Made by a program: the position numbers and the translations under genes. From Gemmatimonadales bacterium (lineage in GTDB: Bacteria; Gemmatimonadota; Gemmatimonadetes; Gemmatimonadales; GWC2-71-9), in assembly GCA_025934955.1 (NCBI GenBank), contig JAICWE010000012.1:1-64000 (forward strand): a stretch of DNA of 64,000 bases, given 5' to 3'. Shown piece by piece: positions 1 to 64,000 of the stretch (within the stretch, counting starts at the first letter, position 1; each line of letters starts with the position of its first letter). The notes beneath the pieces are model-generated. The model worked only from the letters and a program-made list of their open reading frames with translations. It was not told where the DNA came from and did no database searches.

Positions 1-1338
1 CAGTCCCAGATACGCCGATTCGCGCGCGCGCCCGAGCAGCGCCGCGAAGCCGAGGTCGGCCGGCGCGGCGTACGCCGGGTTGCCGTCGAGCACCACGAGC
101 CACCCGACATCGCCGGCGCGGAGTGCCGTTGCCAGCGCGGCGAGGCCGGTGCCCGGCTCGCCCGCGGACAGCGGCGACTCGATGTACCGCACGGTGTGGC
201 CGTCGCCGCCGAGTAGGACGTTCAGGAGATGCGCGAGCGCGTGTACCGCGGCGGGCTGCCGCTCGCCCGCGACGATCGCGGCCCGACCGCGATGCGCGAG
301 CAGATCGTCGGCGACGGCGGTGAGCCACGGCGCGTGCGCCGATGTGCCGCCGCCGGCCGACTCCGGAAGCTGCACGGCCAGCTCCGGCGCCGCGCGCGCG
401 ATCTGCTCGACGAGTGCCGCCACGAGCGCCGGAATCTCCGTCGGCCGCGCGCGGAGACGATGATCCGCCGCGCCGCCGGTCACCGTCGGCGCGGTCTCGA
501 CGACGTAGAGCCGGTTCATGTCATCCGACGGCGCGGCGATCCGGCGCCGGCTCGCGAAGTCGCGCGCGTAGCGCAGGTGGAACGGCATTGCGCCGAGGAA
601 GTCCGCGTCCAGCGCGAGGACCACATCGGCGGCGGTGAAGTCGTACACCGGCTGCATCGCGCGGCCGAACGCCGCGGCGGTGCCGGTGCGCTCGCCGTCA
701 CCCGCGAGCGGCGCGTCCACGTGGATGCGAGCGCCGGGATACCGCTGGCGCACGTGGGCCAGGAGCTCCGCCTGCAGCGGCGACGCGCTCGGCTCCAGCA
801 GGAGATGAAGGCCCGCGCCCCGGGCGCCGACCGCGTTCCGCAGTTGCGCCGGGCCGATGGCAGCGGCGAAGGCGTCCCACGGGCTCCGCCGTCCGGCGCG
901 ACGAGGGGTCCGTGCCCGCTGCGGATCGTAGAGCCCGAGCACGGAGGCCTGCTCGAGCACACCGGCGGCGCCGAAACTCGCCGGATGATCGGGGTTGCCC
1001 TCGATCTTGGTGGGCCGGCCGGTGTGGCTTTCCACCAGGAGGCCGGTCGCGTAGCCGCCTAACGTCATGCTCGTGGCGTAGCGGCGCGCGGCACTCGGCG
1101 TCATCTCGGGCGGCCGGGCGACGTAGGGCAGGATCTTCTGCCGCGGCCGCCGGACGCAGCCGCCGATCCCCGCGAGCGCGAGGCTGGCGCCGAGGAGGTG
1201 GACGAAGCTGCGGCGGGTGAGCGCGCCGGGCGGCAGGTCGGCGGCCGGAGGGAACTCGCGGGCGAGCGCCTCCTGCAGCTCGGGGCGTCCGAGCAGCTCG
1301 TCGAGCCGGCGCCAGTAGCGCTCGCGGGGATCGCTCAC
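1..1338 (-). CDS. actB: ActB, molybdopterin/iron-sulfur-type subunit of alternative complex III (partial)
   Basis: Partial: 446 codons are inside the window and the C-terminus runs off the left edge. ActB is the large periplasmic subunit of alternative complex III, a quinol:electron-acceptor oxidoreductase that replaces cytochrome bc1. The N-terminus has an ActB-style Tat-like signal, LTRRSFVHLLGASLALAG, followed by a Cys. At the truncated end VVLDGNPAYAAPADLGF matches the GNPxYxAPADLxF stretch typical of ActB and related molybdopterin-fold proteins. Family knowledge: this subunit keeps the molybdopterin fold without the cofactor, and its iron-sulfur part lies further C-terminal, outside the window. 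The GTG start at 1338 lies 6 bases after the actA stop, so the two are almost certainly cotranscribed. Confidence 0.88.
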   Translation of the reverse strand, partial: MSDPRERYWRRLDELLGRPELQEALAREFPPAADLPPGALTRRSFVHLLGASLALAGIGGCVRRPRQKILPYVARPPEMTPSAARRYATSMTLGGYATGLLVESHTGRPTKIEGNPDHPASFGAAGVLEQASVLGLYDPQRARTPRRAGRRSPWDAFAAAIGPAQLRNAVGARGAGLHLLLEPSASPLQAELLAHVRQRYPGARIHVDAPLAGDGERTGTAAAFGRAMQPVYDFTAADVVLALDADFLGAMPFHLRYARDFASRRRIAAPSDDMNRLYVVETAPTVTGGAADHRLRARPTEIPALVAALVEQIARAAPELAVQLPESAGGGTSAHAPWLTAVADDLLAHRGRAAIVAGERQPAAVHALAHLLNVLLGGDGHTVRYIESPLSAGEPGTGLAALATALRAGDVGWLVVLDGNPAYAAPADLGFAALLGRARESAYLGL

Positions 1339-1344
1339 GGTGCG

Positions 1345-1986
1345 CTACCGGTGACAGGCGGAGCAGGTGGTGATCTCACGGATTCGCTCCGCCCCGAGCG
1401 GTGCGAGTGCGGCGCCGGACGACGGGTGCCAACCCATCGTGGTGATGGCGTCCTCCGGTCGGCGGTGCGGCTCGGGATTCCGGTGACAGTCGATGCACCA
1501 GGCCATCGTGAGCGGAGCCGCCTGGCTCACCTGCGCCATGCGGTCCACTCGACCATGGCAGCTCTCGCAGGCGACGCCGCCTTTCGCGTGGATCGCATGA
1601 TTGAAGAAGACGAAGTCGGGAAGCCGATGCACCCGTTGCCACGGTATCGGCCGCTGGGTCGAGAGGCTCTGCCGCACCGGCGCGAAGGCGGCGCTCGCCA
1701 TCCACGCGGCGTTGTGGCAGGGGAGGCACGTCTCGGTCGCGGGGAGGCCGGCGCTGGCGCCGCGGTCCGCGGTGTAGTGGCAGTAGCGGCAGTCGATGCG
1801 GAGATCACCGGCGTGGATGCGATGGTCGAACGGAACCGGTTGCGCCGCGCTGCGTCCCTGCTCGGTCACCGCCGGCGTCCGCACCCAGAGCATGAGCGCG
1901 ACCGGAACGCCGACCGCGAGCAGCAGCGCGGCGCCGAGCGACGCTCGCGCGATGCGGTTGCTCCGGGGCGAGAAGAGGGCGGGCAT
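1345..1986 (-). CDS. actA: ActA, pentahaem cytochrome c subunit of alternative complex III
   Basis: Protein of 213 aa with one N-terminal membrane anchor (about residues 10-32) and five CxxCH haem c motifs in order: CRYCH, CLPCH, CESCH, CIDCH and CSACH, the last at the extreme C-terminus. This number and spacing fits ActA, the multihaem subunit that passes electrons from quinol oxidation towards a soluble cytochrome or directly to an oxidase. It is immediately followed by actB, the standard order of act operons. The ATG at 1986 follows a 38-base gap after the SDR gene, so the act operon probably begins here, although read-through from the upstream carbohydrate genes cannot be excluded. A generic class III multihaem cytochrome is unlikely given the actB neighbour. 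Confidence 0.92.
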   Translation of the reverse strand: MPALFSPRSNRIARASLGAALLLAVGVPVALMLWVRTPAVTEQGRSAAQPVPFDHRIHAGDLRIDCRYCHYTADRGASAGLPATETCLPCHNAAWMASAAFAPVRQSLSTQRPIPWQRVHRLPDFVFFNHAIHAKGGVACESCHGRVDRMAQVSQAAPLTMAWCIDCHRNPEPHRRPEDAITTMGWHPSSGAALAPLGAERIREITTCSACHR

Positions 1987-2024
1987 TCACCCGCGAGCCC
2001 ATACGCGGCGGCGCAACATGCCGG

Positions 2025-3008
2025 TCATGCGAAGGCGCGCCGGACCACCGCGCCGACCAGCAACGCGCCGATGCCGGCGGCGACGAGCCGGCCACGGTGC
2101 TCCGAGAGCCGGATCTGCCAGCTCCGATCGCGCGCGATCGCGTCGAAGCGACCGTGCGCGCCGAAGTCGCCGCGGACCGGCTCCCACAGATTGTCCGGCC
2201 GGTCGGGGTCCTCCGGCACGCCGGTCTGCTGGCTGGTGTAGCCGGTGTGCGCCAGGTAGTGATCGAGCAGGCGCGGCATCACCCGGTTGCCGACGATCGC
2301 CTTCACCGCGGAGAACCCGAGATACATCTCCTCGCGTTCGTGCTCGGCGGCCCAGACGACGGCGTCGGCGATGACTTCCGGCTGGTAGACCGGCGGCACG
2401 GGCTGCGCGCGATTCGGCAGCCGGCTCTTCACCCAGTCGAACTGCGGCGTGTTCACGGCGGGAAGCTGGAGCATGGCGACCCGCACGCGACTCCCGTCGT
2501 GATACAGCTCGGACCGGAGCGACTCGGTGAAGCCCTGGAGTGCGTGCTTCGCGGCGCAGTAGGCCGACTGGAGCGGAATGGCGCGGTACGCGAGCGCGGA
2601 GCCGATCTGGATGATGACGCCGCGGTCGCGCGGGAGCATCCGCTCGAGTGCCGCGAGGGTGCCGTACACCGCACCGAGGTAGGTCACCTCGGTGACCCGG
2701 CGGTACTCCTCCGGCCGCATCTGCTTCACCGGCGAGAAGACCGAGACCATCGCGTCGTTCACCCATACGTCGATCGGGCCGAAGCGTTCCTCGGTCGCGG
2801 CGGCGGCGGCCGAGACGGCGGCAGCGTCGGCGACATCGGCGGGGAACACCAGCGCCTCGCCGCCCAGCTGCTCGATCTCCGTACGGGCGCGCTCCAGCCG
2901 CTCTCTGCCGCGCGCGATGAGCGTCACCCGGTCGCCGCGCGCCCCGAAGGCGCGCGCCACGGCCCGTCCCACGCCGGCCGACGCGCCGGTGACCACGACG
3001 ACGCTCAT
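2025..3008 (-). CDS. SDR family oxidoreductase with hydrophobic C-terminal tail
   Basis: Protein of 327 aa of the classical short-chain dehydrogenase/reductase family. The N-terminal Rossmann motif is TGASAGVG (residues 7-14); the catalytic set is S137, Y150 and K154 (YxxxK in SAYCAAKHA). The usual NNAG motif is replaced by VNDAM. After the SDR core there is an extension of about 100 residues ending in a hydrophobic stretch (AAGIGALLVGAVV), possibly a membrane anchor. The ATG at 3008 overlaps the stop of the upstream debranching enzyme in an ATGA arrangement, so the two are translationally coupled. The substrate cannot be read from sequence. The C-terminal extension resembles SDRs with a membrane-associated tail. 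Confidence 0.85.
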   Translation of the reverse strand: MSVVVVTGASAGVGRAVARAFGARGDRVTLIARGRERLERARTEIEQLGGEALVFPADVADAAAVSAAAAATEERFGPIDVWVNDAMVSVFSPVKQMRPEEYRRVTEVTYLGAVYGTLAALERMLPRDRGVIIQIGSALAYRAIPLQSAYCAAKHALQGFTESLRSELYHDGSRVRVAMLQLPAVNTPQFDWVKSRLPNRAQPVPPVYQPEVIADAVVWAAEHEREEMYLGFSAVKAIVGNRVMPRLLDHYLAHTGYTSQQTGVPEDPDRPDNLWEPVRGDFGAHGRFDAIARDRSWQIRLSEHRGRLVAAGIGALLVGAVVRRAFA

Positions 3009-5263
3009 GGCGCCTCGCCCGACTCGACCGACACGTCGAGCTCGCCTTTGGTCTCGAGCACCTGCACCCGCGCGGCGCCGCCCGCGCGACTGTCGCCGTC
3101 GCGCTCGAAGCGGAGATCCACGGTCGCCTCGCCGACGCGCAGCCCGCGCAGCTCCAGCGCGTCGGCAAAGCGCGGCAGCACCGGCCGCACGATGCGCAGC
3201 CGGCGGTCGAGCGCGGCAGGCTCGAGGCCGAGGAGCTGCGCCAGGAGGAAGGGGAGCGAGCCCGCGGCCCATGCCTGCGGATGGCAGGCGACCGGATACC
3301 GGATCGGCGCGCCGTAGCGCTGGCGGGGAAATCCGGTGAACAGCTCCGGCAGGCGGTCGTGCTCGTAGTTCATGGCCGCCTCGGCCAGCCCCTCGAAGAT
3401 CCGGCGGGCCTCGTCGGCGAAGCCGTAGCGCTTGAGCCCGGCGGCGACGATCGCGTTGTCGTGCGGCCAGACGGTGCCCAGGTGATAGCCGATCGGCGTG
3501 TAGGCGCAGGAGCGCTGGGAGAGTGTGCGCACGCCCCACCCGCTGTACATGTCGTCGGCCATGAGCCGCTTCGCTACCTTCGCCGCGTGCTCGGGCGCGG
3601 CGATGCCGCACCAGAGCGCGTGGCCGGGGTTGGACGAGATCACCCGCAACGGCTGCTTCTCCGCCTCGAGCGCCATCGCGTAGAAGCCGAGCGAGTCGAC
3701 CCAGAAGTCGTGCTCGAAGCGGCGCTGGAGGTCGCCGGCCTCGCGGGTGAGCCGGTCGGCCGTGGCGCCGTCGCCCTGGCGGGCAGCGAGCCCGGCGATG
3801 CCGAGTTTCGCGGCATAGACGTAGGCCTGCACTTCCACCAGAGCGATCGGCGGCGTGGCGATGCCGCCGCGCTCGTCCACGATCGCGTCGCCGGAGTCCT
3901 TCCACCCCTGGTTGATGAGCCCGTGCTGCGACGCGCTCTCGTACTCGACGTACCCATCGCCGTCGCGGTCGCCGACGCGGTCGATCCACTGGAGCGCGCG
4001 GCGCACGTTGTCGCGCAGCTCGTCGAACAGTCCGATGTCGCCGGTCCAGGCGACGTACTGCGCCAGGACGATCAGGAACAGCGGCGTCGCGTCCACTGAG
4101 CCGTAGTACGGGCTGTGCGGAATCTCCCCGGTGCGCGCCATCTCGCCGACCCGCAGCTCGTGCAGGATCTTTCCCGGCGCCTCGTCGCGCCACGCGTCGT
4201 CGTGGTCGCCCTGGTAGCTCGCGAGCAGCCGCAACGTGTCGGCCGCGGTGGCGGCGGTGTAGGGCAGGAGCTGCAGCGATGCGATCAGGCTGTCGCGGCC
4301 GAAGAGCGTCGCGAACCACGGGATGCCCGCGGAGATGAACGCATGACCGCGCAGCGTGCTTCGGAGCAGCCGGAGATCGGCAAAGGAGCGGGCGAGCATC
4401 TCGTTGAGCGAGATGCTGTCGCTCGACACGGCGGCGATACCTCCGGGCCAACCGTCGGGCGGCGGCGATGCGGCGGCGCCGCTGCCACCGGCCGCGGCGG
4501 ATGCCGCGGCCGACTGCTCTTTCGCGTCGTGCGGCGATTCCCCGATCTGAAGCCGCACGTCCAGCACGTGTTGCTCGCGCGGTGCCAGGTGCAATGTCGC
4601 CGTGGCGGAGGTGTCGTCGGTCCGGGTGAACTCCGGCGGGAAGCTGATGGCGACCGTGCGGTCGAGCCCGTCGCGACCGTGATAGAGGAATCGCAGCACC
4701 GCGCCGTCCCAGCGCGGCGGCTCCTGCTGTCCGAGTCGCTCGCCCAACAGACCGCGGACCTGGAACACATCCTCAAACCCGGCCGCGAAGCGCAGCTCGA
4801 TCGTGAGCGACACCGGCTCGCGGCCCCAGTTGCGAAGCGTGATCGCGTCCGCCAGCGTCAGCGTGCTGCCGTCGAGGGTCCGGGCCCATTCGATGCCGAC
4901 CGTGTCGCGCGGGAGATCGGCGCCGGACTTCGACAGCTCGGGGTTGGTGAGCTGTACCGTGCCATGGCAGCCGGTCGCGGCGGCGGCGCCGAGTCCCACC
5001 GGCAGCACGCCATGCAGGCGCAACTCGTAGCTGCGGAGAAACCGGCAGTCGTGGAAGTACAGCCCGAAGCCGTGCTCGCCGTCGCACGGCATGCGGGCGT
5101 CGGGCTCGGTGATAAGGAAGAGGTCACCATCCTTCAGAACGAGCGCTTGCGCGATCGTCCGCGTGACCGACGGCATGCCATGGGTCAGGACCCGCTGCTT
5201 GCGGGCTTGTCGATTCTCATGCGCCATCGCGATGCCCGCCCCGTTGGTCGGCAACAGACCCAT
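3005..5263 (-). CDS. Glycogen debranching-type enzyme (GDE_N_bis + six-hairpin catalytic domain)
   Basis: Protein of 752 aa. Residues about 35-240 form the beta-rich N-terminal domain of bacterial amylo-alpha-1,6-glucosidase-like proteins. Residues about 285-700 form an (alpha/alpha)6 barrel, with family landmarks GIPWFATLFGRDS, GEIPHSPYYGSVDATPLFL, QGWKDSGDA and GTVWPHDNAI. A low-complexity Ala/Gly/Pro linker (about 251-276) separates the two. Family members hydrolyse alpha-1,6 branch linkages or related glucosides; the exact substrate is not established. A second start at 5227 (MAHEN) is equally plausible. It is divergent from a glycosyltransferase and a second enzyme of this family, with a CRP-like palindrome about 30 bases upstream. 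The downstream SDR overlaps by 4 bases. Confidence 0.88.
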   Translation of the reverse strand: MGLLPTNGAGIAMAHENRQARKQRVLTHGMPSVTRTIAQALVLKDGDLFLITEPDARMPCDGEHGFGLYFHDCRFLRSYELRLHGVLPVGLGAAAATGCHGTVQLTNPELSKSGADLPRDTVGIEWARTLDGSTLTLADAITLRNWGREPVSLTIELRFAAGFEDVFQVRGLLGERLGQQEPPRWDGAVLRFLYHGRDGLDRTVAISFPPEFTRTDDTSATATLHLAPREQHVLDVRLQIGESPHDAKEQSAAASAAAGGSGAAASPPPDGWPGGIAAVSSDSISLNEMLARSFADLRLLRSTLRGHAFISAGIPWFATLFGRDSLIASLQLLPYTAATAADTLRLLASYQGDHDDAWRDEAPGKILHELRVGEMARTGEIPHSPYYGSVDATPLFLIVLAQYVAWTGDIGLFDELRDNVRRALQWIDRVGDRDGDGYVEYESASQHGLINQGWKDSGDAIVDERGGIATPPIALVEVQAYVYAAKLGIAGLAARQGDGATADRLTREAGDLQRRFEHDFWVDSLGFYAMALEAEKQPLRVISSNPGHALWCGIAAPEHAAKVAKRLMADDMYSGWGVRTLSQRSCAYTPIGYHLGTVWPHDNAIVAAGLKRYGFADEARRIFEGLAEAAMNYEHDRLPELFTGFPRQRYGAPIRYPVACHPQAWAAGSLPFLLAQLLGLEPAALDRRLRIVRPVLPRFADALELRGLRVGEATVDLRFERDGDSRAGGAARVQVLETKGELDVSVESGEAP

Positions 5264-5292
5264 GCGATACCATCGTCGGGCACCGGATCGCC

Positions 5293-5306
5293 GTGACCAC
5301 GGTCAC
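5293..5306. promoter_or_regulatory. CRP/FNR-like palindrome between divergent carbohydrate genes
   Basis: The sequence GTGACCACGGTCAC is a perfect inverted repeat, GTGAC-N4-GTCAC, matching the core TGTGA-N6-TCACA type of CRP-family operators. It lies 30 bases upstream of the minus-strand debranching enzyme start and 35 bases upstream of the plus-strand GT4 start, where it could act on either promoter. Identical half-sites occur at 22271 and 53522. No CRP-family regulator gene lies in the window. Confidence 0.5.
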
Positions 5307-5340
5307 GAACCGCCGTATGTACACCGGCTATGATCGGACT

Positions 5341-6399
5341 ATGCGCATCGCGATGATTTCGACACCATTCGTTTCCACGCCGCCGCGGGACTACGGCGGC
5401 ACCGAGTTGATCGTCTCCGAGCTGGTGGAAGGGCTGCACGCGCGAGGACACGACGTTACGCTCTTTGCGACCGGCGACTCGCGCACGGCGGCCAGGCTGC
5501 GCGCACTGTACCCGGAAGCGCGGTGGCCGCCCACGCCCGCTGCGGAAGTGCAGCATGCCACGTGGGCGCTGAGCCAGGTGACCGATGCGGACTTCGACGT
5601 GGTGCAACTCCACTCGGCGGCCGCGCTCGAGATGACGCGAGGCTGGACGGCGCTGCCGGTGGTCTACACGATCCATCACCCCCACGTCCCCCGGATGTCC
5701 GCGCTCTATCGCGAAATCCGCCGCGCGACATACGTCGCGATCTCGGCCGACCAGCGCAGCCGCGAGCCCGGGCTGGCACGCTGCCGCGTCATCCACCACG
5801 GTCTGAACCCGTCGCGCTATGCGTGGACCCCGCGGGCCGACAATTACGTCTGCTTCGTCGGCCGGCTCGCGCCGGAGAAGGGGGCGCACACCGCGATCGA
5901 CGCTGCGGCGGCGGCCGGCGTGCCGATCCGCGTCGCCGGACCGGTGCATCCACCCGATCGGCAGTACGCCGAGCGCGAGCTGCGATACCGGCTCGCGGCG
6001 CCGCACGTGCGCTATGTCGGGCCGGTCGGATTGGCGCGGAAGGTCCCGCTGCTGCGCGATGCCCGCGCGCTGCTCGCGCCGATCGAATGGAACGAGCCGT
6101 TCGGCCTGATCCTGATCGAGGCGATGCTCTCCGGCTGTCCGGTCGTCGCCTTCGGCCGCGGCAGCGTGCCGGAGCTGGTCGAGCCCGGCATCACCGGGCT
6201 GATCGTCGCCTCCCCGGTCGAGATGGCCGCGGCGATTGCGCCGGGCGGCGCGGTGGACCGGATCGATCGGGGCGGCTGCCGCCGGCGCGCGGTCCAGCGG
6301 TTCGGCGCCGGCCGCATGGTGGCCGAGTACGAGCGCCTGTACGCGGAGTTGGCAACGGAGAGCGGCCGGCGGGGGCGCGCGCCCAGCGCGGTCGCATGA
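5341..6399 (+). CDS. GT4 family glycosyltransferase
   Basis: Protein of 352 aa from the ATG at 5341, which begins MRIAMISTPF, a normal GT4 N-terminus; an in-frame ATG at 5293 would add 16 residues that do not look like family sequence. It has a GT-B fold: an N-terminal acceptor domain with GGTELIVSELVEGL, and a C-terminal nucleotide-sugar domain with FVGRLAPEKG and the ExxxxxxxE motif in EPFGLILIEAMLSGCPVVAF. GT4 members are retaining transferases using nucleotide sugars; the donor and acceptor are not evident. The stop overlaps the next gene (ATGA), a debranching-type enzyme, suggesting a role in building or trimming an alpha-glucan or a glucosylated solute. Confidence 0.9.
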   Translation: MRIAMISTPFVSTPPRDYGGTELIVSELVEGLHARGHDVTLFATGDSRTAARLRALYPEARWPPTPAAEVQHATWALSQVTDADFDVVQLHSAAALEMTRGWTALPVVYTIHHPHVPRMSALYREIRRATYVAISADQRSREPGLARCRVIHHGLNPSRYAWTPRADNYVCFVGRLAPEKGAHTAIDAAAAAGVPIRVAGPVHPPDRQYAERELRYRLAAPHVRYVGPVGLARKVPLLRDARALLAPIEWNEPFGLILIEAMLSGCPVVAFGRGSVPELVEPGITGLIVASPVEMAAAIAPGGAVDRIDRGGCRRRAVQRFGAGRMVAEYERLYAELATESGRRGRAPSAVA

Positions 6400-8597
6400 C
6401 CGCGGCCCACCCGGCGGTGGACGCGACGACGCTTCCGATGCGGGAGGTCGTCGGCTACGACGCGATCGACTGTACCGAGGAGGCCGCCGAAGACCGGCTG
6501 GTACTGAAGCACGACCGCATGTTCTGCATCGTGACGACCCACGGCGACGTCGCGCCGCCGGGTCGCTGCTCCCTCGGACTCTTCCATGACGACACCCGCA
6601 TCCTGAGCGGCTACCAGCTGCGCGCGGCCGGCGGCCCGGCGGAGCTGCTCTCCGCCGAGACGCCGCGCGCGTATCTGGCGCAGATCGATCTCGCCGTGAA
6701 GAACCTGCAGTTCGGCGGCGATCCGTGGGACCCGAAGCACGCCGTGCACATTCGCCGCGAGATGGTGCTGTCCGACCGGCTCACCGAACGGGTGACGCTC
6801 ACCAATTACCTGACGCGGCCGCTCGACTACTGGATCGAGCTGGCGTTGAGCGCTGACTTCGCCGACATCTTCGAGGTGCGCGGCTGGCGACGGGACGCGC
6901 GCGGCCAGTTCTTCGCGCCGCGCCCGGAGCACGATCGCCTGGTGTTCCGCTACCGCGGCCGCGACGGCGCGGTCATCGGCAGCACGGTCCGCTTCTCCCA
7001 TCCGCCGGACCGGCTCACCACCGACTCGGCGCGCTGGGAGTTTTCGCTCCCGAGCCACGCGCCGCGGGTGTTCGAGTGGGAAGTCGTCACCGGCGAGCCG
7101 GCGGCCGCCGCGGCGGCGGAGCCGGTCGGGCTCGATCAGCGGCGGGGCGCGCTCGAGGTGGAGTACCGGCGCTGGCGACGGAGCTGCAGCCGCTGGGTGA
7201 CCGACGTGCCCAAGTTCGACGTCGTCAGTCGCCGGAGCGTGGACGATCTGCGCGCGCTGCACATGACCGTGGACGGCGGCGATGTGATCTCGGCCGGCAT
7301 CCCGTGGTACTCGACGGTGTTCGGCCGCGATTCGATCATCACGGCGCTGGAGACGCTGCCGGTGAATCCCGGCATCGCGCGGGAGACGCTGCGCTACCTG
7401 GCGCGCAGGCAGGGCGAGCACGACGATCCGTTTACCGAGGAGCAGCCCGGCCGGATCCTGCACGAGCTCCGCCGCGGCGAGATGGCCCGCGCCGGCGAGA
7501 TCCCCCACGTGCCCTACTACGGGACGACCGACGCGACCCCGCTCTGGCTGGTGCTGCTGCACGAGACGTGGCTCTGGACCGGCGACGACGCGCTCGCCCG
7601 CGAGCTGCTGCCGAACGCGGAGCGGGCGCTGGAGTGGATCGACCGGTACGGCGATCACGACGGCGACGGCTTCGTGGAGTACGCCCGCACCAGCCCCAAG
7701 GGACTGGTGAACCAGGGATGGAAGGACTCCAGCGACGGCGTATCGTTTCCCGACGGGCGGCTGCCGGAGCCGCCGATCGCGCTGGTCGAGGTGCAGGGCT
7801 ACGTGTACGACGCCAAGGTGCGCATGGCCAAGCTGTTCGCGCATCTCGGCGTGCCGGAGCGCGCCGCGGCGCTCGCGCGCCAGGCCGCGACGCTGCGCGA
7901 CGCGATCCGCGCCCGCTTCTGGATGCCCGAAGCCGGCACCTTCGCGCTGGCGCTCGACGGGGCCAAGCGCCAGGTCCCGACGGTCACGTCGAACGCCGGC
8001 CATCTGCTGTGGAGCCGGGTGCCGACGCCCGATGAGGCCGAGAGCGTCGCGCAGGTGCTGCTCGGTCCCGATCTCTTTTCCGGTTGGGGCATCCGGACGT
8101 TGTCCGCCGCCCACCGGGTGTACAACCCGATGAGCTATCACAACGGCTCGGTGTGGCCGCACGACAACGCGCTCGTGGTGCTGGGCCTGGCGCTGTACGG
8201 CCGGGCCCGCGAGGCGCTGCCGGTCGTGCGGGGGCTGCAGGAGGCGGCGGTGCGGGCGGAGTCGCAGCGGCTGCCCGAGCTGTTCTGCGGCATGCCGCGG
8301 CAGCGCGGCGTCAGGCCGGTGCGCTATCCGGTGAGCTGCTCACCGCAGGCGTGGGCGTCCGGCGCCCTGTTCCTGCTGTTCCAGGCGCTGCTCGGACTTC
8401 GGCCGGAAGCGCCCGCGCGCGTGCTCCACGTGCGCAATCCGGTGCTGCCGGACGTAATGGACGAGCTGACGGTCACCGGCCTCGCGGTCGGCGACTCGCG
8501 CGTGGCGCTCCAGTTCCGGCGGCACGGCGAGCGCACGCTGGCCAATCTTCTCGCCGTGGATGGCGCGCCGCTCCAGGTGCGGATCGAGCTGGACTGA
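6396..8597 (+). CDS. Second glycogen debranching-type enzyme (GDE_N_bis + six-hairpin domain)
   Basis: Protein of 733 aa, a paralogue of the enzyme at 3005-5263. The N-terminal beta domain covers about residues 25-240 and the (alpha/alpha)6 catalytic domain about 265-690, with GIPWYSTVFGRDSI, GEIPHVPYYGTTDATPLWL, NQGWKDSSDG and NGSVWPHDNALV conserved between the two copies. The start at 6396 gives an ATGA overlap with the GT4 gene; the reading frame is open far upstream but that stretch only shadows the GT gene. Predicted cytoplasmic. Two diverged copies facing away from one promoter region suggest different substrates or conditions rather than a recent duplication. A strong hairpin terminator follows. 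Confidence 0.88.
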   Translation: MTAAHPAVDATTLPMREVVGYDAIDCTEEAAEDRLVLKHDRMFCIVTTHGDVAPPGRCSLGLFHDDTRILSGYQLRAAGGPAELLSAETPRAYLAQIDLAVKNLQFGGDPWDPKHAVHIRREMVLSDRLTERVTLTNYLTRPLDYWIELALSADFADIFEVRGWRRDARGQFFAPRPEHDRLVFRYRGRDGAVIGSTVRFSHPPDRLTTDSARWEFSLPSHAPRVFEWEVVTGEPAAAAAAEPVGLDQRRGALEVEYRRWRRSCSRWVTDVPKFDVVSRRSVDDLRALHMTVDGGDVISAGIPWYSTVFGRDSIITALETLPVNPGIARETLRYLARRQGEHDDPFTEEQPGRILHELRRGEMARAGEIPHVPYYGTTDATPLWLVLLHETWLWTGDDALARELLPNAERALEWIDRYGDHDGDGFVEYARTSPKGLVNQGWKDSSDGVSFPDGRLPEPPIALVEVQGYVYDAKVRMAKLFAHLGVPERAAALARQAATLRDAIRARFWMPEAGTFALALDGAKRQVPTVTSNAGHLLWSRVPTPDEAESVAQVLLGPDLFSGWGIRTLSAAHRVYNPMSYHNGSVWPHDNALVVLGLALYGRAREALPVVRGLQEAAVRAESQRLPELFCGMPRQRGVRPVRYPVSCSPQAWASGALFLLFQALLGLRPEAPARVLHVRNPVLPDVMDELTVTGLAVGDSRVALQFRRHGERTLANLLAVDGAPLQVRIELD

Positions 8598-8629
8598 GCG
8601 ACGAAGGTCGATCGCCAACCACCCCGTGG

Positions 8630-8657
8630 AATCGCCCCGCTGCCGCGCGGGGCGATT
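8630..8657 (+). terminator. Intrinsic terminator after the GT4/debranching operon
   Basis: A perfect 11-base inverted repeat (AATCGCCCCGC / GCGGGGCGATT) with a 6-base loop (TGCCGC), followed by TT. It sits 32 bases after the debranching enzyme stop and just before the convergent SnoaL-like gene, so it may serve both strands. Confidence 0.8.
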
Positions 8658-8682
8658 TTCACGGGCGGACCCGCGCGACCGG

Positions 8683-9180
8683 CTACTGCCCGGCGGCCAT
8701 CGGGTGCGATTCCGGCACGACGGCCACGCTCATGAGCTTCCAGTCGCGCAGCCCGCGGCGGAGCACCACCAGGTAGTGGCTCACATCGTTTCCGCCGCCC
8801 GCGGCGCTGGGGCTCGTCAACGTTCCCACGTCCCAGGCGGTGCTGCCCGATACCCGGACGGTGTCCGACGCGAACGTGGTCTTGGGCCAGTTCGGCGCGT
8901 CGGCGGCCAGGCGCTGGCCGATGGCGTCGCGGCCGACCAGAACGGTGCCGTCGGCCATGATCACCCGCGCGTCGGGGCTGTACAGCTCGGCGAGCGCGGC
9001 CGCGTCGTGCTTGTTGAAGGCTTCGGCGTACTCGGTGCGCAACGTGTTGATCTCCGCTATCGCGGTGCGCAGGGCGACGTGGGGCGTCTTCACGCCCTGG
9101 GCGTGAGCTGCCGCGGGTACGGCGAGCGCGAGGGCGAGTGCCAGCGGGGCGCAATGGCGCGAGCGGATGCGGTACCTCAT
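8683..9180 (-). CDS. Secreted SnoaL-like (NTF2-fold) protein
   Basis: Protein of 165 aa from the ATG at 9180, which has GTGAGG just upstream; the longer open frame lacks family resemblance. Residues 1-28 are a Sec signal peptide ending AAAHAQG. The remainder is an NTF2-like domain of the SgcJ/EcaC or SnoaL type, with the typical EYAEAFNKHDAAALAELYSP helix followed by a curved sheet (VIMADGTVLVGRDAI). Proteins of this group bind small hydrophobic molecules or act as isomerase-like enzymes; most periplasmic members have no known substrate. It converges on the debranching operon across the terminator at 8630. Confidence 0.78.
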   Translation of the reverse strand: MRYRIRSRHCAPLALALALAVPAAAHAQGVKTPHVALRTAIAEINTLRTEYAEAFNKHDAAALAELYSPDARVIMADGTVLVGRDAIGQRLAADAPNWPKTTFASDTVRVSGSTAWDVGTLTSPSAAGGGNDVSHYLVVLRRGLRDWKLMSVAVVPESHPMAAGQ

Positions 9181-9293
9181 GGGAACCTCACGGTGGGGGA
9201 GGGGGACGGTACCTGCCGCCACCACGTTAGCGCTCCGGCGGCGGACGCGATAGATGGCCGCGACCCGCCGCCGGCCTAACGCTCCGCCGTTTT

Positions 9294-9529
9294 TCACGAT
9301 TCATTCACGATCTCCCATCCCCGCCCCTGCCTCACATCGTCATCACGACGCCCGCTCCGGATGGTGAGCCCCCGGTTCATCACCGAGCCCATCGGGAACT
9401 TGTCGATGAACCCGCCATGATGGCGGTGGAAGTGATGCGGACGATGGCGTCGCGCGAGTTCAGGAGCTGCGGGTCGGGGACGTTCTCCACCCGGATGTCG
9501 CGCTTCCCCTCCCAGCAGGCGGCCTTCAC
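9294..9529 (-). pseudogene. Remnant of a zinc-dependent alcohol dehydrogenase (internal deletion and frameshift)
   Basis: A GTG at 9529, with GGAGG upstream and a GTGA overlap with the SRPBCC gene, opens a normal zinc ADH N-terminus (VKAACWEGKRDIRVENVPDP... to RITSTAI, about 37 residues). The sequence then passes straight into a different frame encoding what looks like the C-terminal part of the same family (GGFIDKFPMGSVMNRGLTI). The whole zinc-binding and Rossmann core, probably several hundred codons, is missing, and the junction near 9415 is out of frame. The N-terminal frame stops at 9380 and the C-terminal frame at 9294. The original was probably a glutathione-independent formaldehyde dehydrogenase-like ADH cotranscribed with the SRPBCC gene. 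Confidence 0.8.
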
Positions 9530-10524
9530 CGCGCACCTCCGCTCATCCGGGGCGGCAGCCCGATGCGCTCGGCCGGCGGCTGCGCGGCGTGCGGGCCGTG
9601 GTGCACGCTGGCGTCCGACCGGATCGGCTCGCCGGTTTCCATCACCTGCTTGAAGCGGCGCAGGTCGCGGGAGACCTGCTGCTGCGGCTCCTCGCCGAAG
9701 AGCTTGGCGATCGCGGCCGCGGCCGCACCGCCCGGCGGGTCGTAGCGGAGCTGGACGTGGACTTCGGTGCTCCCATTGGGGCCCCGCGCGAACCGCACGC
9801 TGCCCGCGTTGGGCACGTCGGCGTCCGGGAGCGAGCGCCACGCGATCAGCTCGTTCGGGCGCTCCTCGACGATCTCGGCGTTCCACTCGACGTCCCGGCC
9901 CGCGGGTGCGCGCGCCTTCCAGTGAGAGCGGCCGCCGCCCAGCTCCCGCACCGACTCGAGGTGGTCCATGAAGCGCGGCAGATTCTCGAGGTTGCGCCAG
10001 AAGGCGTACACCTCCTCGGCCGGCCGGCCGATGGTGACCACGCTGCTCACGTCGATGCCCTCGCCCGGTGCCACGCCGCGCTGCCGCTCCGGGCCCCCGT
10101 CCGACTCGCGGCTGAGCTGTCCCGCCGCGAGCACGTCCAGCAGACCCACACCGGCCACCGCCGCGGTCGCGGCAGCGAGCCGCGTCCGGTTGCTGCCATC
10201 GGCTCGGAACGCAGAGCCGAGCGCCGCAAGGTCCATCATGTCGCCGCCGACCCGCGACCACACCCAGCCGGACGACTGCGGCTTGCTCAGGATGCCGATG
10301 CCGCTGGTGATCTCCCGGATGCCGAATGCGAACATGGTGTTGCGGACACCGTCGCCGTCCTCCACGCCGATCATGCGGGCGAGCCGGTGGGGCATGGCGA
10401 TCTCGGCCAGGCCGAGTCCGATGCCGAACCAGCCGAGGCCGCGCGCCATCCGCTGGGTGTTCTGTCCGCCGGTGGTCGGCTGGTCCCACCCGGCCGCGGT
10501 CATGTCCTGTGCTACGGTCGCCAT
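9526..10524 (-). CDS. SRPBCC family protein with N-terminal membrane domain
   Basis: Protein of 332 aa from the ATG at 10524 (MATVAQDM), which has GGAGGAGCG directly upstream; a longer frame to 10587 is unlikely. Residues about 25-130 form a hydrophobic domain with several short membrane segments of the DUF4267-like kind (GLGWFGIGLGLAEIAMPHRL). Residues about 150-285 are an SRPBCC/START-like ligand-binding domain beginning SSVVTIGRPAEEVYAFWRNL, with RFMDHLESV and ELIAWRSLPDADVPNAGSV. Such two-part proteins often precede a zinc alcohol dehydrogenase, and exactly that gene follows here, but decayed. The ligand is unknown. Confidence 0.82.
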   Translation of the reverse strand: MATVAQDMTAAGWDQPTTGGQNTQRMARGLGWFGIGLGLAEIAMPHRLARMIGVEDGDGVRNTMFAFGIREITSGIGILSKPQSSGWVWSRVGGDMMDLAALGSAFRADGSNRTRLAAATAAVAGVGLLDVLAAGQLSRESDGGPERQRGVAPGEGIDVSSVVTIGRPAEEVYAFWRNLENLPRFMDHLESVRELGGGRSHWKARAPAGRDVEWNAEIVEERPNELIAWRSLPDADVPNAGSVRFARGPNGSTEVHVQLRYDPPGGAAAAAIAKLFGEEPQQQVSRDLRRFKQVMETGEPIRSDASVHHGPHAAQPPAERIGLPPRMSGGAR

Positions 10525-10703
10525 CGCTCCTCCTCCGTTGCTGCGATTCCATGAGCCCGCCGCTGTGCGAGCGCTGCGCGACCACATACCGCACCGACGC
10601 GCGCGGGGCGGTGAGCGCGGTCACCGGCGGACGTCGCTCCGGCGGGTTGCGCCCCCGTCGAGGCGCCGTGATGCTTCACTTCCCTTGAGCCGTGGAGACC
10701 ACC

Positions 10704-11255
10704 ATGCCCGCTACCGGCGCGAATCCCACCCGACACACCGTCGCGGTCCGCGCACCGGATCCGCCGCGCAACGGCGCCCGAATGACGCTCACCAGCGCCA
10801 CCTTCCAGCCGGACGGCAGCCTGCCGCGCGGGACGGCGTTCGACGGGTGCGGCGGCGAGAACCGGTCACCCGATCTGTCATGGAGCGGTTTCCCCGACGA
10901 GACGCGCGGCTTCGCGCTCACGCTGTTCGACCCGGACGCGCCGACCGGCTCGGGGTTCTGGCACTGGGTGCTCTCGGGCATTCCGGCCAACGTGACGAAG
11001 CTGGAGCCGGGCGAAGGGCAGAGCGGGACGGCGGGCGACGGCACGGCGGGCTTCAACGACTACGGCGCTCACGGCTACGGCGGCCCCTGCCCGCCGCCGG
11101 GCGACGGACCCCACCGCTATGTCTTCACGATCTACGCGCTGGACGTGCCGACGCTCGACGGCGCGGGCCGGGACACGACCGGGGCGAAGCTGAATTTCCT
11201 CATGCGGGGGCACGTGCTCGCGACCGGCACGCTCACGGGACGCTACAGCCGCTGA
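10704..11255 (+). CDS. YbhB/YbcL family PEBP-like protein
   Basis: Protein of 183 aa of the phosphatidylethanolamine-binding protein fold (Raf kinase inhibitor-like). The ligand-pocket signatures are LFDPDAPTGSGFWHWVL and GYGGPCPPPGDGPHRYVFTIYAL. No signal peptide is apparent, so it is probably cytoplasmic. The ATG at 10704 has GGAG six bases upstream; a GTG at 10692 would overlap that ribosome binding site. It is divergent from the SRPBCC gene with a 179-base spacer and is followed after 16 bases by the K+ channel gene. The physiological role of bacterial YbhB proteins is not established. Confidence 0.9.
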   Translation: MPATGANPTRHTVAVRAPDPPRNGARMTLTSATFQPDGSLPRGTAFDGCGGENRSPDLSWSGFPDETRGFALTLFDPDAPTGSGFWHWVLSGIPANVTKLEPGEGQSGTAGDGTAGFNDYGAHGYGGPCPPPGDGPHRYVFTIYALDVPTLDGAGRDTTGAKLNFLMRGHVLATGTLTGRYSR

Positions 11256-11271
11256 CCGCCGCGCGAAAACC

Positions 11272-12234
11272 ATGGGTGCGCGTCTGCTGGTCGGCCTCGG
11301 AATCGTGCTGCTGCTCGCGGCGATGGTGGACGTATTCCTCACCGTCTTCTCCCCCGCCGCGTACGGCGGCCCCATCACCCGCCGGCAGAATCGTCTCCTC
11401 TGGCGCGCCTTCCGGCTGCTGGCGAGCCGGGCGCGGCAACGCACCCGGGATCGGTGGCTCGCGCTCGCCGCGCCGGTCATGGCCATCGCGACGCTCGGCC
11501 TGTGGCTGCTCCTCGTCATCGTCGGCTTCGGACTGATCTACCGGCCGTGGATCACCACATTCCTGGTTTCTCCAGGACATCTCCGCGGCGAGTGGACCGA
11601 GGCGCTGCTCTTCAGCGGACAGACCGCGACGACGCTCGGCCTGGGCGACGTGGTGCCGGATCTCATCGCGCTGCGGTTCGTGTCGGTCGCGGAGGCGGCG
11701 ACCGGGTTCGCGCTGGTCACCGCCGTACTCGGGTACATCCTCTCGATTTCGCAGGCCGGCCGCGCCATGGCGACGCTCGCGCTCGACATCGCGGCGCACT
11801 TCGATGGCGAGAACGCCCCCGAGAAGCTGATGTCCCGCATGGGCGACGCCGCTCAGGCCTCCGCATGGGGCCAATGGTCCGAGAGTGCCGCCCGGGCGCT
11901 GCTGCAGAGCTGGGTCGCGCATACCCGCTACCCGATTCTGCTCTACTATCACCCGGACCAGCGCGGCGAAGCCCTGACCGTGCAGCTCGGCTCGCTGCTC
12001 CGGTTCCAGCGCGCCGTGCGCGATGCGCCCGCCGGTACGCTGGTCCGACACCCCGGCGTCCAGGCGCTGTCGCGCGCGATCGACTGGTACGTGCTCGCGG
12101 TGGACCGCTATTTCGTGCCGGGCGGCGGAGGGGACGACCGACGGGATGGAGACGGCGGTGAGGCGAACCCCATCGCCGTGGGGGAGGCGTACGCCCGCCT
12201 GCTGGAGCATACCGCCTACGGCGAGCAGCAGTAG
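11272..12234 (+). CDS. Potassium channel family protein (two-TM pore)
   Basis: Protein of 320 aa. Three hydrophobic segments (about residues 3-27, 66-92 and 138-158) flank a pore helix and a selectivity-filter sequence TLGLGDVVPD (121-130), a variant of the TxGYGD potassium filter with Leu for Tyr. The cytoplasmic C-terminus (about 165-320) has no RCK/TrkA domain that I recognise. The protein is likely an inner-membrane K+-permeable channel, but the filter variant makes selectivity uncertain. It may be cotranscribed with the PEBP gene. Confidence 0.8.
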   Translation: MGARLLVGLGIVLLLAAMVDVFLTVFSPAAYGGPITRRQNRLLWRAFRLLASRARQRTRDRWLALAAPVMAIATLGLWLLLVIVGFGLIYRPWITTFLVSPGHLRGEWTEALLFSGQTATTLGLGDVVPDLIALRFVSVAEAATGFALVTAVLGYILSISQAGRAMATLALDIAAHFDGENAPEKLMSRMGDAAQASAWGQWSESAARALLQSWVAHTRYPILLYYHPDQRGEALTVQLGSLLRFQRAVRDAPAGTLVRHPGVQALSRAIDWYVLAVDRYFVPGGGGDDRRDGDGGEANPIAVGEAYARLLEHTAYGEQQ

Positions 12235-12290
12235 CACCGACCGTGGCGCTCGTCACCGCGCGCCGCCGCGGCGCGCGCAACGCTCAACCG

Positions 12291-13268
12291 ATGACGAAGG
12301 CCGCCCACAAGTCGCGCTGGCGCTGGCTCGGTGTCGCGATCGGCGTGCTGCTCTTTGCCGGCGCGGTGTACGTCCTCTACACCGAGCTGCGCGAGCATCC
12401 GTGGCGCGAGGTCGCGGCGCAGCTCCGCAGCCTGCCGCGCATGCGACTCTGGCTCGCGCTCGCCGCCACGGTGCTCGGGTATCTCGCGCTCACCGGGTAC
12501 GACGCGCTCTCCCTGATCCAGCTCGGGCATCGCCTGCCGTATCGCTGCGTCGCCTACGCCGCGTTTCTGGGCTACGCCTTCGCCAACAGTCTCCCGCTCT
12601 CGGTCGTCACCGGCGCATCGGTGCGCTACCGGATGTACTCGGCCTGGGGTCTGTCGTCGCAGGAAGCGGCGCGGGTGATCACGCTCAACACGGTGACCTA
12701 CGTCGTCGGCCTGCTGGCGGCAGCGGGGGTCGCGTTCGTCATCCAGCCGGTGATGGTGCCCGGATTCCTCCGGCTGCCGCTCCACTCGGCCCGGCCGTTC
12801 GGCTTCGTCTGCCTCGCGGTGGTCGCGGCGTACGTCGCGTGGAGCGCCCGCGGCGGACGGCCGCTCAGCATCGGCAAGTGGGAGCTCCCGCGGCCGACGC
12901 CGAAGCTCGCGGTGGCCCAGATCGTCGTCTCCTGTCTCGACTGGGGACTCTCGGGCGCGGCCCTGTACGTCCTCTTGCCGCACACGGTCCCGTTCCACGT
13001 CTTCTTCGCGATCTTCCTCCTGGGCCAGATCGCGTCGCTGGTGGCGCAGATCCCCGCCGGGCTCGGGATCTTCGAGGCCGTGATGCTCTGGGGCATGTCG
13101 CCAGCCGTTCCCGCCGCGGCAATGGTGGTGGGGCTGGTCGGCTACCGGGTCATCTACTTTCTTCTACCACTCGTCATCGCGGCGACGATCTGGGCAGTAC
13201 GGGAAGGGCGCGGATGGCTGCGGCGGCGGCGGGAGCACCGGCGGCCGGCGCCTGCCCGGGCGGCGTAA
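12291..13268 (+). CDS. Lysylphosphatidylglycerol synthase TM-like (UPF0104) membrane protein
   Basis: Protein of 325 aa from the ATG at 12291; a GTG at 12243 would add 16 basic residues and neither start has a clear ribosome binding site. It has about eight transmembrane segments and family landmarks FANSLPLSVVTGASVRYRMY and AQIPAGLGIFEAVMLW. This matches the flippase-like membrane half of MprF/LPG synthase without the soluble synthase domain. Related proteins are thought to move lipids or lipid-linked molecules, but the substrate is unknown. A second member of the family is encoded at 35084-36133. Confidence 0.82.
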   Translation: MTKAAHKSRWRWLGVAIGVLLFAGAVYVLYTELREHPWREVAAQLRSLPRMRLWLALAATVLGYLALTGYDALSLIQLGHRLPYRCVAYAAFLGYAFANSLPLSVVTGASVRYRMYSAWGLSSQEAARVITLNTVTYVVGLLAAAGVAFVIQPVMVPGFLRLPLHSARPFGFVCLAVVAAYVAWSARGGRPLSIGKWELPRPTPKLAVAQIVVSCLDWGLSGAALYVLLPHTVPFHVFFAIFLLGQIASLVAQIPAGLGIFEAVMLWGMSPAVPAAAMVVGLVGYRVIYFLLPLVIAATIWAVREGRGWLRRRREHRRPAPARAA

Positions 13269-13561
13269 TGGCGCGTCGGCCGATGGGGCGTGGGCCGAGG
13301 CGGGAGCGGTCACCCTGGCGCCTCGCGTCCATCGGAGCGCTCGACCTGCCGCCGCGGTTCTCCCCGCTCGCGCCGCCGCGGCTGGTGCTCAGGATTCCGC
13401 CGTGGCCGGGTGACCCGGTGGTGCCGGCGTGCCCCGAGCCGGTGCGGCTGCTGCGGAAGCCGCGGCCTGCCCCGAAGGCGGCGGGGAGGCGTCGGGAATA
13501 AGCGCGGCGGTTCGTCGCTCCAGCCCTGGGAGACCATCCGATCACCTCATCGAGGCGAGGC
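13269..13561 (+). other. Spacer with a doubtful 77-codon Pro/Arg-rich frame
   Basis: Between the flippase-like gene and the sigma factor there is an open frame from 13268 to 13501 starting at an ATG that overlaps the upstream stop (TAATG). Its product would be extremely rich in Pro and Arg and resembles no family I know; high GC alone can keep such a frame open. I see no clear promoter or terminator in the stretch. Treat as non-coding unless homologues are found. Confidence 0.3.
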
Positions 13562-14080
13562 GTGGACAGCGACGACCCGGGCCGATTCGAAGAGCAGATG
13601 CTGCCGCATCTCGGCGCGGCGTACACGCTCGCGCGCTACCTGCTGCGCGAACCCGCCGATGCCGACGACGCGGTGCAGGAGGCGTATCTCCAGGCGGTAC
13701 GCCGCTTCGAGACCTTCCGCGGCGACAACGCGCGTGCCTGGCTGCTCACCATCGTCCGCCGCACCTGTTACGCCTGGGCCGATCGCGAGCGCCGCTACGA
13801 CTCGGACGAGTCGCTGCTCGACGATCTCGCCGCCCCCGGCGACGAGCCCGATTTGGCGCTGATCCGCGACGAGGTGCGGAGCGGCGTCGGCCGCGCGGTG
13901 GATCGGCTGCCGCTGGCGTTTCGCGAAGTGGTCGTGCTGCGCGAAATCCAGGAGCTCTCCTACAAGGAGATCGCGGACGTCACCGGCGTTCCGGTCGGCA
14001 CGGTGATGTCGCGGCTGGCGCGCGCGCGGCGGCGGCTGCTCGGCGCGCTCACCGCCGAGGGAATGCGAGGCGACGGATGA
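13562..14080 (+). CDS. ECF-type RNA polymerase sigma factor
   Basis: Protein of 172 aa. Region 2 holds RYLLREPADADDAVQEAYLQ and the DNA-melting segment around FETFRGDNARAWLLTIVRR; region 4 is a helix-turn-helix in LSYKEIADVTGVPVGTVMSR. Length and order fit a group 4 (extracytoplasmic function) sigma factor that redirects RNA polymerase in response to envelope signals. The start is GTG at 13562. The stop overlaps the anti-sigma gene (ATGA), the usual arrangement. The downstream exported metallophosphoesterase and cupredoxin are natural candidates for its regulon, but no matching promoter pair was identified. Confidence 0.92.
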   Translation: MDSDDPGRFEEQMLPHLGAAYTLARYLLREPADADDAVQEAYLQAVRRFETFRGDNARAWLLTIVRRTCYAWADRERRYDSDESLLDDLAAPGDEPDLALIRDEVRSGVGRAVDRLPLAFREVVVLREIQELSYKEIADVTGVPVGTVMSRLARARRRLLGALTAEGMRGDG

Positions 14081-14847
14081 AGTGCGACCAGGCGGGACGC
14101 GACCAGCTGCACGCCTTTGCCGACGGCGAGCTGAGCGAGGCCGACGAGCGGCACTGGGAGGCGCACCTGCGTGAGTGCGCGGAGTGCCGCGCGGAGCTCG
14201 AGCGGCTGCGGGCGCTCCGCGAGGCGATCCGGACCCGGCTTCCGCTGCGGGAGCCGCCTCGCCAGCTGCGAGACGACGTGCGCCGTGCGGTGCGCGCGGA
14301 GCGGGGCCGGCGCGCGGTGGCGCGGCCGCGGCGCGGACGCTGGCTCGCGCTCGCGGCGACGGTGTGCATCGCCGTCGGCGCCGGCTCGTGGACGCTCGGC
14401 CGCGAAGCGGCAATGCGCGACACGCTCGCCGGTGACGTCGTCGCCGGGCACCTGCGCTCGCTTCAGCTCGAGCACCTGGTGGACATCACGTCGTCGGAGC
14501 ACCATGTGGTGAAGCCCTGGTTCGCCGGGAAGGTGGAGTTCTCGCCGCCGGTGCCCGATCTCGCCGCCGAGGGCTACCCGTTGCTCGGCGCGCGGCTCGA
14601 CTTCATCGCCGGTCAGCCGGTGGCCGCGCTGGTCTACGGCCGGCGCGAGCATCGCGTCAACCTGTTCGTATGGCCCGGCTCGGCGGGCTGCACTGAAGAC
14701 GGCGCGCTGGTGCGCCGCGGCATCAACGTGGTGCACGGGCGCGCGGCGGGCATGGAGCTGTGGGCGGTATCCGATCTCAATGCCGCCGAGCTGAGCGATC
14801 TGGTACGCCGCTGGGAGCAGGCCGCGACCGACGGAGGCTGCCGCTGA
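14077..14847 (+). CDS. Membrane anti-sigma factor with zinc-finger (ZAS) domain
   Basis: Protein of 256 aa. The cytoplasmic N-terminus carries the zinc-binding anti-sigma motif HLRECAEC (HxxxCxxC) around residues 29-36, followed by basic helices, one transmembrane segment (LALAATVCIAVGAGSWTL) and a periplasmic domain of about 150 residues. It is translationally coupled to the ECF sigma factor at 13562. The topology implies that an envelope signal releases the sigma factor. The periplasmic part resembles that of other RsiW/ChrR-like anti-sigma factors only loosely, and the signal is unknown. Confidence 0.9.
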   Translation: MKCDQAGRDQLHAFADGELSEADERHWEAHLRECAECRAELERLRALREAIRTRLPLREPPRQLRDDVRRAVRAERGRRAVARPRRGRWLALAATVCIAVGAGSWTLGREAAMRDTLAGDVVAGHLRSLQLEHLVDITSSEHHVVKPWFAGKVEFSPPVPDLAAEGYPLLGARLDFIAGQPVAALVYGRREHRVNLFVWPGSAGCTEDGALVRRGINVVHGRAAGMELWAVSDLNAAELSDLVRRWEQAATDGGCR

Positions 14848-14939
14848 ACCGCTGACTCGCTGGCCGGGAATAGACGGCGCGGCGCGGCGCTCAATGCAGA
14901 GGAGCGCGCGACGACACCGAACCCGGGAGACCCAGCGAG

Positions 14940-16220
14940 ATGAGCGACGCAATTCTGCACGATCACAACCAGGACGGTGTGGACCGCCGCGGCTTCCTCA
15001 AGTGCATGGCGTGGGCCGGCACCGGCATGCTGTGGGCGGTGCAGGGCGGGGTGCTCCGCTCGATCCCGCTCAACGGACTCGGCGTCGGCGCCCTCAAAGG
15101 CGAGCTCTTCTTCGCCCAGATCAGCGACAGCCACATCGGATTCTCCAAGGACGCCAACCCCGACGTCACCGCAACCCTCCAGGCCGCGGTGGACCGGCTG
15201 AACGCGCTGCCCGAGCGCCCCGCCTTCGTCCTCCATACCGGCGACATCTCCCAGCTCTCCAGGCCGAGCGAGTTCGACACCGCCGAGCAGGTCGTCGGCG
15301 GCATCCGCACCGGGCGCGTCTTCTACGTGCCGGGCGAGCACGACGTGCTGAGCGACAACGGCAAGCAGTACCTCGACCGCTTCGGCCGGAAGAGCCAGGG
15401 CGACGGCTGGTACAGCATGGACCATGGCGGCGTGCACTTCGTCGGGCTGGTCAACGTGCTCAACCTCAAGGCCGGCGGGCTCGGCAACCTCGGCGCGACG
15501 CAGCTCGCGTGGCTCAGGAAGGATCTCGCGCGACACTCGAACAGCACGCCCATCGTCGTCTTTGCCCACATCCCGCTGTGGAGCGTCTATCCGGACTGGG
15601 GCTGGGGCACCGATGACAGCGAACAGGCGCTGGCGCTGCTCCGGCGCTTCGGATCGGTGACGGTGTTGAACGGCCACATCCATCAGGTGATGCAGAAGGT
15701 CGAGGGGAACATCGCGTTCCATACGGCGATGTCCACCGCGTTTCCGCAGCCGGCGCCGGGCACGGCCCCATCACCGGGGCCGCTCAAGGTCGAGCCGGCG
15801 CGACTCCGCTCGCTGCTCGGCACGGCGAGCGTGACATTTCACCAGGGCCAGCACGCGCTCGCGGTGGTGGACTCGGCACTCGCGGCGGGAACGCCGTCGA
15901 GCGGCGCGGCGGTGAACGGCGCGCTTGCCGCGCCGGCGGCGCGCCGGGACACCGTCATCGCCGCCGGCGACGCGCGGGTGATCCGGATCGACAATTTCAA
16001 CTTCACGCCGCCGGAGCTCCGGATTCCCCGGGGGAGCAAGGTGCTCTGGGCCAATGCCGACGACGTGCCACACCTGATCGTGAGCGCGGACGGTCGCTTC
16101 CCGTCCTCCCGAGCGCTCGACACCAACGACCAGTACACCCTCACGCTCGACCGGCCCGGCAGCTATCCGTACTTCTGCCAGCTGCACCCGAAGATGACCG
16201 GCCGGATCATCGTCGAATAG
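14940..16220 (+). CDS. Tat-exported metallophosphoesterase fused to a C-terminal cupredoxin
   Basis: Protein of 426 aa. The N-terminus has a twin-arginine motif (DRRGFLK, residues 15-21). A calcineurin-like phosphoesterase domain follows (about 55-270) with its metal ligands in QISDSHIGF, LHTGDISQL, VPGEHD (GNHD variant), FAHIPLW and NGHIHQV. After a linker rich in Ala, residues about 340-426 form a plastocyanin-like cupredoxin with type 1 copper ligands His (VPHLIV), Cys and His (FCQLHP) and Met (KMTG). Predicted periplasmic. It follows the sigma/anti-sigma pair by 92 bases and precedes a second cupredoxin. The fusion implies that phosphoester hydrolysis and copper/electron chemistry work together; the substrate is unknown. 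Confidence 0.85.
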   Translation: MSDAILHDHNQDGVDRRGFLKCMAWAGTGMLWAVQGGVLRSIPLNGLGVGALKGELFFAQISDSHIGFSKDANPDVTATLQAAVDRLNALPERPAFVLHTGDISQLSRPSEFDTAEQVVGGIRTGRVFYVPGEHDVLSDNGKQYLDRFGRKSQGDGWYSMDHGGVHFVGLVNVLNLKAGGLGNLGATQLAWLRKDLARHSNSTPIVVFAHIPLWSVYPDWGWGTDDSEQALALLRRFGSVTVLNGHIHQVMQKVEGNIAFHTAMSTAFPQPAPGTAPSPGPLKVEPARLRSLLGTASVTFHQGQHALAVVDSALAAGTPSSGAAVNGALAAPAARRDTVIAAGDARVIRIDNFNFTPPELRIPRGSKVLWANADDVPHLIVSADGRFPSSRALDTNDQYTLTLDRPGSYPYFCQLHPKMTGRIIVE

Positions 16221-16340
16221 CGGGCGCGGTCGCGGTCGCGCTCCCCGCGCGCAAGTCGGCGCGCGACGTACAAGACGATGGCGCCGACACGGCCTAGCGT
16301 GGTCGGGAAGTGTGACCGGAGACTCTAATTGAGAGGCAGC

Positions 16341-16832
16341 ATGCTGAGACATCCGTTGCCGGCGCTCGCCGGCCTTCTGCTCGGGGCGCTCGCGGCCTGC
16401 TCGGGGAGTAGCCAGCCGACGACCCCGAGCCAGCCGGCGACCCCGAGCCAGCCCGCCAACCCGAGCCAGCCGGGTGGTGGAACCGCGCAAGTCGCTGTGA
16501 TGAACAACTTCTATCAACCCGCCAACCTTTCGGTCGCTGCGGGCACCGCGGTCACCTGGACCTGGGCGTCGGGCGGTGTATCGCATAGCGTCACCTTCGA
16601 CGACGGCTCGGGCGGCTCCGCGATCCAGGGCGCAGGCACCTTCAGCCATACCTTCAGCACGGCGGGCACGTTCGCCTACCACTGTCTCGTGCATGGCCAG
16701 GCGATGGCCGGCACGGTGACCGTCGGCGCGGCCTCGACGACAGGCAGCGGGAGCACGAGCGGCAGCACGACCGGCGCGACCGGCACGATGACGCCGAGCA
16801 ACCCCTACGGGATGATGGTGACAGGCCACTGA
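16341..16832 (+). CDS. Cupredoxin lipoprotein with Ser-Gln-Pro repeat linker
   Basis: Protein of 163 aa from the ATG at 16341 with GAGAGG upstream. The signal peptide ends in a lipobox (LAAC). The mature N-terminus is a linker of three SQP(T/A)(T/N)P hexapeptides plus a partial copy. A plastocyanin/azurin-type domain follows with type 1 copper ligands His (SHSVTF), Cys and His (HCLVHG) and Met (QAM). The C-terminal tail is rich in Gly, Ser and Thr. It probably sits on the outside of the cytoplasmic or inner face of the outer membrane as a small electron carrier, perhaps a partner of the preceding fusion protein. A terminator follows. Confidence 0.85.
   Translation: MLRHPLPALAGLLLGALAACSGSSQPTTPSQPATPSQPANPSQPGGGTAQVAVMNNFYQPANLSVAAGTAVTWTWASGGVSHSVTFDDGSGGSAIQGAGTFSHTFSTAGTFAYHCLVHGQAMAGTVTVGAASTTGSGSTSGSTTGATGTMTPSNPYGMMVTGH
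16410..16472 (+). repeat. 18-bp tandem repeat inside the cupredoxin lipoprotein gene
   Basis: Three in-frame 18-base units (16410-16427, 16428-16445, 16446-16463) plus a 9-base partial copy encode the SQPxxP linker. The units differ by a few bases, so this is a coding microsatellite-like linker that could vary in copy number between strains. Confidence 0.8.
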
Positions 16833-16855
16833 GAGGAACTGCGGGGCTTGCCGCC

Positions 16856-16881
16856 AGGGGTCTTCCTCCGGGGAGGCCCCT
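16856..16881 (+). terminator. Intrinsic terminator after the cupredoxin lipoprotein
   Basis: A hairpin with AGGGG(T)C...GAGGCCCCT arms (two G-T pairs allowed) is followed by TTTCGCTTTT. It ends the 13562-16832 sigma/cupredoxin cluster and isolates it from the AraC gene. Confidence 0.7.
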
Positions 16882-16995
16882 TTCGCTTTTGGCGGCTCGG
16901 CGGCCTCTTCCATGACAGGCGTGCGATGTGCCGGGCGGTCGTCGTCCTCAAGGGGTCCTGCCGTAAGTCCATCACGTCCGGCGAGGGGAACAGGC

Positions 16996-17817
16996 ATGGT
17001 GTCGCAGGCAGCCCCGCGAGCAGCGGGTCCGGGCCGGAGCACGGAGATCGCCGGCTTCCGCGTGGTGGAGGGCCGGCATGCCGGCGGCAGTGCCATCCCG
17101 TGGCATGTGCACGATGGACCCACGATCTGCTTCGTGCTGCGTGGCCGCTTTCTCGAGGGCTTTCGCGGGCACACCATCGACTGCGAGCCGGCGATGCTCA
17201 AGGTGACGCCGGCCGGCGAGCGACACTACAACCGCTTCGACTGGGGCGACACCCAGGGCCTGATGGTCGAGGTGAGTCGCGAGCGGTACGGGACGCTCCA
17301 GCCGCACGCGGCGGTGCTCGACCAGTTGGTTCACATGCGGGGCGGCGTGCCCGCAGTGCTGGCGCTGCGGATCCACCGCGAGCTGACGGCGGTGGATACC
17401 GCCGCGCCGCTGGCGATGGAGGGTTTGCTGCTGGAGTTGATCGCCAGCATTTCCCGGCGCCGAGGCAGCCGCCACGGTGCCGTGCCGCGCTGGGTGCGCG
17501 ACGCGCAGGAGATCCTTCGGGCCCGCCTGGCCGACGGCGTGCCGCTCGCCGAGCTCGCGTCGCTGGTGGGCGCGCATCCGGTCACGCTCACTCGCGCATT
17601 CCGCCGAAGCTTTGGCTGCAGCGTGGGCGAGTACCTGCGGCGCCTGCGGATCGAGCGCGCGGTGGACCGGCTGGCCCGCAGCGACGTGCCGCTGGCGCAG
17701 ATCGCGCTCGAGGCTGGTTTCGCGGATCAGAGCCATTTCTCCAATCTCTTCCGCCGGCGGACCGGGATGTCGCCGTCGTCCTACCGCCGGTCGGTCCGGG
17801 GCGCCGCGCGCGGCTAG
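16996..17817 (+). CDS. AraC family transcriptional regulator
   Basis: Protein of 273 aa from the ATG at 16996, preceded by GAGGGGAA; the longer frame to 16912 runs into the terminator region. The N-terminus (about 20-120) is a cupin-like effector domain (IPWHVHDGPTICFVLRGRF). The C-terminus (about 170-270) is the double helix-turn-helix of AraC/XylS, with VPLAQIALEAGFADQSHFSN and FRRRTGMSPSSYRR. The effector and targets are unknown; the gene stands alone between a terminator and a short unknown gene on the same strand. Confidence 0.9.
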   Translation: MVSQAAPRAAGPGRSTEIAGFRVVEGRHAGGSAIPWHVHDGPTICFVLRGRFLEGFRGHTIDCEPAMLKVTPAGERHYNRFDWGDTQGLMVEVSRERYGTLQPHAAVLDQLVHMRGGVPAVLALRIHRELTAVDTAAPLAMEGLLLELIASISRRRGSRHGAVPRWVRDAQEILRARLADGVPLAELASLVGAHPVTLTRAFRRSFGCSVGEYLRRLRIERAVDRLARSDVPLAQIALEAGFADQSHFSNLFRRRTGMSPSSYRRSVRGAARG

Positions 17818-17942
17818 GTCGTTTCCGGTTGCGCTGCCGGCGCCGCGGTGAGAATCGCGGCCGGTCATGCGCACCTGGGGTCGAAGGTGGTAACGCCCCG
17901 GGCTCAACTCCCGGCGCCGTGTGCCGATGCTACACTTCACCC

Positions 17943-18266
17943 ATGCATCCCGACACCATCACCCTCGACACGCGGGTCCATCTCTGCTGGGCCACCGACC
18001 TGGTGGACGAGCTGGAGAGCTGGCACGAGGTAATCGGCCGGGCCGGCGCTCGGGTGGTTCACTTCCGTCGCCTGCACGATCCGCGCGGCTACGCCGTCAC
18101 CGTCGAGACGACCGTGCGCACCGCGCTCGTGGACTTCGGGTACACGCCCGAGCGGCTCGCCGCCATTGGCTTCGAGGGCACCACCGGCCAGGTGCACCGG
18201 CTTCAGACGCTGCAGTGGACGCTCCGTCTCCCGGCGATCCATCCCGAGCACATCCACCCGAACTGA
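17943..18266 (+). CDS. Hypothetical protein, 107 aa
   Basis: Begins MHPDTITLDTRVHLCW. I do not recognise a family. It is a soluble alpha/beta-looking protein with a charged middle and a His/Pro-rich end (HPEHIHPN), which could bind metal. No signal peptide. No strong ribosome binding site is visible before the ATG at 17943. It is convergent with the debranching enzyme at 18285. Codon use is like its neighbours, so I favour a real gene. Confidence 0.5.
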   Translation: MHPDTITLDTRVHLCWATDLVDELESWHEVIGRAGARVVHFRRLHDPRGYAVTVETTVRTALVDFGYTPERLAAIGFEGTTGQVHRLQTLQWTLRLPAIHPEHIHPN

Positions 18267-18284
18267 TCGGCGCGCGCACCCGGC

Positions 18285-20327
18285 TCAGCTCAGCCGCACC
18301 CAGCAGCGCAGCAGCTCACCCACGCTCCATGCCTGCGCGATGCAGCCCCGCGGCGTGTACGGCGGCTCCGCGTCGAAGATCTCCGCGACCGTGCCCACGC
18401 CGAAGTCGTCGAGGTGCGCGGCGAGACCCTCGAGAAACCGTCGGGCCTCCGTCCGCCGCGCCGGATACACCTTGAGCCACGCGTCCACCCACGGTCCGAT
18501 CAGCCATGCCCATACGGTGCCCTGATGGTAGGCGGCATCGCGCGCGCGGAGGTCGCCGTAGTAGCGTGAGCGGTAGTCCGGGCTGCCCGGCGCCAGCGAG
18601 CGGAGCCCGAACGGCGTCAATAGCGCCCGCTCGACGGCATCGAGCACCGGCTGCCAGCGCGGTTCCTCCAGCACGGGATGCGGCAGCGAGATGGCAAAGA
18701 GCTGGTTCGGCCGGCACGACGCATCGTCGCCGGCCGGACCGTCCACCACGTCGTACAGGTAGCCGCAGTCGCCGCACCAGAAGCGGGCGTTGAACGCGCG
18801 GCGCACCCGCTCCGCCATCCGCTCGATCGGCGCGGCGGACGGCGCGCCCTCCTCCTCGTGCAGCCACCCCGCGAGCAGACAGAGCGCGTTGTACCAGAGC
18901 GCGTTGATTTCGACCGCCTTCCCCCGCCGCGGCGTCACCACCCAGCCGTCCACCTTTGCGTCCATCCAGGTGAGCTGGTAGCCCTCGGCGCCCTGCCGCA
19001 GCAGCCCGTCGCCTAGGTCCACGCCGATGCCGAAGCGGGTGCCGCGGCGATGACAATCGACGATCGCCGCAAGGGTCGGCAGCAGCTGCACCAGCAGCGC
19101 GCGGTTGCCGGTGAGCGTCACGTAGCGGTCGAGCGCGTGGAAGAACCAGAGGGTGGCGTCGGCGGTGTGATACAGTCCCTCATCGCTGCCATCGGGGAAC
19201 ATGTTGGGGATGAGGCCGTCGCGGACGTAGTGGGCGAAGGTGCGGAGGATGGAGCCGGCCTCGCGCTGGCGGCCGGTGGTGATCGTCAGGCCCTCGAGCG
19301 CGATCATGGTGTCGCGGCCCCAGTCGGTGAACCAGTGGTAGCCGGCGATGATGGTGCGGATCTCGTCGCCCAGCGCGCGCGCGCGCACGGCGTCGGCCGT
19401 CCGGCCCGCGGGCGCGATGACGAACTGATCGGCGGCCAGCACCAGCTCGGCGGCGACGCCCTGGCGTGCCTCGGGCGGCGCGGCGGCGAGGAGCCGGACC
19501 CGGCGCTCGCGCTCGCCGGCGATCACCTCCTCCGGCATCAGTATCGTCGCCACGTCCGCCGGCTCGGTCGACGCGACCAGCGCCGCCGAGCCGCCTAACG
19601 CCAGCCCGAGCGTGAAGCCGCCCGGCGACCACGCGCTGCCGGTCTCGGGGTAGCCGCGCGCGGCCTCCTCGGCGAATCGCAGTTCCGGCTCGGGCCGCTC
19701 CTCCGCCGTGAACGCGGCGGCATCGGCGCGGATCAGGAGCCGGAGCGGCGGGAACGGCTCACCGGCCTCGATGACGTAGTGATCGGGCTCGAGCGTCAGC
19801 CGGTAGCCGTCGCGGGGCGCGCTACTGACCGGCGCCTCGTAGGAGCGCACGTGCAGCAGCGGGCGCACTTCGAGCCGCGCCTCCGTCGGTCCCCCGAGCA
19901 GCCGCCAGATCACGTGCACGGTGTTCTGGCGATGGGGCATGAGCACGCGCCGCTCGAGCAGCGCGCCGCGCACCGCGTACTGCCACACCGGGAGTCCGCC
20001 CTCCAGCCGGAACTCGCTCAGCCATCGTGTGGCCGGCAGCTCCGTGTCCGACGCGCCGCCGTTCAGCTGCGCGACGGTGCCGTCGGGCAGGAGCAGCCGC
20101 TCGCTCAGATGCCCCAGCATGACGGCGCGGCCGAGCGGATTGGGGAGTGCCGCGACCAGGAGCCCGTGATAGCGCCGGGTCGCCTCGCCCGCCACGGTGC
20201 CCGACGCATAGCCGCCGAGTCCGTTGGTGACGAGCCACTCGCGCGAGAGCAGCCGGGCCGCGTCCTCCGCGCTGCCCGGCAGGCGCGGCTGCCGCCGGAT
20301 CGGCAGCTCAGGCGCGGCGGTCGCCAC
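18285..20327 (-). CDS. Amylo-alpha-1,6-glucosidase (archaeal/bacterial GDE type)
   Basis: Protein of 680 aa. The N-terminal domain (about 10-270) starts with EWLVTNGLGGYASGTV, the hallmark of archaeal-type glycogen debranching enzymes. The catalytic (alpha/alpha)6 domain (about 320-670) contains WFTDWGRDTMIALEGL, the diagnostic TWMDAKVDGWVVTPRRGKAV and YHQGTVWAWLIGPWVDA. It should hydrolyse alpha-1,6-glucosidic branches in glycogen or its limit dextrins in the cytoplasm. It overlaps the end of treZ by 20 bases, so the two are cotranscribed. This is a different subfamily from the two enzymes at 3005 and 6396. Confidence 0.93.
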   Translation of the reverse strand: MATAAPELPIRRQPRLPGSAEDAARLLSREWLVTNGLGGYASGTVAGEATRRYHGLLVAALPNPLGRAVMLGHLSERLLLPDGTVAQLNGGASDTELPATRWLSEFRLEGGLPVWQYAVRGALLERRVLMPHRQNTVHVIWRLLGGPTEARLEVRPLLHVRSYEAPVSSAPRDGYRLTLEPDHYVIEAGEPFPPLRLLIRADAAAFTAEERPEPELRFAEEAARGYPETGSAWSPGGFTLGLALGGSAALVASTEPADVATILMPEEVIAGERERRVRLLAAAPPEARQGVAAELVLAADQFVIAPAGRTADAVRARALGDEIRTIIAGYHWFTDWGRDTMIALEGLTITTGRQREAGSILRTFAHYVRDGLIPNMFPDGSDEGLYHTADATLWFFHALDRYVTLTGNRALLVQLLPTLAAIVDCHRRGTRFGIGVDLGDGLLRQGAEGYQLTWMDAKVDGWVVTPRRGKAVEINALWYNALCLLAGWLHEEEGAPSAAPIERMAERVRRAFNARFWCGDCGYLYDVVDGPAGDDASCRPNQLFAISLPHPVLEEPRWQPVLDAVERALLTPFGLRSLAPGSPDYRSRYYGDLRARDAAYHQGTVWAWLIGPWVDAWLKVYPARRTEARRFLEGLAAHLDDFGVGTVAEIFDAEPPYTPRGCIAQAWSVGELLRCWVRLS

Positions 20328-22236
20328 GATCTGCCGGCTCGCTCACGAGCAGCACAGCGGATTCTCCGGCAAGGCCCCAGCCCTCTTGTCCAGCATCGGG
20401 CGATGCCGCACCGCGTCCGCCGTACTCGGTGTCCTCGCTGCTCCACGCTTCTCTCCAGCGCGCGCAGACGGGCGGCGCCAGCAGCGGCTCCGGCAGCGGG
20501 CGAAAGTGCAGCGGCCCGCCGAGGTTCACGCAGAGCAGCCGGTCGCCGTCGTCGCCGCCGAAGTAGCGCAGCACGAACGCATGCTCGTCGAGTACCGCTG
20601 CGTCGAGCGGTCCGCGCAGCGCGCGATCGCCGCGTCGAAGGGTGATGAGATCGCGGTGCAGCGCGAGCGTGGGCCGGCGCGCATCCCGCTCGCTCCAGTC
20701 GAGTCGGCAGCGGGTGAATGTGGCGGGATCGCCGGGGTCGGCGAGCGCCGCGCGGACGTCGGGCGCCGCGATGCTCGGGAACTGCGACAGGAAGTCGGCG
20801 CGGCCGCGGCGCACCAGCCGGGCCAGCTCGCCCTCGTGATCGGCGAAGTAGAGAAACGGCGCGCTCGCGCCGAACTCCTGGCCCTGAAACAACAGCGGCG
20901 TCTGCGGCCCGAGGAGGAGCAGCGCGGTCAGCGCCCGCACTCGACCCGGACTCGAGAGTTGCGCCAGCCGCTCGCCGCGGACCGAGTTGGCCACCTGGTC
21001 ATGGTTCTCGAGGAAGTGCACGAATGCGGTGGGCGGCAGATCGAGCGCCGGCGTGCCGCGGGGCTTCTTCTGCCAGAGGAAGCGCTGGCCCTGGAAGAGA
21101 AAGCCATGCTTCGCCGCGGCGACGAACTCCCGCGCGCTCCCGCGAAAATCAGAGAAGTACGCCTCATCGCGGCCGGTGAGCGCGACCAGCGCGGCGTGGT
21201 GGAAGTCGTCATTCCACAGTGCGTCGAGCCCGGCGCCGCCGGCGGAGCGGGGCCGCGCCAGCCAGGCGTGCTGCGGTTCGTTCTCGGCCGCGACCCACGT
21301 CGAGCGCGCCGCGCGCCGGCCGGCGTCGCGCACCGCGTCGGCGACCTCTGCGAGAATGTGCGTGGGCGACTCGTCGAAGATGCTCTGCGTCGCATCGAGC
21401 CGGAGCCCGTCGAGGTGGAACTCCTCGATCCAGTAGCGCGCATTGCTCACGAAGAACTCGCGCACCGGTTCCGCATCGCTGCCGTCGAAGTTGATCGCGT
21501 CGCCCCACTCGGTGGTGTGCGCGTGGGTGAAGTACGCGTTCGCGTACTGCCGCAGGTAGTTGCCGTCGGGGCCGAGGTGGTTGTACACGACATCGAGCAC
21601 CACGCCGAGGCCGTGGTGGTGCGCCGCGTCCACGAAGCCGCGGAAGTCGTCCGGCGTGCCGTAGAGCTGCGTCGGCGCAAAGAGATCCACGCCGTCGTAG
21701 CCCCAGCCGAAGCGGCCGGGAAAGGCCGCCACCGGCATCACCTCGACCGCCGTCACGCCCAGTTCCGCGAGCAACGGCAGCTTCGCGGCGGCAGCGGCCC
21801 AGGTGCCGTCCGGCGTGAAGGTGCCGATGTGCAGCTCGTAGGCGATCTGCGCGTCGGGATCGAGGCCGCGCCAGTCATCGTCGGTCCAGCCGAAGCGCGT
21901 GGCGTCCACCACCTGCGAGGCGCCGTGCGGCCCCTCCGGCTGGAAGCGGGATGCGGGATCGGGGTAGGGCGTCGGATCGTCGTCGAGACGGAAGCGGTAG
22001 CGCGCGCCGGCGCCGACGCCCGGAAGCCACGCCGCGAAGTAGCCGCGGCCATCGGGCTCGAGCGGAACCGCGCCGGGATGATCGCCCTCGAGCTGGAGCA
22101 CCACACGCTGGCGGTCAGGCGCCCACACGCGCGCATGCACGCCGTCGGCGATCGGCTCGACCCCCACCGGCAGGCGCCGCACGAAATCGGTCGCGCGCTC
22201 GGACGACCGCCGCGCTCGGAGATGCAGTTCGGGCAT
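20308..22236 (-). CDS. treZ: Malto-oligosyltrehalose trehalohydrolase
   Basis: Protein of 642 aa from the ATG at 22236; the longer frame to 22284 lacks family sequence. An N-terminal CBM48-like domain (ADGVHARVWAPDRQRV) precedes a GH13 barrel with VVLDVVYNHLGPDG, the nucleophile region DGLRLDATQ, the acid/base region AENEPQH and the third acidic residue in ENHDQ. The HIGTFTPDGTW segment near residue 150 is typical of TreZ rather than of branching enzyme. It releases trehalose from maltooligosyl-trehalose. The usual partner TreY is not in the window; the coupled debranching enzyme downstream would supply linear chains. A CRP-like palindrome lies about 35 bases upstream. Confidence 0.93.
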   Translation of the reverse strand: MPELHLRARRSSERATDFVRRLPVGVEPIADGVHARVWAPDRQRVVLQLEGDHPGAVPLEPDGRGYFAAWLPGVGAGARYRFRLDDDPTPYPDPASRFQPEGPHGASQVVDATRFGWTDDDWRGLDPDAQIAYELHIGTFTPDGTWAAAAAKLPLLAELGVTAVEVMPVAAFPGRFGWGYDGVDLFAPTQLYGTPDDFRGFVDAAHHHGLGVVLDVVYNHLGPDGNYLRQYANAYFTHAHTTEWGDAINFDGSDAEPVREFFVSNARYWIEEFHLDGLRLDATQSIFDESPTHILAEVADAVRDAGRRAARSTWVAAENEPQHAWLARPRSAGGAGLDALWNDDFHHAALVALTGRDEAYFSDFRGSAREFVAAAKHGFLFQGQRFLWQKKPRGTPALDLPPTAFVHFLENHDQVANSVRGERLAQLSSPGRVRALTALLLLGPQTPLLFQGQEFGASAPFLYFADHEGELARLVRRGRADFLSQFPSIAAPDVRAALADPGDPATFTRCRLDWSERDARRPTLALHRDLITLRRGDRALRGPLDAAVLDEHAFVLRYFGGDDGDRLLCVNLGGPLHFRPLPEPLLAPPVCARWREAWSSEDTEYGGRGAASPDAGQEGWGLAGESAVLLVSEPADRGDRRA

Positions 22237-22270
22237 CCTGGTACGTTCTCCCCCGCCGGCAAGGCCGGAT

Positions 22271-22284
22271 GTGACTCCAGTCAC
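22271..22284. promoter_or_regulatory. CRP/FNR-like palindrome between treZ and the stress operon
   Basis: TGTGACTCCAGTCACG contains a perfect GTGAC-N4-GTCAC inverted repeat, the same half-sites as at 5293 and 53522. It lies in the 107-base divergent spacer between treZ (start 22236) and the gene at 22344, about 60 bases upstream of the latter, in a position suited to control of either promoter. Confidence 0.55.
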
Positions 22285-22343
22285 GCCGGCTTCATCCTCG
22301 CTTCATCGGCCGGCGGCTAGACTGACCGGAGCAAGGAGGCTGC

Positions 22344-22715
22344 ATGAGCGCCATCGCACTGGAGAATCGCACCGACGAGTGGCTGGATGAAGTCCGCCGC
22401 CACATTGAGCCCGCCGCCGACCCCGGCGCCGAATTCTGGGACCGCTGGACCGCGGCGCGCTATGCGGGCGACCGGCTGCTGCATCGTCTGGAGCGGAGAT
22501 CGGCGCGACTCCGCGCGCGGGGCGGCGATCTGCCGACCGAGCTGCTCCAGCTCGAGCACGAAATCCACGCGCTCGCCGCCGACATCGACGAGCTCGGCCG
22601 CCGCCGTGGCACCGGAACGGCGGTCGCCGCCCGGGCGACGGCGCTGCTGGAGTTGCTGCCGCGCTGGATCGAGGCGACCGAGCGGGAGCCCGTGCTGGCT
22701 GGGAGCGCGCGATGA
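22344..22715 (+). CDS. Hypothetical helical protein upstream of a universal stress protein
   Basis: Protein of 123 aa starting MSAIALENRTDEW, with an excellent ribosome binding site (AAGGAGG, 7 bases before the ATG). The product is soluble, charged and predicted almost entirely helical, with a possible coiled coil around ELLQLEHEIHALAADIDEL. No family recognised. The stop overlaps the ATG of the universal stress protein by 4 bases, so the pair is translationally coupled and a role in the same stress response is likely. Confidence 0.7.
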   Translation: MSAIALENRTDEWLDEVRRHIEPAADPGAEFWDRWTAARYAGDRLLHRLERRSARLRARGGDLPTELLQLEHEIHALAADIDELGRRRGTGTAVAARATALLELLPRWIEATEREPVLAGSAR

Positions 22716-23674
22716 TGGACGCGCTGCTGGTGCCGCTGGATGGCTCGGTGCTCGCCGAGCAGGCGCTGGTCACCGCCGGCGATCTCGCGTCGCGCACCGG
22801 CGCGGAGTTGCACGTCGTGTCGGTGTTTCAGCGGCTGCCGGAGCTCGCGGCGTCGCCCGACCTGCAGCTCGCCGACGGCACCGCCCGCGCCCGCATTCGC
22901 GAGTACCTGCACGATGTCGCGGACCGCGTGGCCGCGGAATGGGGCATCACCGCGAGACGTGCGCTGCTGCGGGGCGACATTGCGGAGGCCGTGGGCGACT
23001 ACGTCGCCGCGACGAAGATCGACCTCGTCGTAATGACGACCCACGGCCGCCACGGCGCGAGCCGGCACTGGCTCGGCGGGACCGCGGACCGCCTGATCCG
23101 CAGCCTGCCGTGTCCCGTGCTCGCGTACCGGCCGCAGCCGGATGCGGCGGCTCCGACGGTCGGCGCGGGCGGACCGATCGTCGTCCCGCTCGACGGGTCG
23201 GTCGAGGGCGATGCCGCCATCGAGCAGGCCGTGGCGCTGGCGCGGCTCACCACCACGCCGATCGCGCTGGTGCACATCGTCGATCCGGCGCCGCCGGCGT
23301 GGACCGTGATGCCGCCGGACCTGCCGATTCCGTCCACGGCATGGCTGGAGAGCCGTCGGCTCTGGGCGACGGAGCTGCTGCACGAGCTCGCCGCCGGCCT
23401 CCGCGCGCGCGGGCTGCGCGCCTACGCGACGGTCCGCTCCGCCGGCAGCACCGCCGGGGCGATCCTGGCCTTCGCCGCGCAGGAGCGTGCCTCGCTGATC
23501 GCCGTCCCGACACGCCGCCGCGGCGCCGCCGCCCGCCTCTTCCTCGGCAGCGTCGCCGACAAGCTGGTGCGCGCGGCGCCGATGCCGGTGCTCGTCTGCC
23601 GTCGAGCCGAGCGGGAGGAGCCGACCCGCATCGCGGCCGCCGAGGCGAGCACGCTCGCCGCCGCGGGCGGCTGA
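22712..23674 (+). CDS. Tandem-domain universal stress protein
   Basis: Protein of 320 aa with two UspA domains. Domain 1 (about 1-145) opens DALLVPLDGSVLAEQAL and ends with the nucleotide-site stretch THGRHGASRHWLGGTADRLI. Domain 2 (about 150-300) opens IVVPLDGSVEGDAAIEQAV and ends with FLGSVADKLVRAAPMPVLV. Family knowledge: such proteins bind ATP or other nucleotides and are induced by starvation, hypoxia or redox stress; mycobacterial DosR regulons contain several tandem USPs. It is coupled to the 22344 gene and converges on the P-type ATPase. Confidence 0.93.
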   Translation: MMDALLVPLDGSVLAEQALVTAGDLASRTGAELHVVSVFQRLPELAASPDLQLADGTARARIREYLHDVADRVAAEWGITARRALLRGDIAEAVGDYVAATKIDLVVMTTHGRHGASRHWLGGTADRLIRSLPCPVLAYRPQPDAAAPTVGAGGPIVVPLDGSVEGDAAIEQAVALARLTTTPIALVHIVDPAPPAWTVMPPDLPIPSTAWLESRRLWATELLHELAAGLRARGLRAYATVRSAGSTAGAILAFAAQERASLIAVPTRRRGAAARLFLGSVADKLVRAAPMPVLVCRRAEREEPTRIAAAEASTLAAAGG

Positions 23675-23695
23675 GCGCGGTTTCGAGTTCGGGTC

Positions 23696-25687
23696 TCAGC
23701 TCCCGAGGGCGCCGGCGCGAGCCGACGCCCTCAGCGCGTTCAGGATCGCGGCGATGTCGATCACCTCCTGGAGCAGCGCGCCGATCGCGGGCGCGATGTA
23801 GCCGGCAGCCGCCACGATCATCGCCGCGCCGCTCAGCGCCAGGCCGAGCGTCATGCTCTGCTTCGCGATGCGGAGGGTGCGCCGGCTGATCGCGACCGCG
23901 TCGAGCAGGCGGCGGGGATCGTCCAGCAGTAGCACCGCGTCGGCCGCCTCGGCCGCGATGCCGCCGCCGCCGGACGGGAGCGCCACGCCGACCGTCGCCG
24001 CGGTGAGCGCGGGCGCGTCGTTCACGCCGTCGCCCACCATCACGACCGTCTCGCCCGCCTTGACCAGCTCGGCGACGATCGTCGCCTTGTCCTGCGGGAG
24101 CAGTCCGCCGCGCGCCTCATCGATCCCGACCAGACCGGCGACGTGGGCCACGTTCTCCGGCGCGTCGCCGGAGAGAAGCAGGACGCGCCGCACGCCCGCC
24201 TGGTGCAGCTCCGTCACCAGCTCGGCGGCGCCGGGACGGATCGCGTCGGCATATTCGACGATGCCGGCCGCGGCCCCGTCCACGGTCACGTAGGCCCGGA
24301 GTCCGTGCGGCCTCGGCCGCAGCGCGCCTAACGTGGCGGCGGCGCCCGGCTGCCGGCCGGTGACGTAGCTCCAGCCGCCGACGGTCACCTCGTGTCCTTC
24401 CACCGTGCCGGTCACACCCGCGCCGGCCGCCTCGATGAGCGCGGAGGCCACCGGCAGCGGGCCGGCCCGCGCCGCCGCGGCGTGCAGCGTACGCGCGAGC
24501 AGGTGTCCGGAGCCGTGCTCCACCGCGCCGGCGAGCCGCAGCAGCTCGCGCCCGTCGAACGGAGCGGCCGGGAGCACCGTCGCGACCTCCGGCCGGCCGA
24601 CCGTCATCGTGCCGGTCTTGTCGAACACCACAACCGTCGCGGCGCCGATCTGCTCCAGGGCGGGGCCGTGGCGGAAGATGATGCTCCGCCGCGCCGCGCG
24701 GTTGATCCCGCCGACGATCGCCACCGGCGCGGCGAGTATCAGCGGGCACGGGGTCGCGACGACCAGCACGGCGAGCACCCGCGACGGATCACCGGAGGCG
24801 AGCCAGGCCACGGCGCACACGGCGAGCGTTACGGGCGTGAACCAGACCGCGTACCGGTCGGCGGCGCGCTGGAGTGGCGCCTTGCTCGCCTGCGCGCTCC
24901 GCACCAGCTCGACGATGCGGGCGTACTCGCTCTCCGCGGCGAGCGCAGTGGCCCGCAGCGTGAGCGGCCCTTCGCCGTTGATCGCGCCGCTCAGCAGCGC
25001 GGTGCCGGGCGCGGCCGGCACCGGCATCGGCTCGCCCGTCAGCCGCGCGGCATTCACGTCGGAGCGTCCCGCCTCGACGACGCCGTCGGCGGGGATCAGC
25101 TCGCCGGGACGGACCAGCAGCAGGTCGCCGGGGCGCACCGCGGACGCGGGCACGTCGACCGTTCGGCCCGCGGAGTCGAGGCGATGCGCCTGCCGCGGCG
25201 CCGCGGCCTCGAGCTCGCGCACCGCGCTCGATGCCCGGCCTTCGGCGTAACGCTCGAGCGCCTCGCCGCCGGTCTGCATGAGGACGACGACGAGCCCGGG
25301 CATCGGCTGGCCGAGCGCCGCGGCTCCGATGATGGCGAGGGTGGCGACGAGATCGGCGGCGAACCGGCCGGCGAGCACGCCCCGCGCCGTGGTCCAGACC
25401 ACCGGCGCGCCGAGGACCAGCAGCGCGCCGAACCAGATGCGGTGTCCGAGCGCGGGGTCGGCGCGGCCGGCGAGCGCGCCGACGAGCAGCGCGAGGAGCG
25501 CTGCGCCGGGAAGCGCTAGCGCTGTCGCGAGCCGACGGCGGCGCGCTGACCCTCGCGGCGCAGCGAGAACCCCACCCCGCGCACCGTCTGGATCAGGTTC
25601 TCGCCCGCGCTGGCCGCCAGCTTGCGCCGCAGGTTCCCGACGTGCACGTCCACGACGTTGCTCTCGGGATCGAAATGCATGTCCCAT
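23696..25687 (-). CDS. Heavy-metal-type P-type ATPase
   Basis: Up to 663 aa. P1B-type features: the metal-site CPC in ATPCPLILAAPVA, the phosphorylation site DKTGTMT, the TGEP actuator motif and the hinge GDGVNDAPAL. No N-terminal metal-binding domain is present. The nucleotide-domain HP locus reads SGHLLA instead of the usual SEHPLA, so the Pro is lost. The start is doubtful: the only ATG near the N-terminus (25687) overlaps the upstream response regulator by 172 bases, and between the regulator stop (25516) and the first membrane helix there is no ATG, GTG or TTG. It is probably cotranscribed with the two-component genes. The transported ion cannot be read confidently. Confidence 0.85.
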   Translation of the reverse strand: MGHAFRSREQRRGRARREPAAQAGGQRGREPDPDGARGGVLAAPRGSARRRRLATALALPGAALLALLVGALAGRADPALGHRIWFGALLVLGAPVVWTTARGVLAGRFAADLVATLAIIGAAALGQPMPGLVVVLMQTGGEALERYAEGRASSAVRELEAAAPRQAHRLDSAGRTVDVPASAVRPGDLLLVRPGELIPADGVVEAGRSDVNAARLTGEPMPVPAAPGTALLSGAINGEGPLTLRATALAAESEYARIVELVRSAQASKAPLQRAADRYAVWFTPVTLAVCAVAWLASGDPSRVLAVLVVATPCPLILAAPVAIVGGINRAARRSIIFRHGPALEQIGAATVVVFDKTGTMTVGRPEVATVLPAAPFDGRELLRLAGAVEHGSGHLLARTLHAAAARAGPLPVASALIEAAGAGVTGTVEGHEVTVGGWSYVTGRQPGAAATLGALRPRPHGLRAYVTVDGAAAGIVEYADAIRPGAAELVTELHQAGVRRVLLLSGDAPENVAHVAGLVGIDEARGGLLPQDKATIVAELVKAGETVVMVGDGVNDAPALTAATVGVALPSGGGGIAAEAADAVLLLDDPRRLLDAVAISRRTLRIAKQSMTLGLALSGAAMIVAAAGYIAPAIGALLQEVIDIAAILNALRASARAGALGS

Positions 25688-26220
25688 ACTTTCTCCAGCA
25701 GCGTCGTGCGGCGCACGATCTCCTCGGGGTGGAGCAGGAAGTACTCGAGGAGCTGAAACTCCTTTGGCGTGAGTTCGAACGGCTTGTCGTGGATCGCGGC
25801 CGCGTGCCGGAGACGATCCAACGCGATCGGGCCGTAGCGCAGCACCTCGAGCCGCTCGGCGCCGCCGCGCCGCACCAGCGCGCGGATCCGGGCGAGCAGC
25901 TCGTCGAACCGGAACGGCTTGGAGAGGTAGTCGTCGGCGCCGGCATCGAGGCCGCGCACGACGTCCTCGGTCGCGTCGCGCGAGGTGAGCATCAGGATCG
26001 GCGTGCTGCGGCCCTCGCGGCGCAGCTCCATCGCGATCTGGAAGCCGTTCTTCTTCGGCAGCACCACGTCGAGCAGGATGACGTCGTACTCGTAGACGTG
26101 CGCGAGCATGGTGGCCTCGTCGCCGTCGGGCGCGATGTCCACGACGTGGCCTTCCTCCCGCAGCCCCTGCTCGATGAATCCCGCGACCTTGCGGTCGTCC
26201 TCCACCACGAGAATGCGCAT
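25516..26220 (-). CDS. OmpR-family response regulator
   Basis: Protein of 234 aa. Receiver domain residues 1-115 with acidic pocket E7/D8/D9, phospho-acceptor D51 (DVILLDVVLP) and K101 (YLSKPF). The winged-helix DNA-binding domain (about 125-225) contains FELTPKEFQLLEYFLLHPEE and NVVDVHVGNLRRKL, the OmpR/PhoB signature. It lies 56 bases downstream of the DosS-like kinase and is presumably its partner. Unlike mycobacterial DosR it is not a NarL/LuxR-type regulator. Its 3' end overlaps the longest possible frame of the P-type ATPase. Confidence 0.93.
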   Translation of the reverse strand: MRILVVEDDRKVAGFIEQGLREEGHVVDIAPDGDEATMLAHVYEYDVILLDVVLPKKNGFQIAMELRREGRSTPILMLTSRDATEDVVRGLDAGADDYLSKPFRFDELLARIRALVRRGGAERLEVLRYGPIALDRLRHAAAIHDKPFELTPKEFQLLEYFLLHPEEIVRRTTLLEKVWDMHFDPESNVVDVHVGNLRRKLAASAGENLIQTVRGVGFSLRREGQRAAVGSRQR

Positions 26221-26276
26221 GGTCTCAACCTACCGGCGGCGGATGAACGCCTTCACAATGTCGCCTGAAGAAAGCT

Positions 26277-27548
26277 TCACGCGTGGCTGTCGGCGGTCGC
26301 CGGCAGCTGCAGCACGAAGCGCCCGCCTCCGCTTGGGCGGTGTACCGCTCGGAGATCGCCGCGCAGCAGCCGCGCGAGCCGACGCGAGAGCGGCAGGCCG
26401 ATCCCGTGGCCCCGCTGGTCCTCGCCCGCGTTGCTGACGTAGATGTCGAAGATCTGCTCGGTTTCATCGGCCGCGACGCCGGGACCTTCGTCGTCCACCT
26501 GGATGGTGACCCACGGCGCGTGGTGCGCCACTTCGATGCGGAGCGTGCTGCCCTCGGGCGCGTGCCGCACCGCGTTGCCGAGGATGTTGACCAGGATCTG
26601 CTCGGTCCGGTCCTGGTCGGTGTCGCAGGTCGGCACGCCGCGCGCGATTTCGACGGCGAGGTCGAGCCGCTTGGCGGTCGCGGCCGGCGTGAGCCGGACG
26701 ACGCTGCGCCGGACGACGGCCCCGGCGTCCACCGTCTGGATGTTGGCCTTGAGTCGGTGCTCGTCGAGCCGGCTCAGGTCCAGCAGGTCGTTGATCAGCT
26801 TCACCGCCTGCTCGGCCGAGTCGAGCACCTCGAACGCGGCCCGTGGCACCGTCTCGGGGTCCTTCCGGCGCACCAGCATCTCGGCCCAGCCGTAGGTCGC
26901 CGCGAGCGCGTTGCGCAGCTCGTGGTTCACCATCGCGAAGAACCGCTCGCGCGACCGGTGCAGCTGCTGCACCTCTTCCAGCAGGCGGGCGCTCTCCTCA
27001 TGCAGCCGCGCGTTCTCCACCGCGGCCGCGGTCTGCGCCGCCAGCAGGAGCGCGACATACTCGTCGTCGTCGCTGAACGGGCCGCCGCCGATCTTCTCGG
27101 CGAGATAAAGATTGCCGAACACGCCTCGGCGCCCCACGATCGGCACGCCCAGGAACGAGCGCATCGGCGGATGGTGCGGCGGGAAGCCGTGTGAATCGGG
27201 GTGACGGGTAAGGTCGGGGAGCCGGATGACGCGCGCCTCGCGGATCACGAGCCCGAGGATGCCGTGTCCGCGCGGCGGCGGGCCGATCTTCGCGCGGTCC
27301 TCCGGGCTGATCCCGGAGGTCGTGAAGCTCTCGAGCGTTCGGCCGTCCGGCGCCACGACGCCGATGGCGGCGTAGTGCGCGCCGATGATCTCGACCGCGA
27401 CGTCGGTCACCTTCTGCAGCACGCGCTCCAGCGAGATCTCGGTCGCGAGCGCCACGCTGGTGGAGAGCAGCTTCTCCAGCCGCGCCTGTGCACCCGGGGA
27501 TCGGACGTCGGTGATGGTTCCGGTGATGGAATCGGTCATGTGCTCCAT
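26277..27548 (-). CDS. Histidine kinase with DosS/DosT-like haem GAF domain
   Basis: Protein of 423 aa from the ATG at 27548; a start at 27539 is possible. A single GAF domain (about 23-190) closely resembles the haem-binding GAF-A of mycobacterial DosS/DosT: PPRGHGILGLVI, GFPPHHPPMRSFLGVP and FGNLYLAEK. By the spacing I recall for DosS (proximal His149, distal Tyr171, 22 apart), H126 and Y148 here are the equivalents. The kinase core is an ordinary HisKA domain (H209 in FFAMVNHELRN) and HATPase (N325, DDEGPGV, GHGIGLPLS), not the HisKA_3 type of DosS. There is no membrane segment. The partner regulator follows after 56 bases. A role as O2/NO/CO or redox sensor is inferred. Confidence 0.9.
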   Translation of the reverse strand: MEHMTDSITGTITDVRSPGAQARLEKLLSTSVALATEISLERVLQKVTDVAVEIIGAHYAAIGVVAPDGRTLESFTTSGISPEDRAKIGPPPRGHGILGLVIREARVIRLPDLTRHPDSHGFPPHHPPMRSFLGVPIVGRRGVFGNLYLAEKIGGGPFSDDDEYVALLLAAQTAAAVENARLHEESARLLEEVQQLHRSRERFFAMVNHELRNALAATYGWAEMLVRRKDPETVPRAAFEVLDSAEQAVKLINDLLDLSRLDEHRLKANIQTVDAGAVVRRSVVRLTPAATAKRLDLAVEIARGVPTCDTDQDRTEQILVNILGNAVRHAPEGSTLRIEVAHHAPWVTIQVDDEGPGVAADETEQIFDIYVSNAGEDQRGHGIGLPLSRRLARLLRGDLRAVHRPSGGGRFVLQLPATADSHA

Positions 27549-27628
27549 TCTACACCAATTCCTTCCCGGCGCCCTCATGGTGTCTTCACGTACCTCCGGA
27601 CAGGTTGCAGGCGGAGGAGACCAGCATC

Positions 27629-28462
27629 ATGGCGCTTGGAAACATCATCGTGGCGGTGGACTTCTCGGAGGCGAGCGAGCACGCGCTGGCCGTCATGCTC
27701 GAGACCGCCCCGTCGTGCGGCGCGGCGCTGACCGCGCTGCACGTGCGGCAGGCCGGCGGCTTCCTCTCCGACGAGCGGTCCGCGCCGGCGCGGCTTGAGC
27801 AGTGGGTCGAGGCCGTTCGCGCCGGCCTTCCCCACGCGGCGCCGGTTGAATGCATGGTGGTGCCGGGACTGCCGATCGTCGAGGTCGCGCGGGGCGCCGA
27901 GCAGCGGCAGGCGCACCTGCTCGTGCTCGGCGCCAAGTCGCGCACCCGGCTCGAGCGGCTGTACTTCGGCGACACCGGTGACGGCGTCGTGCGGCGGAGC
28001 CGGGTGCCGTGTCTGTTCATCCCGACCGCGGCCTCGCTCGAGGGCGGCGTACTGGCGGCGCTCGACGGGAGCGAGCGCGGGGTGAGCGTGTTCGCCGCCG
28101 CCCGCGACTTCGCCTACCACACGGGCCGGTCGCTCCGTGTGGTCACCGTCGAGCCGCACTGGCCCGGTGAGCCGCCGGAGCTGGCGGCGGCGGTGCCGAG
28201 CGGCCGCACGCTGCGGCTGCAGCAGCTGCTCTCCGCATCGCAGGCGGCGGCAAACGGCCACGGCTCGAGCTACGCCGGCGAGCTGGCGGTGCGCCGCGGC
28301 GATCCCGCCGCCGAGATTCTGGCCGAGCGCGAGCGCACCCATGCCGGCGTGCTCGCGGTCGGTTACCGGTTGGGAGGGCCGCCGGCTGCCGTGGAGACCG
28401 GCAGCGTGTCCCGCCGCGTAGTCCACCAGGCGCCGTGCGCGGTGCTGACCGTCCCTCTCTGA
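27629..28462 (+). CDS. Tandem-domain universal stress protein (second copy)
   Basis: Protein of 277 aa from the ATG at 27629, with GGCGGAGGAG upstream. Domain 1 (about 1-135) opens IIVAVDFSEASEHALAVML; domain 2 (about 138-277) opens GVLAALDGSERGVSVFAAA and closes VSRRVVHQAPCAVLTV. The glycine-rich nucleotide motif is well kept in domain 2 (GYRLGGPPAAVETGS) and weak in domain 1, so one domain may not bind nucleotide. It is divergent from the DosS-like kinase with an 80-base spacer, which makes it a probable direct target of the two-component system. Confidence 0.92.
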   Translation: MALGNIIVAVDFSEASEHALAVMLETAPSCGAALTALHVRQAGGFLSDERSAPARLEQWVEAVRAGLPHAAPVECMVVPGLPIVEVARGAEQRQAHLLVLGAKSRTRLERLYFGDTGDGVVRRSRVPCLFIPTAASLEGGVLAALDGSERGVSVFAAARDFAYHTGRSLRVVTVEPHWPGEPPELAAAVPSGRTLRLQQLLSASQAAANGHGSSYAGELAVRRGDPAAEILAERERTHAGVLAVGYRLGGPPAAVETGSVSRRVVHQAPCAVLTVPL

Positions 28463-28475
28463 TCGGCGGCCTCTC

Positions 28476-29954
28476 TCACCGGCAATGCGGCGCACCACAC
28501 GCCGGTACCCACGCGGTGCCGTAGCGCGAGCGCGCCGCCACCACCATCCCAAGCTTCGCCGCCAGCGAGTCGGCGGACGCCATGGCGCCGATCGGACCCT
28601 CGAAGCCGACCAGCGCGCCGCCGCGCGCCCGCAGGGTGTCCCTGAACGCGCGCACCGAATCGGGCGCGAGGCTCGCCGGCAGCTGGCGCGACGGACGCGG
28701 TGTCACGAACCACGCCGCTGCCGGGTTATCGGTGAAGAGCGCGTAGCGTCCGCCGTCACCCCGCAACCACACCGCGAGAGGCGACTCCTGAAACGCGTTC
28801 TGCTCGTAGCCGCGGCCCACGCCGCGCTGCAGCCGAACGCTGGAAAGCTCGGTCGCGACCGAGCGCACGAGCCAGGCGCCGAGCACCACCACGCTCACCA
28901 GGCGGCCCGCGCGCCCGAGGCCGCGCCACGCGCGTGCGAGCGTGATCCCCGCGACCGTTGCGCCGAGCAGCATCAGCGGTGAAAGCATGCGGCCGTCGAA
29001 ATGGATCGCGCCGCCGACCCAGCGACGCGCGTAGACCAGCAGCGTCGCGTAGGCGAGAGCCAGCACACCGGCCGCGCCGGCGACGCGGCGCGCGGTCGTC
29101 GCGTCGGTGCCGCCCGGCGCGCGGGATGCGAGCCACACGATGAGCAGCAGGACGGTCGCGGCGAGCGCGACCCGCGCACCGGTGTTCGACACCGGCGCGA
29201 GCCACGCCGCGAGGGCATCGGCGCCGTGCGCCATCGCTCCCGGCGTGCCGGGGTAGGGAACCGCGGCGCGCCCGGGCGCGATGGCGCCCTGCGTCGCCAG
29301 CCAGATCCGCCACGCCAGCTGCGTCACCACGCCGGGCAGCGCCGCCGCGGCGATCGCGAGCAGTCGGTTGCGCCAGCCACGCGCCCGGAGCGCTGCCCAG
29401 ACCGCGACGCCGCCGATGATCGCCGCACCGGCGTAGCGGGTGAGCGCCGCGAGCGCGGCGACGACGCCGGCTGCGAGCGGCCGGTCGCGCGCCATCGCGA
29501 GCAGCGTGAGCGAGAGGAGCGCAAGGAAGAGCGGCTCGCTCACGGCGAGGAGGTGCACCTCGCCGATCGGCGGCGTCGCGAACACCAGCAGCGGCACCAG
29601 CGCGCCGCCGCTCGGCCCGGCGGCGGCGAGGCCGAGCGCCGCGAGCGTACCGGCGGTGGCGCCGGCCGCGAGCGCGTTGCTCCAGCGCGGCAGCGCGACC
29701 GCCGGCGCGCCGAGCGCGATCGGAGGCGCGAGCACGATGGGATAGAGCGGCGGAAACTGCGAGAGCGCCGACGTGCTGTCGGCGTCGGACCAGTCCGCGG
29801 CGGGGAGATCGGGGCGGCCGCTGCGCGCGATCGACTGCGCGGCGCCCAGATAGGAGAGTGAGTCCGGGAACAGCGCGGGGCCGCGCGGGCCCGGTGCGAC
29901 GAATACGAGAAGCCCGGCGATGGCGCCGACGCCGATGCGGAATGGGAGACGCAC
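28476..29954 (-). CDS. Polytopic membrane protein, ArnT/PMT-type glycosyltransferase-like
   Basis: Protein of 492 aa with about ten transmembrane segments and a soluble C-terminal domain of about 110 residues. The first periplasmic loop carries acidic residues after TM1 (FPDSLSYLGAAQSIARSG), the place of the catalytic Asp in GT-C fold enzymes, and LSQFPPLYPIVLAP is typical of the GT39-like loop. This points to a lipid-phosphate-sugar-dependent transferase or a related dolichol-type enzyme. The substrate is unknown. It converges on the universal stress protein and is divergent from the lipoprotein at 30105. Confidence 0.7.
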   Translation of the reverse strand: MRLPFRIGVGAIAGLLVFVAPGPRGPALFPDSLSYLGAAQSIARSGRPDLPAADWSDADSTSALSQFPPLYPIVLAPPIALGAPAVALPRWSNALAAGATAGTLAALGLAAAGPSGGALVPLLVFATPPIGEVHLLAVSEPLFLALLSLTLLAMARDRPLAAGVVAALAALTRYAGAAIIGGVAVWAALRARGWRNRLLAIAAAALPGVVTQLAWRIWLATQGAIAPGRAAVPYPGTPGAMAHGADALAAWLAPVSNTGARVALAATVLLLIVWLASRAPGGTDATTARRVAGAAGVLALAYATLLVYARRWVGGAIHFDGRMLSPLMLLGATVAGITLARAWRGLGRAGRLVSVVVLGAWLVRSVATELSSVRLQRGVGRGYEQNAFQESPLAVWLRGDGGRYALFTDNPAAAWFVTPRPSRQLPASLAPDSVRAFRDTLRARGGALVGFEGPIGAMASADSLAAKLGMVVAARSRYGTAWVPACGAPHCR

Positions 29955-30104
29955 GGCGTAGGTTAGCGGCCGCCGGAGGACGGCGCCAGCGGGCCGGCCG
30001 CGGGGTGACCGGCGGCACGGGCCGGGACGCGGCCGACGGCGAGATTGCTTCGCTCGCGGCGGGCTCGGCCGGGCCGTCCGCGCTCATTCTTCCGGGAGGA
30101 ACTC

Positions 30105-30347
30105 ATGCCGAGACTCGGACTGGCAGTGGGAGTCGCGGTGCTGGTCATCGCGGGCACCGCGTGCAGGAAAACCGCCGAAGGGGAGTACGAAGTGCAGAAG
30201 CCGGTCGTCGGAACCACGACCGATACCGTTCACACGCCGACGGTCGAGACCGGTACCGCGAGGGACACGGTCAATGTCCCGAAGGTGCACACCGAGAAGA
30301 AGGAAGTCACCGTGCCGACGGTGAAGGTGAAGAAGCCGAAGCAGTAA
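30105..30347 (+). CDS. Small secreted or lipid-anchored protein, 80 aa
   Basis: Starts at the ATG at 30105 with GGGAGGA upstream; the longer frame is not needed. Residues 1-20 are a signal sequence ending AGTAC, a weak lipobox. The mature part is a Thr/Val/Lys-rich chain with pseudo-repeats (VGTTTDTV, ETGTARDTV, VPKVHTEKKEVTVPTVKV) and a basic end (KPKQ). No known domain. Similar short lipoproteins with VxTxTDT repeats exist in other high-GC bacteria, but no function is assigned. Confidence 0.7.
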   Translation: MPRLGLAVGVAVLVIAGTACRKTAEGEYEVQKPVVGTTTDTVHTPTVETGTARDTVNVPKVHTEKKEVTVPTVKVKKPKQ

Positions 30348-30377
30348 TCCAGCGTGCCGTCCCTGCGCTGCGGTCGG

Positions 30378-30398
30378 CGGCGTGGCGGCGGCACGCCG
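30378..30398. terminator. Possible bidirectional hairpin between convergent genes
   Basis: CGGCGTG and CACGCCG form a perfect 7-base stem with a 7-base loop between the lipoprotein and metzincin genes, which converge here. There is no T-tract, so its role as a terminator is weakly supported. Confidence 0.35.
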
Positions 30399-30419
30399 GC
30401 GCGCCTCGTCCGAGCCGCA

Positions 30420-32519
30420 TCAGCGGCCCGCCACGCTCACGCGCTGCGTGTGGCTCCGCACACCGTCGGACAGTACCACGTCCAGCTCGCGCGCGTCGCT
30501 CTCGATATCCGCCTTCCCGCCGCGACCGATCGACAGCACCTCGCCGGTCCGCGCGTCGCGGATCAGCGCCGCGGGATAGCTCGCGCCGTCCCAGGTGATG
30601 CCGACCAGGCGCCCAGCGGCCGCCGCCGCCGGCACGCTCACCGGTGCCTGTGCCCGCGCGAAGCTCGGCGCCGCCTGGCGCATCTCGGCCGCCCCCTCGG
30701 GGCCGCGCACGCTGAGGGACGCGAGTTGGCCGACGTGCGCCGTCGCCGCCGGAATGGCGAAGGTGAACTGGCGGCTGTCGTGCACGTCGTCGGCGATGCG
30801 GCGGGGCGTGAACGGAAGTGAGAAGAGCAGGGCGCCGCTGCCGTCGTAACCCTCCAGGGCGTACGGGCCTCCGGCGGCCGGCAGCAACGACCGGGTGGTC
30901 ACCTCGAACGCCGGATTGAGCCGCACGCCGCGATCGTCCACGGTGCCGCTCACCAGGAGCGTCGGCCCGGACGTCGATCCGACGATGTCCGCGGCGGTCG
31001 CGATGTCGGCCGACGTGGAGCCGCGATAGTTGAGCTCGCCCATGTAGGTGTAGTCGCTGATCCACTGGTTGGAGCAGTAGCCCATGTTGTCGGTGGACGT
31101 CGGCGCCTTCAGCGCCGGCGAGCCGGTGACGCCGAGGTCGATCCCGTACGCGCCGGTCACACCGCCGCTGTACGGGTACCCCGGATCCAGTCCGCCCGGG
31201 AGCGGATTGCCGCAGGGCGAGTGCGACCGGCCCCAGTTGTGTCCGATCTCGTGGGCGAAGACCGCGTCCCGGTTGGAGGAGTAGTCCCAGCCGACGGCGG
31301 CGTACTCCACGAGCTGCGGCGGACTCGAGACGTACGCGAGACCGGCGACACCGGAGTTGTAGCTCACCTGAATGGCCCCGAAGTAGTGCTGCGTGGCCGG
31401 ATGACTCGACGCTTCGGCTACCCGCAGCTGATCCAGCTGACTCAGCGCGTTGGTCCACGCGCCGTTCCCGTCGTTGCTCTGGAAGGGTCCCTGCGACGCC
31501 GTGAACACCGCGTGCAGCGTGAGGTTGTCGCCCGAGAGCGGATGCATCTTGAGGGCGATGTCGAGGTACGCCGCCTCGTTGCTTCCGTCCACCCGGCCTA
31601 CCAGCGTGGTGGTCGGATCCTTGATCGGCACCATCGTCACGTTGAGCGGCGGCAGGTCGCGCACGTCCTGCGTCAGCGTCTGGCCCGACGCCGGCCAGGT
31701 GTTGTCGGTCTCGCTTCCCTCGACGATGAGATTGTCCGGGTCGACATCGATCAGCAGCGCCATGTTGGGCTGCACGTCGGTCTTGGGGATGAGGACGTTC
31801 CACGAGTTGCCGAGGCTGCTCTCGCTGGTGCTGGTCGGCACCGATGCGCCCGGCGGCGCGATCGTCATCGTCCTCGTCGGCGGCAGCGCGCTGCAGTCGG
31901 CGAGGGTGCAGTTCTGCCACAGGCGCACCCGCACGACCGGCGCGGCGGTGTTCGCTTGATTGGCCTTCACGAAGACGCGGAGGTATGCGTCCTTGTTCTT
32001 CACCAGCGGCACCGAGTTGTCCAGCCGCTGCACGCTCTGCACCAGCTCGACCTTGTCGATCGTGAGATCGAGCGCGCCGGTGGGCGGCGGCGGCGGAGCG
32101 TACGCCACTGTCGCCGATACCGGCGTGGCGCTCGCCGCGATGCTGCGGGTCTGCGTCGGGGGCGACGGATCATAGTTGCCGCCGGTGACGGTGACGCTCT
32201 GTGCCGCGATCGTGTAGTCGCCCGGCGAGAGCTGCGACAGCGTCGTGGATGCGGTGACGGTCTTGGCGTAGCCGCCCGGTCCGGTCACCGCGATGCTCGC
32301 CGCGACGCCCGACGGAAGCCCGGTGATGCCGACCTCGAGCGCGCCGGTGGTGGGCCCGGTCGGCGTACTGCCGCCGCCGCACGCCGCCGCCAGTAGCAGC
32401 GTCAGCGCCGCCGCGGGCGGCCGCAGGCGGCGGGCGACGCGCGCCAGGGACGCGCGCCGCGCGCCGCGGCTCGTCGTGGATGCGTCGTGCGAGCAGCTCG
32501 CCCCGGCAATATCGGTCAT
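30420..32519 (-). CDS. Metzincin-type zinc metalloprotease lipoprotein
   Basis: Protein of 699 aa from the ATG at 32519. A long basic N-region leads to a hydrophobic stretch ending LLLAAAC, a lipobox, then GGGSTPTGPT. Residues about 60-160 are Ig-like/carboxypeptidase-regulatory-like repeats. The central region carries HEIGHNWGRSH (bases 31221-31253), the HExxHxxGxxH zinc site of metzincins, and further on MGYCSNQ as a candidate Met-turn. The C-terminal 180 residues look like beta-sandwich modules. It is probably an exported, membrane-attached protease that digests environmental protein or processes surface proteins. The zinc site is explicit; the exact peptidase family is not assigned. It is divergent from the AAA+ gene. 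Confidence 0.85.
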   Translation of the reverse strand: MTDIAGASCSHDASTTSRGARRASLARVARRLRPPAAALTLLLAAACGGGSTPTGPTTGALEVGITGLPSGVAASIAVTGPGGYAKTVTASTTLSQLSPGDYTIAAQSVTVTGGNYDPSPPTQTRSIAASATPVSATVAYAPPPPPTGALDLTIDKVELVQSVQRLDNSVPLVKNKDAYLRVFVKANQANTAAPVVRVRLWQNCTLADCSALPPTRTMTIAPPGASVPTSTSESSLGNSWNVLIPKTDVQPNMALLIDVDPDNLIVEGSETDNTWPASGQTLTQDVRDLPPLNVTMVPIKDPTTTLVGRVDGSNEAAYLDIALKMHPLSGDNLTLHAVFTASQGPFQSNDGNGAWTNALSQLDQLRVAEASSHPATQHYFGAIQVSYNSGVAGLAYVSSPPQLVEYAAVGWDYSSNRDAVFAHEIGHNWGRSHSPCGNPLPGGLDPGYPYSGGVTGAYGIDLGVTGSPALKAPTSTDNMGYCSNQWISDYTYMGELNYRGSTSADIATAADIVGSTSGPTLLVSGTVDDRGVRLNPAFEVTTRSLLPAAGGPYALEGYDGSGALLFSLPFTPRRIADDVHDSRQFTFAIPAATAHVGQLASLSVRGPEGAAEMRQAAPSFARAQAPVSVPAAAAAGRLVGITWDGASYPAALIRDARTGEVLSIGRGGKADIESDARELDVVLSDGVRSHTQRVSVAGR

Positions 32520-32774
32520 GGAGTGATTGGCTGGAGGTCCGTGTGGCGATCGGCGCGCCGGACGCTGCAAGAGTGGCACCGGCGCCGGCCCGGCGCGACC
32601 CACAAACATAAGGCGTTCCCGAGCCGCCGGTTAGACTGGAATGCAACGGGACGGAGCCGAAACGACGCGTGCACGCCGCTGGATTCTGCCAGTCGGGTTG
32701 GATCGTTCCGTGACGTCGGTCGCCCGGTGACCCGTGCCGCTGCCGTCCTCGCCCGCCTCGGCGATGTTGGCGGC
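32520..32774. other. Divergent spacer between metzincin and AAA+ genes
   Basis: No gene, RNA or clear operator was found in these 255 bases. Frames that run through it upstream of the AAA+ start show no conserved sequence. Promoters for both flanking genes are presumed here. Confidence 0.4.
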
Positions 32775-33776
32775 ATGACCGACGTGCTTCGGGACCTCTT
32801 TCTCGGTGGGGGCCGGCGACCGCTGCTGGAGCCGGTGACGCCGCGCCGCACCTTTGACGACGTCATTCTGCCGCCCGCCACCCGCCGCGCCCTCGGCCAC
32901 GCGCTCACCCTCATCCACAAGCACGATCTCATCTTCCGCCAGTGGGGCCTGGGCGAGCGGCACGAGTCCGGGGTCGGGTTGGCGTTCAACTTCGCGGGTC
33001 CGCCCGGCACGGGGAAGACGATCTGCGCCGAGGCGATCGCACAGGCGCTCGATCGCCCGTTGTTCGTCGTCCGCTACGCCGAGGTGGAGTCGATGTGGGC
33101 GGGTCAGACGGCCAAGTACGTCGCGGCCGTCTTCCGCACGGCGGCGGAGCAGCGCGCGGTGCTCTTCTTCGACGAGGCCGACGCGATCGCCGGCCGCCGC
33201 TTCACCGAAGTGCGCCACGCCTACGAGCGGGAGTCGAATGCCGTGGTGAACGTGCTGCTGCACGAGCTGGAGCGGCATCGCGGCGTCGTCATCTTTGCCA
33301 CCAACCTCGCCGCCAATCTCGATCCCGCCTTCGAGCGGCGCATCCGCACCCACATCCTCTTCGAGCGGCCCGGCCCGGTCGAGCGCGCCGCGATCTGGCG
33401 GGTCCAGTTGCACCCGACCCGCACCCCCCTCGCCGCCGACGTCAACTTCGACGCGCTCGGAGCCGAGTTCGATGCCACCGGCGGCCAGATCAAGAACGCG
33501 GTCCTCACCGCCGCCCAGATGGCGAGCGCCGAACCCGGCCCCGACGCGGCGAAGCGGATTCATCAGCGCCATTTCCGCCAGGCGATGGAGCAGACGATCG
33601 CGAGCGAGCGGGTCATGCGGCAGTCGCTCTACGACCGGGCGACCGCGCCCGGCCCGCCCAACGGGTCGAGCGAGCCGGTGCCGGTGGAGCTGCGCCGACG
33701 CCTGCTCGCGGCCGCGATCGGCGTGATCCTCGTCGCCGCCCTTGCCGGCGCGCTCGCGGGGCTTCTGGTGCGCTGA
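32775..33776 (+). CDS. Membrane-anchored AAA+ ATPase
   Basis: Protein of 333 aa from the ATG at 32775. A FtsH/Spastin-like AAA module covers about residues 20-250: Walker A GPPGTGKT (75-82), Walker B VLFFDEAD (129-136), sensor 1 region VVIFATNLAANLDPAFERRI with an arginine finger candidate, and a C-terminal helical lid. Just one transmembrane helix lies at the very C-terminus (about 312-333), so the protein is tail-anchored with its ATPase in the cytoplasm. It has no protease domain and no substrate-binding N-domain that I recognise. It may be a membrane-tethered remodelling ATPase; its neighbours do not reveal the client. Confidence 0.85.
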   Translation: MTDVLRDLFLGGGRRPLLEPVTPRRTFDDVILPPATRRALGHALTLIHKHDLIFRQWGLGERHESGVGLAFNFAGPPGTGKTICAEAIAQALDRPLFVVRYAEVESMWAGQTAKYVAAVFRTAAEQRAVLFFDEADAIAGRRFTEVRHAYERESNAVVNVLLHELERHRGVVIFATNLAANLDPAFERRIRTHILFERPGPVERAAIWRVQLHPTRTPLAADVNFDALGAEFDATGGQIKNAVLTAAQMASAEPGPDAAKRIHQRHFRQAMEQTIASERVMRQSLYDRATAPGPPNGSSEPVPVELRRRLLAAAIGVILVAALAGALAGLLVR

Positions 33777-34016
33777 TCGCGGGACGCCGATCACACTGTC
33801 CCGGCTCGACATGCGCTCGGTGTCGAGTGTCACAGCTTCGCCCCTGTACGCCGCTCTAAATACCGGCGACTCGCGCGCCCGGCCGGCCCTCCGGACCGGA
33901 GCGCATATCGGAGTGTCGCCCGCGGCTGCGGGACCCGCTCCGCCGCACTTATCACCGAGCCGGATTGGACGAGCTGTGATGCGACGACCTGTCTCCGCCC
34001 AGGGCCCCGGCTCCCG
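33777..34016. other. Spacer before the glycan operon, with a small hairpin
   Basis: Contains a perfect 7-base inverted repeat CTCGACA/TGTCGAG (33805-33811 and 33821-33827) that could end the AAA+ transcript, though no T-tract follows. No gene seen. The promoter of the downstream operon should lie in the second half. Confidence 0.45.
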
Positions 34017-35087
34017 ATGACCGTGCCCATGACGCCGAAGTTGCTGTCGATCGTGGTCCCTTGCTTCAACGAGGAGGCCGTACTCGAGGAGACTCACCGC
34101 CGGCTCACGCTGCTCTTCGAGCGGCTCCACGACCTCGACTACGAGCTCATCTACGTGGACGACGGGAGCCGCGATCGCACGCCCGGGATCCTCCAGCAGC
34201 TGCAGGACGGTGACCCGCACGTCCGCGTGCTCCGCTTCTCCCGCAACTTCGGCCACCAGGTGGCGGTGAGCGCGGGCATGGAGCACGCGGCGGGCGACGC
34301 GACCGTGGTGATTGACGCCGACCTCCAGGATCCGCCAGAGGTCATTCCCGAAATGGTCCGGCTCTGGCGCGAGGGATATCACGTCGCGTACGGCCAGCGC
34401 ACCGATCGTCCCGGGGAAACCAGGTTCAAGCGCTGGACCGCCAGCGCGTTCTACCGGGTGATCAACCGGCTCACCGAGACCGACATCCCGGTGGACACCG
34501 GGGACTTCCGGCTGATGGACCGCAAGGTGGTGGATGCGCTCAAGGCGATGCCCGAGCGCGACCGGTTCGTGCGCGGCATGGTGAGCTGGGCCGGCTTCAG
34601 CCAGGTGCCGGTGCCGTACGCGCGGGCGGCGCGCTACGCCGGCGAAACCAAGTACCCGTTGCGCAAGATGCTCCACTTCGCGCTCGACGGCATCGCGTCC
34701 TTCTCGGTTGCACCGCTGACGGTGGCGACGTGGGTCGGCTTCGGGGCGTCGGCGCTGGCGCTGGCCGGCATCATCTACGCGCTCGCGCTGCGGCTCTTCA
34801 CCCGGATCTGGGTGCCGGGCTGGACCGCGATCTTCATCGCCGTGCTCTTCATCGGCGGGGTGCAGCTCATTTCGCTCGGCATCATCGGCGAGTACATCGG
34901 GCGGATCTACGGGGAGTCGAAGCGGCGGCCGCTCTACCTGCTGCAGGAGCGGCTCGGCTTCCGGCCGCGGGCGCTGGCCGACGCGGGCCAGGTCGGTCGG
35001 GCGGCGGGTGAGCAGCGCAGCCCGCTGGACCGCCGCCGCACCGAGCGCCGCCGGGTCTCCGGCGCCTTCGCGCGGAGGCACGCGTGA
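34017..35087 (+). CDS. GT2 family polyprenyl-phosphate glycosyltransferase (GtrB/DPM1-like)
   Basis: Protein of 356 aa. The cytoplasmic GT-A domain (about 8-235) begins [20 protein letters not shown] and includes DDGSRDRT and [10 protein letters not shown], the nucleotide and metal-binding DxD region. Two C-terminal membrane helices (about 240-265 and 272-300) are typical of GtrB/ArnC enzymes that transfer a sugar from UDP- or GDP-sugar to undecaprenyl phosphate. The last 40 residues are basic. First gene of a coupled set; its stop overlaps the next GTG by 4 bases. Confidence 0.92.
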
Positions 35088-36133
35088 CCTTCGGCGCCTC
35101 GCGCGGGCTGCGCCGGTGGGCGCGGCCCGCGATCGGTCTCGTCATCGCCGCGGCGTTCGTGGTGCTGCTCGCACGCCGTGTGGCCTGGCACGACGTCGCG
35201 CGCCTCGTGCGGCACGCGTCCCCCGCGCTGCTGCTGCTCGGCATCGCGCTGCTGGCGACGGGCTACACCGTGCGCATCGGCCGCTGGTGGCTGATGCTGC
35301 GCGCCCTCGAGCCGCGGGTACGCTACCGCGAATGCGTGCGGCCGTTCCTCGTCGGCATGGCGGTGAACAACACCGTGCCGCTCCGCGCCGGCGACGTCGT
35401 CCGCGCCTTCGGCTTCCGCGGCTCCCTCGGCGTGGCACCACCGCGGGTGCTCGGCACTCTGGTGCTCGAGCGGGTGCTCGATCTGCTCGCGCTGCTGCTG
35501 GTCTTCTTTCCCGGTCTGCTCGGCGTCGCGGCCGGAACCGTGCCGCGTGGGCTGATACTCGCCGGTGCCATCATGGGCGCGGCCTGCGTCGCCATCGTCG
35601 CGCTCTTTGCCCTTCGTCCCCGCCAGGTCGCCGGGCTGCTCACGGCGCTGCTGCGCCGCGGCCCGCTCGCGCGCTTCTCCCGGTCCGAGCGTGCGGCCGG
35701 CTGGGTCGGTCAGTTCTTCGATGCCTTCGCGCCGCTCGCGGCGGGCGGGCTCACCGCGCGGCTGGTGCTGCTCTCCATCGTCGGCTGGGCATTCGAGGGC
35801 GGGATGTACGCGTCGGTCGCCGCGGCGCTCCACGCCGGCGCCGCCGCGGGCGGGCCGTGGTTCGCGCTCTCCACCGGCACGCTCGCGACGCTGTTGCCAA
35901 GCTCGCCGGGGTACGTCGGCACCTTCGACTACTTCGCGATGCTGGGCCTCGTGGCCTACGGCGCCTCGCGCGCGGCGGCCGCGGCATTCGCGGTGTTGGT
36001 ACACGCGACGCTGTGGCTCCCGGTCACGTTGGCCGGCGGCGTCGCCGCGCTGGCTCCCGCCGCGCGCGGCCGGCTGGCGCGGACCCGGCGCGCGTCGGGA
36101 GCCGGGGCCGCGCACGCCGCGGAGTCGGCGTGA
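35084..36133 (+). CDS. Flippase-like membrane protein (LPG_synthase_TM/UPF0104)
   Basis: Protein of 349 aa with about eight transmembrane segments. Family landmarks: [20 protein letters not shown] and [16 protein letters not shown]. It belongs to the same superfamily as the protein at 12291. In glycan clusters these are thought to flip lipid-linked sugars or lipids across the membrane, which would link the GT2 enzyme made just before with the membrane glycosyltransferase made later. Starts at a GTG inside the upstream stop, and its own stop overlaps the next GTG. Confidence 0.85.
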
Positions 36134-37536
36134 GCGGCGCGCGGGTCGCGGTGATCGGCGGCGGCTTCTCCGGTCTCAGCGCCGCGTGGGAGCTGGCACG
36201 AGCGGGGCACGACGTGACGGTGCTCGAGTGCGACGACGAAGTCGGCGGGCTCGCCGGAAGCTTCGAGGTCCGCGGCGAGCGGCTGGAGCGATTCTATCAC
36301 CACTGGTTCACCAACGACGCGCACGTCACCGACCTGGTGCGCGAGCTCGGCACCGAGGACCGGATCGTCTTCCGGCCGACGCGCACCGGGATGTACTTCG
36401 CCCATCGCTCCTTCCGGATGAGCACGCCGAAGGACCTGTTGCGCTTCACGCCGCTCGCGCTGCGCGACCGGCTGCGATTGGGCCTGCTCGCGCTGCGCGC
36501 GCGCCGGGTGCGCGATTGGCGGGCGCTCGAGTCGCTCTCCGCCGAGGAGTGGCTCACGCGGCTCGGCGGCGCGGAGGTGTTCCGCGTCGTGTGGGCGCCG
36601 CTGCTGCAGGGCAAGTTCGGCCCGGTGGCGGATGAGATTTCGGCGGTGTGGTTCTGGAACAAGCTCAAGCTGCGCGGCGGCAGCCGCGGCAAGGGCGGTG
36701 CCGAGATGCTGGCGTACTATCGCGGCGGCTTCGCGGCGCTGGCCGAGGAGGTGGCGCGTGCGGTGGAGCGCGCGGGAGGACACGTACGGACCGGGGTCGC
36801 CGCGACGGCGCTTCGGGTGGAGCAGGGGCGGGTGACCGGCGTCGCGACGACCGGCGGCACGGTGCCGGCCGACGCGGTGATCGCGACGCCCGCGCTGCCG
36901 ATCGTCGCCGACCTCGTCGCGCCGCACGTGCCGGCCGAGTACGTCGCGAAGCTGCGCGAGGTGCGCTACCTCGCCAACCTGTGCGTGGTGCTCGAGCTGG
37001 ACCGGAGTCTCTCCGAGACCTACTGGCTCAACGTCAACGATCCCGGCTTTCCGTTCGTCGGCGTCATCGAGCACACCAATTTCGAGCCGGCGTCGAGCTA
37101 CGGCGGCCGTCACATCGTCTATCTGTCGAAGTACCTCCCGGCCGACGATCCGCTCTATCGCATGGGCGACGCGGAGGTGATCGACTTCTGTCTGCCCCAT
37201 CTGCAGCGGATGTTCCCCCGCTTCGAGCGGAGCTGGCTGTGCGCGGCGCACGTCTGGCGTGCACGCTACGCGCAGCCGGTGGTGGTGAAGCACTACAGCC
37301 GGCTCATTCCCGACGTGCGCACGCCGGTGGAAGGGCTCTACCTCTGCACCATGGCGCAGGTATATCCCGAGGACCGCGGCACCAACTACGCCATTCGCGA
37401 AGGCCGCGCCGTCGGGCGGCTCGTGGCGGCCGAAGCGCAGCGGGAGCGACGCCGCGCGGAGCGGCGGACCGAAACGCGCATGGGAGAGCGGCGGCGCGCC
37501 ATGCGCCGCCACGCCGCCGCCGTGAGTCTGCGCTGA
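36130..37536 (+). CDS. FAD-dependent amine-oxidase/protoporphyrinogen-oxidase-like protein
   Basis: Protein of 468 aa. The N-terminal dinucleotide motif is [21 protein letters not shown], with the acidic end of the second strand in [21 protein letters not shown] and the C-terminal [20 protein letters not shown] complete the FAD-binding fold. It resembles the NAD(P)/FAD-dependent oxidoreductases often found in polysaccharide clusters beside GT2 and flippase genes, distantly related to UDP-galactopyranose mutase and phytoene desaturase-like enzymes. The substrate is unknown; modification of a lipid-linked sugar or polyprenol is the inference. The basic C-terminus is variable. Coupled both to the preceding gene (GTGA) and the next (TGATG). 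Confidence 0.85.
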
Positions 37537-39260
37537 TGGCGGCCGCCCCGAGCATCACCGCACCGCCGCCCGCTGTCGAGCCGCCGCGTCTCGCGACGAC
37601 GACACCCGCGCCGCGCGCACGCGCGCGGCTCGAGCCGATCGCCCTGCTCACCGTCGCCGGCGTCGTGGTCGGCTGCCTGGTGCGCGCGTGGCTGGTGCTC
37701 TCCCAGCCGCTGCCGCTCAACGACGGCGGACTCTTCTTCCAGATGACCCGCGAGCTGGAGGCGGCGCACTTCCATCTGCCCGCGTTCACCGGCTACAACG
37801 GCGCGCACCTGCCGTATGGATATCCCCCGCTCGGCTTCTACCTCACCGGCCTGCTCGATCGGTTCACGCCGCTGTCGCTGCTGGACGCGTACCGCGTCGT
37901 GCCGCTGGTGGCGAGCTGGCTCACGCTCGCCGCCTTCGTGTTGCTCGCGCGCGAGCTGCTCTCCCGCCGCGCCCAGGTCGCCGCGGCGACGTGGGCCTTC
38001 GCGCTGGCGCCACGGAGCTACATCTGGATGATCATGGGCGGCGGCGTTACCCGCGGCCCCGGATTTCTCTTCGGTCTGCTGACGCTGCACCAGGTCGTCC
38101 GCTTCTACCGCACCCGCGAGTGGCGCTACGTCGCCGGGGCGGCGGCGGGCGCCGCGCTCACGGTGCTGAGCCACATCGGTACCGCGCCGTTCGTCGCGGT
38201 GAGCAGCGGTCTCCTGCTGCTCGCCTGCGGCCGGCATTGGCGCGCCCTGCTCGGCTCGGTCGCGATCGGCCTCGGCGCGCTGGTGCTGACGGCGCCGTGG
38301 TGGGCGACGGTGATCTCGCAGCATGGCGTCGGACCCTTCGTCGCCGCGTTCGGCACCGGCCAGGGGGTACTCTCGGACCATGAGGTCCGCCGCCGCGTGC
38401 TGGGCTGGCTGGCACGCTTCGCCGCGCCGATCACGGCGGAGCCGCTCTTCCCGCTGCTCGCCGCGCTCGCCGTGCTGGGCGGACTGGTCTGTCTCGCGCG
38501 GCTGCGGCTGCTGCTGCCGGTGTGGTGGGTGACGATCCTCCTGATCGACGCGCGGCAGGGCCCCAGCTTCATGATGGTGCCGATGGCGCTGCTCGCCGGC
38601 ATCGGCGTGGTGGACGTCGTACTCCCCGCGATGCTCGGCGCCGGCGCCGCGGTGGGACGCGCCCGCACCCAGCGGCGCTGGGTGGCCGGCGCGGTGCTCA
38701 CCGCGATGGCGGGTTACGCCCTCTTCGGCGCGATGACCCGCGACCCCGATCTCGGCCGCGAAGGCCGCTTCCTCATGAGCCTCACCACCGGCGACCGCAT
38801 GGCCATGCACTGGATCGGCACCCACACGCCGGCCGATAGCCGCATCCTGGTGATCACCGGCGCGCCTAACGGCTGGGCGGCGGACCGCACCTCGGAGTGG
38901 CTCCCCGTCTGGGCCCGGCGCACCAGCGTGGCGACCGCGCAGGGCTACGAGTGGGCCGGCGGCCCCACCTTCATGGCCCGGCGCCACATGTACGAGGCGT
39001 TTCAGGGTTGCGCGTGGCGCACGACCCAGTGCCTGGACTCGCTGGCGCGGCGGTGGGACGCGCCGTTCACCGATGTCTACGTGAGCCAGATGGATCCGCG
39101 CACCGCGGAGCCGTGCTGCCGCCCGCTGCTCACGGCGCTCCGGAGCGATCCGAGATACCGGCTGGTCTATCGCGGCGGCGACGGCGGCGCCGTGTTCGAG
39201 CGGCGCGACGCCACGGCGCACCCGGCGCTGGTCGCCGAGCCACCACGACGAGGGAGTTGA
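37536..39260 (+). CDS. Polytopic membrane glycosyltransferase-like protein
   Basis: Protein of 574 aa with about eleven membrane segments and a periplasmic C-terminal domain (about 420-574). The first loop after TM1 has PLPLNDGGLFFQMTREL, with acidic Asp in the GT-C catalytic position, and the next loop NGAHLPYGYPPLGFYLTGLL is typical of ArnT/PMT-like enzymes. It would move a sugar from the undecaprenyl carrier made by the GT2 enzyme to an extracytoplasmic acceptor. Its ATG shares a base with the preceding stop. A terminal cluster of Cys (CAWRTTQCLD, EPCCRP) lies in the periplasmic domain and could form disulfides. Confidence 0.75.
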   Translation: MAAAPSITAPPPAVEPPRLATTTPAPRARARLEPIALLTVAGVVVGCLVRAWLVLSQPLPLNDGGLFFQMTRELEAAHFHLPAFTGYNGAHLPYGYPPLGFYLTGLLDRFTPLSLLDAYRVVPLVASWLTLAAFVLLARELLSRRAQVAAATWAFALAPRSYIWMIMGGGVTRGPGFLFGLLTLHQVVRFYRTREWRYVAGAAAGAALTVLSHIGTAPFVAVSSGLLLLACGRHWRALLGSVAIGLGALVLTAPWWATVISQHGVGPFVAAFGTGQGVLSDHEVRRRVLGWLARFAAPITAEPLFPLLAALAVLGGLVCLARLRLLLPVWWVTILLIDARQGPSFMMVPMALLAGIGVVDVVLPAMLGAGAAVGRARTQRRWVAGAVLTAMAGYALFGAMTRDPDLGREGRFLMSLTTGDRMAMHWIGTHTPADSRILVITGAPNGWAADRTSEWLPVWARRTSVATAQGYEWAGGPTFMARRHMYEAFQGCAWRTTQCLDSLARRWDAPFTDVYVSQMDPRTAEPCCRPLLTALRSDPRYRLVYRGGDGGAVFERRDATAHPALVAEPPRRGS

Positions 39261-39262
39261 CG

Positions 39263-39640
39263 ATGAAGGACAAGGTGAACCCCGACCGATCGCGCACGGG
39301 GAAGACGTGGGACAACGAGGAGAACTGGTGGCGCGAGCACTACGCCGACCGGCCCTACGTGGAGAGCGGCCTGGGCTTCGAGCACTACCGCCCGGCGTAC
39401 CGCTACGGCACCGAGGCGGGCAACCATCACCTCGGCCGCACCTGGAACGAGGTCGAGCCGGATCTCCGTGCCGGGTGGGCCAGCTACGAGTACGGCGCAC
39501 GAGGCGTGGCGCGGGCCGGGTGGGAGGACATCGTTGACGCGGTACGCGACGCATGGTACCGGGTCACCGGCGAGCCCGACGCGGCGCATGCCGCAGCCGA
39601 GCAGGCGGCGCGGCTCGAGCGCGAAGGGGGCCGGCCATAG
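39263..39640 (+). CDS. Conserved hypothetical protein, 125 aa
   Basis: Starts at the ATG at 39263 with AGGGAG upstream, 2 bases after the membrane glycosyltransferase stop. Highly hydrophilic and rich in Trp, Tyr and Arg, with WDNEENWWREHYADRPYV, FEHYRPAYRYGTEAGN and WNEVEPDLRAGW. I recall this pattern from short uncharacterised stress-associated proteins in diverse bacteria, often in variants with YxPAYRYG. No function is known. Probably the last gene of the glycan operon by position, although it may be unrelated in function. Confidence 0.75.
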   Translation: MKDKVNPDRSRTGKTWDNEENWWREHYADRPYVESGLGFEHYRPAYRYGTEAGNHHLGRTWNEVEPDLRAGWASYEYGARGVARAGWEDIVDAVRDAWYRVTGEPDAAHAAAEQAARLEREGGRP

Positions 39641-39737
39641 CAGCAGCCCGCCGCGACCGGCCCATTGTGGCGAAGGTCACGGCGGCTCCGGTCCCTCCGG
39701 GCCGACCTTGCGGGGTCTGCCAGACAACGTGAGCGGT

Positions 39738-42137
39738 ATGAACGAGCGATCCCTCGTAATCGGGCCGAGGCGTGAGAGCGGCCGGTGGAAGGCACGGCGG
39801 CTGGTGCGGAGCGACTGGTCGCGGCTCGAGCCGTCGGTCAGCGGCCCGCTGGCGACGCTCGTGTTCGCCGTGCTGCTGGACCAGCTCGCCCGGCACGGGC
39901 TCCTCGCCTTCAACCCGCTTCCGTTGCTGCTGCTGGTCGTCGCCGGCGCGGGGCTCCGGGGCGGCACGGCGCCGGGACTGATTGCCGGCATCGTCGCGGC
40001 GCTGTACGCCACCCATTTCTACGACGAGCCGTTCGCCGGGCTCCAGTACACCCCGGACAACGCGCGCAGTCTGATCCTCGTCACCATCGCGTCGCCGCTG
40101 CTCGGCGCCATCACCGGGTACGCCGCGCGCGGCGCCGCGGCACTCCGTGGCAGCACCGACGCCGAAGAGCTCGACGCCGAGCGGCGCCTCGCGCTGCCGG
40201 GTGAATGGGCCGAGCTGCTCGCCTCGTCGGATGACTACCGCGGCACCCTTCAGGCGGTCGCGCGGCGGGTCGTCCCGGCGCTGGCCGACTGGTGCACCAT
40301 CCATCTCGCCGAAGACGATCCGGACGACGTCGGCGTCGCCGGCGTGCACCACGACGCCGCGCGTGAGATGTTCGTGCAGGCGCTCCGGCGCTATCCGCCG
40401 CGGGGCTTTCCCGACGCGGTGCCCGGTGCCGGCGAGCCGCGGGTGCACGACTGGCTCACGTGGGCCCGCGACGACGCCCATGCCAAGCTGCTGCGCGCGC
40501 TCGCACCCGCCGCGGTGCTCGCCGTGCCGCTGGTCGCGCACGGTCGCACCCTCGGGCTTCTCGCACTCGGGAACGACGCCGGGCGCGGTGGCTTCTCGCC
40601 CAGCGCCCAGGCGGCCGCGGCGCTCTGCGCCGATCTGGCGGCGGCGGCGGTCGAGCGCGCGCGTCTGGTGCGTGCCGGCGATGCGCTGCGCGCGGAGCAC
40701 CGCTTCCTCTTCGAGGAGCACTCGCTGCCGATGTGGGTGATCGACGCCGAGTCGCTGGCGTTCCTCGCCGTGAACGAGGCCGCCGTGCAGCGCTACGGCT
40801 GGTCGCGCGAGGAGTTCCTCGGCATGACGCTGATGGACCTCCGCGGCGACGATGCGACGGCGCCGGGCAGCGACAGCCGCCCCCGCCGCGCCGACGTCGC
40901 GGTGAACCAGCACCGGCGCAAGGACGGCGGCCGCCTGGACGTCGAGATCGTCTCCCGCGCGGTGGTGTGGCGCGGCCGTCGCGCGCGACTGGTCGTGGTG
41001 CAGGACGTCACCGACCTGCTCCGCGCCGAGGCCGCGCTGCGCCGCTCGGACGAGGAGCGCCGCCATGCGCAGCGGATGGATGCGACGGGGCGCCTCGCCG
41101 GCGGCGTCGCTCACGACTTCAACAACGTGCTCACCACCATCCAGGGATACAGCGAGCTGCTGCTCCGCTCGCTCGGCGCCAGCGACCCGCGCCGGGACGA
41201 TCTGGATGCCATCCGCAAGGCCGCCGACCGTGGCGCCGCGCTCTCCCGGCAGCTCCTCGCTTTCGGCGAGCGGCAGCGCACCGAGCCGCGGCTGGTGGAC
41301 CTGAACGCGACGGTGACGAGCATGGAGTCGCTGGTGCAGCGGCTGCTCGGTGCCGACGTGCAGCTGCTGACCATCCGCGCGCCGGCGCTCGGCCGCATTC
41401 ACATCGATCCCGCGCTGCTGGAGCAGGTGCTGGTGAGTCTGGTGCTCAACGCGCGCGACGCCATGCCGCGCGGCGGCACCCTGACCGTCGAGACGGCCGA
41501 ACGGCGACTCGGCGCGAGCGGCCGGGGCCGGAATCTGCAGCCCGGCCTCTACGCGGTGCTCGCCGTGAGCGACACCGGCGGCCGGCTGGACGGCGGCGGG
41601 ATGGAGCTGCCCACCGTCTACGGCATCGTGCGTCAGGCGGGCGGGGTGGTGCGGGTGAGCGGCGAGCCCGGCGAGGGCACCACGGTGAAGGCGTACTTCC
41701 CCATCGCGCCGGACGCGCCGGTGGAGCTGGCGGAGCCGGCTGCGCATGCCGGCGATGAGATGGTGCTGATCGTGGAGGACGAAGAGCCGGTGCGCGACCT
41801 GCTGCGCAAGCTGCTGACGAACCAGGGCTACCGCGTGCTGGAGGCGCGCCACGGCATGGATGCGCTCCGGGTGCTGGAGCGCCACCACGGCCCGCTCGAT
41901 CTCATGATCACCGACGTCGTCATGCCGGAGCTCGATGGCCTGGAGCTCGCCGCGCGGGCGCGGGTCCACCGGCCCGACCTGCCGGTGCTGTTCATCTCCG
42001 GCTACACCAGCGACGAGGTGATGCGGCGCGGCGCCGATCTGCCGAGCGGCGCCTTCGTGCACAAGCCATTCGCGTCGGACGACCTGCTCCGCGCGATCCG
42101 CGGCCTGCTCGACGCCGCACCCGAAACGGCGGCCTGA
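39738..42137 (+). CDS. Hybrid histidine kinase with TM, GAF, PAS and receiver domains; ATP lid missing
   Basis: Protein of 799 aa. A membrane region of about three helices (35-130, KdpD/DUF4118-like) is followed by GAF (about 160-308), PAS (about 322-430), HisKA (H459 in GGVAHDFNNVL) and HATPase domains, then a receiver (about 675-790; D726 in LMITDVVMP, K near HKPF). In the HATPase domain the N-box is normal (LVLNARDAM) but the G1 motif reads SDTGGRLDGGGMELPTVYGI at 611-630, so the F-box and G2 region expected between DTGxG and TVYGIV are gone. The kinase may be unable to bind ATP normally. Gene stands alone; the receiver may output by phosphotransfer. Confidence 0.88.
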   Translation: MNERSLVIGPRRESGRWKARRLVRSDWSRLEPSVSGPLATLVFAVLLDQLARHGLLAFNPLPLLLLVVAGAGLRGGTAPGLIAGIVAALYATHFYDEPFAGLQYTPDNARSLILVTIASPLLGAITGYAARGAAALRGSTDAEELDAERRLALPGEWAELLASSDDYRGTLQAVARRVVPALADWCTIHLAEDDPDDVGVAGVHHDAAREMFVQALRRYPPRGFPDAVPGAGEPRVHDWLTWARDDAHAKLLRALAPAAVLAVPLVAHGRTLGLLALGNDAGRGGFSPSAQAAAALCADLAAAAVERARLVRAGDALRAEHRFLFEEHSLPMWVIDAESLAFLAVNEAAVQRYGWSREEFLGMTLMDLRGDDATAPGSDSRPRRADVAVNQHRRKDGGRLDVEIVSRAVVWRGRRARLVVVQDVTDLLRAEAALRRSDEERRHAQRMDATGRLAGGVAHDFNNVLTTIQGYSELLLRSLGASDPRRDDLDAIRKAADRGAALSRQLLAFGERQRTEPRLVDLNATVTSMESLVQRLLGADVQLLTIRAPALGRIHIDPALLEQVLVSLVLNARDAMPRGGTLTVETAERRLGASGRGRNLQPGLYAVLAVSDTGGRLDGGGMELPTVYGIVRQAGGVVRVSGEPGEGTTVKAYFPIAPDAPVELAEPAAHAGDEMVLIVEDEEPVRDLLRKLLTNQGYRVLEARHGMDALRVLERHHGPLDLMITDVVMPELDGLELAARARVHRPDLPVLFISGYTSDEVMRRGADLPSGAFVHKPFASDDLLRAIRGLLDAAPETAA

Positions 42138-42150
42138 CGCCGGAACGTCA

Positions 42151-42170
42151 CGCCGGCCGCGCGGCCGGCG
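42151..42170. terminator. 20-base perfect GC palindrome after the hybrid kinase
   Basis: CGCCGGCCGC followed directly by GCGGCCGGCG is a perfect inverted repeat starting 13 bases after the kinase stop; a second inverted repeat TGACG-N6-CGTCA precedes it. There is no T-tract, but position suggests termination between the kinase and the tyrosine-catabolism genes. Could also be a regulatory palindrome. Confidence 0.4.
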
Positions 42171-42291
42171 CCTCCCCAACTCGACGCCCCTCCCGGACGC
42201 TCCGCGGCGGACCCGCGCCGCGCTGTGATGCGCGCCGCACGCGCGCTATCTTTCAGGCCACACGCGGACGACGCATGACACGGAGACGTCC

Positions 42292-43440
42292 ATGACCCTG
42301 AGCCCCCCGCAGAGCGCCGTCGCCCCCGCGACCGCGACCGATACCTTCCCGATCAACGGCACCGACTACATCGAGTTCTGGGTCGGCAACGCCAGGCAGG
42401 CCGGCCTCTATTATCGCGCCGCGTTCGGCTTCAGCCTGGTGGGCTACCGCGGCCCCGAGACCGGCGTCCGCGACCGCGCCAGCTACCTGCTCCAGCAGGG
42501 CAAGATCCGCTTCGTCCTCACCACCGCCATCCGCCCCGACCTGAGCGACGAGGCGCGCGCCGTCGCCGACCACGTGTACGCCCATGGCGACGGTGTCCGC
42601 GACCTGGCGCTCTGGGTGGACGACGCCCGCCAGGCGTTCGAGCGCGCGGTTGCGCGCGGCGCGGAGCCGGTGCACCCGCCGCGGGTCCAGCGCGACGCCG
42701 ACGGCGAGGTGGTGATCGCGGCGATCCGGACCTACGGCACCACCATCCATTCGCTGGTCGAGCGGCGCAACTACCGCGGGCTCTTCCTGCCGGGCTTCCG
42801 CCCCGCCGCGCCGCACTACCAGCCCGAGGACGTCGGCCTCAAGTACGTGGACCACTGCGTCGGCAACGTCGAGCTCGGGCGGATGGACACCTGGGTGGAC
42901 TACTACGCCCGGGTCATGGGCTTCCGCAACCTGCTCACCTTCGACGACAAGGACATCAGCACCGAGTACTCCTCGCTCATGTCCAAGGTGATGGCCAACG
43001 GCAACGACCGGATCAAGTTCCCGATCAACGAGCCGGCGGCGGGCAAGAAGAAGTCGCAGATCGACGAGTACCTGGAGTTCTACGGCGGCCCCGGCGTGCA
43101 GCACATGGCGCTCGCCACCGACGACATCATCCGGACCGTCACCACGCTGCGCGATCGCGGCGTCGAGTTCCTCTCGGTGCCGACGAGCTACTACGACGAG
43201 CTGCAGACGCGGGTGGGAAAGATCGACGAGCCGCTCGACGTGCTGGCGTCGCTGGGCATCCTGGTGGACCGCGACCCCGACGGCTACCTGCTCCAGATCT
43301 TCAGCAAGCCGGTGCAGGATCGGCCGACGGTGTTCTACGAGATCATCCAGCGGAAGGGCGCGAAGAGCTTCGGCAAGGGAAACTTCCGCGCCTTGTTCGA
43401 AGCCATCGAGCGGGAGCAGGCCGCCCGCGGCAACCTCTGA
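42292..43440 (+). CDS. hpd: 4-hydroxyphenylpyruvate dioxygenase
   Basis: Protein of 382 aa, the usual length. It converts 4-hydroxyphenylpyruvate to homogentisate with O2 and Fe(II). The C-terminal half carries the Fe(II) ligands in KYVDHCVGNVELG (His), GVQHMALATDD (His) and TVFYEIIQRKG (Glu); the vicinal-oxygen-chelate repeat and GYLLQIFSKPVQDRPT are diagnostic. The ATG at 42292 follows ACGGAGACG. It is followed after 19 bases by homogentisate dioxygenase, giving the first two ring-opening steps of tyrosine catabolism. Confidence 0.97.
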   Translation: MTLSPPQSAVAPATATDTFPINGTDYIEFWVGNARQAGLYYRAAFGFSLVGYRGPETGVRDRASYLLQQGKIRFVLTTAIRPDLSDEARAVADHVYAHGDGVRDLALWVDDARQAFERAVARGAEPVHPPRVQRDADGEVVIAAIRTYGTTIHSLVERRNYRGLFLPGFRPAAPHYQPEDVGLKYVDHCVGNVELGRMDTWVDYYARVMGFRNLLTFDDKDISTEYSSLMSKVMANGNDRIKFPINEPAAGKKKSQIDEYLEFYGGPGVQHMALATDDIIRTVTTLRDRGVEFLSVPTSYYDELQTRVGKIDEPLDVLASLGILVDRDPDGYLLQIFSKPVQDRPTVFYEIIQRKGAKSFGKGNFRALFEAIEREQAARGNL

Positions 43441-43459
43441 GCGGCGAGGTCACGACAGC

Positions 43460-44653
43460 ATGCCCATCTACCACACGCTCGGAACCGTTCCCCGGAAGCG
43501 GCACACGGCGTTCCGGAAGCCGGAGGGCGGGATCTACGCCGAAGAGCTGATGGGCCATGAGGGGTTCGTCGGCACCTCGTCGCTGCTCTATCACGTCTAT
43601 CCGCCGACCACGGTGAAGGCCGCGCGCCGAGTAAAGGAGATCGTCTGGGAAGCCGACGACGACACCTCGCTCCGGCACCGCCATTTCCTCACCGCCCGCG
43701 CCCGCAAGGGCGGCAGCGCCACGCTCGACCGCGTCCCGCTCCTCTTCAATCAGGACATCGGGATGCTCTACGTCGAGCCGGACGAAAACGACGCGCACTT
43801 CTACCGGAACTCCCAGGCCGACGAGTGCGTGTACGTGGCGGAAGGACAGGGCGTACTGGAGAGCGGCTTCGGCGACCTCCCGTTCCAGTCGGGCGACTAC
43901 GTCATCCTCCACCGGAACATCCTCCACCGCTGGCGCTTCGATCACTCCGCCGGGCCGGTGAAGCTGCTGGTCTTCGAGAGCCGCGGGCACATCCGCTGGC
44001 CCAAGCGCTACCGCAATGAGTTCGGCCAGCTATTGGAAGGCGCGCCCTACAGCGAGCGCGACATCCGGCGCCCGGCCGAGCTCCGCACCCACGACGAGAA
44101 GGGCGACTTCCCCCTGCTGGTAAAGCAGTACGACGCCATCAACGAGCTGGTGCTCGACCACCATCCGTTCGACGTCGTCGGGTGGGACGGCTACTTCTAT
44201 CCGTGGGCGTTCAACATCCACGACTTCGAGCCGATCGTCGGGCGGATCCACCAGCCGCCGCCGGTGCACCAGACCTTCCAGGGCGACGGATTCGTCATCT
44301 GCAGCTTCTGCCCGCGGCCGTACGACTTCGATCCCAATGCGGTGCCGGCGCCGTACAATCACAGCAACGTGGACTCCGACGAGGTGCTGTTCTACGCGTC
44401 GAGCGAGTTCATGAGCCGGAAGGGCATCGAGTACGGGTCCATCACCCACCATCCGGATGGATTGCCCCACGGCCCGCATCCCGGCCGCGCGGAGGCGAGC
44501 ATCGGACAGAAGTACACCAACGAGCTGGCGGTGATGATGGACAGCTTCCGTCCGCTCAAGGTGGCGAAGGCCGCGCTGCCGATCGAGGATCCGAACTACC
44601 ACCGGTCCTGGCTCGACGCCCAGCACGCCCAGTTCAACCCGCCAACCTCCTGA
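43460..44653 (+). CDS. hmgA: Homogentisate 1,2-dioxygenase
   Basis: Protein of 397 aa of the cupin-fold homogentisate dioxygenase family. It opens the homogentisate ring to maleylacetoacetate using Fe(II) and O2. Recognisable blocks include FYRNSQADECVYVAEGQG, RGHIRWPKRYRNEFGQ, FCPRPYDFDPNAVP and the iron-site region GIEYGSITHHPDGLPHGPHP. Somewhat shorter than the 430-445 aa of proteobacterial and human enzymes, as in the compact bacterial subgroup. Cotranscribed with hpd. The next enzymes, maleylacetoacetate isomerase and fumarylacetoacetase, are not in the window. Confidence 0.95.
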   Translation: MPIYHTLGTVPRKRHTAFRKPEGGIYAEELMGHEGFVGTSSLLYHVYPPTTVKAARRVKEIVWEADDDTSLRHRHFLTARARKGGSATLDRVPLLFNQDIGMLYVEPDENDAHFYRNSQADECVYVAEGQGVLESGFGDLPFQSGDYVILHRNILHRWRFDHSAGPVKLLVFESRGHIRWPKRYRNEFGQLLEGAPYSERDIRRPAELRTHDEKGDFPLLVKQYDAINELVLDHHPFDVVGWDGYFYPWAFNIHDFEPIVGRIHQPPPVHQTFQGDGFVICSFCPRPYDFDPNAVPAPYNHSNVDSDEVLFYASSEFMSRKGIEYGSITHHPDGLPHGPHPGRAEASIGQKYTNELAVMMDSFRPLKVAKAALPIEDPNYHRSWLDAQHAQFNPPTS

Positions 44654-44683
44654 CGACCGGCCGGGCCGGCGTTCCGACCTCGG

Positions 44684-44890
44684 TCAGACCCGGGGCGAGC
44701 GGTTGCGGCGGACCAGCCAGAGGGCGTGGGCGAGGGCGGTGAAGACGGCGACGGTCGCGAACTCGCGCAACAGCGGGAGCTGGCGCGGCCCGCTCGCGCT
44801 CCACGCCCACGCGAGGTCGCCGAAGACGACGAGGTAGAGCGTCGCGACGACGGGCCAGTCGGGGTAGCGGCGCGAGAGCGGCTGCTGCAC
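44684..44890 (-). CDS. Small membrane protein, 68 aa
   Basis: Starts at a GTG at 44890 with a near-perfect ribosome binding site (GGAGG, 5 bases upstream), which decides this start over the longer open frame. Two hydrophobic segments, WPVVATLYLVVFGDLAWAW and LREFATVAVFTALAHALWLV, and a basic C-terminal end. No family recognised. It lies on the minus strand between hmgA and the acetoacetyl-CoA synthetase gene, so it does not belong to the tyrosine operon. Confidence 0.6.
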   Translation of the reverse strand: MQQPLSRRYPDWPVVATLYLVVFGDLAWAWSASGPRQLPLLREFATVAVFTALAHALWLVRRNRSPRV

Positions 44891-45187
44891 GGAACCTCCG
44901 GATGCGGTGGGACGACGCTGGTGGAAGTGGCGCGATCCCGGCGCACTCTCGCGCTCATCGTCGCATATGGCGACGCAAGCTGACCTCACGCGAGAGTACC
45001 CCAGGACCGCCGGGGCGCGGCCGTTTGCACCTCGCATGCCAGCCGCTGCTGCGTTCCCGAAGACGCTGTGCCGCATGCATCTCGCTCGCGCGGTGCCGGA
45101 GTCCGCCGATCCGGTGTCGCGGCAATTCGCGAGAGCGGGCCGTTGCCGCCGTTGCCGCCGATGCCGTTCCCCTCATATTCCGCCGCT
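44891..45187. other. Spacer upstream of acetoacetyl-CoA synthetase
   Basis: No gene is supported. It contains a small perfect inverted repeat CGTCGC-ATATG-GCGACG (44959-44975), a possible operator. The frame of the downstream gene is open from 45068 but the extra codons are Arg/Pro-rich and unlike the family. Confidence 0.4.
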
Positions 45188-47160
<1,973 letters not shown>

Positions 47161-47164
<4 letters not shown>

Positions 47165-48003
47165 CCGTCTTCACCGTCACCCGCACCTACCTCGACCTGG
47201 ACCCGTCGGCCGCCACCCCGGAGCCGCGGCTGCCGCAAGGCGCGCGGGTCGAGCGTGTGCTGGACTGCCCGCCGTCGTTCTTCCGCTACCTCTACGCCGC
47301 GGTCGGCGGGCCCCACCGCTGGACCGACCGGCTGGGCTGGAGCGACGAGCAGGCCCGCGATCACCTCGCCGATCCCGCCCGCACCCTCGACGTGCTGTAC
47401 GTCGGCGGCGCGCCGGCGGGCTACGTCGAGCTCCAGGACGAAGCCGACGGCTCGGTGCAGATCGCCTACTTCGGGCTCCTCCCCGAACGGCTGGGCCGCG
47501 GGCTCGGCCGCGCGCTGCTGCAGCAGGCGGTCGTGGAGGCGCGGCGGCGCTCGTCGCGGGTGTGGCTGCACACCTGCACGCTGGACCACGCCGCCGCGCT
47601 GCCGAACTACCGGGCGCGCGGCTTCCGGCCGGTGCGCGAGGAGCGCTATGAGCTGACCCTCGACTTCGCCGCGACCGAGACGCCGCTCTACCATCTCCTG
47701 CGCGAATCGCTGCTGCGCCGGCGGCAGGTGACGGCGACGTACCGCGGCGCCTACCGCGAGATGTGCCCTCACGTGCTCGGCATCCGCGGCGAGCGGGCGG
47801 TGTGTCTCTTCTATCAGTTCGGCGGCGAGAGCGGGGGCGAGGTGGTGCGGGGCGGCGGCACCGGGAACTGGCGCTGCATGCTGCTGGACGACCTGGCCGA
47901 CGTCGCCGCGCGGGACGGGCAATGGTTCACCGCCGCCACCGCCGGCCGCCGGCAGCACTGCGCCGAGCTGGTGGACGTCGAGGTGCCGGAGCGGTCGGAG
48001 TAG
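47161..48003 (+). CDS. GNAT acetyltransferase fused to an unknown C-terminal domain
   Basis: Protein of 280 aa. Residues about 30-165 are a GNAT fold, with the acetyl-CoA-binding stretch [19 protein letters not shown] and [21 protein letters not shown]. From about 175 a second domain begins [22 protein letters not shown], continues FYQFGGESG and [10 protein letters not shown], and ends with a conserved-looking Cys region. That part looks like small standalone proteins of unknown function with a faint WYL-like pattern; I cannot name it. The start is coupled (ATGA) to acetoacetyl-CoA synthetase. By analogy with protein acetyltransferases that switch off acyl-CoA synthetases, it might acetylate the synthetase, but this is speculation. 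Confidence 0.8.
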
Positions 48004-48008
48004 CCGGC

Positions 48009-48635
48009 TCAGTCGGCGGCGATGACGAAGCGGCAGCGGGGCGCACCGCTCCGATCGCAGTGCTCCTCCGCCGGTCGCTCGAGCAGCGCCTCCACCAGCG
48101 CCTCCACGGCAGCGCACACGCTCGGCTGGTGCGCCGCGATCGCGGCCAGCGGGCAGGCGTAGCCCCGCAGCACGATCTCCTGTTCGGTGGTTTCGATCTC
48201 GGTCAGGCCGCCCAGCTCGTTCAACAGCGTGCTCACCGCCTGCGCCCGCTCGCGCAGATCGCCGCGCGGCCGCGGCAGCTCGGCGGCGAGCCGCCGTCCC
48301 ACCGCGCGGAACAGCTCGCGCAGCGCGTCGCCGTCCATTCTGTCGGCCAGCTCGCGAACCAGACTCAGCGCCACCGGCGCATAGAGCCGGGAGAGCAGCA
48401 CCTCGGCCTCGGATGTGACGGCGTAGGTCTGCGCCGGCCTCCGAAGGCTGGGTCGGAGTGCGGCCCGGTGCACCATGCCGTCACGCTCGAGGGCGGCGAG
48501 CTGCACCCGGACCGCGTTGCGGGTGACGCCAAGTCCGGTGGCCAGCTCGTCTACGGTCCTGGGCTCCTGGCGCAGCAGCGCCAGGAGCCGCGAGCGGGCG
48601 GGGGGGCGGAGTTCAGGATGGGGAGATTCGGGCAT
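48009..48635 (-). CDS. SufR-like winged-helix regulator with C-terminal cysteine cluster
   Basis: Protein of 208 aa. The N-terminal winged helix (about 10-80) reads RSRLLALLRQEPRTVDELAT and GVTRNAVRVQLAALERDGMV. The C-terminal ligand domain ends with four Cys arranged C-x12-C-x18-C-x7-C (GYACPL, SVCAAV, EEHCDR, RCRFVI). This resembles the Cys pattern of SufR, which binds a 4Fe-4S cluster and represses suf genes, though the last two spacings differ. No suf genes are nearby. It is divergent from a DUF4142 gene across an unusually AT-rich 91-base spacer with candidate promoters. Confidence 0.78.
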   Translation of the reverse strand: MPESPHPELRPPARSRLLALLRQEPRTVDELATGLGVTRNAVRVQLAALERDGMVHRAALRPSLRRPAQTYAVTSEAEVLLSRLYAPVALSLVRELADRMDGDALRELFRAVGRRLAAELPRPRGDLRERAQAVSTLLNELGGLTEIETTEQEIVLRGYACPLAAIAAHQPSVCAAVEALVEALLERPAEEHCDRSGAPRCRFVIAAD

Positions 48636-48726
48636 CTATATAGGAAAGGCCGATTAGAGACAAATAATACTTGACTTTTTGCCGTAGGAATGCAAGCTTG
48701 CGCTCCTCAACCTCACCGGAGACTGC
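48636..48726. promoter_or_regulatory. AT-rich divergent promoter region
   Basis: This spacer is far richer in A and T than its surroundings, including TATATA close to the regulator start and TTGACT at about 48672 as a candidate -35 for the DUF4142 gene. No clean -10 could be paired with it. Probably an autoregulated divergent promoter. Confidence 0.45.
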
Positions 48727-49260
48727 ATGCGTTCCATGGTTTTCGCCCTGTCGCTCCTCACCGCCGGCTCCGTCGGCTTCGTGGCTCAGCGCACCACCGC
48801 GGCACCCCCGCTCAACGACGCGACCATCATCGCCATCTTCGATGCGGCCAACACGTATGACATCGAAGCCAGCCAGCTCGCCCTCCAGAAGTCGAAGAAC
48901 GCGGACGTCCGCGCCCTCGCGACCCAGTTCATGAACGACCACAAGGCCGTCCGCCAGCAGGGACGCGATCTCGCCAAGCAGCTCAAGGTGACCCCGACGC
49001 CGCCGAAGGCCAATCCGTTGGCGCCGGCCCACATCGCGGCCATGAAGGCGCTGCGCGGCAAGTCCGGCGCGGCGTTCGACCAGGCATATGCCGCGAACGA
49101 GGTCGCCTTCCACCAGCAGGTGCTCGATGCGGTCAGCAGCACCCTGCTCCCCGCGATCCAGAACGCGCAGTTGAAGGCGTTCATCGAGAAGGTCGGCCCC
49201 GCATTCCAGGGTCATCTCGAGGCCGCCAAGCAGCTTCAGAAGAAGCTCGGCACCACCTGA
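48727..49260 (+). CDS. DUF4142 family exported protein
   Basis: Protein of 177 aa. Residues 1-25 are a signal peptide (ending TTAAPP). The rest is the ferritin-like four-helix DUF4142 domain, with IFDAANTYDIEASQLALQ, VRALATQFMNDHKAVRQQ, YAANEVAFHQQVLDAV and GPAFQGHLEAAKQL. His and Glu residues sit in the helices as in other members, but metal binding and function are unproven. GGAG precedes the ATG at 48727. Divergent from the SufR-like regulator, which may control it. Confidence 0.88.
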   Translation: MRSMVFALSLLTAGSVGFVAQRTTAAPPLNDATIIAIFDAANTYDIEASQLALQKSKNADVRALATQFMNDHKAVRQQGRDLAKQLKVTPTPPKANPLAPAHIAAMKALRGKSGAAFDQAYAANEVAFHQQVLDAVSSTLLPAIQNAQLKAFIEKVGPAFQGHLEAAKQLQKKLGTT

Positions 49261-49289
49261 CCTGAGTTCGAGCCACCGGGGGGCGCGGC

Positions 49290-50687
49290 TCAGCGCCCCT
49301 CGGTGTGCTCCGCTTCGAGCGGCGCGAAGCGGGCGGTGAAGTGGCGGAGGAACGGCGCCTGTTCGACGAACCGATACCCGCCGACCGATTCGCGCCGCGC
49401 CCAGATGTTGAGGATCGCCTCGACCACGTAGTCCACATGGCTCTGCGTATACACCCGCCGCGGGATCGCGAGGCGCACCAGCTCCATCGGACCCGCGATC
49501 TCCTCATCCGTCTCCGGCACCCGTCGCCCGAACATCACGGTGCCGATCTCCACCGCGCGGATCCCGGCCTCCAGGTACAGCTCGGCCACCAGCGCCTGGC
49601 CCGGCAGCTCCAGCGGCGCGATGTGGGGGAAGAACGCCGCGGCGTCGAGGTACACCGCGTGCCCGCCCGGCGGCTGCACGATCGGCACGCCCTGCGCCGC
49701 GATGTGCTCGCCGAGATAGGTGATCGAACGGGTGCGGTAGCGGAGGTAGTCCTCGTCGAGCGCCTCGTACAGTCCGGTCGCGATGGCGTCGAGGTCGCGG
49801 CCGGCGAGCCCGCCGTACGTCGGAAATCCCTCGGTGAGGATGAGGAGGTTGCGTTCCTGCTGCGCCAGCGCGGCGTCGTTGGTCGCGAGGAAGCCGCCGA
49901 TGTTGGCCATGCCGTCCTTCTTGGCCGACATCGTACACCCGTCGGCATGGGAGAACATCTCCCGCGCGATGGCGATGGCGCTGCGGTCGGCGTAGCCCTC
50001 CTCCCGCAGCTTGATGAAGTACGCGTTCTCCGCGAACCGGCAGGCATCGAGGTAGAACGGAATCCCATGCTCCCGGCACACCGCCGAGACCTCCCGGATG
50101 TTGGCCATGGACACCGGCTGCCCGCCGCCCGAGTTGTTGGTCACCGTCAGCATCACCAGCGGAATCCGCTCCCGACCGCGCTCGGCGATGAGCGCGCGGA
50201 GCCGCGCCACGTCCATGTTGCCCTTGAACGGATGCCGGAGCGACGGGACCAGTCCCTCCGGAACGACGAGGTCCACCGCCTCGGCGCCGGCGTGCTCGAC
50301 GTTGGCGCGCGTGGTGTCGAAGTGCGTGTTGTTGGGGACGACGTCGCCCGGCCGGCAGCGGATGGAGAAGAGGATCCGCTCGGCCGCGCGACCCTGGTGC
50401 ACCGGCAGGACGTGCTCGAAGCCGAAGATGTCGTGCACCGCGTGGGCGAAGCGATACCACGATCGGCTGCCGGCGTACGACTCGTCGCCCCGCATCACCG
50501 CGGCCCACTGCTCCGAGCTCATCGCCGCGGTGCCGCTGTCGGTGAGGAGGTCGATCAGCACGTCCTCCGCCCGCAGCAGGAAGACGTTGTACGCGGCGTC
50601 GCGCAGCCGGGCCTCGCGCTCGGCGCGCGTGGTGAGGCGGATCGGCTCGACCGATTTGATCTTGAACGGCTCGATGATGGTGTGCAT
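49290..50687 (-). CDS. tnaA: Tryptophanase
   Basis: Protein of 465 aa of the beta-eliminating lyase family (PLP). It splits tryptophan to indole, pyruvate and ammonia. The PLP lysine lies in CTMSAKKDGMANIGGF. Two positions separate tryptophanase from tyrosine phenol-lyase: GIRAVEIGTV has Ile where TPL has the phenol-binding Arg (MERG), and the C-terminal LRHFTARF has His where TPL has Phe. Both fit tryptophanase. No tnaC leader or tryptophan permease was seen beside it. Divergent from the AI-2E-type transporter. Confidence 0.92.
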   Translation of the reverse strand: MHTIIEPFKIKSVEPIRLTTRAEREARLRDAAYNVFLLRAEDVLIDLLTDSGTAAMSSEQWAAVMRGDESYAGSRSWYRFAHAVHDIFGFEHVLPVHQGRAAERILFSIRCRPGDVVPNNTHFDTTRANVEHAGAEAVDLVVPEGLVPSLRHPFKGNMDVARLRALIAERGRERIPLVMLTVTNNSGGGQPVSMANIREVSAVCREHGIPFYLDACRFAENAYFIKLREEGYADRSAIAIAREMFSHADGCTMSAKKDGMANIGGFLATNDAALAQQERNLLILTEGFPTYGGLAGRDLDAIATGLYEALDEDYLRYRTRSITYLGEHIAAQGVPIVQPPGGHAVYLDAAAFFPHIAPLELPGQALVAELYLEAGIRAVEIGTVMFGRRVPETDEEIAGPMELVRLAIPRRVYTQSHVDYVVEAILNIWARRESVGGYRFVEQAPFLRHFTARFAPLEAEHTEGR

Positions 50688-50785
50688 GCGCCCTAATCTA
50701 CCGCGGGCCCGGGCCGTTGTGCCCTGCGTCGCTGACCGGCGGTGCGGCGCGATGCATTCTGCTGGGGGACCGGCAAAGGGGCGGG

Positions 50786-51877
50786 GTGGCGAGAGACGAC
50801 GGGCGGGTGCGCACGATCGCGCTCGTGGTGCTGGCTGTGCTCGCCGCGGTGGCGGCGCTCTACTTCGGGCGGCCGTTCCTCGCGCCGATCGCGCTGGCGC
50901 TCCTCTTCGACGCGCTGCTCCGGCCCGCCGTGCGGGGGCTCGAGCGGCTCCGGGTGCCCACGCCGCTGGCGGCGCTGCTGGTGCTCGTCGCCGTGCTCAC
51001 CGTCGGCGCGCTGGGGGTGTCGTTTCTCCAGTCGCCGGTGCGCGACTGGGTGCGCCGCGCGCCGCAGACGCTCTCCACCGCGCGGGACAAACTCGAGTCG
51101 CTCCGCCGCCCGATCCAGCAGCTCCGTCACGCGGCGGAAGCGGTGGACAGCGCGGCCGCCGGCGGCGCCGGTGCCGCCGGCGGCAAGGCGGCCGGCGGCG
51201 GTCCGGCGGAGAGGGCCGCGCCGAGAATCGCGTCGCGCCTCTTCGGCGACAGCGCCGCGTTCGTGGGCGGCGCGGTCGAGGTGCTGCTGCTCCTCTACCT
51301 GCTCCTCGCCGCCGGCGATCTCTTCCGCCGCAAGCTGGTCGAAGTGCTGCCGCTCGCGCGGGAGAAACGGGCAGCGGTGGCCGCCGCCGCCGAGGTGGAG
51401 GAGGCGATTTCCCGCTACCTGGTAACCACCGCGCTGATCAACGTGGGGCAGGGCATCGTCGTGGCCCTGGTGATGTGGGTGCTCGGCATGCCATCGCCCG
51501 AGCTGTGGGGGACGCTCACGTTCTTCGTCGAGTTCGTGCCCTATCTCGGCGCCGCGCTGATGCTCATCCTGCTCACCATCGCCGGACTCGCCACCTTCGC
51601 CGCCGCCGGACGCATCGTGGCGCCGCCGCTGGCGTATCTCGTCATCACCACGCTGCAGAACAACGTGGTGAGTCCGTTCGCCTACGGCCGCCGGCTCAAG
51701 CTCAACGCGGTCGTGGTGCTCGTGGCGGTGCTGTTCTGGTGGTCCGTCTGGGGCGTGGTCGGCGCATTCCTCGCCGTGCCGCTGCTCGCCACGCTCAAGA
51801 TCATCGCCGACCACGTCGAGCGGCTCCGGCCGGTCGGCGCCTTCCTCGGTGAGGACTCGCGCCGTGCGCGGGGGTGA
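50786..51877 (+). CDS. AI-2E family transporter (UPF0118)
   Basis: Protein of 363 aa from a GTG at 50786 with GGGGCGGGG just upstream; no ATG lies between. About eight membrane segments; FVEFVPYLGAALMLILLTIA and NNVVSPFAYGRRLKLNAVV are the family signature. A Gly/Ala-rich soluble loop (about 125-165) is low complexity. Family members export varied small molecules or ions; an autoinducer role cannot be assumed. Confidence 0.9.
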   Translation: MARDDGRVRTIALVVLAVLAAVAALYFGRPFLAPIALALLFDALLRPAVRGLERLRVPTPLAALLVLVAVLTVGALGVSFLQSPVRDWVRRAPQTLSTARDKLESLRRPIQQLRHAAEAVDSAAAGGAGAAGGKAAGGGPAERAAPRIASRLFGDSAAFVGGAVEVLLLLYLLLAAGDLFRRKLVEVLPLAREKRAAVAAAAEVEEAISRYLVTTALINVGQGIVVALVMWVLGMPSPELWGTLTFFVEFVPYLGAALMLILLTIAGLATFAAAGRIVAPPLAYLVITTLQNNVVSPFAYGRRLKLNAVVVLVAVLFWWSVWGVVGAFLAVPLLATLKIIADHVERLRPVGAFLGEDSRRARG

Positions 51878-51974
51878 CGGCCCATCCGCGCCCCTTGCCG
51901 CGGGCGTCGAACCCATGCAGCGTAGCGGTCGCGGCGTCGGCTGACGCGGCGGCGATCCCCGGAGTGGAGGAGCG

Positions 51975-53525
51975 ATGGCGTACAGTGAAGCGGAGGCGAA
52001 GGGACCGGATCTCGCGGCCGGCGTGCCGGCTCGCGCGCTGGCGGACGGCGCGATGCTGGCCGGCCACGTCGGCGACGAAGCAGTGTTGCTCGCGCGCGTC
52101 GGCGGCGAGGTCTTCGCCGTCGGCGCGGTGTGCACCCATTACAGCGGGCCGCTCGCCGAAGGCATCCTGGTCGGCGATACCGTGCGCTGTCCCTGGCACC
52201 ACGCCTGTTTCAGTCTGCGGAGCGGCGAAGCGCTGCGCGCGCCCGCGCTCAATCCCATCCAGTGTTGGAAGGTGGAGACGGCGGACGGACGCATCCGCGT
52301 CACCGAGCGGCTCACCCCACCGGGGCCGCGCGCCGCGCCCGCCGGCGCGCCGCGCTCCATCGTCATCGTCGGCGGCGGCGCGGCCGGTGCCGCGGCGGCG
52401 GAGCAGCTGCGGAAGGAGGGCTACGCCGGCCCGGTCACGCTGCTGATGGCCGAGCCGCACGCGCCGGTGGACCGGCCCAATCTCTCCAAGGACTACCTCG
52501 CCGGCACCGCGGAGGAGGCGTGGGTGACGCTGCGGCCGCCGGAGTTCTACGCCGAGCACGACATCACGCTGCGCGCCGGCGTGGAGGTGACGGCGCTCGA
52601 CACCGACGCCCGCCGCGTGACGCTCGCCGGCGGCGAGACCGTCGAGTACGGGTCGTGTCTGCTCGCCACCGGCGCCGAGCCGGTGCATCTCGCCATTCCC
52701 GGTGCCGACCTGCCGCACGTCCACTATCTCCGCACGCTGGCCGACAGCCGCGCCATCATCGCCGGGACCCAGACCGCGCGGCGCGCCGTGGTGATCGGCG
52801 CGAGCTTCATCGGCCTCGAGGCGGCGGCGTCGCTCCGGGCGCGGAAGCTCGACGTCACGGTCGTCGCCCCCGATCGCCGTCCGCTCGAGCGCGTGCTCGG
52901 CCCCGAGCTGGGCGACTTCATTCGCGGCGTTCACGAGGAGCACGGCGTCCAGTTCCGCCTCGGCACCAGGCCGGCGAGCATCGCGGCCGGTTCGGTGCGG
53001 CTTGAGGATGGCACCGAACTCCCCGCCGACCTCGTGGTGATCGGCGTCGGCGTGCGGCCGCGGACGGCGCTCGCGGAAGCGGCCGGGCTCGCGCTCGACC
53101 GCGGCGTCGTGGTGAACGAGTTCCTCGAGACCAGCGCGCGCGGCGTCTTCGCCGCCGGCGACATCGCCCGCTGGCCCGACGCCCGCAGCGGCGAGCGCAT
53201 CCGGGTCGAGCACTGGGTCGTGGCCGAGCGGCAGGGGCAGACGGCGGCGCGGAATCTCCTGGGCCGGCGCGAGCGGTTCGACGCGGTGCCGTTCTTCTGG
53301 AGTCTGCACTACGACGTCGGCATCTCCTACGTCGGCCACGCGGAGCGCTGGGATCGGATCGAGCTGTCCGGCGATCTCGCCGGCCGCAACGCCACCGCGA
53401 CCTACCGCGCCGGCGACCGGATCCTCGCGATGGCGATGGTCTACCGCGACCGGCAGAACCTCGAGGCCGAAGCCGCGATGGAGCGCGGCGACCGCGCGGC
53501 GCTGGAGCGGCTCGCGCGGGTGTGA
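51975..53525 (+). CDS. Rieske ferredoxin-FAD reductase fusion (AIFM-like)
   Basis: Protein of 516 aa. Residues about 20-115 are a Rieske domain with CTHYSGPL and CPWHHACF ligating a 2Fe-2S cluster. Residues about 125-505 are a pyridine nucleotide-disulphide oxidoreductase domain with IVIVGGGAAGAAAAEQLRKE (FAD), VVIGASFIGLEAAASL (NAD) and GVFAAGDIARWPD. It is likely to pass electrons from NAD(P)H to or from an unknown partner, like AIF-like or ferredoxin reductases. An excellent ribosome binding site (GGAGTGGAGGAGCG) precedes the ATG at 51975. The stop lies inside the CRP-like palindrome at 53522. Confidence 0.92.
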   Translation: MAYSEAEAKGPDLAAGVPARALADGAMLAGHVGDEAVLLARVGGEVFAVGAVCTHYSGPLAEGILVGDTVRCPWHHACFSLRSGEALRAPALNPIQCWKVETADGRIRVTERLTPPGPRAAPAGAPRSIVIVGGGAAGAAAAEQLRKEGYAGPVTLLMAEPHAPVDRPNLSKDYLAGTAEEAWVTLRPPEFYAEHDITLRAGVEVTALDTDARRVTLAGGETVEYGSCLLATGAEPVHLAIPGADLPHVHYLRTLADSRAIIAGTQTARRAVVIGASFIGLEAAASLRARKLDVTVVAPDRRPLERVLGPELGDFIRGVHEEHGVQFRLGTRPASIAAGSVRLEDGTELPADLVVIGVGVRPRTALAEAAGLALDRGVVVNEFLETSARGVFAAGDIARWPDARSGERIRVEHWVVAERQGQTAARNLLGRRERFDAVPFFWSLHYDVGISYVGHAERWDRIELSGDLAGRNATATYRAGDRILAMAMVYRDRQNLEAEAAMERGDRAALERLARV

Positions 53526-53535
53526 CGGCAGTCAC
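53522..53535. promoter_or_regulatory. CRP/FNR-like palindrome
   Basis: TGTGACGGCAGTCACG, with GTGAC-N4-GTCAC half-sites, is identical in arms to those at 5293 and 22271. It overlaps the reductase stop codon and lies 33-39 bases upstream of the start of the next gene, a position suited to regulate it. Confidence 0.45.
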
Positions 53536-53574
53536 GGCGTCGCACGCCGCTCCGCCGCTCTATGGGCTGTGCAT

Positions 53575-54312
53575 ATGGCAGCCCATGGAACCCGGTGTCC
53601 GGTCCTCCTCCTGTTCTGTCTCACCGGATTCCTGCCGGCGAGCGGCGCGGCGCAGGCCGCGCCGCGCTGCCGGATCCTCTGCCCTCCGTCGTTCAGCGTC
53701 ACCCCGGTCGCCATCGTCTCCCACGTGCTGGGGCACGCGCGCGTGCGCCTGCTCCCGAGCAACACCGAGCAGGAAGTGCCGAGCACGACGAACCTCGAGC
53801 TGATCGGGACGATCAGCATCCCCACCGCCATCCGGCGGCTCGCGCTCTACGCCAGCTTCCAGTGGCTCCCGACCGCAAAGGCCCGCTCCAACCCGTTCAC
53901 CGAGTATCGCGCCTCGCAGCTCGGTGATGACGTGCGCGCCAACTACCCGTCCGTCAGTCTGGGCGCCCAGGTGACGGCGCTCGACCGGAAGCAGACCCAC
54001 GGCTGGCTCGGCCTCACGCCCTACGTCGCCGACCTCTACAGCAACGCCGCGCGCCCGAGCGACGGCGGCGACTACACCCACAAGCTGGACCTCGGCCTCA
54101 CCGCGTCGGTCGGCGCGCTCAACTGGCTGCCGCCCACCGACGCATGGCTCCGCGGCATCACCGCCGTGGTGACGCTGGACTACGTCGCGACCGGCCTGCC
54201 CAAGGCCGGCGACGAAGTGCCGGCCGGCCAGCGCGTCTTCCTCACCGGCGGGCGCGGCGCGTCGCTGCTCGCCGGCATCTCGATCCCGGTGGCGGAGCCG
54301 CCCAAGTCCTGA
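53575..54312 (+). CDS. Exported protein of unknown function, probable outer-membrane or periplasmic beta-rich
   Basis: Protein of 245 aa from the ATG at 53575 (a GTG at 53569 is possible). The signal peptide ends ASGAAQA. The mature part alternates hydrophobic and polar residues in long strands (IPTAIRRLALYASFQWLP, VSLGAQVTALD, LDLGLTASVGALNWLPP, GASLLAGISIPVA), consistent with a small beta-barrel. No family recognised. It stands before the PQQ dehydrogenase operon on the same strand, separated by a 65-base spacer with hairpins; a role in letting alcohol or lanthanide in is conceivable but unsupported. Confidence 0.65.
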   Translation: MAAHGTRCPVLLLFCLTGFLPASGAAQAAPRCRILCPPSFSVTPVAIVSHVLGHARVRLLPSNTEQEVPSTTNLELIGTISIPTAIRRLALYASFQWLPTAKARSNPFTEYRASQLGDDVRANYPSVSLGAQVTALDRKQTHGWLGLTPYVADLYSNAARPSDGGDYTHKLDLGLTASVGALNWLPPTDAWLRGITAVVTLDYVATGLPKAGDEVPAGQRVFLTGGRGASLLAGISIPVAEPPKS

Positions 54313-54315
54313 CCC

Positions 54316-54362
54316 GTCACCCGGCGTGACAGGGCGCACCGCGACGGCGCACGGGCCGTCGC
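54316..54362 (+). terminator. Hairpin pair between envelope protein and PQQ dehydrogenase
   Basis: Two inverted repeats in tandem: GTCAC-CCGGC-GTGAC (54316-54330) and GCGACGG-N8-CCGTCGC (54341-54362). Either may terminate the upstream transcript or attenuate entry into the large operon. No T-tract. Confidence 0.4.
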
Positions 54363-54377
54363 ATTGTCGGTGGTCAT

Positions 54378-56180
54378 ATGAATGCACCTGCCGTTTTCCT
54401 CCGCCGCGCTCTCCCGCCGCTGCTCGCGACGGCGCTCGTCGTGAGCTGCCGGGGCCGCGAGCGGCAGGACGTCGGGATGGTGGCGTCGAGCGGCGCGCCG
54501 TCCGCCGGCGTCGCCTCCGCCGACGGCGCGCACCGCCGCGCCATGGCCGACGCCGACAACTGGGCGATCTACGGCCGCGACTACGGCAGCCAGCGCTGGT
54601 CGCCGCTGGACCAGATCACCACCGCCAACGTGAAGCAGCTGGCGCCGGCGTGGGTCTTCCATTCCGGCATTCCGCACGCTTCCGAATCCAATCCGGTCGT
54701 GGTGGACGGCACGATGTATCTCAGCACCGCGCTGAATCACGTCGTGGCGCTCGACGCCCGTACCGGTGCCCGCAAGTGGGAGTACGTCCACCACTACGGC
54801 ACCACCGTGGACTGCTGCGCCGCGATCAACAAGGGCGTGGCGGTCTACGACGGTCGCGTGTACATGGGCACGGTGGACGCGCGGCTCGTGTCCCTCGACG
54901 CGAAGACCGGCCGCAAGCTGTGGGACGTGCAGGTGGGCGACAACGAGATGGGCTACCACCTCACCGCGGCGCCGCTCGCGGTCGAAGGCCGCGTCATCGT
55001 CGGGGTGAGCGGCGGCGAGCAGGGCTGCCGCTGCTACGTGGACGCCTATGACGCCGCCACCGGCGCGCGGCTCTGGCGCTGGTACACCATCCCGAGTCCG
55101 GCCGACGGCGGCTGGTGGGGCCACTGGCGCGAAGCCGACGAGTTCGGCCAGTCGTTCCATCGCGACATCGCCGCCGAGAAGGCCGACAGCGCGAAGTACA
55201 CCGATTCGTGGCGCCACGGCGGCGGGCCGATGTGGCAGCACCCGTCGTACGACGCGGCCACCGGCCTCCTCATCTTCGGCGTCGGCAACCCGGCGCCGGA
55301 CAACGACGCGAGCGTGCGCCCCGGCGACAACCTCTACACCGATTGCATCGTCGCGCTCGACGCGCGCACCGGCAAGCTCCGCTGGTACTACCAGGAGGTG
55401 TCGCACGATCGGTGGGACTACGACCCGATGTCGCCGCCGCTGCTGATCGGGGTCAAGGATTCGTCGGGCACGGTGGTGCCCGGCGTGGTCGAAGCCGGCA
55501 AGGACGGCTTCCTCTACGTGCTCGACCGCGCGACCGGCCATCCGATCCGGAAATCGGAGCCGCTCACCGTGCTGCAGAACTACATGACGACGCCCACCGC
55601 CGACGGCGTCATCATGAACCCGGCGACGCTGGGCGGCAATGACTGGTCGCCGGCGTCGTACAGCCCCGAGACCGGCTACGTGTACGTCGAGGAGAACGTG
55701 CTGCCGCAGAAGTACAAGCGGCTGCCCGAGACCTTCCGTCCGCCGGCGCAGTGGTGGGGCGGCGTGACCATCGCCACGCCGGGCGGGCACTACGGCTTCA
55801 TCGAGGCGGTGGACCCCGGCACCGGACGGATCGTGTGGCGGCACCGGACCGACCAGCCGGTCATCGCCGGCTCCATCGCGACGGCGGGCGGGCTGGTCTT
55901 CACCGGCACCTCCGACAAGAAGGTGCTGGCGCTCGATGCGAAGAGCGGCGACGTGCTGTGGAGCGCCGCGGCGCCGGCCGGCGTCAACGCGCCGCCGATC
56001 ACCTACGCGGTGAACGGCCGGCAGTATGTCGCCGTCGCCGCCACCGGCATCCAGACGATGAACACCCCGCGGGGCGACGCGCTGCTCGCCTTTGCGCTCC
56101 CGGACCGCGCGGCGCGCGGCGCCACGCCCGCCCCCGCCGCGCCCGCCGCGCCCGCCGACAGCGCCGGAGGCCACACGTGA
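54378..56180 (+). CDS. PQQ-dependent alcohol dehydrogenase (lanthanide-type motif), copy 1
   Basis: Protein of 600 aa, an eight-bladed quinoprotein. It has a signal peptide with a lipobox-like VVSC, the vicinal disulfide motif DCCAAIN and catalytic Asp347 in RWDYDPM. Asp349, two residues on, is the extra acidic ligand that marks lanthanide-dependent (XoxF/ExaF-type) enzymes; calcium enzymes such as MxaF have Ala there. Tryptophan-docking blades contain YLSTALNHVVALDART and VFTGTSDKKVLALDAKSG. It oxidises an alcohol in the periplasm and passes electrons to a cytochrome c. Ends with an Ala/Pro-rich tail. Its stop overlaps the GTG of the next gene, a cytochrome c. Confidence 0.88.
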   Translation: MNAPAVFLRRALPPLLATALVVSCRGRERQDVGMVASSGAPSAGVASADGAHRRAMADADNWAIYGRDYGSQRWSPLDQITTANVKQLAPAWVFHSGIPHASESNPVVVDGTMYLSTALNHVVALDARTGARKWEYVHHYGTTVDCCAAINKGVAVYDGRVYMGTVDARLVSLDAKTGRKLWDVQVGDNEMGYHLTAAPLAVEGRVIVGVSGGEQGCRCYVDAYDAATGARLWRWYTIPSPADGGWWGHWREADEFGQSFHRDIAAEKADSAKYTDSWRHGGGPMWQHPSYDAATGLLIFGVGNPAPDNDASVRPGDNLYTDCIVALDARTGKLRWYYQEVSHDRWDYDPMSPPLLIGVKDSSGTVVPGVVEAGKDGFLYVLDRATGHPIRKSEPLTVLQNYMTTPTADGVIMNPATLGGNDWSPASYSPETGYVYVEENVLPQKYKRLPETFRPPAQWWGGVTIATPGGHYGFIEAVDPGTGRIVWRHRTDQPVIAGSIATAGGLVFTGTSDKKVLALDAKSGDVLWSAAAPAGVNAPPITYAVNGRQYVAVAATGIQTMNTPRGDALLAFALPDRAARGATPAPAAPAAPADSAGGHT

Positions 56181-56758
56181 GCCGCGCCGCGTCGCTCGCG
56201 CTCGTGCTCGGCGTCCTCCTCGCCGCGCCGGCCGCGGCCCAGCAGCAGGGCCGCGGCAACGTCGGCCACGACCGGAACAGCGCGGCCGGCATCGAGACCA
56301 ACGACGAGATGCAGCCGGCGACGCTCCCGCCGCTTCCCGCCGGCGTCACGCTCGACATGATTCGCTCGGGTGACAGTCTCTTCCACGGCAAGGGCGGCTG
56401 CTTCGCCTGCCACGGGAGCGAGGGCGAAGGGATGCCCGGCGCCGGCGACGCGATCACCGTCGCCTTCAACTACGCGCAGCAGGACCCGCACTCGATTGAC
56501 TCGCTGGTCACCGCGGGCATCCCCGACGCGCTCACCCGCAGCCCGATCGCCATGCCCGGCCGCGGTGCCCGCTCCAACCTCACCGACGACGAGATCCGGC
56601 GGGTCGCGGCGTACGTGTGGGCCATCAACCAGGTGCGCGGCGAGCCGTGGCCCGGCGGCCACGCCGACCACCGCGCCTTGAATCCGCCGACGACGCAGCT
56701 CTCGACCCAGCCGCCGAGCACCTCGACCGCGCACGCCGCCGGTCGGGGGCGGCGTTAG
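56177..56758 (+). CDS. Periplasmic cytochrome c, first partner of the PQQ dehydrogenases
   Basis: Protein of 193 aa starting at a GTG that overlaps the dehydrogenase stop. Sec signal peptide ending AAPAAAQ. One haem site, GCFACHGSEGEGMPG, with the distal Met in SPIAMPGRGARSNL and the closing helix DDEIRRVAAYVWAINQ. The C-terminal end is Pro/Ser/Thr-rich. Position between the two dehydrogenases suggests it is the electron acceptor of one or both. Confidence 0.88.
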   Translation: MSRAASLALVLGVLLAAPAAAQQQGRGNVGHDRNSAAGIETNDEMQPATLPPLPAGVTLDMIRSGDSLFHGKGGCFACHGSEGEGMPGAGDAITVAFNYAQQDPHSIDSLVTAGIPDALTRSPIAMPGRGARSNLTDDEIRRVAAYVWAINQVRGEPWPGGHADHRALNPPTTQLSTQPPSTSTAHAAGRGRR

Positions 56759-56772
56759 CCCATGGTGACGAC

Positions 56773-58656
56773 ATGAACCGAGCCAGCCCGATGCGAATCG
56801 CGTACTCCCTGTCCGCCGCCGTCGCCGCGGCGCTCGTCGTGAGCGGGTGCAAGGGCAGCGCTACCGAGACCGGGATGACGCCCAGCACCGGCACCGCGCC
56901 GGCCGGCGAGGTCACCGCCGCGCTCGCCGCGACGCCGTCGAGCGGAGCCAACGGCAATCCGGCCAACGCCGGCCCCGGCGAGTGGACGCTGCCGGGCCGC
57001 GACTACGGGCAGACCCGCTACAGCCCGCTGGATCAGATCACCGCGGCCAACGTCAGGAACCTCAAGGTCGCGTGGACCTTCTCCACCGGCGTGCCGCGGG
57101 GCCACGAGGGCAGCCCGCTGGTGGTGAACAACACGATGTACATCGTGACGCCCTACCCGAACAACGTCTTCGCAATCGATCTCACCAAGCCGAGCGGGCC
57201 GCTCAAGTGGTCGTACCATCCGACCACCAACCCCGCCTCGCAGGGCGAGGCGTGCTGCGACGTGGTGAGCCGCGGGGCGTCGTACGCCGACGGCACCATC
57301 GTCTTCAACCGGCTCGACAATCACACCGTCGCGCTCGACGCCGAGACCGGCAAGGTGAAGTGGGACATCCAGCTCGACTCGATCAACCACGGCTCGACGA
57401 TGACCATGGCGCCGCTCATCGTGAAGGACAAGGTGATCGTCGGCAACAGCGGCGGCGAGATGGGCGTGCGCGGCTGGGTCGCGGCCGTCGACCTCAAGAG
57501 CGGGAAGCTCCTCTGGCGGGCGTACAACACCGGCCCCGACAAGGACGTGCTGATCGGCGCCGACTTCAAGCCCTACTACCCGCAGTACCGCGGCGCCGAC
57601 GCCGGGATCAAGACGTGGCCCGGCGAGCAGTGGCGCCTCGGCGGCTCCACGGTGTGGGGCTGGATCACCTACGATCCCGACGCCAACCTGATCTACTACG
57701 GCACCTCCAATCCGGGGGTGTGGAATCCCGACCTCCGTCCCGGCGACAACCTCTGGGGCGCGACGGTGTTCGCCCGCGACCCCGATACCGGTGCCGCGCG
57801 CTGGGCCTATCAGTTGACGCCGCACGATTCCTGGGACTACGACGGCGTCAACGAGAGCATGGTGGTGGACTTGCCGATCGGTGGACAGAGCCGAAAGGTC
57901 GTGGTGCACTTCGACCGCAACGGCTTCGGCTACACCATTGACCGGCTGACCGGACAGGTGCTCGTCGCCGAACCGTACCAGTTCATCAACTGGTCCACCG
58001 GCGTGGACCTCAAGACCGGGCGACCGGCGCGGGTACCGTCCAAGGAGACCCACCAGGGCGTGAACGCGCGGAACATCTGCCCCTCCTCCACCGGCGCCCG
58101 CGACCAGCAGCCGGCGGCGTACTCGCCGCGCACCGGGCTGTTCTACACGCCGACCACCAATCTCTGCATGGACTACAAGGGCATTGACGCCAGCTACATC
58201 GCCGGCACGCCGTATCTCGGCGCCGACGTGCAGATGTACGCCGGGCCCGGCGGCAACCGCGGCGAGTTCATCGCCTGGGACGCGGTGCACGGGAAGAAGG
58301 TGTGGGGCGACAAGGAGATGTTCCCGGTGTGGAGCGGGGCGCTCGCCACCGCCGGCGACATCGTCTTCTACGGCACCATGGACGGCTGGTTCAAGGCGGT
58401 GGACGCGAAGACCGGCCAGGAGCTGTGGAAGTTCAAGTGCGGCTCCGGTGTCATCGGCAACGCGATGACGTTCCTCGGCCCCGACGGCAAGCAGTACGTC
58501 GCGGTGTACTCCGGCATCGGCGGGTGGGCCGGCGCGGTGGCGCTCGCCGGCATCGCCAACACCGATCCGACCGCGGCGCTCGGCGCCGTCGGCGGAATGG
58601 CGGATCTGCCGAAGTACACCGCGCCGGGCAGTACGATGTACGTGTTCGGCCTGTAA
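56773..58656 (+). CDS. XoxF-like PQQ alcohol dehydrogenase, copy 2
   Basis: Protein of 627 aa from the ATG at 56773. Signal peptide with lipobox VVSGC, then the typical GEWTLPGRDYGQTRYSPLDQ entry of methanol/ethanol-type quinoproteins. Vicinal Cys in EACCDVVS; catalytic Asp355 and lanthanide-type Asp357 in SWDYDGVNES, the form I associate with XoxF/ExaF; FYTPTTNLCMDYKG and GVIGNAMTFLGPDGKQYVAV follow. Closer to known methanol/ethanol dehydrogenases than copy 1. The product is predicted to oxidise a small alcohol, possibly methanol, but substrate cannot be told from motifs. No PQQ biosynthesis gene lies in the window. Confidence 0.9.
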   Translation: MNRASPMRIAYSLSAAVAAALVVSGCKGSATETGMTPSTGTAPAGEVTAALAATPSSGANGNPANAGPGEWTLPGRDYGQTRYSPLDQITAANVRNLKVAWTFSTGVPRGHEGSPLVVNNTMYIVTPYPNNVFAIDLTKPSGPLKWSYHPTTNPASQGEACCDVVSRGASYADGTIVFNRLDNHTVALDAETGKVKWDIQLDSINHGSTMTMAPLIVKDKVIVGNSGGEMGVRGWVAAVDLKSGKLLWRAYNTGPDKDVLIGADFKPYYPQYRGADAGIKTWPGEQWRLGGSTVWGWITYDPDANLIYYGTSNPGVWNPDLRPGDNLWGATVFARDPDTGAARWAYQLTPHDSWDYDGVNESMVVDLPIGGQSRKVVVHFDRNGFGYTIDRLTGQVLVAEPYQFINWSTGVDLKTGRPARVPSKETHQGVNARNICPSSTGARDQQPAAYSPRTGLFYTPTTNLCMDYKGIDASYIAGTPYLGADVQMYAGPGGNRGEFIAWDAVHGKKVWGDKEMFPVWSGALATAGDIVFYGTMDGWFKAVDAKTGQELWKFKCGSGVIGNAMTFLGPDGKQYVAVYSGIGGWAGAVALAGIANTDPTAALGAVGGMADLPKYTAPGSTMYVFGL

Positions 58657-58676
58657 CCACGGGTGGGGGCGGTGCG

Positions 58677-59591
58677 GTGAGGCGAATCATCCTGGTCGTG
58701 CTGGGCGGGCTCGCGGCCGCCGCGTGCCATCGCGCGCCGGCGACACCGCGCGCATCCGCCTCGGCGTCCGCACTTGCCGCGGGCGACCTCCGGGTCTGCG
58801 CCGATCCCAACAACCTGCCGTTCACCGACAAGGCCGGCGCCGGCTTCGACAACGCGATCGCCGAGCTGGTGGCGCGCGAGCTGGGCGCCCGGGTGAGCTA
58901 CGTCTGGCACCCCGAGCGGCACGGCTTCCTCCGCGAGACGCTCAACGCCGGCCGCTGCGACGTGGTGCTCGGCGTGCCGGCGGCGACCGGGCAGCTCCTC
59001 ACCACCCGGCCCTACTACCGCTCCGGCTACGTCTTCGTGCAGCGCCGCGGCGACCGGCACGGCGCCCCCGTCCGCTCGTTCGACGACCCGCGGCTCGCCC
59101 GTCTCCGCGTCGGCATCCACGTCATCGGCGACGACTACAACAGTCTCCCGCCCGGCGTGGCGCTCGCCCGTCGCGGCATCGTGAAGAACGTCGTCGGCTA
59201 CAGCATCTACGGGAACTACGACCGGCCCTCGCCGCCGGCCGATCTCATCCGCGCGGTGGAGCGGGGCGACGTGGACGTCGCGATCGCCTGGGGGCCGCTC
59301 GCCGGCTACTTCGCGAAGCGGAGCACGGTGCCGCTCGCGCTGACGCCGGTGCCGGCCGGCGGCGCCGGCGGCGCCGCGCAGTTCGTGTACGACATCGCCG
59401 CCGGCGTGCGCCGGGGCGACACCGCGATGCGCGCCCGGGTGGACGGCGCGCTCGCGCGGAGGCATGCGCAGGTGGAGGCGATACTCGCGCAGTACGGTGT
59501 CCCGACGCGCTCGGGCGCCGGCGAGCCGCTCACGGCGGGGACGGCGGCGCGTGCGCCGCGGGAGGAGGTGGCGATATGCGACTGCGACTGA
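58677..59591 (+). CDS. xoxJ: XoxJ/MxaJ-like periplasmic binding protein
   Basis: Protein of 304 aa from a GTG at 58677. Signal peptide with a Cys at the cleavage region (LAAAACH). The mature part is a solute-binding fold beginning LRVCADPNNLPFTDKAGAGF, then the second lobe VGIHVIGDDYNSLPP and VGYSIYGNYDRPSPP, all typical of XoxJ/MxaJ. These proteins accompany lanthanide- or calcium-type methanol dehydrogenases and are thought to help activate the enzyme. Its place directly after the XoxF-like gene supports that annotation. It overlaps the next gene by 16 bases. Confidence 0.85.
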   Translation: MRRIILVVLGGLAAAACHRAPATPRASASASALAAGDLRVCADPNNLPFTDKAGAGFDNAIAELVARELGARVSYVWHPERHGFLRETLNAGRCDVVLGVPAATGQLLTTRPYYRSGYVFVQRRGDRHGAPVRSFDDPRLARLRVGIHVIGDDYNSLPPGVALARRGIVKNVVGYSIYGNYDRPSPPADLIRAVERGDVDVAIAWGPLAGYFAKRSTVPLALTPVPAGGAGGAAQFVYDIAAGVRRGDTAMRARVDGALARRHAQVEAILAQYGVPTRSGAGEPLTAGTAARAPREEVAICDCD

Positions 59592-60055
59592 TGCTGGCGC
59601 TGCTGCTCGGAATCGGCGCCGCGGCCGCGTGCGATCGCGGCGTGCGATCGGAGGACGTCGGGATGACCTCGAGCGGCATCGCCGTTTCCCGCGCCGGCAC
59701 CACCGGCGGGCAGGCGGTCCGGCCGGGCATCCATCCGGCGGTGGTGTTCGGCGAGCGGGTGAACCCGTACACCGGCAACGCCTCCGCCATCCAGGACGGC
59801 CGCCGCCTCTTCGTCGCCTACAACTGCTCCGGCTGCCACGGCGGCCGCGCCGGCGGCGGGATGGGGCCGGCGCTGCGCGACAGCGCGTGGATCTACGGCA
59901 ACAGCGACACCCAGATCTTCGGGACCATCGTCGAGGGCCGCTCCGCCGGCATGCCGGCGTGGGGCAAGGTGCTCCCCGAGGACCAGATCTGGAAGCTCGT
60001 CGCCTACATCCGGACGTTAGGCACCGCGGAAGAGCCGGACAAGGTGCTCCAGTGA
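59576..60055 (+). CDS. XoxG-like cytochrome c lipoprotein
   Basis: Protein of 159 aa from the ATG at 59576, with a strong GGAGGAGG upstream. Signal peptide with lipobox-like AAAAC. One haem c site, YNCSGCHGGRAGGGMG, with a Met ligand in GRSAGMPAWGKVLPEDQIW. It resembles XoxG/cytochrome cL-type acceptors of PQQ dehydrogenases. A membrane-held carrier of this kind could pass electrons directly to the cytochrome c domain of the oxidase subunit II encoded next. Its stop overlaps the GTG of coxB. Confidence 0.85.
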   Translation: MRLRLMLALLLGIGAAAACDRGVRSEDVGMTSSGIAVSRAGTTGGQAVRPGIHPAVVFGERVNPYTGNASAIQDGRRLFVAYNCSGCHGGRAGGGMGPALRDSAWIYGNSDTQIFGTIVEGRSAGMPAWGKVLPEDQIWKLVAYIRTLGTAEEPDKVLQ

Positions 60056-61059
60056 CCGTCCGGTCCCGGTCCGCCGCCCTCGCCGCCGCCGCGCTCCTGC
60101 TCGGCGGGTGCGCCCGCGCGCCGACCTTCATGCGGCCCGCCGGCGCCGCGGCCGAGAGCGAGGCGTCGCTCGGGTGGTTCCTGATCGTCGTCTCCTGCGC
60201 CGTCGTGCTCATCGTAGCACTGCTGGTGCTGATCGGCTCGCTGCGCTCCCGCGGCGGCGATCCGCACGCGGTGCGGCGCGAGGGGCCCGGGCTCCGCTGG
60301 ATCACGATCGGCGGCATCATCCTGCCGGCCATCGTGCTGGTCGTCGCCTTCGTGCTCACGCTGGGGACGCTCAACGCCGTCGCCCGGCCGCCGGCGGACG
60401 CGTTGCCGCTCGCGATCACGGTGACCGGCCATCGCTGGTGGTGGGCGGTGCGCTACGCCGGCCAGGACCCGCAGGACCAGGCGCTCACCGCGAACGAGAT
60501 CCACATCCCCGTCGGGCGGCCGGTGCGGATCACCCTCGAGGCCGGCGACGTGATCCACAGCTTCTGGGTGCCGGAGCTGGCGGGGAAGACCGACGTCATC
60601 CCGGGCCAGCGCAACAGCATCTGGCTCGAGGCGCGGAAGCCCGGGGTCTACCGCGGCCAGTGCGCCGAGTACTGCGGACTGGAGCATGCGCGGATGGCGT
60701 TCGTGGTCGTCGCCGAGCCGCCGGGCGACTTCGCGCGGTGGCTGGCGCGGCAGGCGACGCCCGCCGCGATGCCCACCGATCGGCTCGCGCGCCGGGGCCA
60801 CGACGTCTTCGTCGGCGGCCCGTGCGCGCTCTGCCACGAGGTGCGCGGCACCACCGCCGCCGGGCGGCAGGGCCCCGACCTCACCCACCTCGCCACCCGC
60901 CGCACCATCGCCGCCGGCACGCTGCCCAATACCCGCGGCAACCTGATGGGCTGGGTCGCCAACGCACCGGCGCTCAAGCCCGGCACGCTCATGCCGAAGC
61001 TCACGCTCACCCCGGACGAGCTCCAGGCGGTCGTCGCCTACCTCGAGACGCTCAACTAG
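60052..61059 (+). CDS. coxB: Cytochrome c oxidase subunit II with fused cytochrome c (caa3 type)
   Basis: Protein of 335 aa from a GTG at 60052. A lipobox (LLLGGC, Cys20) and two membrane helices (about 40-62 and 74-103) lead to a cupredoxin domain with CuA ligands H169 (DVIHSFWVPE), C204, C208, H212 and M215 (CAEYCGLEHARM). After it, about 235-335, there is a fused cytochrome c with CALCH (258-262) and a Met in GTLMPKLTLTPDEL. Fused cytochrome makes this a caa3-type enzyme that takes electrons directly from periplasmic carriers. Part of the operon with the PQQ dehydrogenases. Confidence 0.95.
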   Translation: MTVRSRSAALAAAALLLGGCARAPTFMRPAGAAAESEASLGWFLIVVSCAVVLIVALLVLIGSLRSRGGDPHAVRREGPGLRWITIGGIILPAIVLVVAFVLTLGTLNAVARPPADALPLAITVTGHRWWWAVRYAGQDPQDQALTANEIHIPVGRPVRITLEAGDVIHSFWVPELAGKTDVIPGQRNSIWLEARKPGVYRGQCAEYCGLEHARMAFVVVAEPPGDFARWLARQATPAAMPTDRLARRGHDVFVGGPCALCHEVRGTTAAGRQGPDLTHLATRRTIAAGTLPNTRGNLMGWVANAPALKPGTLMPKLTLTPDELQAVVAYLETLN

Positions 61060-61067
61060 GAGACGGC

Positions 61068-62975
61068 GTGGCCACGACGCTCACCGCCCGGCTCGATCGC
61101 GAATGGGAGACGCCGCACAACCTCTTCGGCGTGCTCGCGACGGTGGACCACAAGACGATCGGCAAGCGCTACCTCGTCACCGCCTTCGTCTTCCTCATCC
61201 TCGGCGGGCTCGAGGCGGCGGCGATGCGGGCCCAGCTCTCCGGCGCCGACAAGCGGCTGCTCTCGCCCGAGGCGTACAACCAGCTCTTCAGCATCCACGG
61301 CGTGACGATGATCTTCCTCTACGCCTCGCCGATCCTGTCGGGCTTCGCCAACTACATCTGGCCGCTGCTGATCGGCTCGCGCGACATGGCGTTCCCCCGC
61401 CTCAACGCGCTGAGCTTCTGGATCTTTCTCCTGTCCGGGCTGTTCATCTACTCCAGCGTGCTGGTGGGGCAGGTGCCGGACCGCGGCTGGTTCGCCTACG
61501 CGCCGCTGACCGAGAGCCAGTACGCGCCCGGCCTCAACATGGACTTCTACGCGCTCGGCCTCACCTTCCTCGGGCTCTCGACCACCGTCGGCGCGATCAA
61601 CTTCATCGTCACCTTCTTCAAGCTCCGCGCGCCGGGCATGTCGCTCAACCGGGTGCCGATCATGATGTGGGGCACGCTCACCGCGTCGGTCTCCATCGTC
61701 TTCGCGATGCCGTCGCTCACCGTCGCCTGCATCCTCCTCTGGTTCGACCGCCGGCTCGGCATGCACTTCTTCGAGGCGAGCGCCGGCGGCCATCCGATGC
61801 TGTGGCAGCACCTCTTCTGGATCTTCGGCCATCCCTGGGTGTACATCGTGGTGCTGCCGGCGATGGGCATCGTCTCCGACGCGCTGCCGGTGTTCTGCCG
61901 CCGTCCGCTGGTGGGCTACACCTTCGTCGCGCTCGCCACCATCGCCACCGGCATCCTCGGCTTCGGCGTCTGGGTGCACCACATGTTCGCCACCGGACTC
62001 CCCTCGGTCGCCATGACCTTCTTCGGCGCGGCGAGCATGGTGATCACCATCCCCAGCGCCGTCGCCGTGCTCGCCTGGATCGCGACCATCTGGTACGGGC
62101 GCATCGTGGCGAAGACGGCGTTCCTCTTCATGGCCGGCTTCGTGGTGCTGTTCGTGATCGGCGGCGTGTCCGGGGTGATGACCGCGGCGGTGCCGTACGA
62201 CTGGCAGCTCACCGACAGCTACTTCATCGTGGCGCACCTGCACTACGTGCTGGTGGGGATCAACGTCTTCGCGGTGATGGCCGGCTTCTACTACTGGATG
62301 CCCAAGATGACCGGCCGCCTGCTGAACGAGCGGCTGGGGAAGTGGAACTTCTGGGTGATGTTCCTCGGCTTCAACCTCGGCTTCTTCCCGATGCACATCG
62401 CCGGGCTGCTCGGCATGCCGCGGCGGATCTACACCTATCCCAGCGGCCTCGGCTGGAGCACGGTGAACCTGATCAGCAGCATCGGGGCGTACGTCTTCGC
62501 CGTCGGCGTGCTGCTGTTCATCATCAACGCGCTGTGGAGCATCCGCCGCGGCGCCATCGCCGGCCCCAACCCGTGGGACGCGGGCACGCTGGAGTGGAGC
62601 ACGCCCTCGCCGCCGCCGGCGTACAACTTCGCCGTGATCCCGACGGTGCGGAGCCGCCATCCGCTGTGGGAGGACCGGCTGCCGCCGGAGGGCGGGGGAC
62701 GGAGCAGCTTCAGCGACGGGCTCACCATCCCCGAGGGGCGGGAGACGGTCGAGACCTCCGCCCTCGACGCCGAGCCGCGCGCCGTGCTCCAGATGCCGGA
62801 GGACTCGCTCTGGCCGCTGATCCTGGCGTCCGGCCTCACCGCGCTGTTCTACGGGCTGCTGATCGTGGGACCGGTGCTCGCGGGGATCGGGCTCGCGGTG
62901 ACCGTCGTCGCCATCATCGGCTGGCTCTGGCCCAGCGAGCGCGAGCTGCTGCAGCTCGAGGAGGCGCGGCCATGA
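61068..62975 (+). CDS. coxA: Cytochrome c oxidase subunit I
   Basis: Protein of 635 aa from a GTG at 61068 with GGAG upstream. Haem-copper core of twelve helices: low-spin haem ligands in FSIHGVTMIFLYASP and HLHYVLVG, CuB ligands H255 (FGHPWVYI) and the HH pair in WVHHMFATG; Y259 is the cross-linked Tyr. The D-channel Glu found in A1-type oxidases (GHPEVY) is Trp257 here, and the YS substitution of A2-type enzymes (YSHPxVY) is absent. About 75 extra C-terminal residues end in two hydrophobic segments. Coupled to coxC. Confidence 0.95.
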   Translation: MATTLTARLDREWETPHNLFGVLATVDHKTIGKRYLVTAFVFLILGGLEAAAMRAQLSGADKRLLSPEAYNQLFSIHGVTMIFLYASPILSGFANYIWPLLIGSRDMAFPRLNALSFWIFLLSGLFIYSSVLVGQVPDRGWFAYAPLTESQYAPGLNMDFYALGLTFLGLSTTVGAINFIVTFFKLRAPGMSLNRVPIMMWGTLTASVSIVFAMPSLTVACILLWFDRRLGMHFFEASAGGHPMLWQHLFWIFGHPWVYIVVLPAMGIVSDALPVFCRRPLVGYTFVALATIATGILGFGVWVHHMFATGLPSVAMTFFGAASMVITIPSAVAVLAWIATIWYGRIVAKTAFLFMAGFVVLFVIGGVSGVMTAAVPYDWQLTDSYFIVAHLHYVLVGINVFAVMAGFYYWMPKMTGRLLNERLGKWNFWVMFLGFNLGFFPMHIAGLLGMPRRIYTYPSGLGWSTVNLISSIGAYVFAVGVLLFIINALWSIRRGAIAGPNPWDAGTLEWSTPSPPPAYNFAVIPTVRSRHPLWEDRLPPEGGGRSSFSDGLTIPEGRETVETSALDAEPRAVLQMPEDSLWPLILASGLTALFYGLLIVGPVLAGIGLAVTVVAIIGWLWPSERELLQLEEARP

Positions 62976-63586
62976 CCGCCGTTCCCGCTCAGGAGCGCGA
63001 CCTGCATCCGTCGCCCGCGCCGCTGCCGGTGGGCGGGCGGGAGAGCCGCTCCCCCGGCCGCTGGGGGATGATCTGGGTCGTCGCGACCGAGGCGTCGTTC
63101 TTCGCCTACCTGCTCTTCAGCTACTTCTACCTCGCGTCCATGGCGCGCGGCGCGTGGCCGCCGGACGGCGTGCCCGAGCTCAAGCTCAGTCTGCCCAACA
63201 CCGTCATCCTGCTGCTGAGCAGCGGGACCATGTGGTGGGCCGAGTCGAGCATCCGGAAGGGAAGGGCGGCGGCGCTCCGCATCGGCCTGGTCGTCACCTT
63301 CGTGCTCGGCTGCGTCTTCCTCACGATCCAGGGGATCGAGTACTCCCACAAGCACTTCACCCCGCAGACCGACGCGTACGGCTCGCTGTTCTACACCATC
63401 ACCGGCTTTCACGGCGCCCACGTCGCGGTGGGGCTGCTGATGATCGCGGTCGTCGCCGTCCGGGCCTTCCTCGGGCACTTCGACCGGGGCCGCCATCTCG
63501 CCGTCTCCAACGTCGCGCTCTACTGGCACTTCGTGGACGCCGTGTGGCTCGCCGTGTTCACCACTCTCTACCTGACGCCGCGATGA
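62972..63586 (+). CDS. coxC: Cytochrome c oxidase subunit III
   Basis: Protein of 204 aa with five membrane helices, the short form of subunit III. Landmarks: WVVATEASFFAYLLFSYFYL, LSSGTMWWAESSIRKG and FYTITGFHGAHVAVGLLM, YWHFVDAVWLAVFTTLY. It stabilises subunit I and aids sustained turnover. Stop overlaps the ATG of the next gene (ATGA). Confidence 0.95.
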   Translation: MTAVPAQERDLHPSPAPLPVGGRESRSPGRWGMIWVVATEASFFAYLLFSYFYLASMARGAWPPDGVPELKLSLPNTVILLLSSGTMWWAESSIRKGRAAALRIGLVVTFVLGCVFLTIQGIEYSHKHFTPQTDAYGSLFYTITGFHGAHVAVGLLMIAVVAVRAFLGHFDRGRHLAVSNVALYWHFVDAVWLAVFTTLYLTPR

Positions 63587-64000
63587 GTCATCCCGCCCCC
63601 GCCCGGTACGCCGTGCCGGCATCGCTGCTCTGGTTCGGGCTCTTCGGCGCGCCGCTCCTCTGGTCGGTGCAGGAGCTGGTGGGCTATGCGACCACCGCGC
63701 ACCGCTGCTACCCCGCGTCCGTGCCGCTCTCCGGCACGTCGCCCGGCGGCGCATGGGTGCTGGCGCTGGCGGTCACCATCCTGGCACTGCTGGTGTCGCT
63801 CGCCGCCGGCGGCACGGCGCTGCATGCGTGGCGGCGGTCGGCGCACGAGCGCGCCGCGGGCGACGAGGAGGCCTCGCTGCTCGAGGTGGGAGAGGGCCGC
63901 ACCCGCTTCATGGCGTTCGGCGGGCTGCTGCTCAGCGGGCTGTTTCTGATCGCGGTGATCTTCAGCGGGATCGGCCTGCTGTTCGTCTCGCGCTGCGGCT
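63583..64000 (+). CDS. Membrane protein after coxC (partial)
   Basis: 139 codons are in the window and the gene continues past the right edge. Three hydrophobic segments (SLLWFGLFGAPLLWSVQELV, WVLALAVTILALLVSLAA and FGGLLLSGLFLIAVIFSGIG), and RCYP in the first loop. It is coupled to coxC by an ATGA overlap, so it probably belongs to the oxidase operon as an extra small subunit or assembly factor. I do not recognise a named family. Confidence 0.65.
   Translation, partial: MSHPAPARYAVPASLLWFGLFGAPLLWSVQELVGYATTAHRCYPASVPLSGTSPGGAWVLALAVTILALLVSLAAGGTALHAWRRSAHERAAGDEEASLLEVGEGRTRFMAFGGLLLSGLFLIAVIFSGIGLLFVSRCG

Follow-up and report, generated by a model that had tools for sequence, protein, structure and literature searches.

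Ten consecutive genes of this Gemmatimonadales genome most probably encode a membrane-tethered module that would carry electrons from methanol or another alcohol to O2, bypassing quinones, through a terminal oxidase whose proton uptake is altered. We give this reading a probability of roughly 0.7; the electron path, the tethering and the change in pumping that it includes are predicted from the genes and their motifs. The window, by which we mean the whole stretch of DNA that was analysed, comprises bases 1-64000 of a 64,412-base contig (C105) in a genome of 3.05 Mb that is distributed over 110 contigs and estimated to be 88% complete.

The sequence-only reading had described nine genes succeeding each other on one strand, and all nine were re-found in place on the plus strand, joined by overlaps of 4-16 bp or gaps of 8-14 bp (Table 1). 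Overlaps of 4 bp link ADH1 to cyt1 (start GTG 56177), ADH2 to XoxJ, XoxG to CoxB, CoxA to CoxC and CoxC to the small membrane protein, while XoxJ and XoxG overlap by 16 bp; the gaps are of 14 bp between cyt1 and ADH2 and 8 bp between CoxB and CoxA, whose GTG start at 61068 is preceded by GGAG. No terminator-like sites were seen in these short junctions. Homologs of the small protein encoded ahead of ADH1 lie directly upstream of XoxF in several loci with the same type of CoxA as the window (W-type; L111, L164, L169, L170, and L171), and the small membrane protein after CoxC is conserved in most W-type loci.

Table 1. Genes and CoxA sites of the alcohol-to-oxygen cluster (window positions unless marked).
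Feature	Position	Strand	Remarks
Upstream small secreted-type protein	53569..54312	+	No Pfam or NCBIfam match; may be where the operon starts
ADH1, PQQ-dependent alcohol dehydrogenase, PedH-like	54378..56180	+	WDYD lanthanide motif; lipobox-like N-terminus
cyt1, c-type cytochrome, travelling partner of ADH1	56177..56758	+	CFACH
ADH2, XoxF-type lanthanide methanol dehydrogenase (predicted)	56773..58656	+	WDYDG motif; lipobox VSGC
XoxJ-like periplasmic binding protein	58653..59591	+	TIGR03871 above cut-off
XoxG-position c-type cytochrome	59576..60055	+	CSGCH; possible lipoprotein
CoxB	60052..61059	+	CuA motif CAEYCGLEHARM; C-terminal haem c domain (CALCH)
CoxA, W-type lineage	61068..62975	+	CuB/haem ligands and cross-link Tyr kept; E278->W, K354->A
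CoxA D-channel Glu site	61836..61838	+	TGG codon (Trp); HPEVY -> HPWVY
CoxA K-channel Lys site	62064..62066	+	Ala codon; PTGxK -> PSAVA
CoxC, oxidase subunit III	62972..63586	+	Identified by family searches
Small membrane protein	63583..64000, stop codon 64000-64002	+	No family match; reading frame overruns the window end by 2 bp
cyt2, tenth gene, c-type cytochrome	contig 64017-64406, beyond the window		Operon extends past the window

Both dehydrogenases score above the TIGR03075 cut-off of 480 bits (661 for ADH2 and 487.7 for ADH1). The best alignment of ADH2 was to Methylacidiphilum XoxF (4mae) at 740 bits and matches the Asp-x-Asp motif in WDYDG; that of ADH1 was to PedH (6zcv), with the motif again in WDYD. 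Based on motif and family match, we predict that both enzymes are of the lanthanide type, in agreement with the original description of the pair. The description of an XoxJ-like protein was also upheld, at 278 bits against the TIGR03871 cut-off of 212 (XoxJ/MoxJ-type; MoxJ-2-type), as was that of a CoxB with a fused cytochrome c, for which both the CuA ligands and a CxxCH haem domain were found. The designation of the next cytochrome as XoxG-like holds in part: position and weak similarity agree with it and the protein is a c-type cytochrome, but its 65 bits against the MoxG (cytochrome cL) model TIGR03872 are well under the cut-off of 148. The genome also holds pqqC and fae, the gene for the formaldehyde-activating enzyme Fae, which makes methanol use plausible.

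The search for this gene order in other genomes, which had been proposed as a check, recovered all ten genes in a member of another genus of the same family (G003), in the identical order ADH1-cyt1-ADH2-XoxJ-XoxG-CoxB-CoxA-CoxC-membrane protein-cyt2, and the arrangement is therefore not due to chance. A further genome (G043) keeps ADH2 through cyt2 in order. We dropped the notion of a cluster confined to the source genome because these two genomes and further loci of the phylum carry it in full or in part. In a draw of 395 genomes from the phylum, 72 contained a relative of XoxJ. When XoxJ loci with at least 5 kb of downstream sequence were scored, CoxA lay on the same strand less than 6.5 kb downstream in 29 of the 40 loci of this lineage (XoxJ at least 48% identical to that of the window). 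For the 26 loci whose XoxJ is more distant, the count was zero. In a quick XoxF tree, all oxidase-linked sequences fell in a clade of 61, with a separate clade of 31 stand-alone sequences, none of which has a linked oxidase; three unlinked XoxF (L048, L090, and L108) are nested in the oxidase-linked clade. A single scan of genome contigs with XoxF gave only three loci: one weak match and two XoxF genes that have no cox genes in view.

As predicted lipoproteins, the dehydrogenase and several of the cytochromes of this phylum probably keep the chain on the membrane beside the oxidase. With a simple pattern rule for the end of the signal sequence, a lipobox was found in 39 of 47 oxidase-linked XoxF and in one of 28 unlinked XoxF of the phylum, a difference (Fisher p 3e-12, kinship ignored) that is largely one of clade versus clade. 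The single unlinked match sits within an ordinary signal. By eye, all linked XoxF are lipoprotein-like except those of L120 and L167, while the three unlinked XoxF inside the linked clade have ordinary signals. Similar lipobox-like motifs occur in 38 of 47 XoxG-position cytochromes and in 32 of 34 cyt2 proteins. The Proteobacterial XoxF that we checked have an ordinary signal or none, with no clear lipobox, and the idea that a lipoprotein signal is general to all oxidase-linked XoxF was dropped on that ground.

In the mechanism we propose, the XoxF enzyme and the PedH-like ADH1 would oxidize alcohols in the periplasm with the assistance of XoxJ, and the electrons would pass through XoxG, cyt1, and cyt2 to the haem c of CoxB and on to CuA. 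From there they would move to haem a and the haem a3/CuB center of CoxA, where O2 would be reduced, so that quinones and complex III would be bypassed. That a cytochrome-c-dependent methanol dehydrogenase bypasses quinones is textbook knowledge. Given the gene content and the known chemistry of these families, the order from alcohol oxidation through the cytochromes to CoxB and CoxA is a path that we hold to be likely. The route of protons to the active site of CoxA would be an altered one, and the oxidase probably pumps differently or less.

The expectation of an altered proton route is based on the CoxA sequence. The window CoxA belongs to the A family of haem-copper oxygen reductases, as it has the CuB and haem ligands, the helix VI Tyr and a CuA subunit II. 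Within this family, A1 oxidases are defined by the Glu in XGHPEV and A2 oxidases by YSHPXV (PMC8780969, PMC8361435), and the K-channel includes Lys354 (Paracoccus numbering; PMC3084760). The window CoxA reads FGHPWVY, with Trp in place of the A1 Glu and FG in place of the A2 Tyr-Ser, and has Ala at the Lys354 position (PSAVA). Counted from the residue at 61077, the two replacements are Trp254 and Ala330. Tyr280 and the residues of the D-channel mouth (N113, D124, N131, and N199) are intact. Loss of the D-channel Glu or Tyr-Ser and of the K-channel Lys throughout an oxidase lineage argues for an altered proton route. Since most W-type enzymes retain all four mouth residues, protons may still enter there, and since both the Glu and the Lys are gone they would then follow another route or be pumped weakly or not at all; other residues may carry protons in the W-type oxidase.

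These losses recur across the loci we collected. Among the CoxA sequences there are 29 W-type rows and one with Phe, in which the K354 position holds Ala, Ser, Thr, or Gly, or in one row Gln, and 23 E-type rows (one ending before K354) that keep E278 and have Gln for K354. K354 is missing from every XoxF-linked CoxA examined. The W-type sequences form a single clade (support 100/99) that includes the one change of W to F. A DNA pattern for the W-type matched 28 sites in 26 of the 395 genomes, compared to none for the reversed control, and XoxF, XoxJ, or XoxG lies within approximately 10 kb of 22 of these 28 genes. As a control, an independent CoxA search in 41 genomes yielded 31 distinct CoxA outside the XoxF-linked types, including one from the source genome itself (on C68), and all 31 keep N113, D124, N131, N199, E278, Y280, T351, and K354. 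None of the 18 controls with a full neighborhood (17 plus that of the source genome) has XoxF, XoxJ, or XoxG nearby, the remainder having been typed by residue alone. The same search returned three XoxF-type oxidases, all with Gln at K354; two are beside XoxF/XoxG and the third is on a short contig. Beyond this phylum, the CoxA of Methylocella, Methylocystis, and Mesorhizobium have Trp and Ala at the two positions (W/A), those of Sinorhizobium medicae and Bradyrhizobium have Glu and Gln (E/Q), and further W/A enzymes occur in Burkholderia multivorans, B. cenocepacia, and Caballeronia. A broader proposition, that the XoxF-linked oxidases are a distinct A-family branch that reduces O2 with neither the canonical D-channel gate nor the K-channel Lys, uses another proton route or does not pump, and works in a lipid-anchored complex with methanol dehydrogenase, is put forward tentatively.

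Since the W-type is missing E278 as well as K354, the oxidase could also be an electron sink that is not energy-conserving, in which fast, non-pumping removal of electrons keeps alcohol oxidation or aldehyde detoxification going. Many E-type enzymes lose K354 together with a change of N199 to Glu and of N113 to the hydrophobic Leu, and changes at the N199 position, N207 in R. sphaeroides, uncouple pumping. However, the D-channel mouth that most W-type enzymes keep in full suggests proton entry there, and we regard a pure sink as rather unlikely.

We consider it improbable that the enzyme is an ordinary caa3-type oxidase of general respiration that shares regulation with the dehydrogenases, with interchangeable cytochromes and electrons entering from complex III or alternative complex III as well. 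Cytochrome c pools are often shared, and at the left edge of the window, where the contig ends, there is a candidate partial alternative complex III on the minus strand, consisting of the TAT-variant start of a molybdopterin-type protein (TIGR04519 above cut-off) and a multihaem cytochrome. In addition, six of the 28 W-type genes have no XoxF, XoxJ, or XoxG in view, and the W/A oxidases of B. multivorans and Caballeronia adjoin genes for a GMC oxidoreductase and gluconate dehydrogenase subunit 3, from which we conclude that the oxidase is not strictly XoxF-specific. Against a role in general respiration, however, the genome has its separate canonical CoxA (on C68, residues NDNN..E..K), the XoxF-linked oxidases form lineages of their own, and linkage divides XoxF into coupled and stand-alone clades. 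Decay of the oxidase genes into an inactive enzyme, which the replacement of two normally essential channel residues might indicate, is very improbable because none of the 30 W/F rows has lost a CuB or haem ligand or Tyr280 and the W-type clade is old and diverse, with intact reading frames, in several families and in Proteobacteria.

The preferred reading, a tethered alcohol-to-O2 module, would mean that soil bacteria inherit an entire methanol-to-oxygen chain as a single unit. Of greater weight, the oxidases linked to XoxF, in an old, frame-intact lineage that includes cultured bacteria, have lost residues treated as essential for proton delivery in the A family. Provided that they are active, these enzymes offer a natural test of the minimum set of channel residues for a haem-copper oxidase, and the ATP yield expected from lanthanide-dependent methanol oxidation in soils changes.

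The linkage of XoxF to an oxidase is already known and not new. According to PMC10875860, xoxF is linked to CoxI/II/III, CtaG, XoxG, and XoxJ in xoxF3 clusters of Acidobacteria and Gemmatimonadetes, and annotated plasmids of S. medicae, Methylocystis, Bradyrhizobium, and Mesorhizobium also carry the linkage, with a divergent arrangement in Methylocella. The self-contained chain of the sequence-only reading thus remains the best interpretation of the conserved linkage (29 of 40 loci versus 0 of 26), with a predicted electron path; its premise that the terminal oxidase is generally encoded elsewhere is wrong for this XoxF lineage, as those loci, the cultured Proteobacteria and PMC10875860 indicate. 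In the passages of that paper that were consulted we found no discussion of the oxidase channel residues or of XoxF lipoprotein signals, and a search of the openly accessible literature found no A-family oxidase without both E278 and K354. The CoxA residue losses, the tightness with which they accompany XoxF, and the lipoprotein signals go beyond anything that we found in the literature searched.

With Methylacidiphilum fumariolicum XoxF (4mae) and Pseudomonas putida PedH (6zcv), the dehydrogenases described here share the fold family and the Asp-x-Asp motif, but they differ in being predicted lipoproteins and in having a linked terminal oxidase. With A1/A2 aa3/caa3 oxidases (Mycobacterium aa3, 7rh5, and Thermus caa3) the oxidase shares the CuA subunit with a fused haem c, the CuB and haem ligands, the cross-link Tyr and the D-channel mouth, but unlike these its CoxA has neither the Glu (A1) or Tyr-Ser (A2) at the end of the D-channel nor the K-channel Lys. 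Among cultured bacteria, S. medicae WSM419 (pSMED03, L184) and Methylocystis iwaonis (plasmid, L179) each have a single run of xoxF, an xoxJ-type binding protein, cytochrome c, coxB, ctaD, cox3, a small protein and an assembly factor. The ADH1-cyt1 pair is absent from both; the CoxA is of the E/Q type in S. medicae and of the W/A type in Methylocystis, and the XoxF of S. medicae has an ordinary signal peptide, unlike the lipobox-bearing ADH2. The xoxF3 clusters, as presented in PMC10875860, match the cluster here in having XoxF, XoxG, XoxJ, CoxI, CoxII, CoxIII, cytochrome c, and, behind CoxIII, a conserved small hypothetical protein. Compared to them, the present cluster has an additional PedH-like dehydrogenase with its own cytochrome, and a CoxA without E278 and K354.

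At least six PQQ dehydrogenase genes are present in this 3 Mb genome, on contigs C30, C61, C49, C109 and C105 (the window's own), with C109 carrying a stand-alone XoxF-XoxJ pair. A run of genes on C49 forms a second PQQ dehydrogenase-oxidase unit besides the window operon, in which CoxB is CuA-type without haem c and CoxA is divergent and B-type-like. A further oxidase set, of E/Q type (E278 kept, Gln for K354), lies at the start of contig C12. Its oxidase is placed near XoxF-linked oxidases in the tree, and the set is probably a second XoxF-oxidase operon of this genome, cut by the assembly.

At the left edge of the window, a gene pair is consistent with an alternative complex III broken off by the contig end. 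Two conserved proteins associated with the window operon had no match in Pfam or NCBIfam.

Features and their coordinates
Feature	Location	Positions	Strand
coxBAC set, E/Q-type	L068 (C12)	30-3290	
PQQ dehydrogenase, CoxB, CoxA, Caa3_CtaG assembly protein, consecutive	L069 (C49)	1952-6454	minus
TAT-variant molybdopterin-type protein (start of), multihaem cytochrome	window	3-1986	minus
Operon-associated protein	window	53569-54312	
Operon-associated protein	window	63583-64002	
W/A-type oxidase genes and neighbours	L180 (B. multivorans plasmid)	7764-13549	
W/A-type oxidase genes and neighbours	L183 (Caballeronia)	7784-13378	

Outside the phylum, W/A-type oxidase genes (Trp for E278, Ala for K354, as in the window's CoxA) lie near genes for a GMC oxidoreductase and gluconate 2-dehydrogenase subunit 3 at both loci, which suggests that this oxidase lineage also serves periplasmic dehydrogenases other than XoxF.
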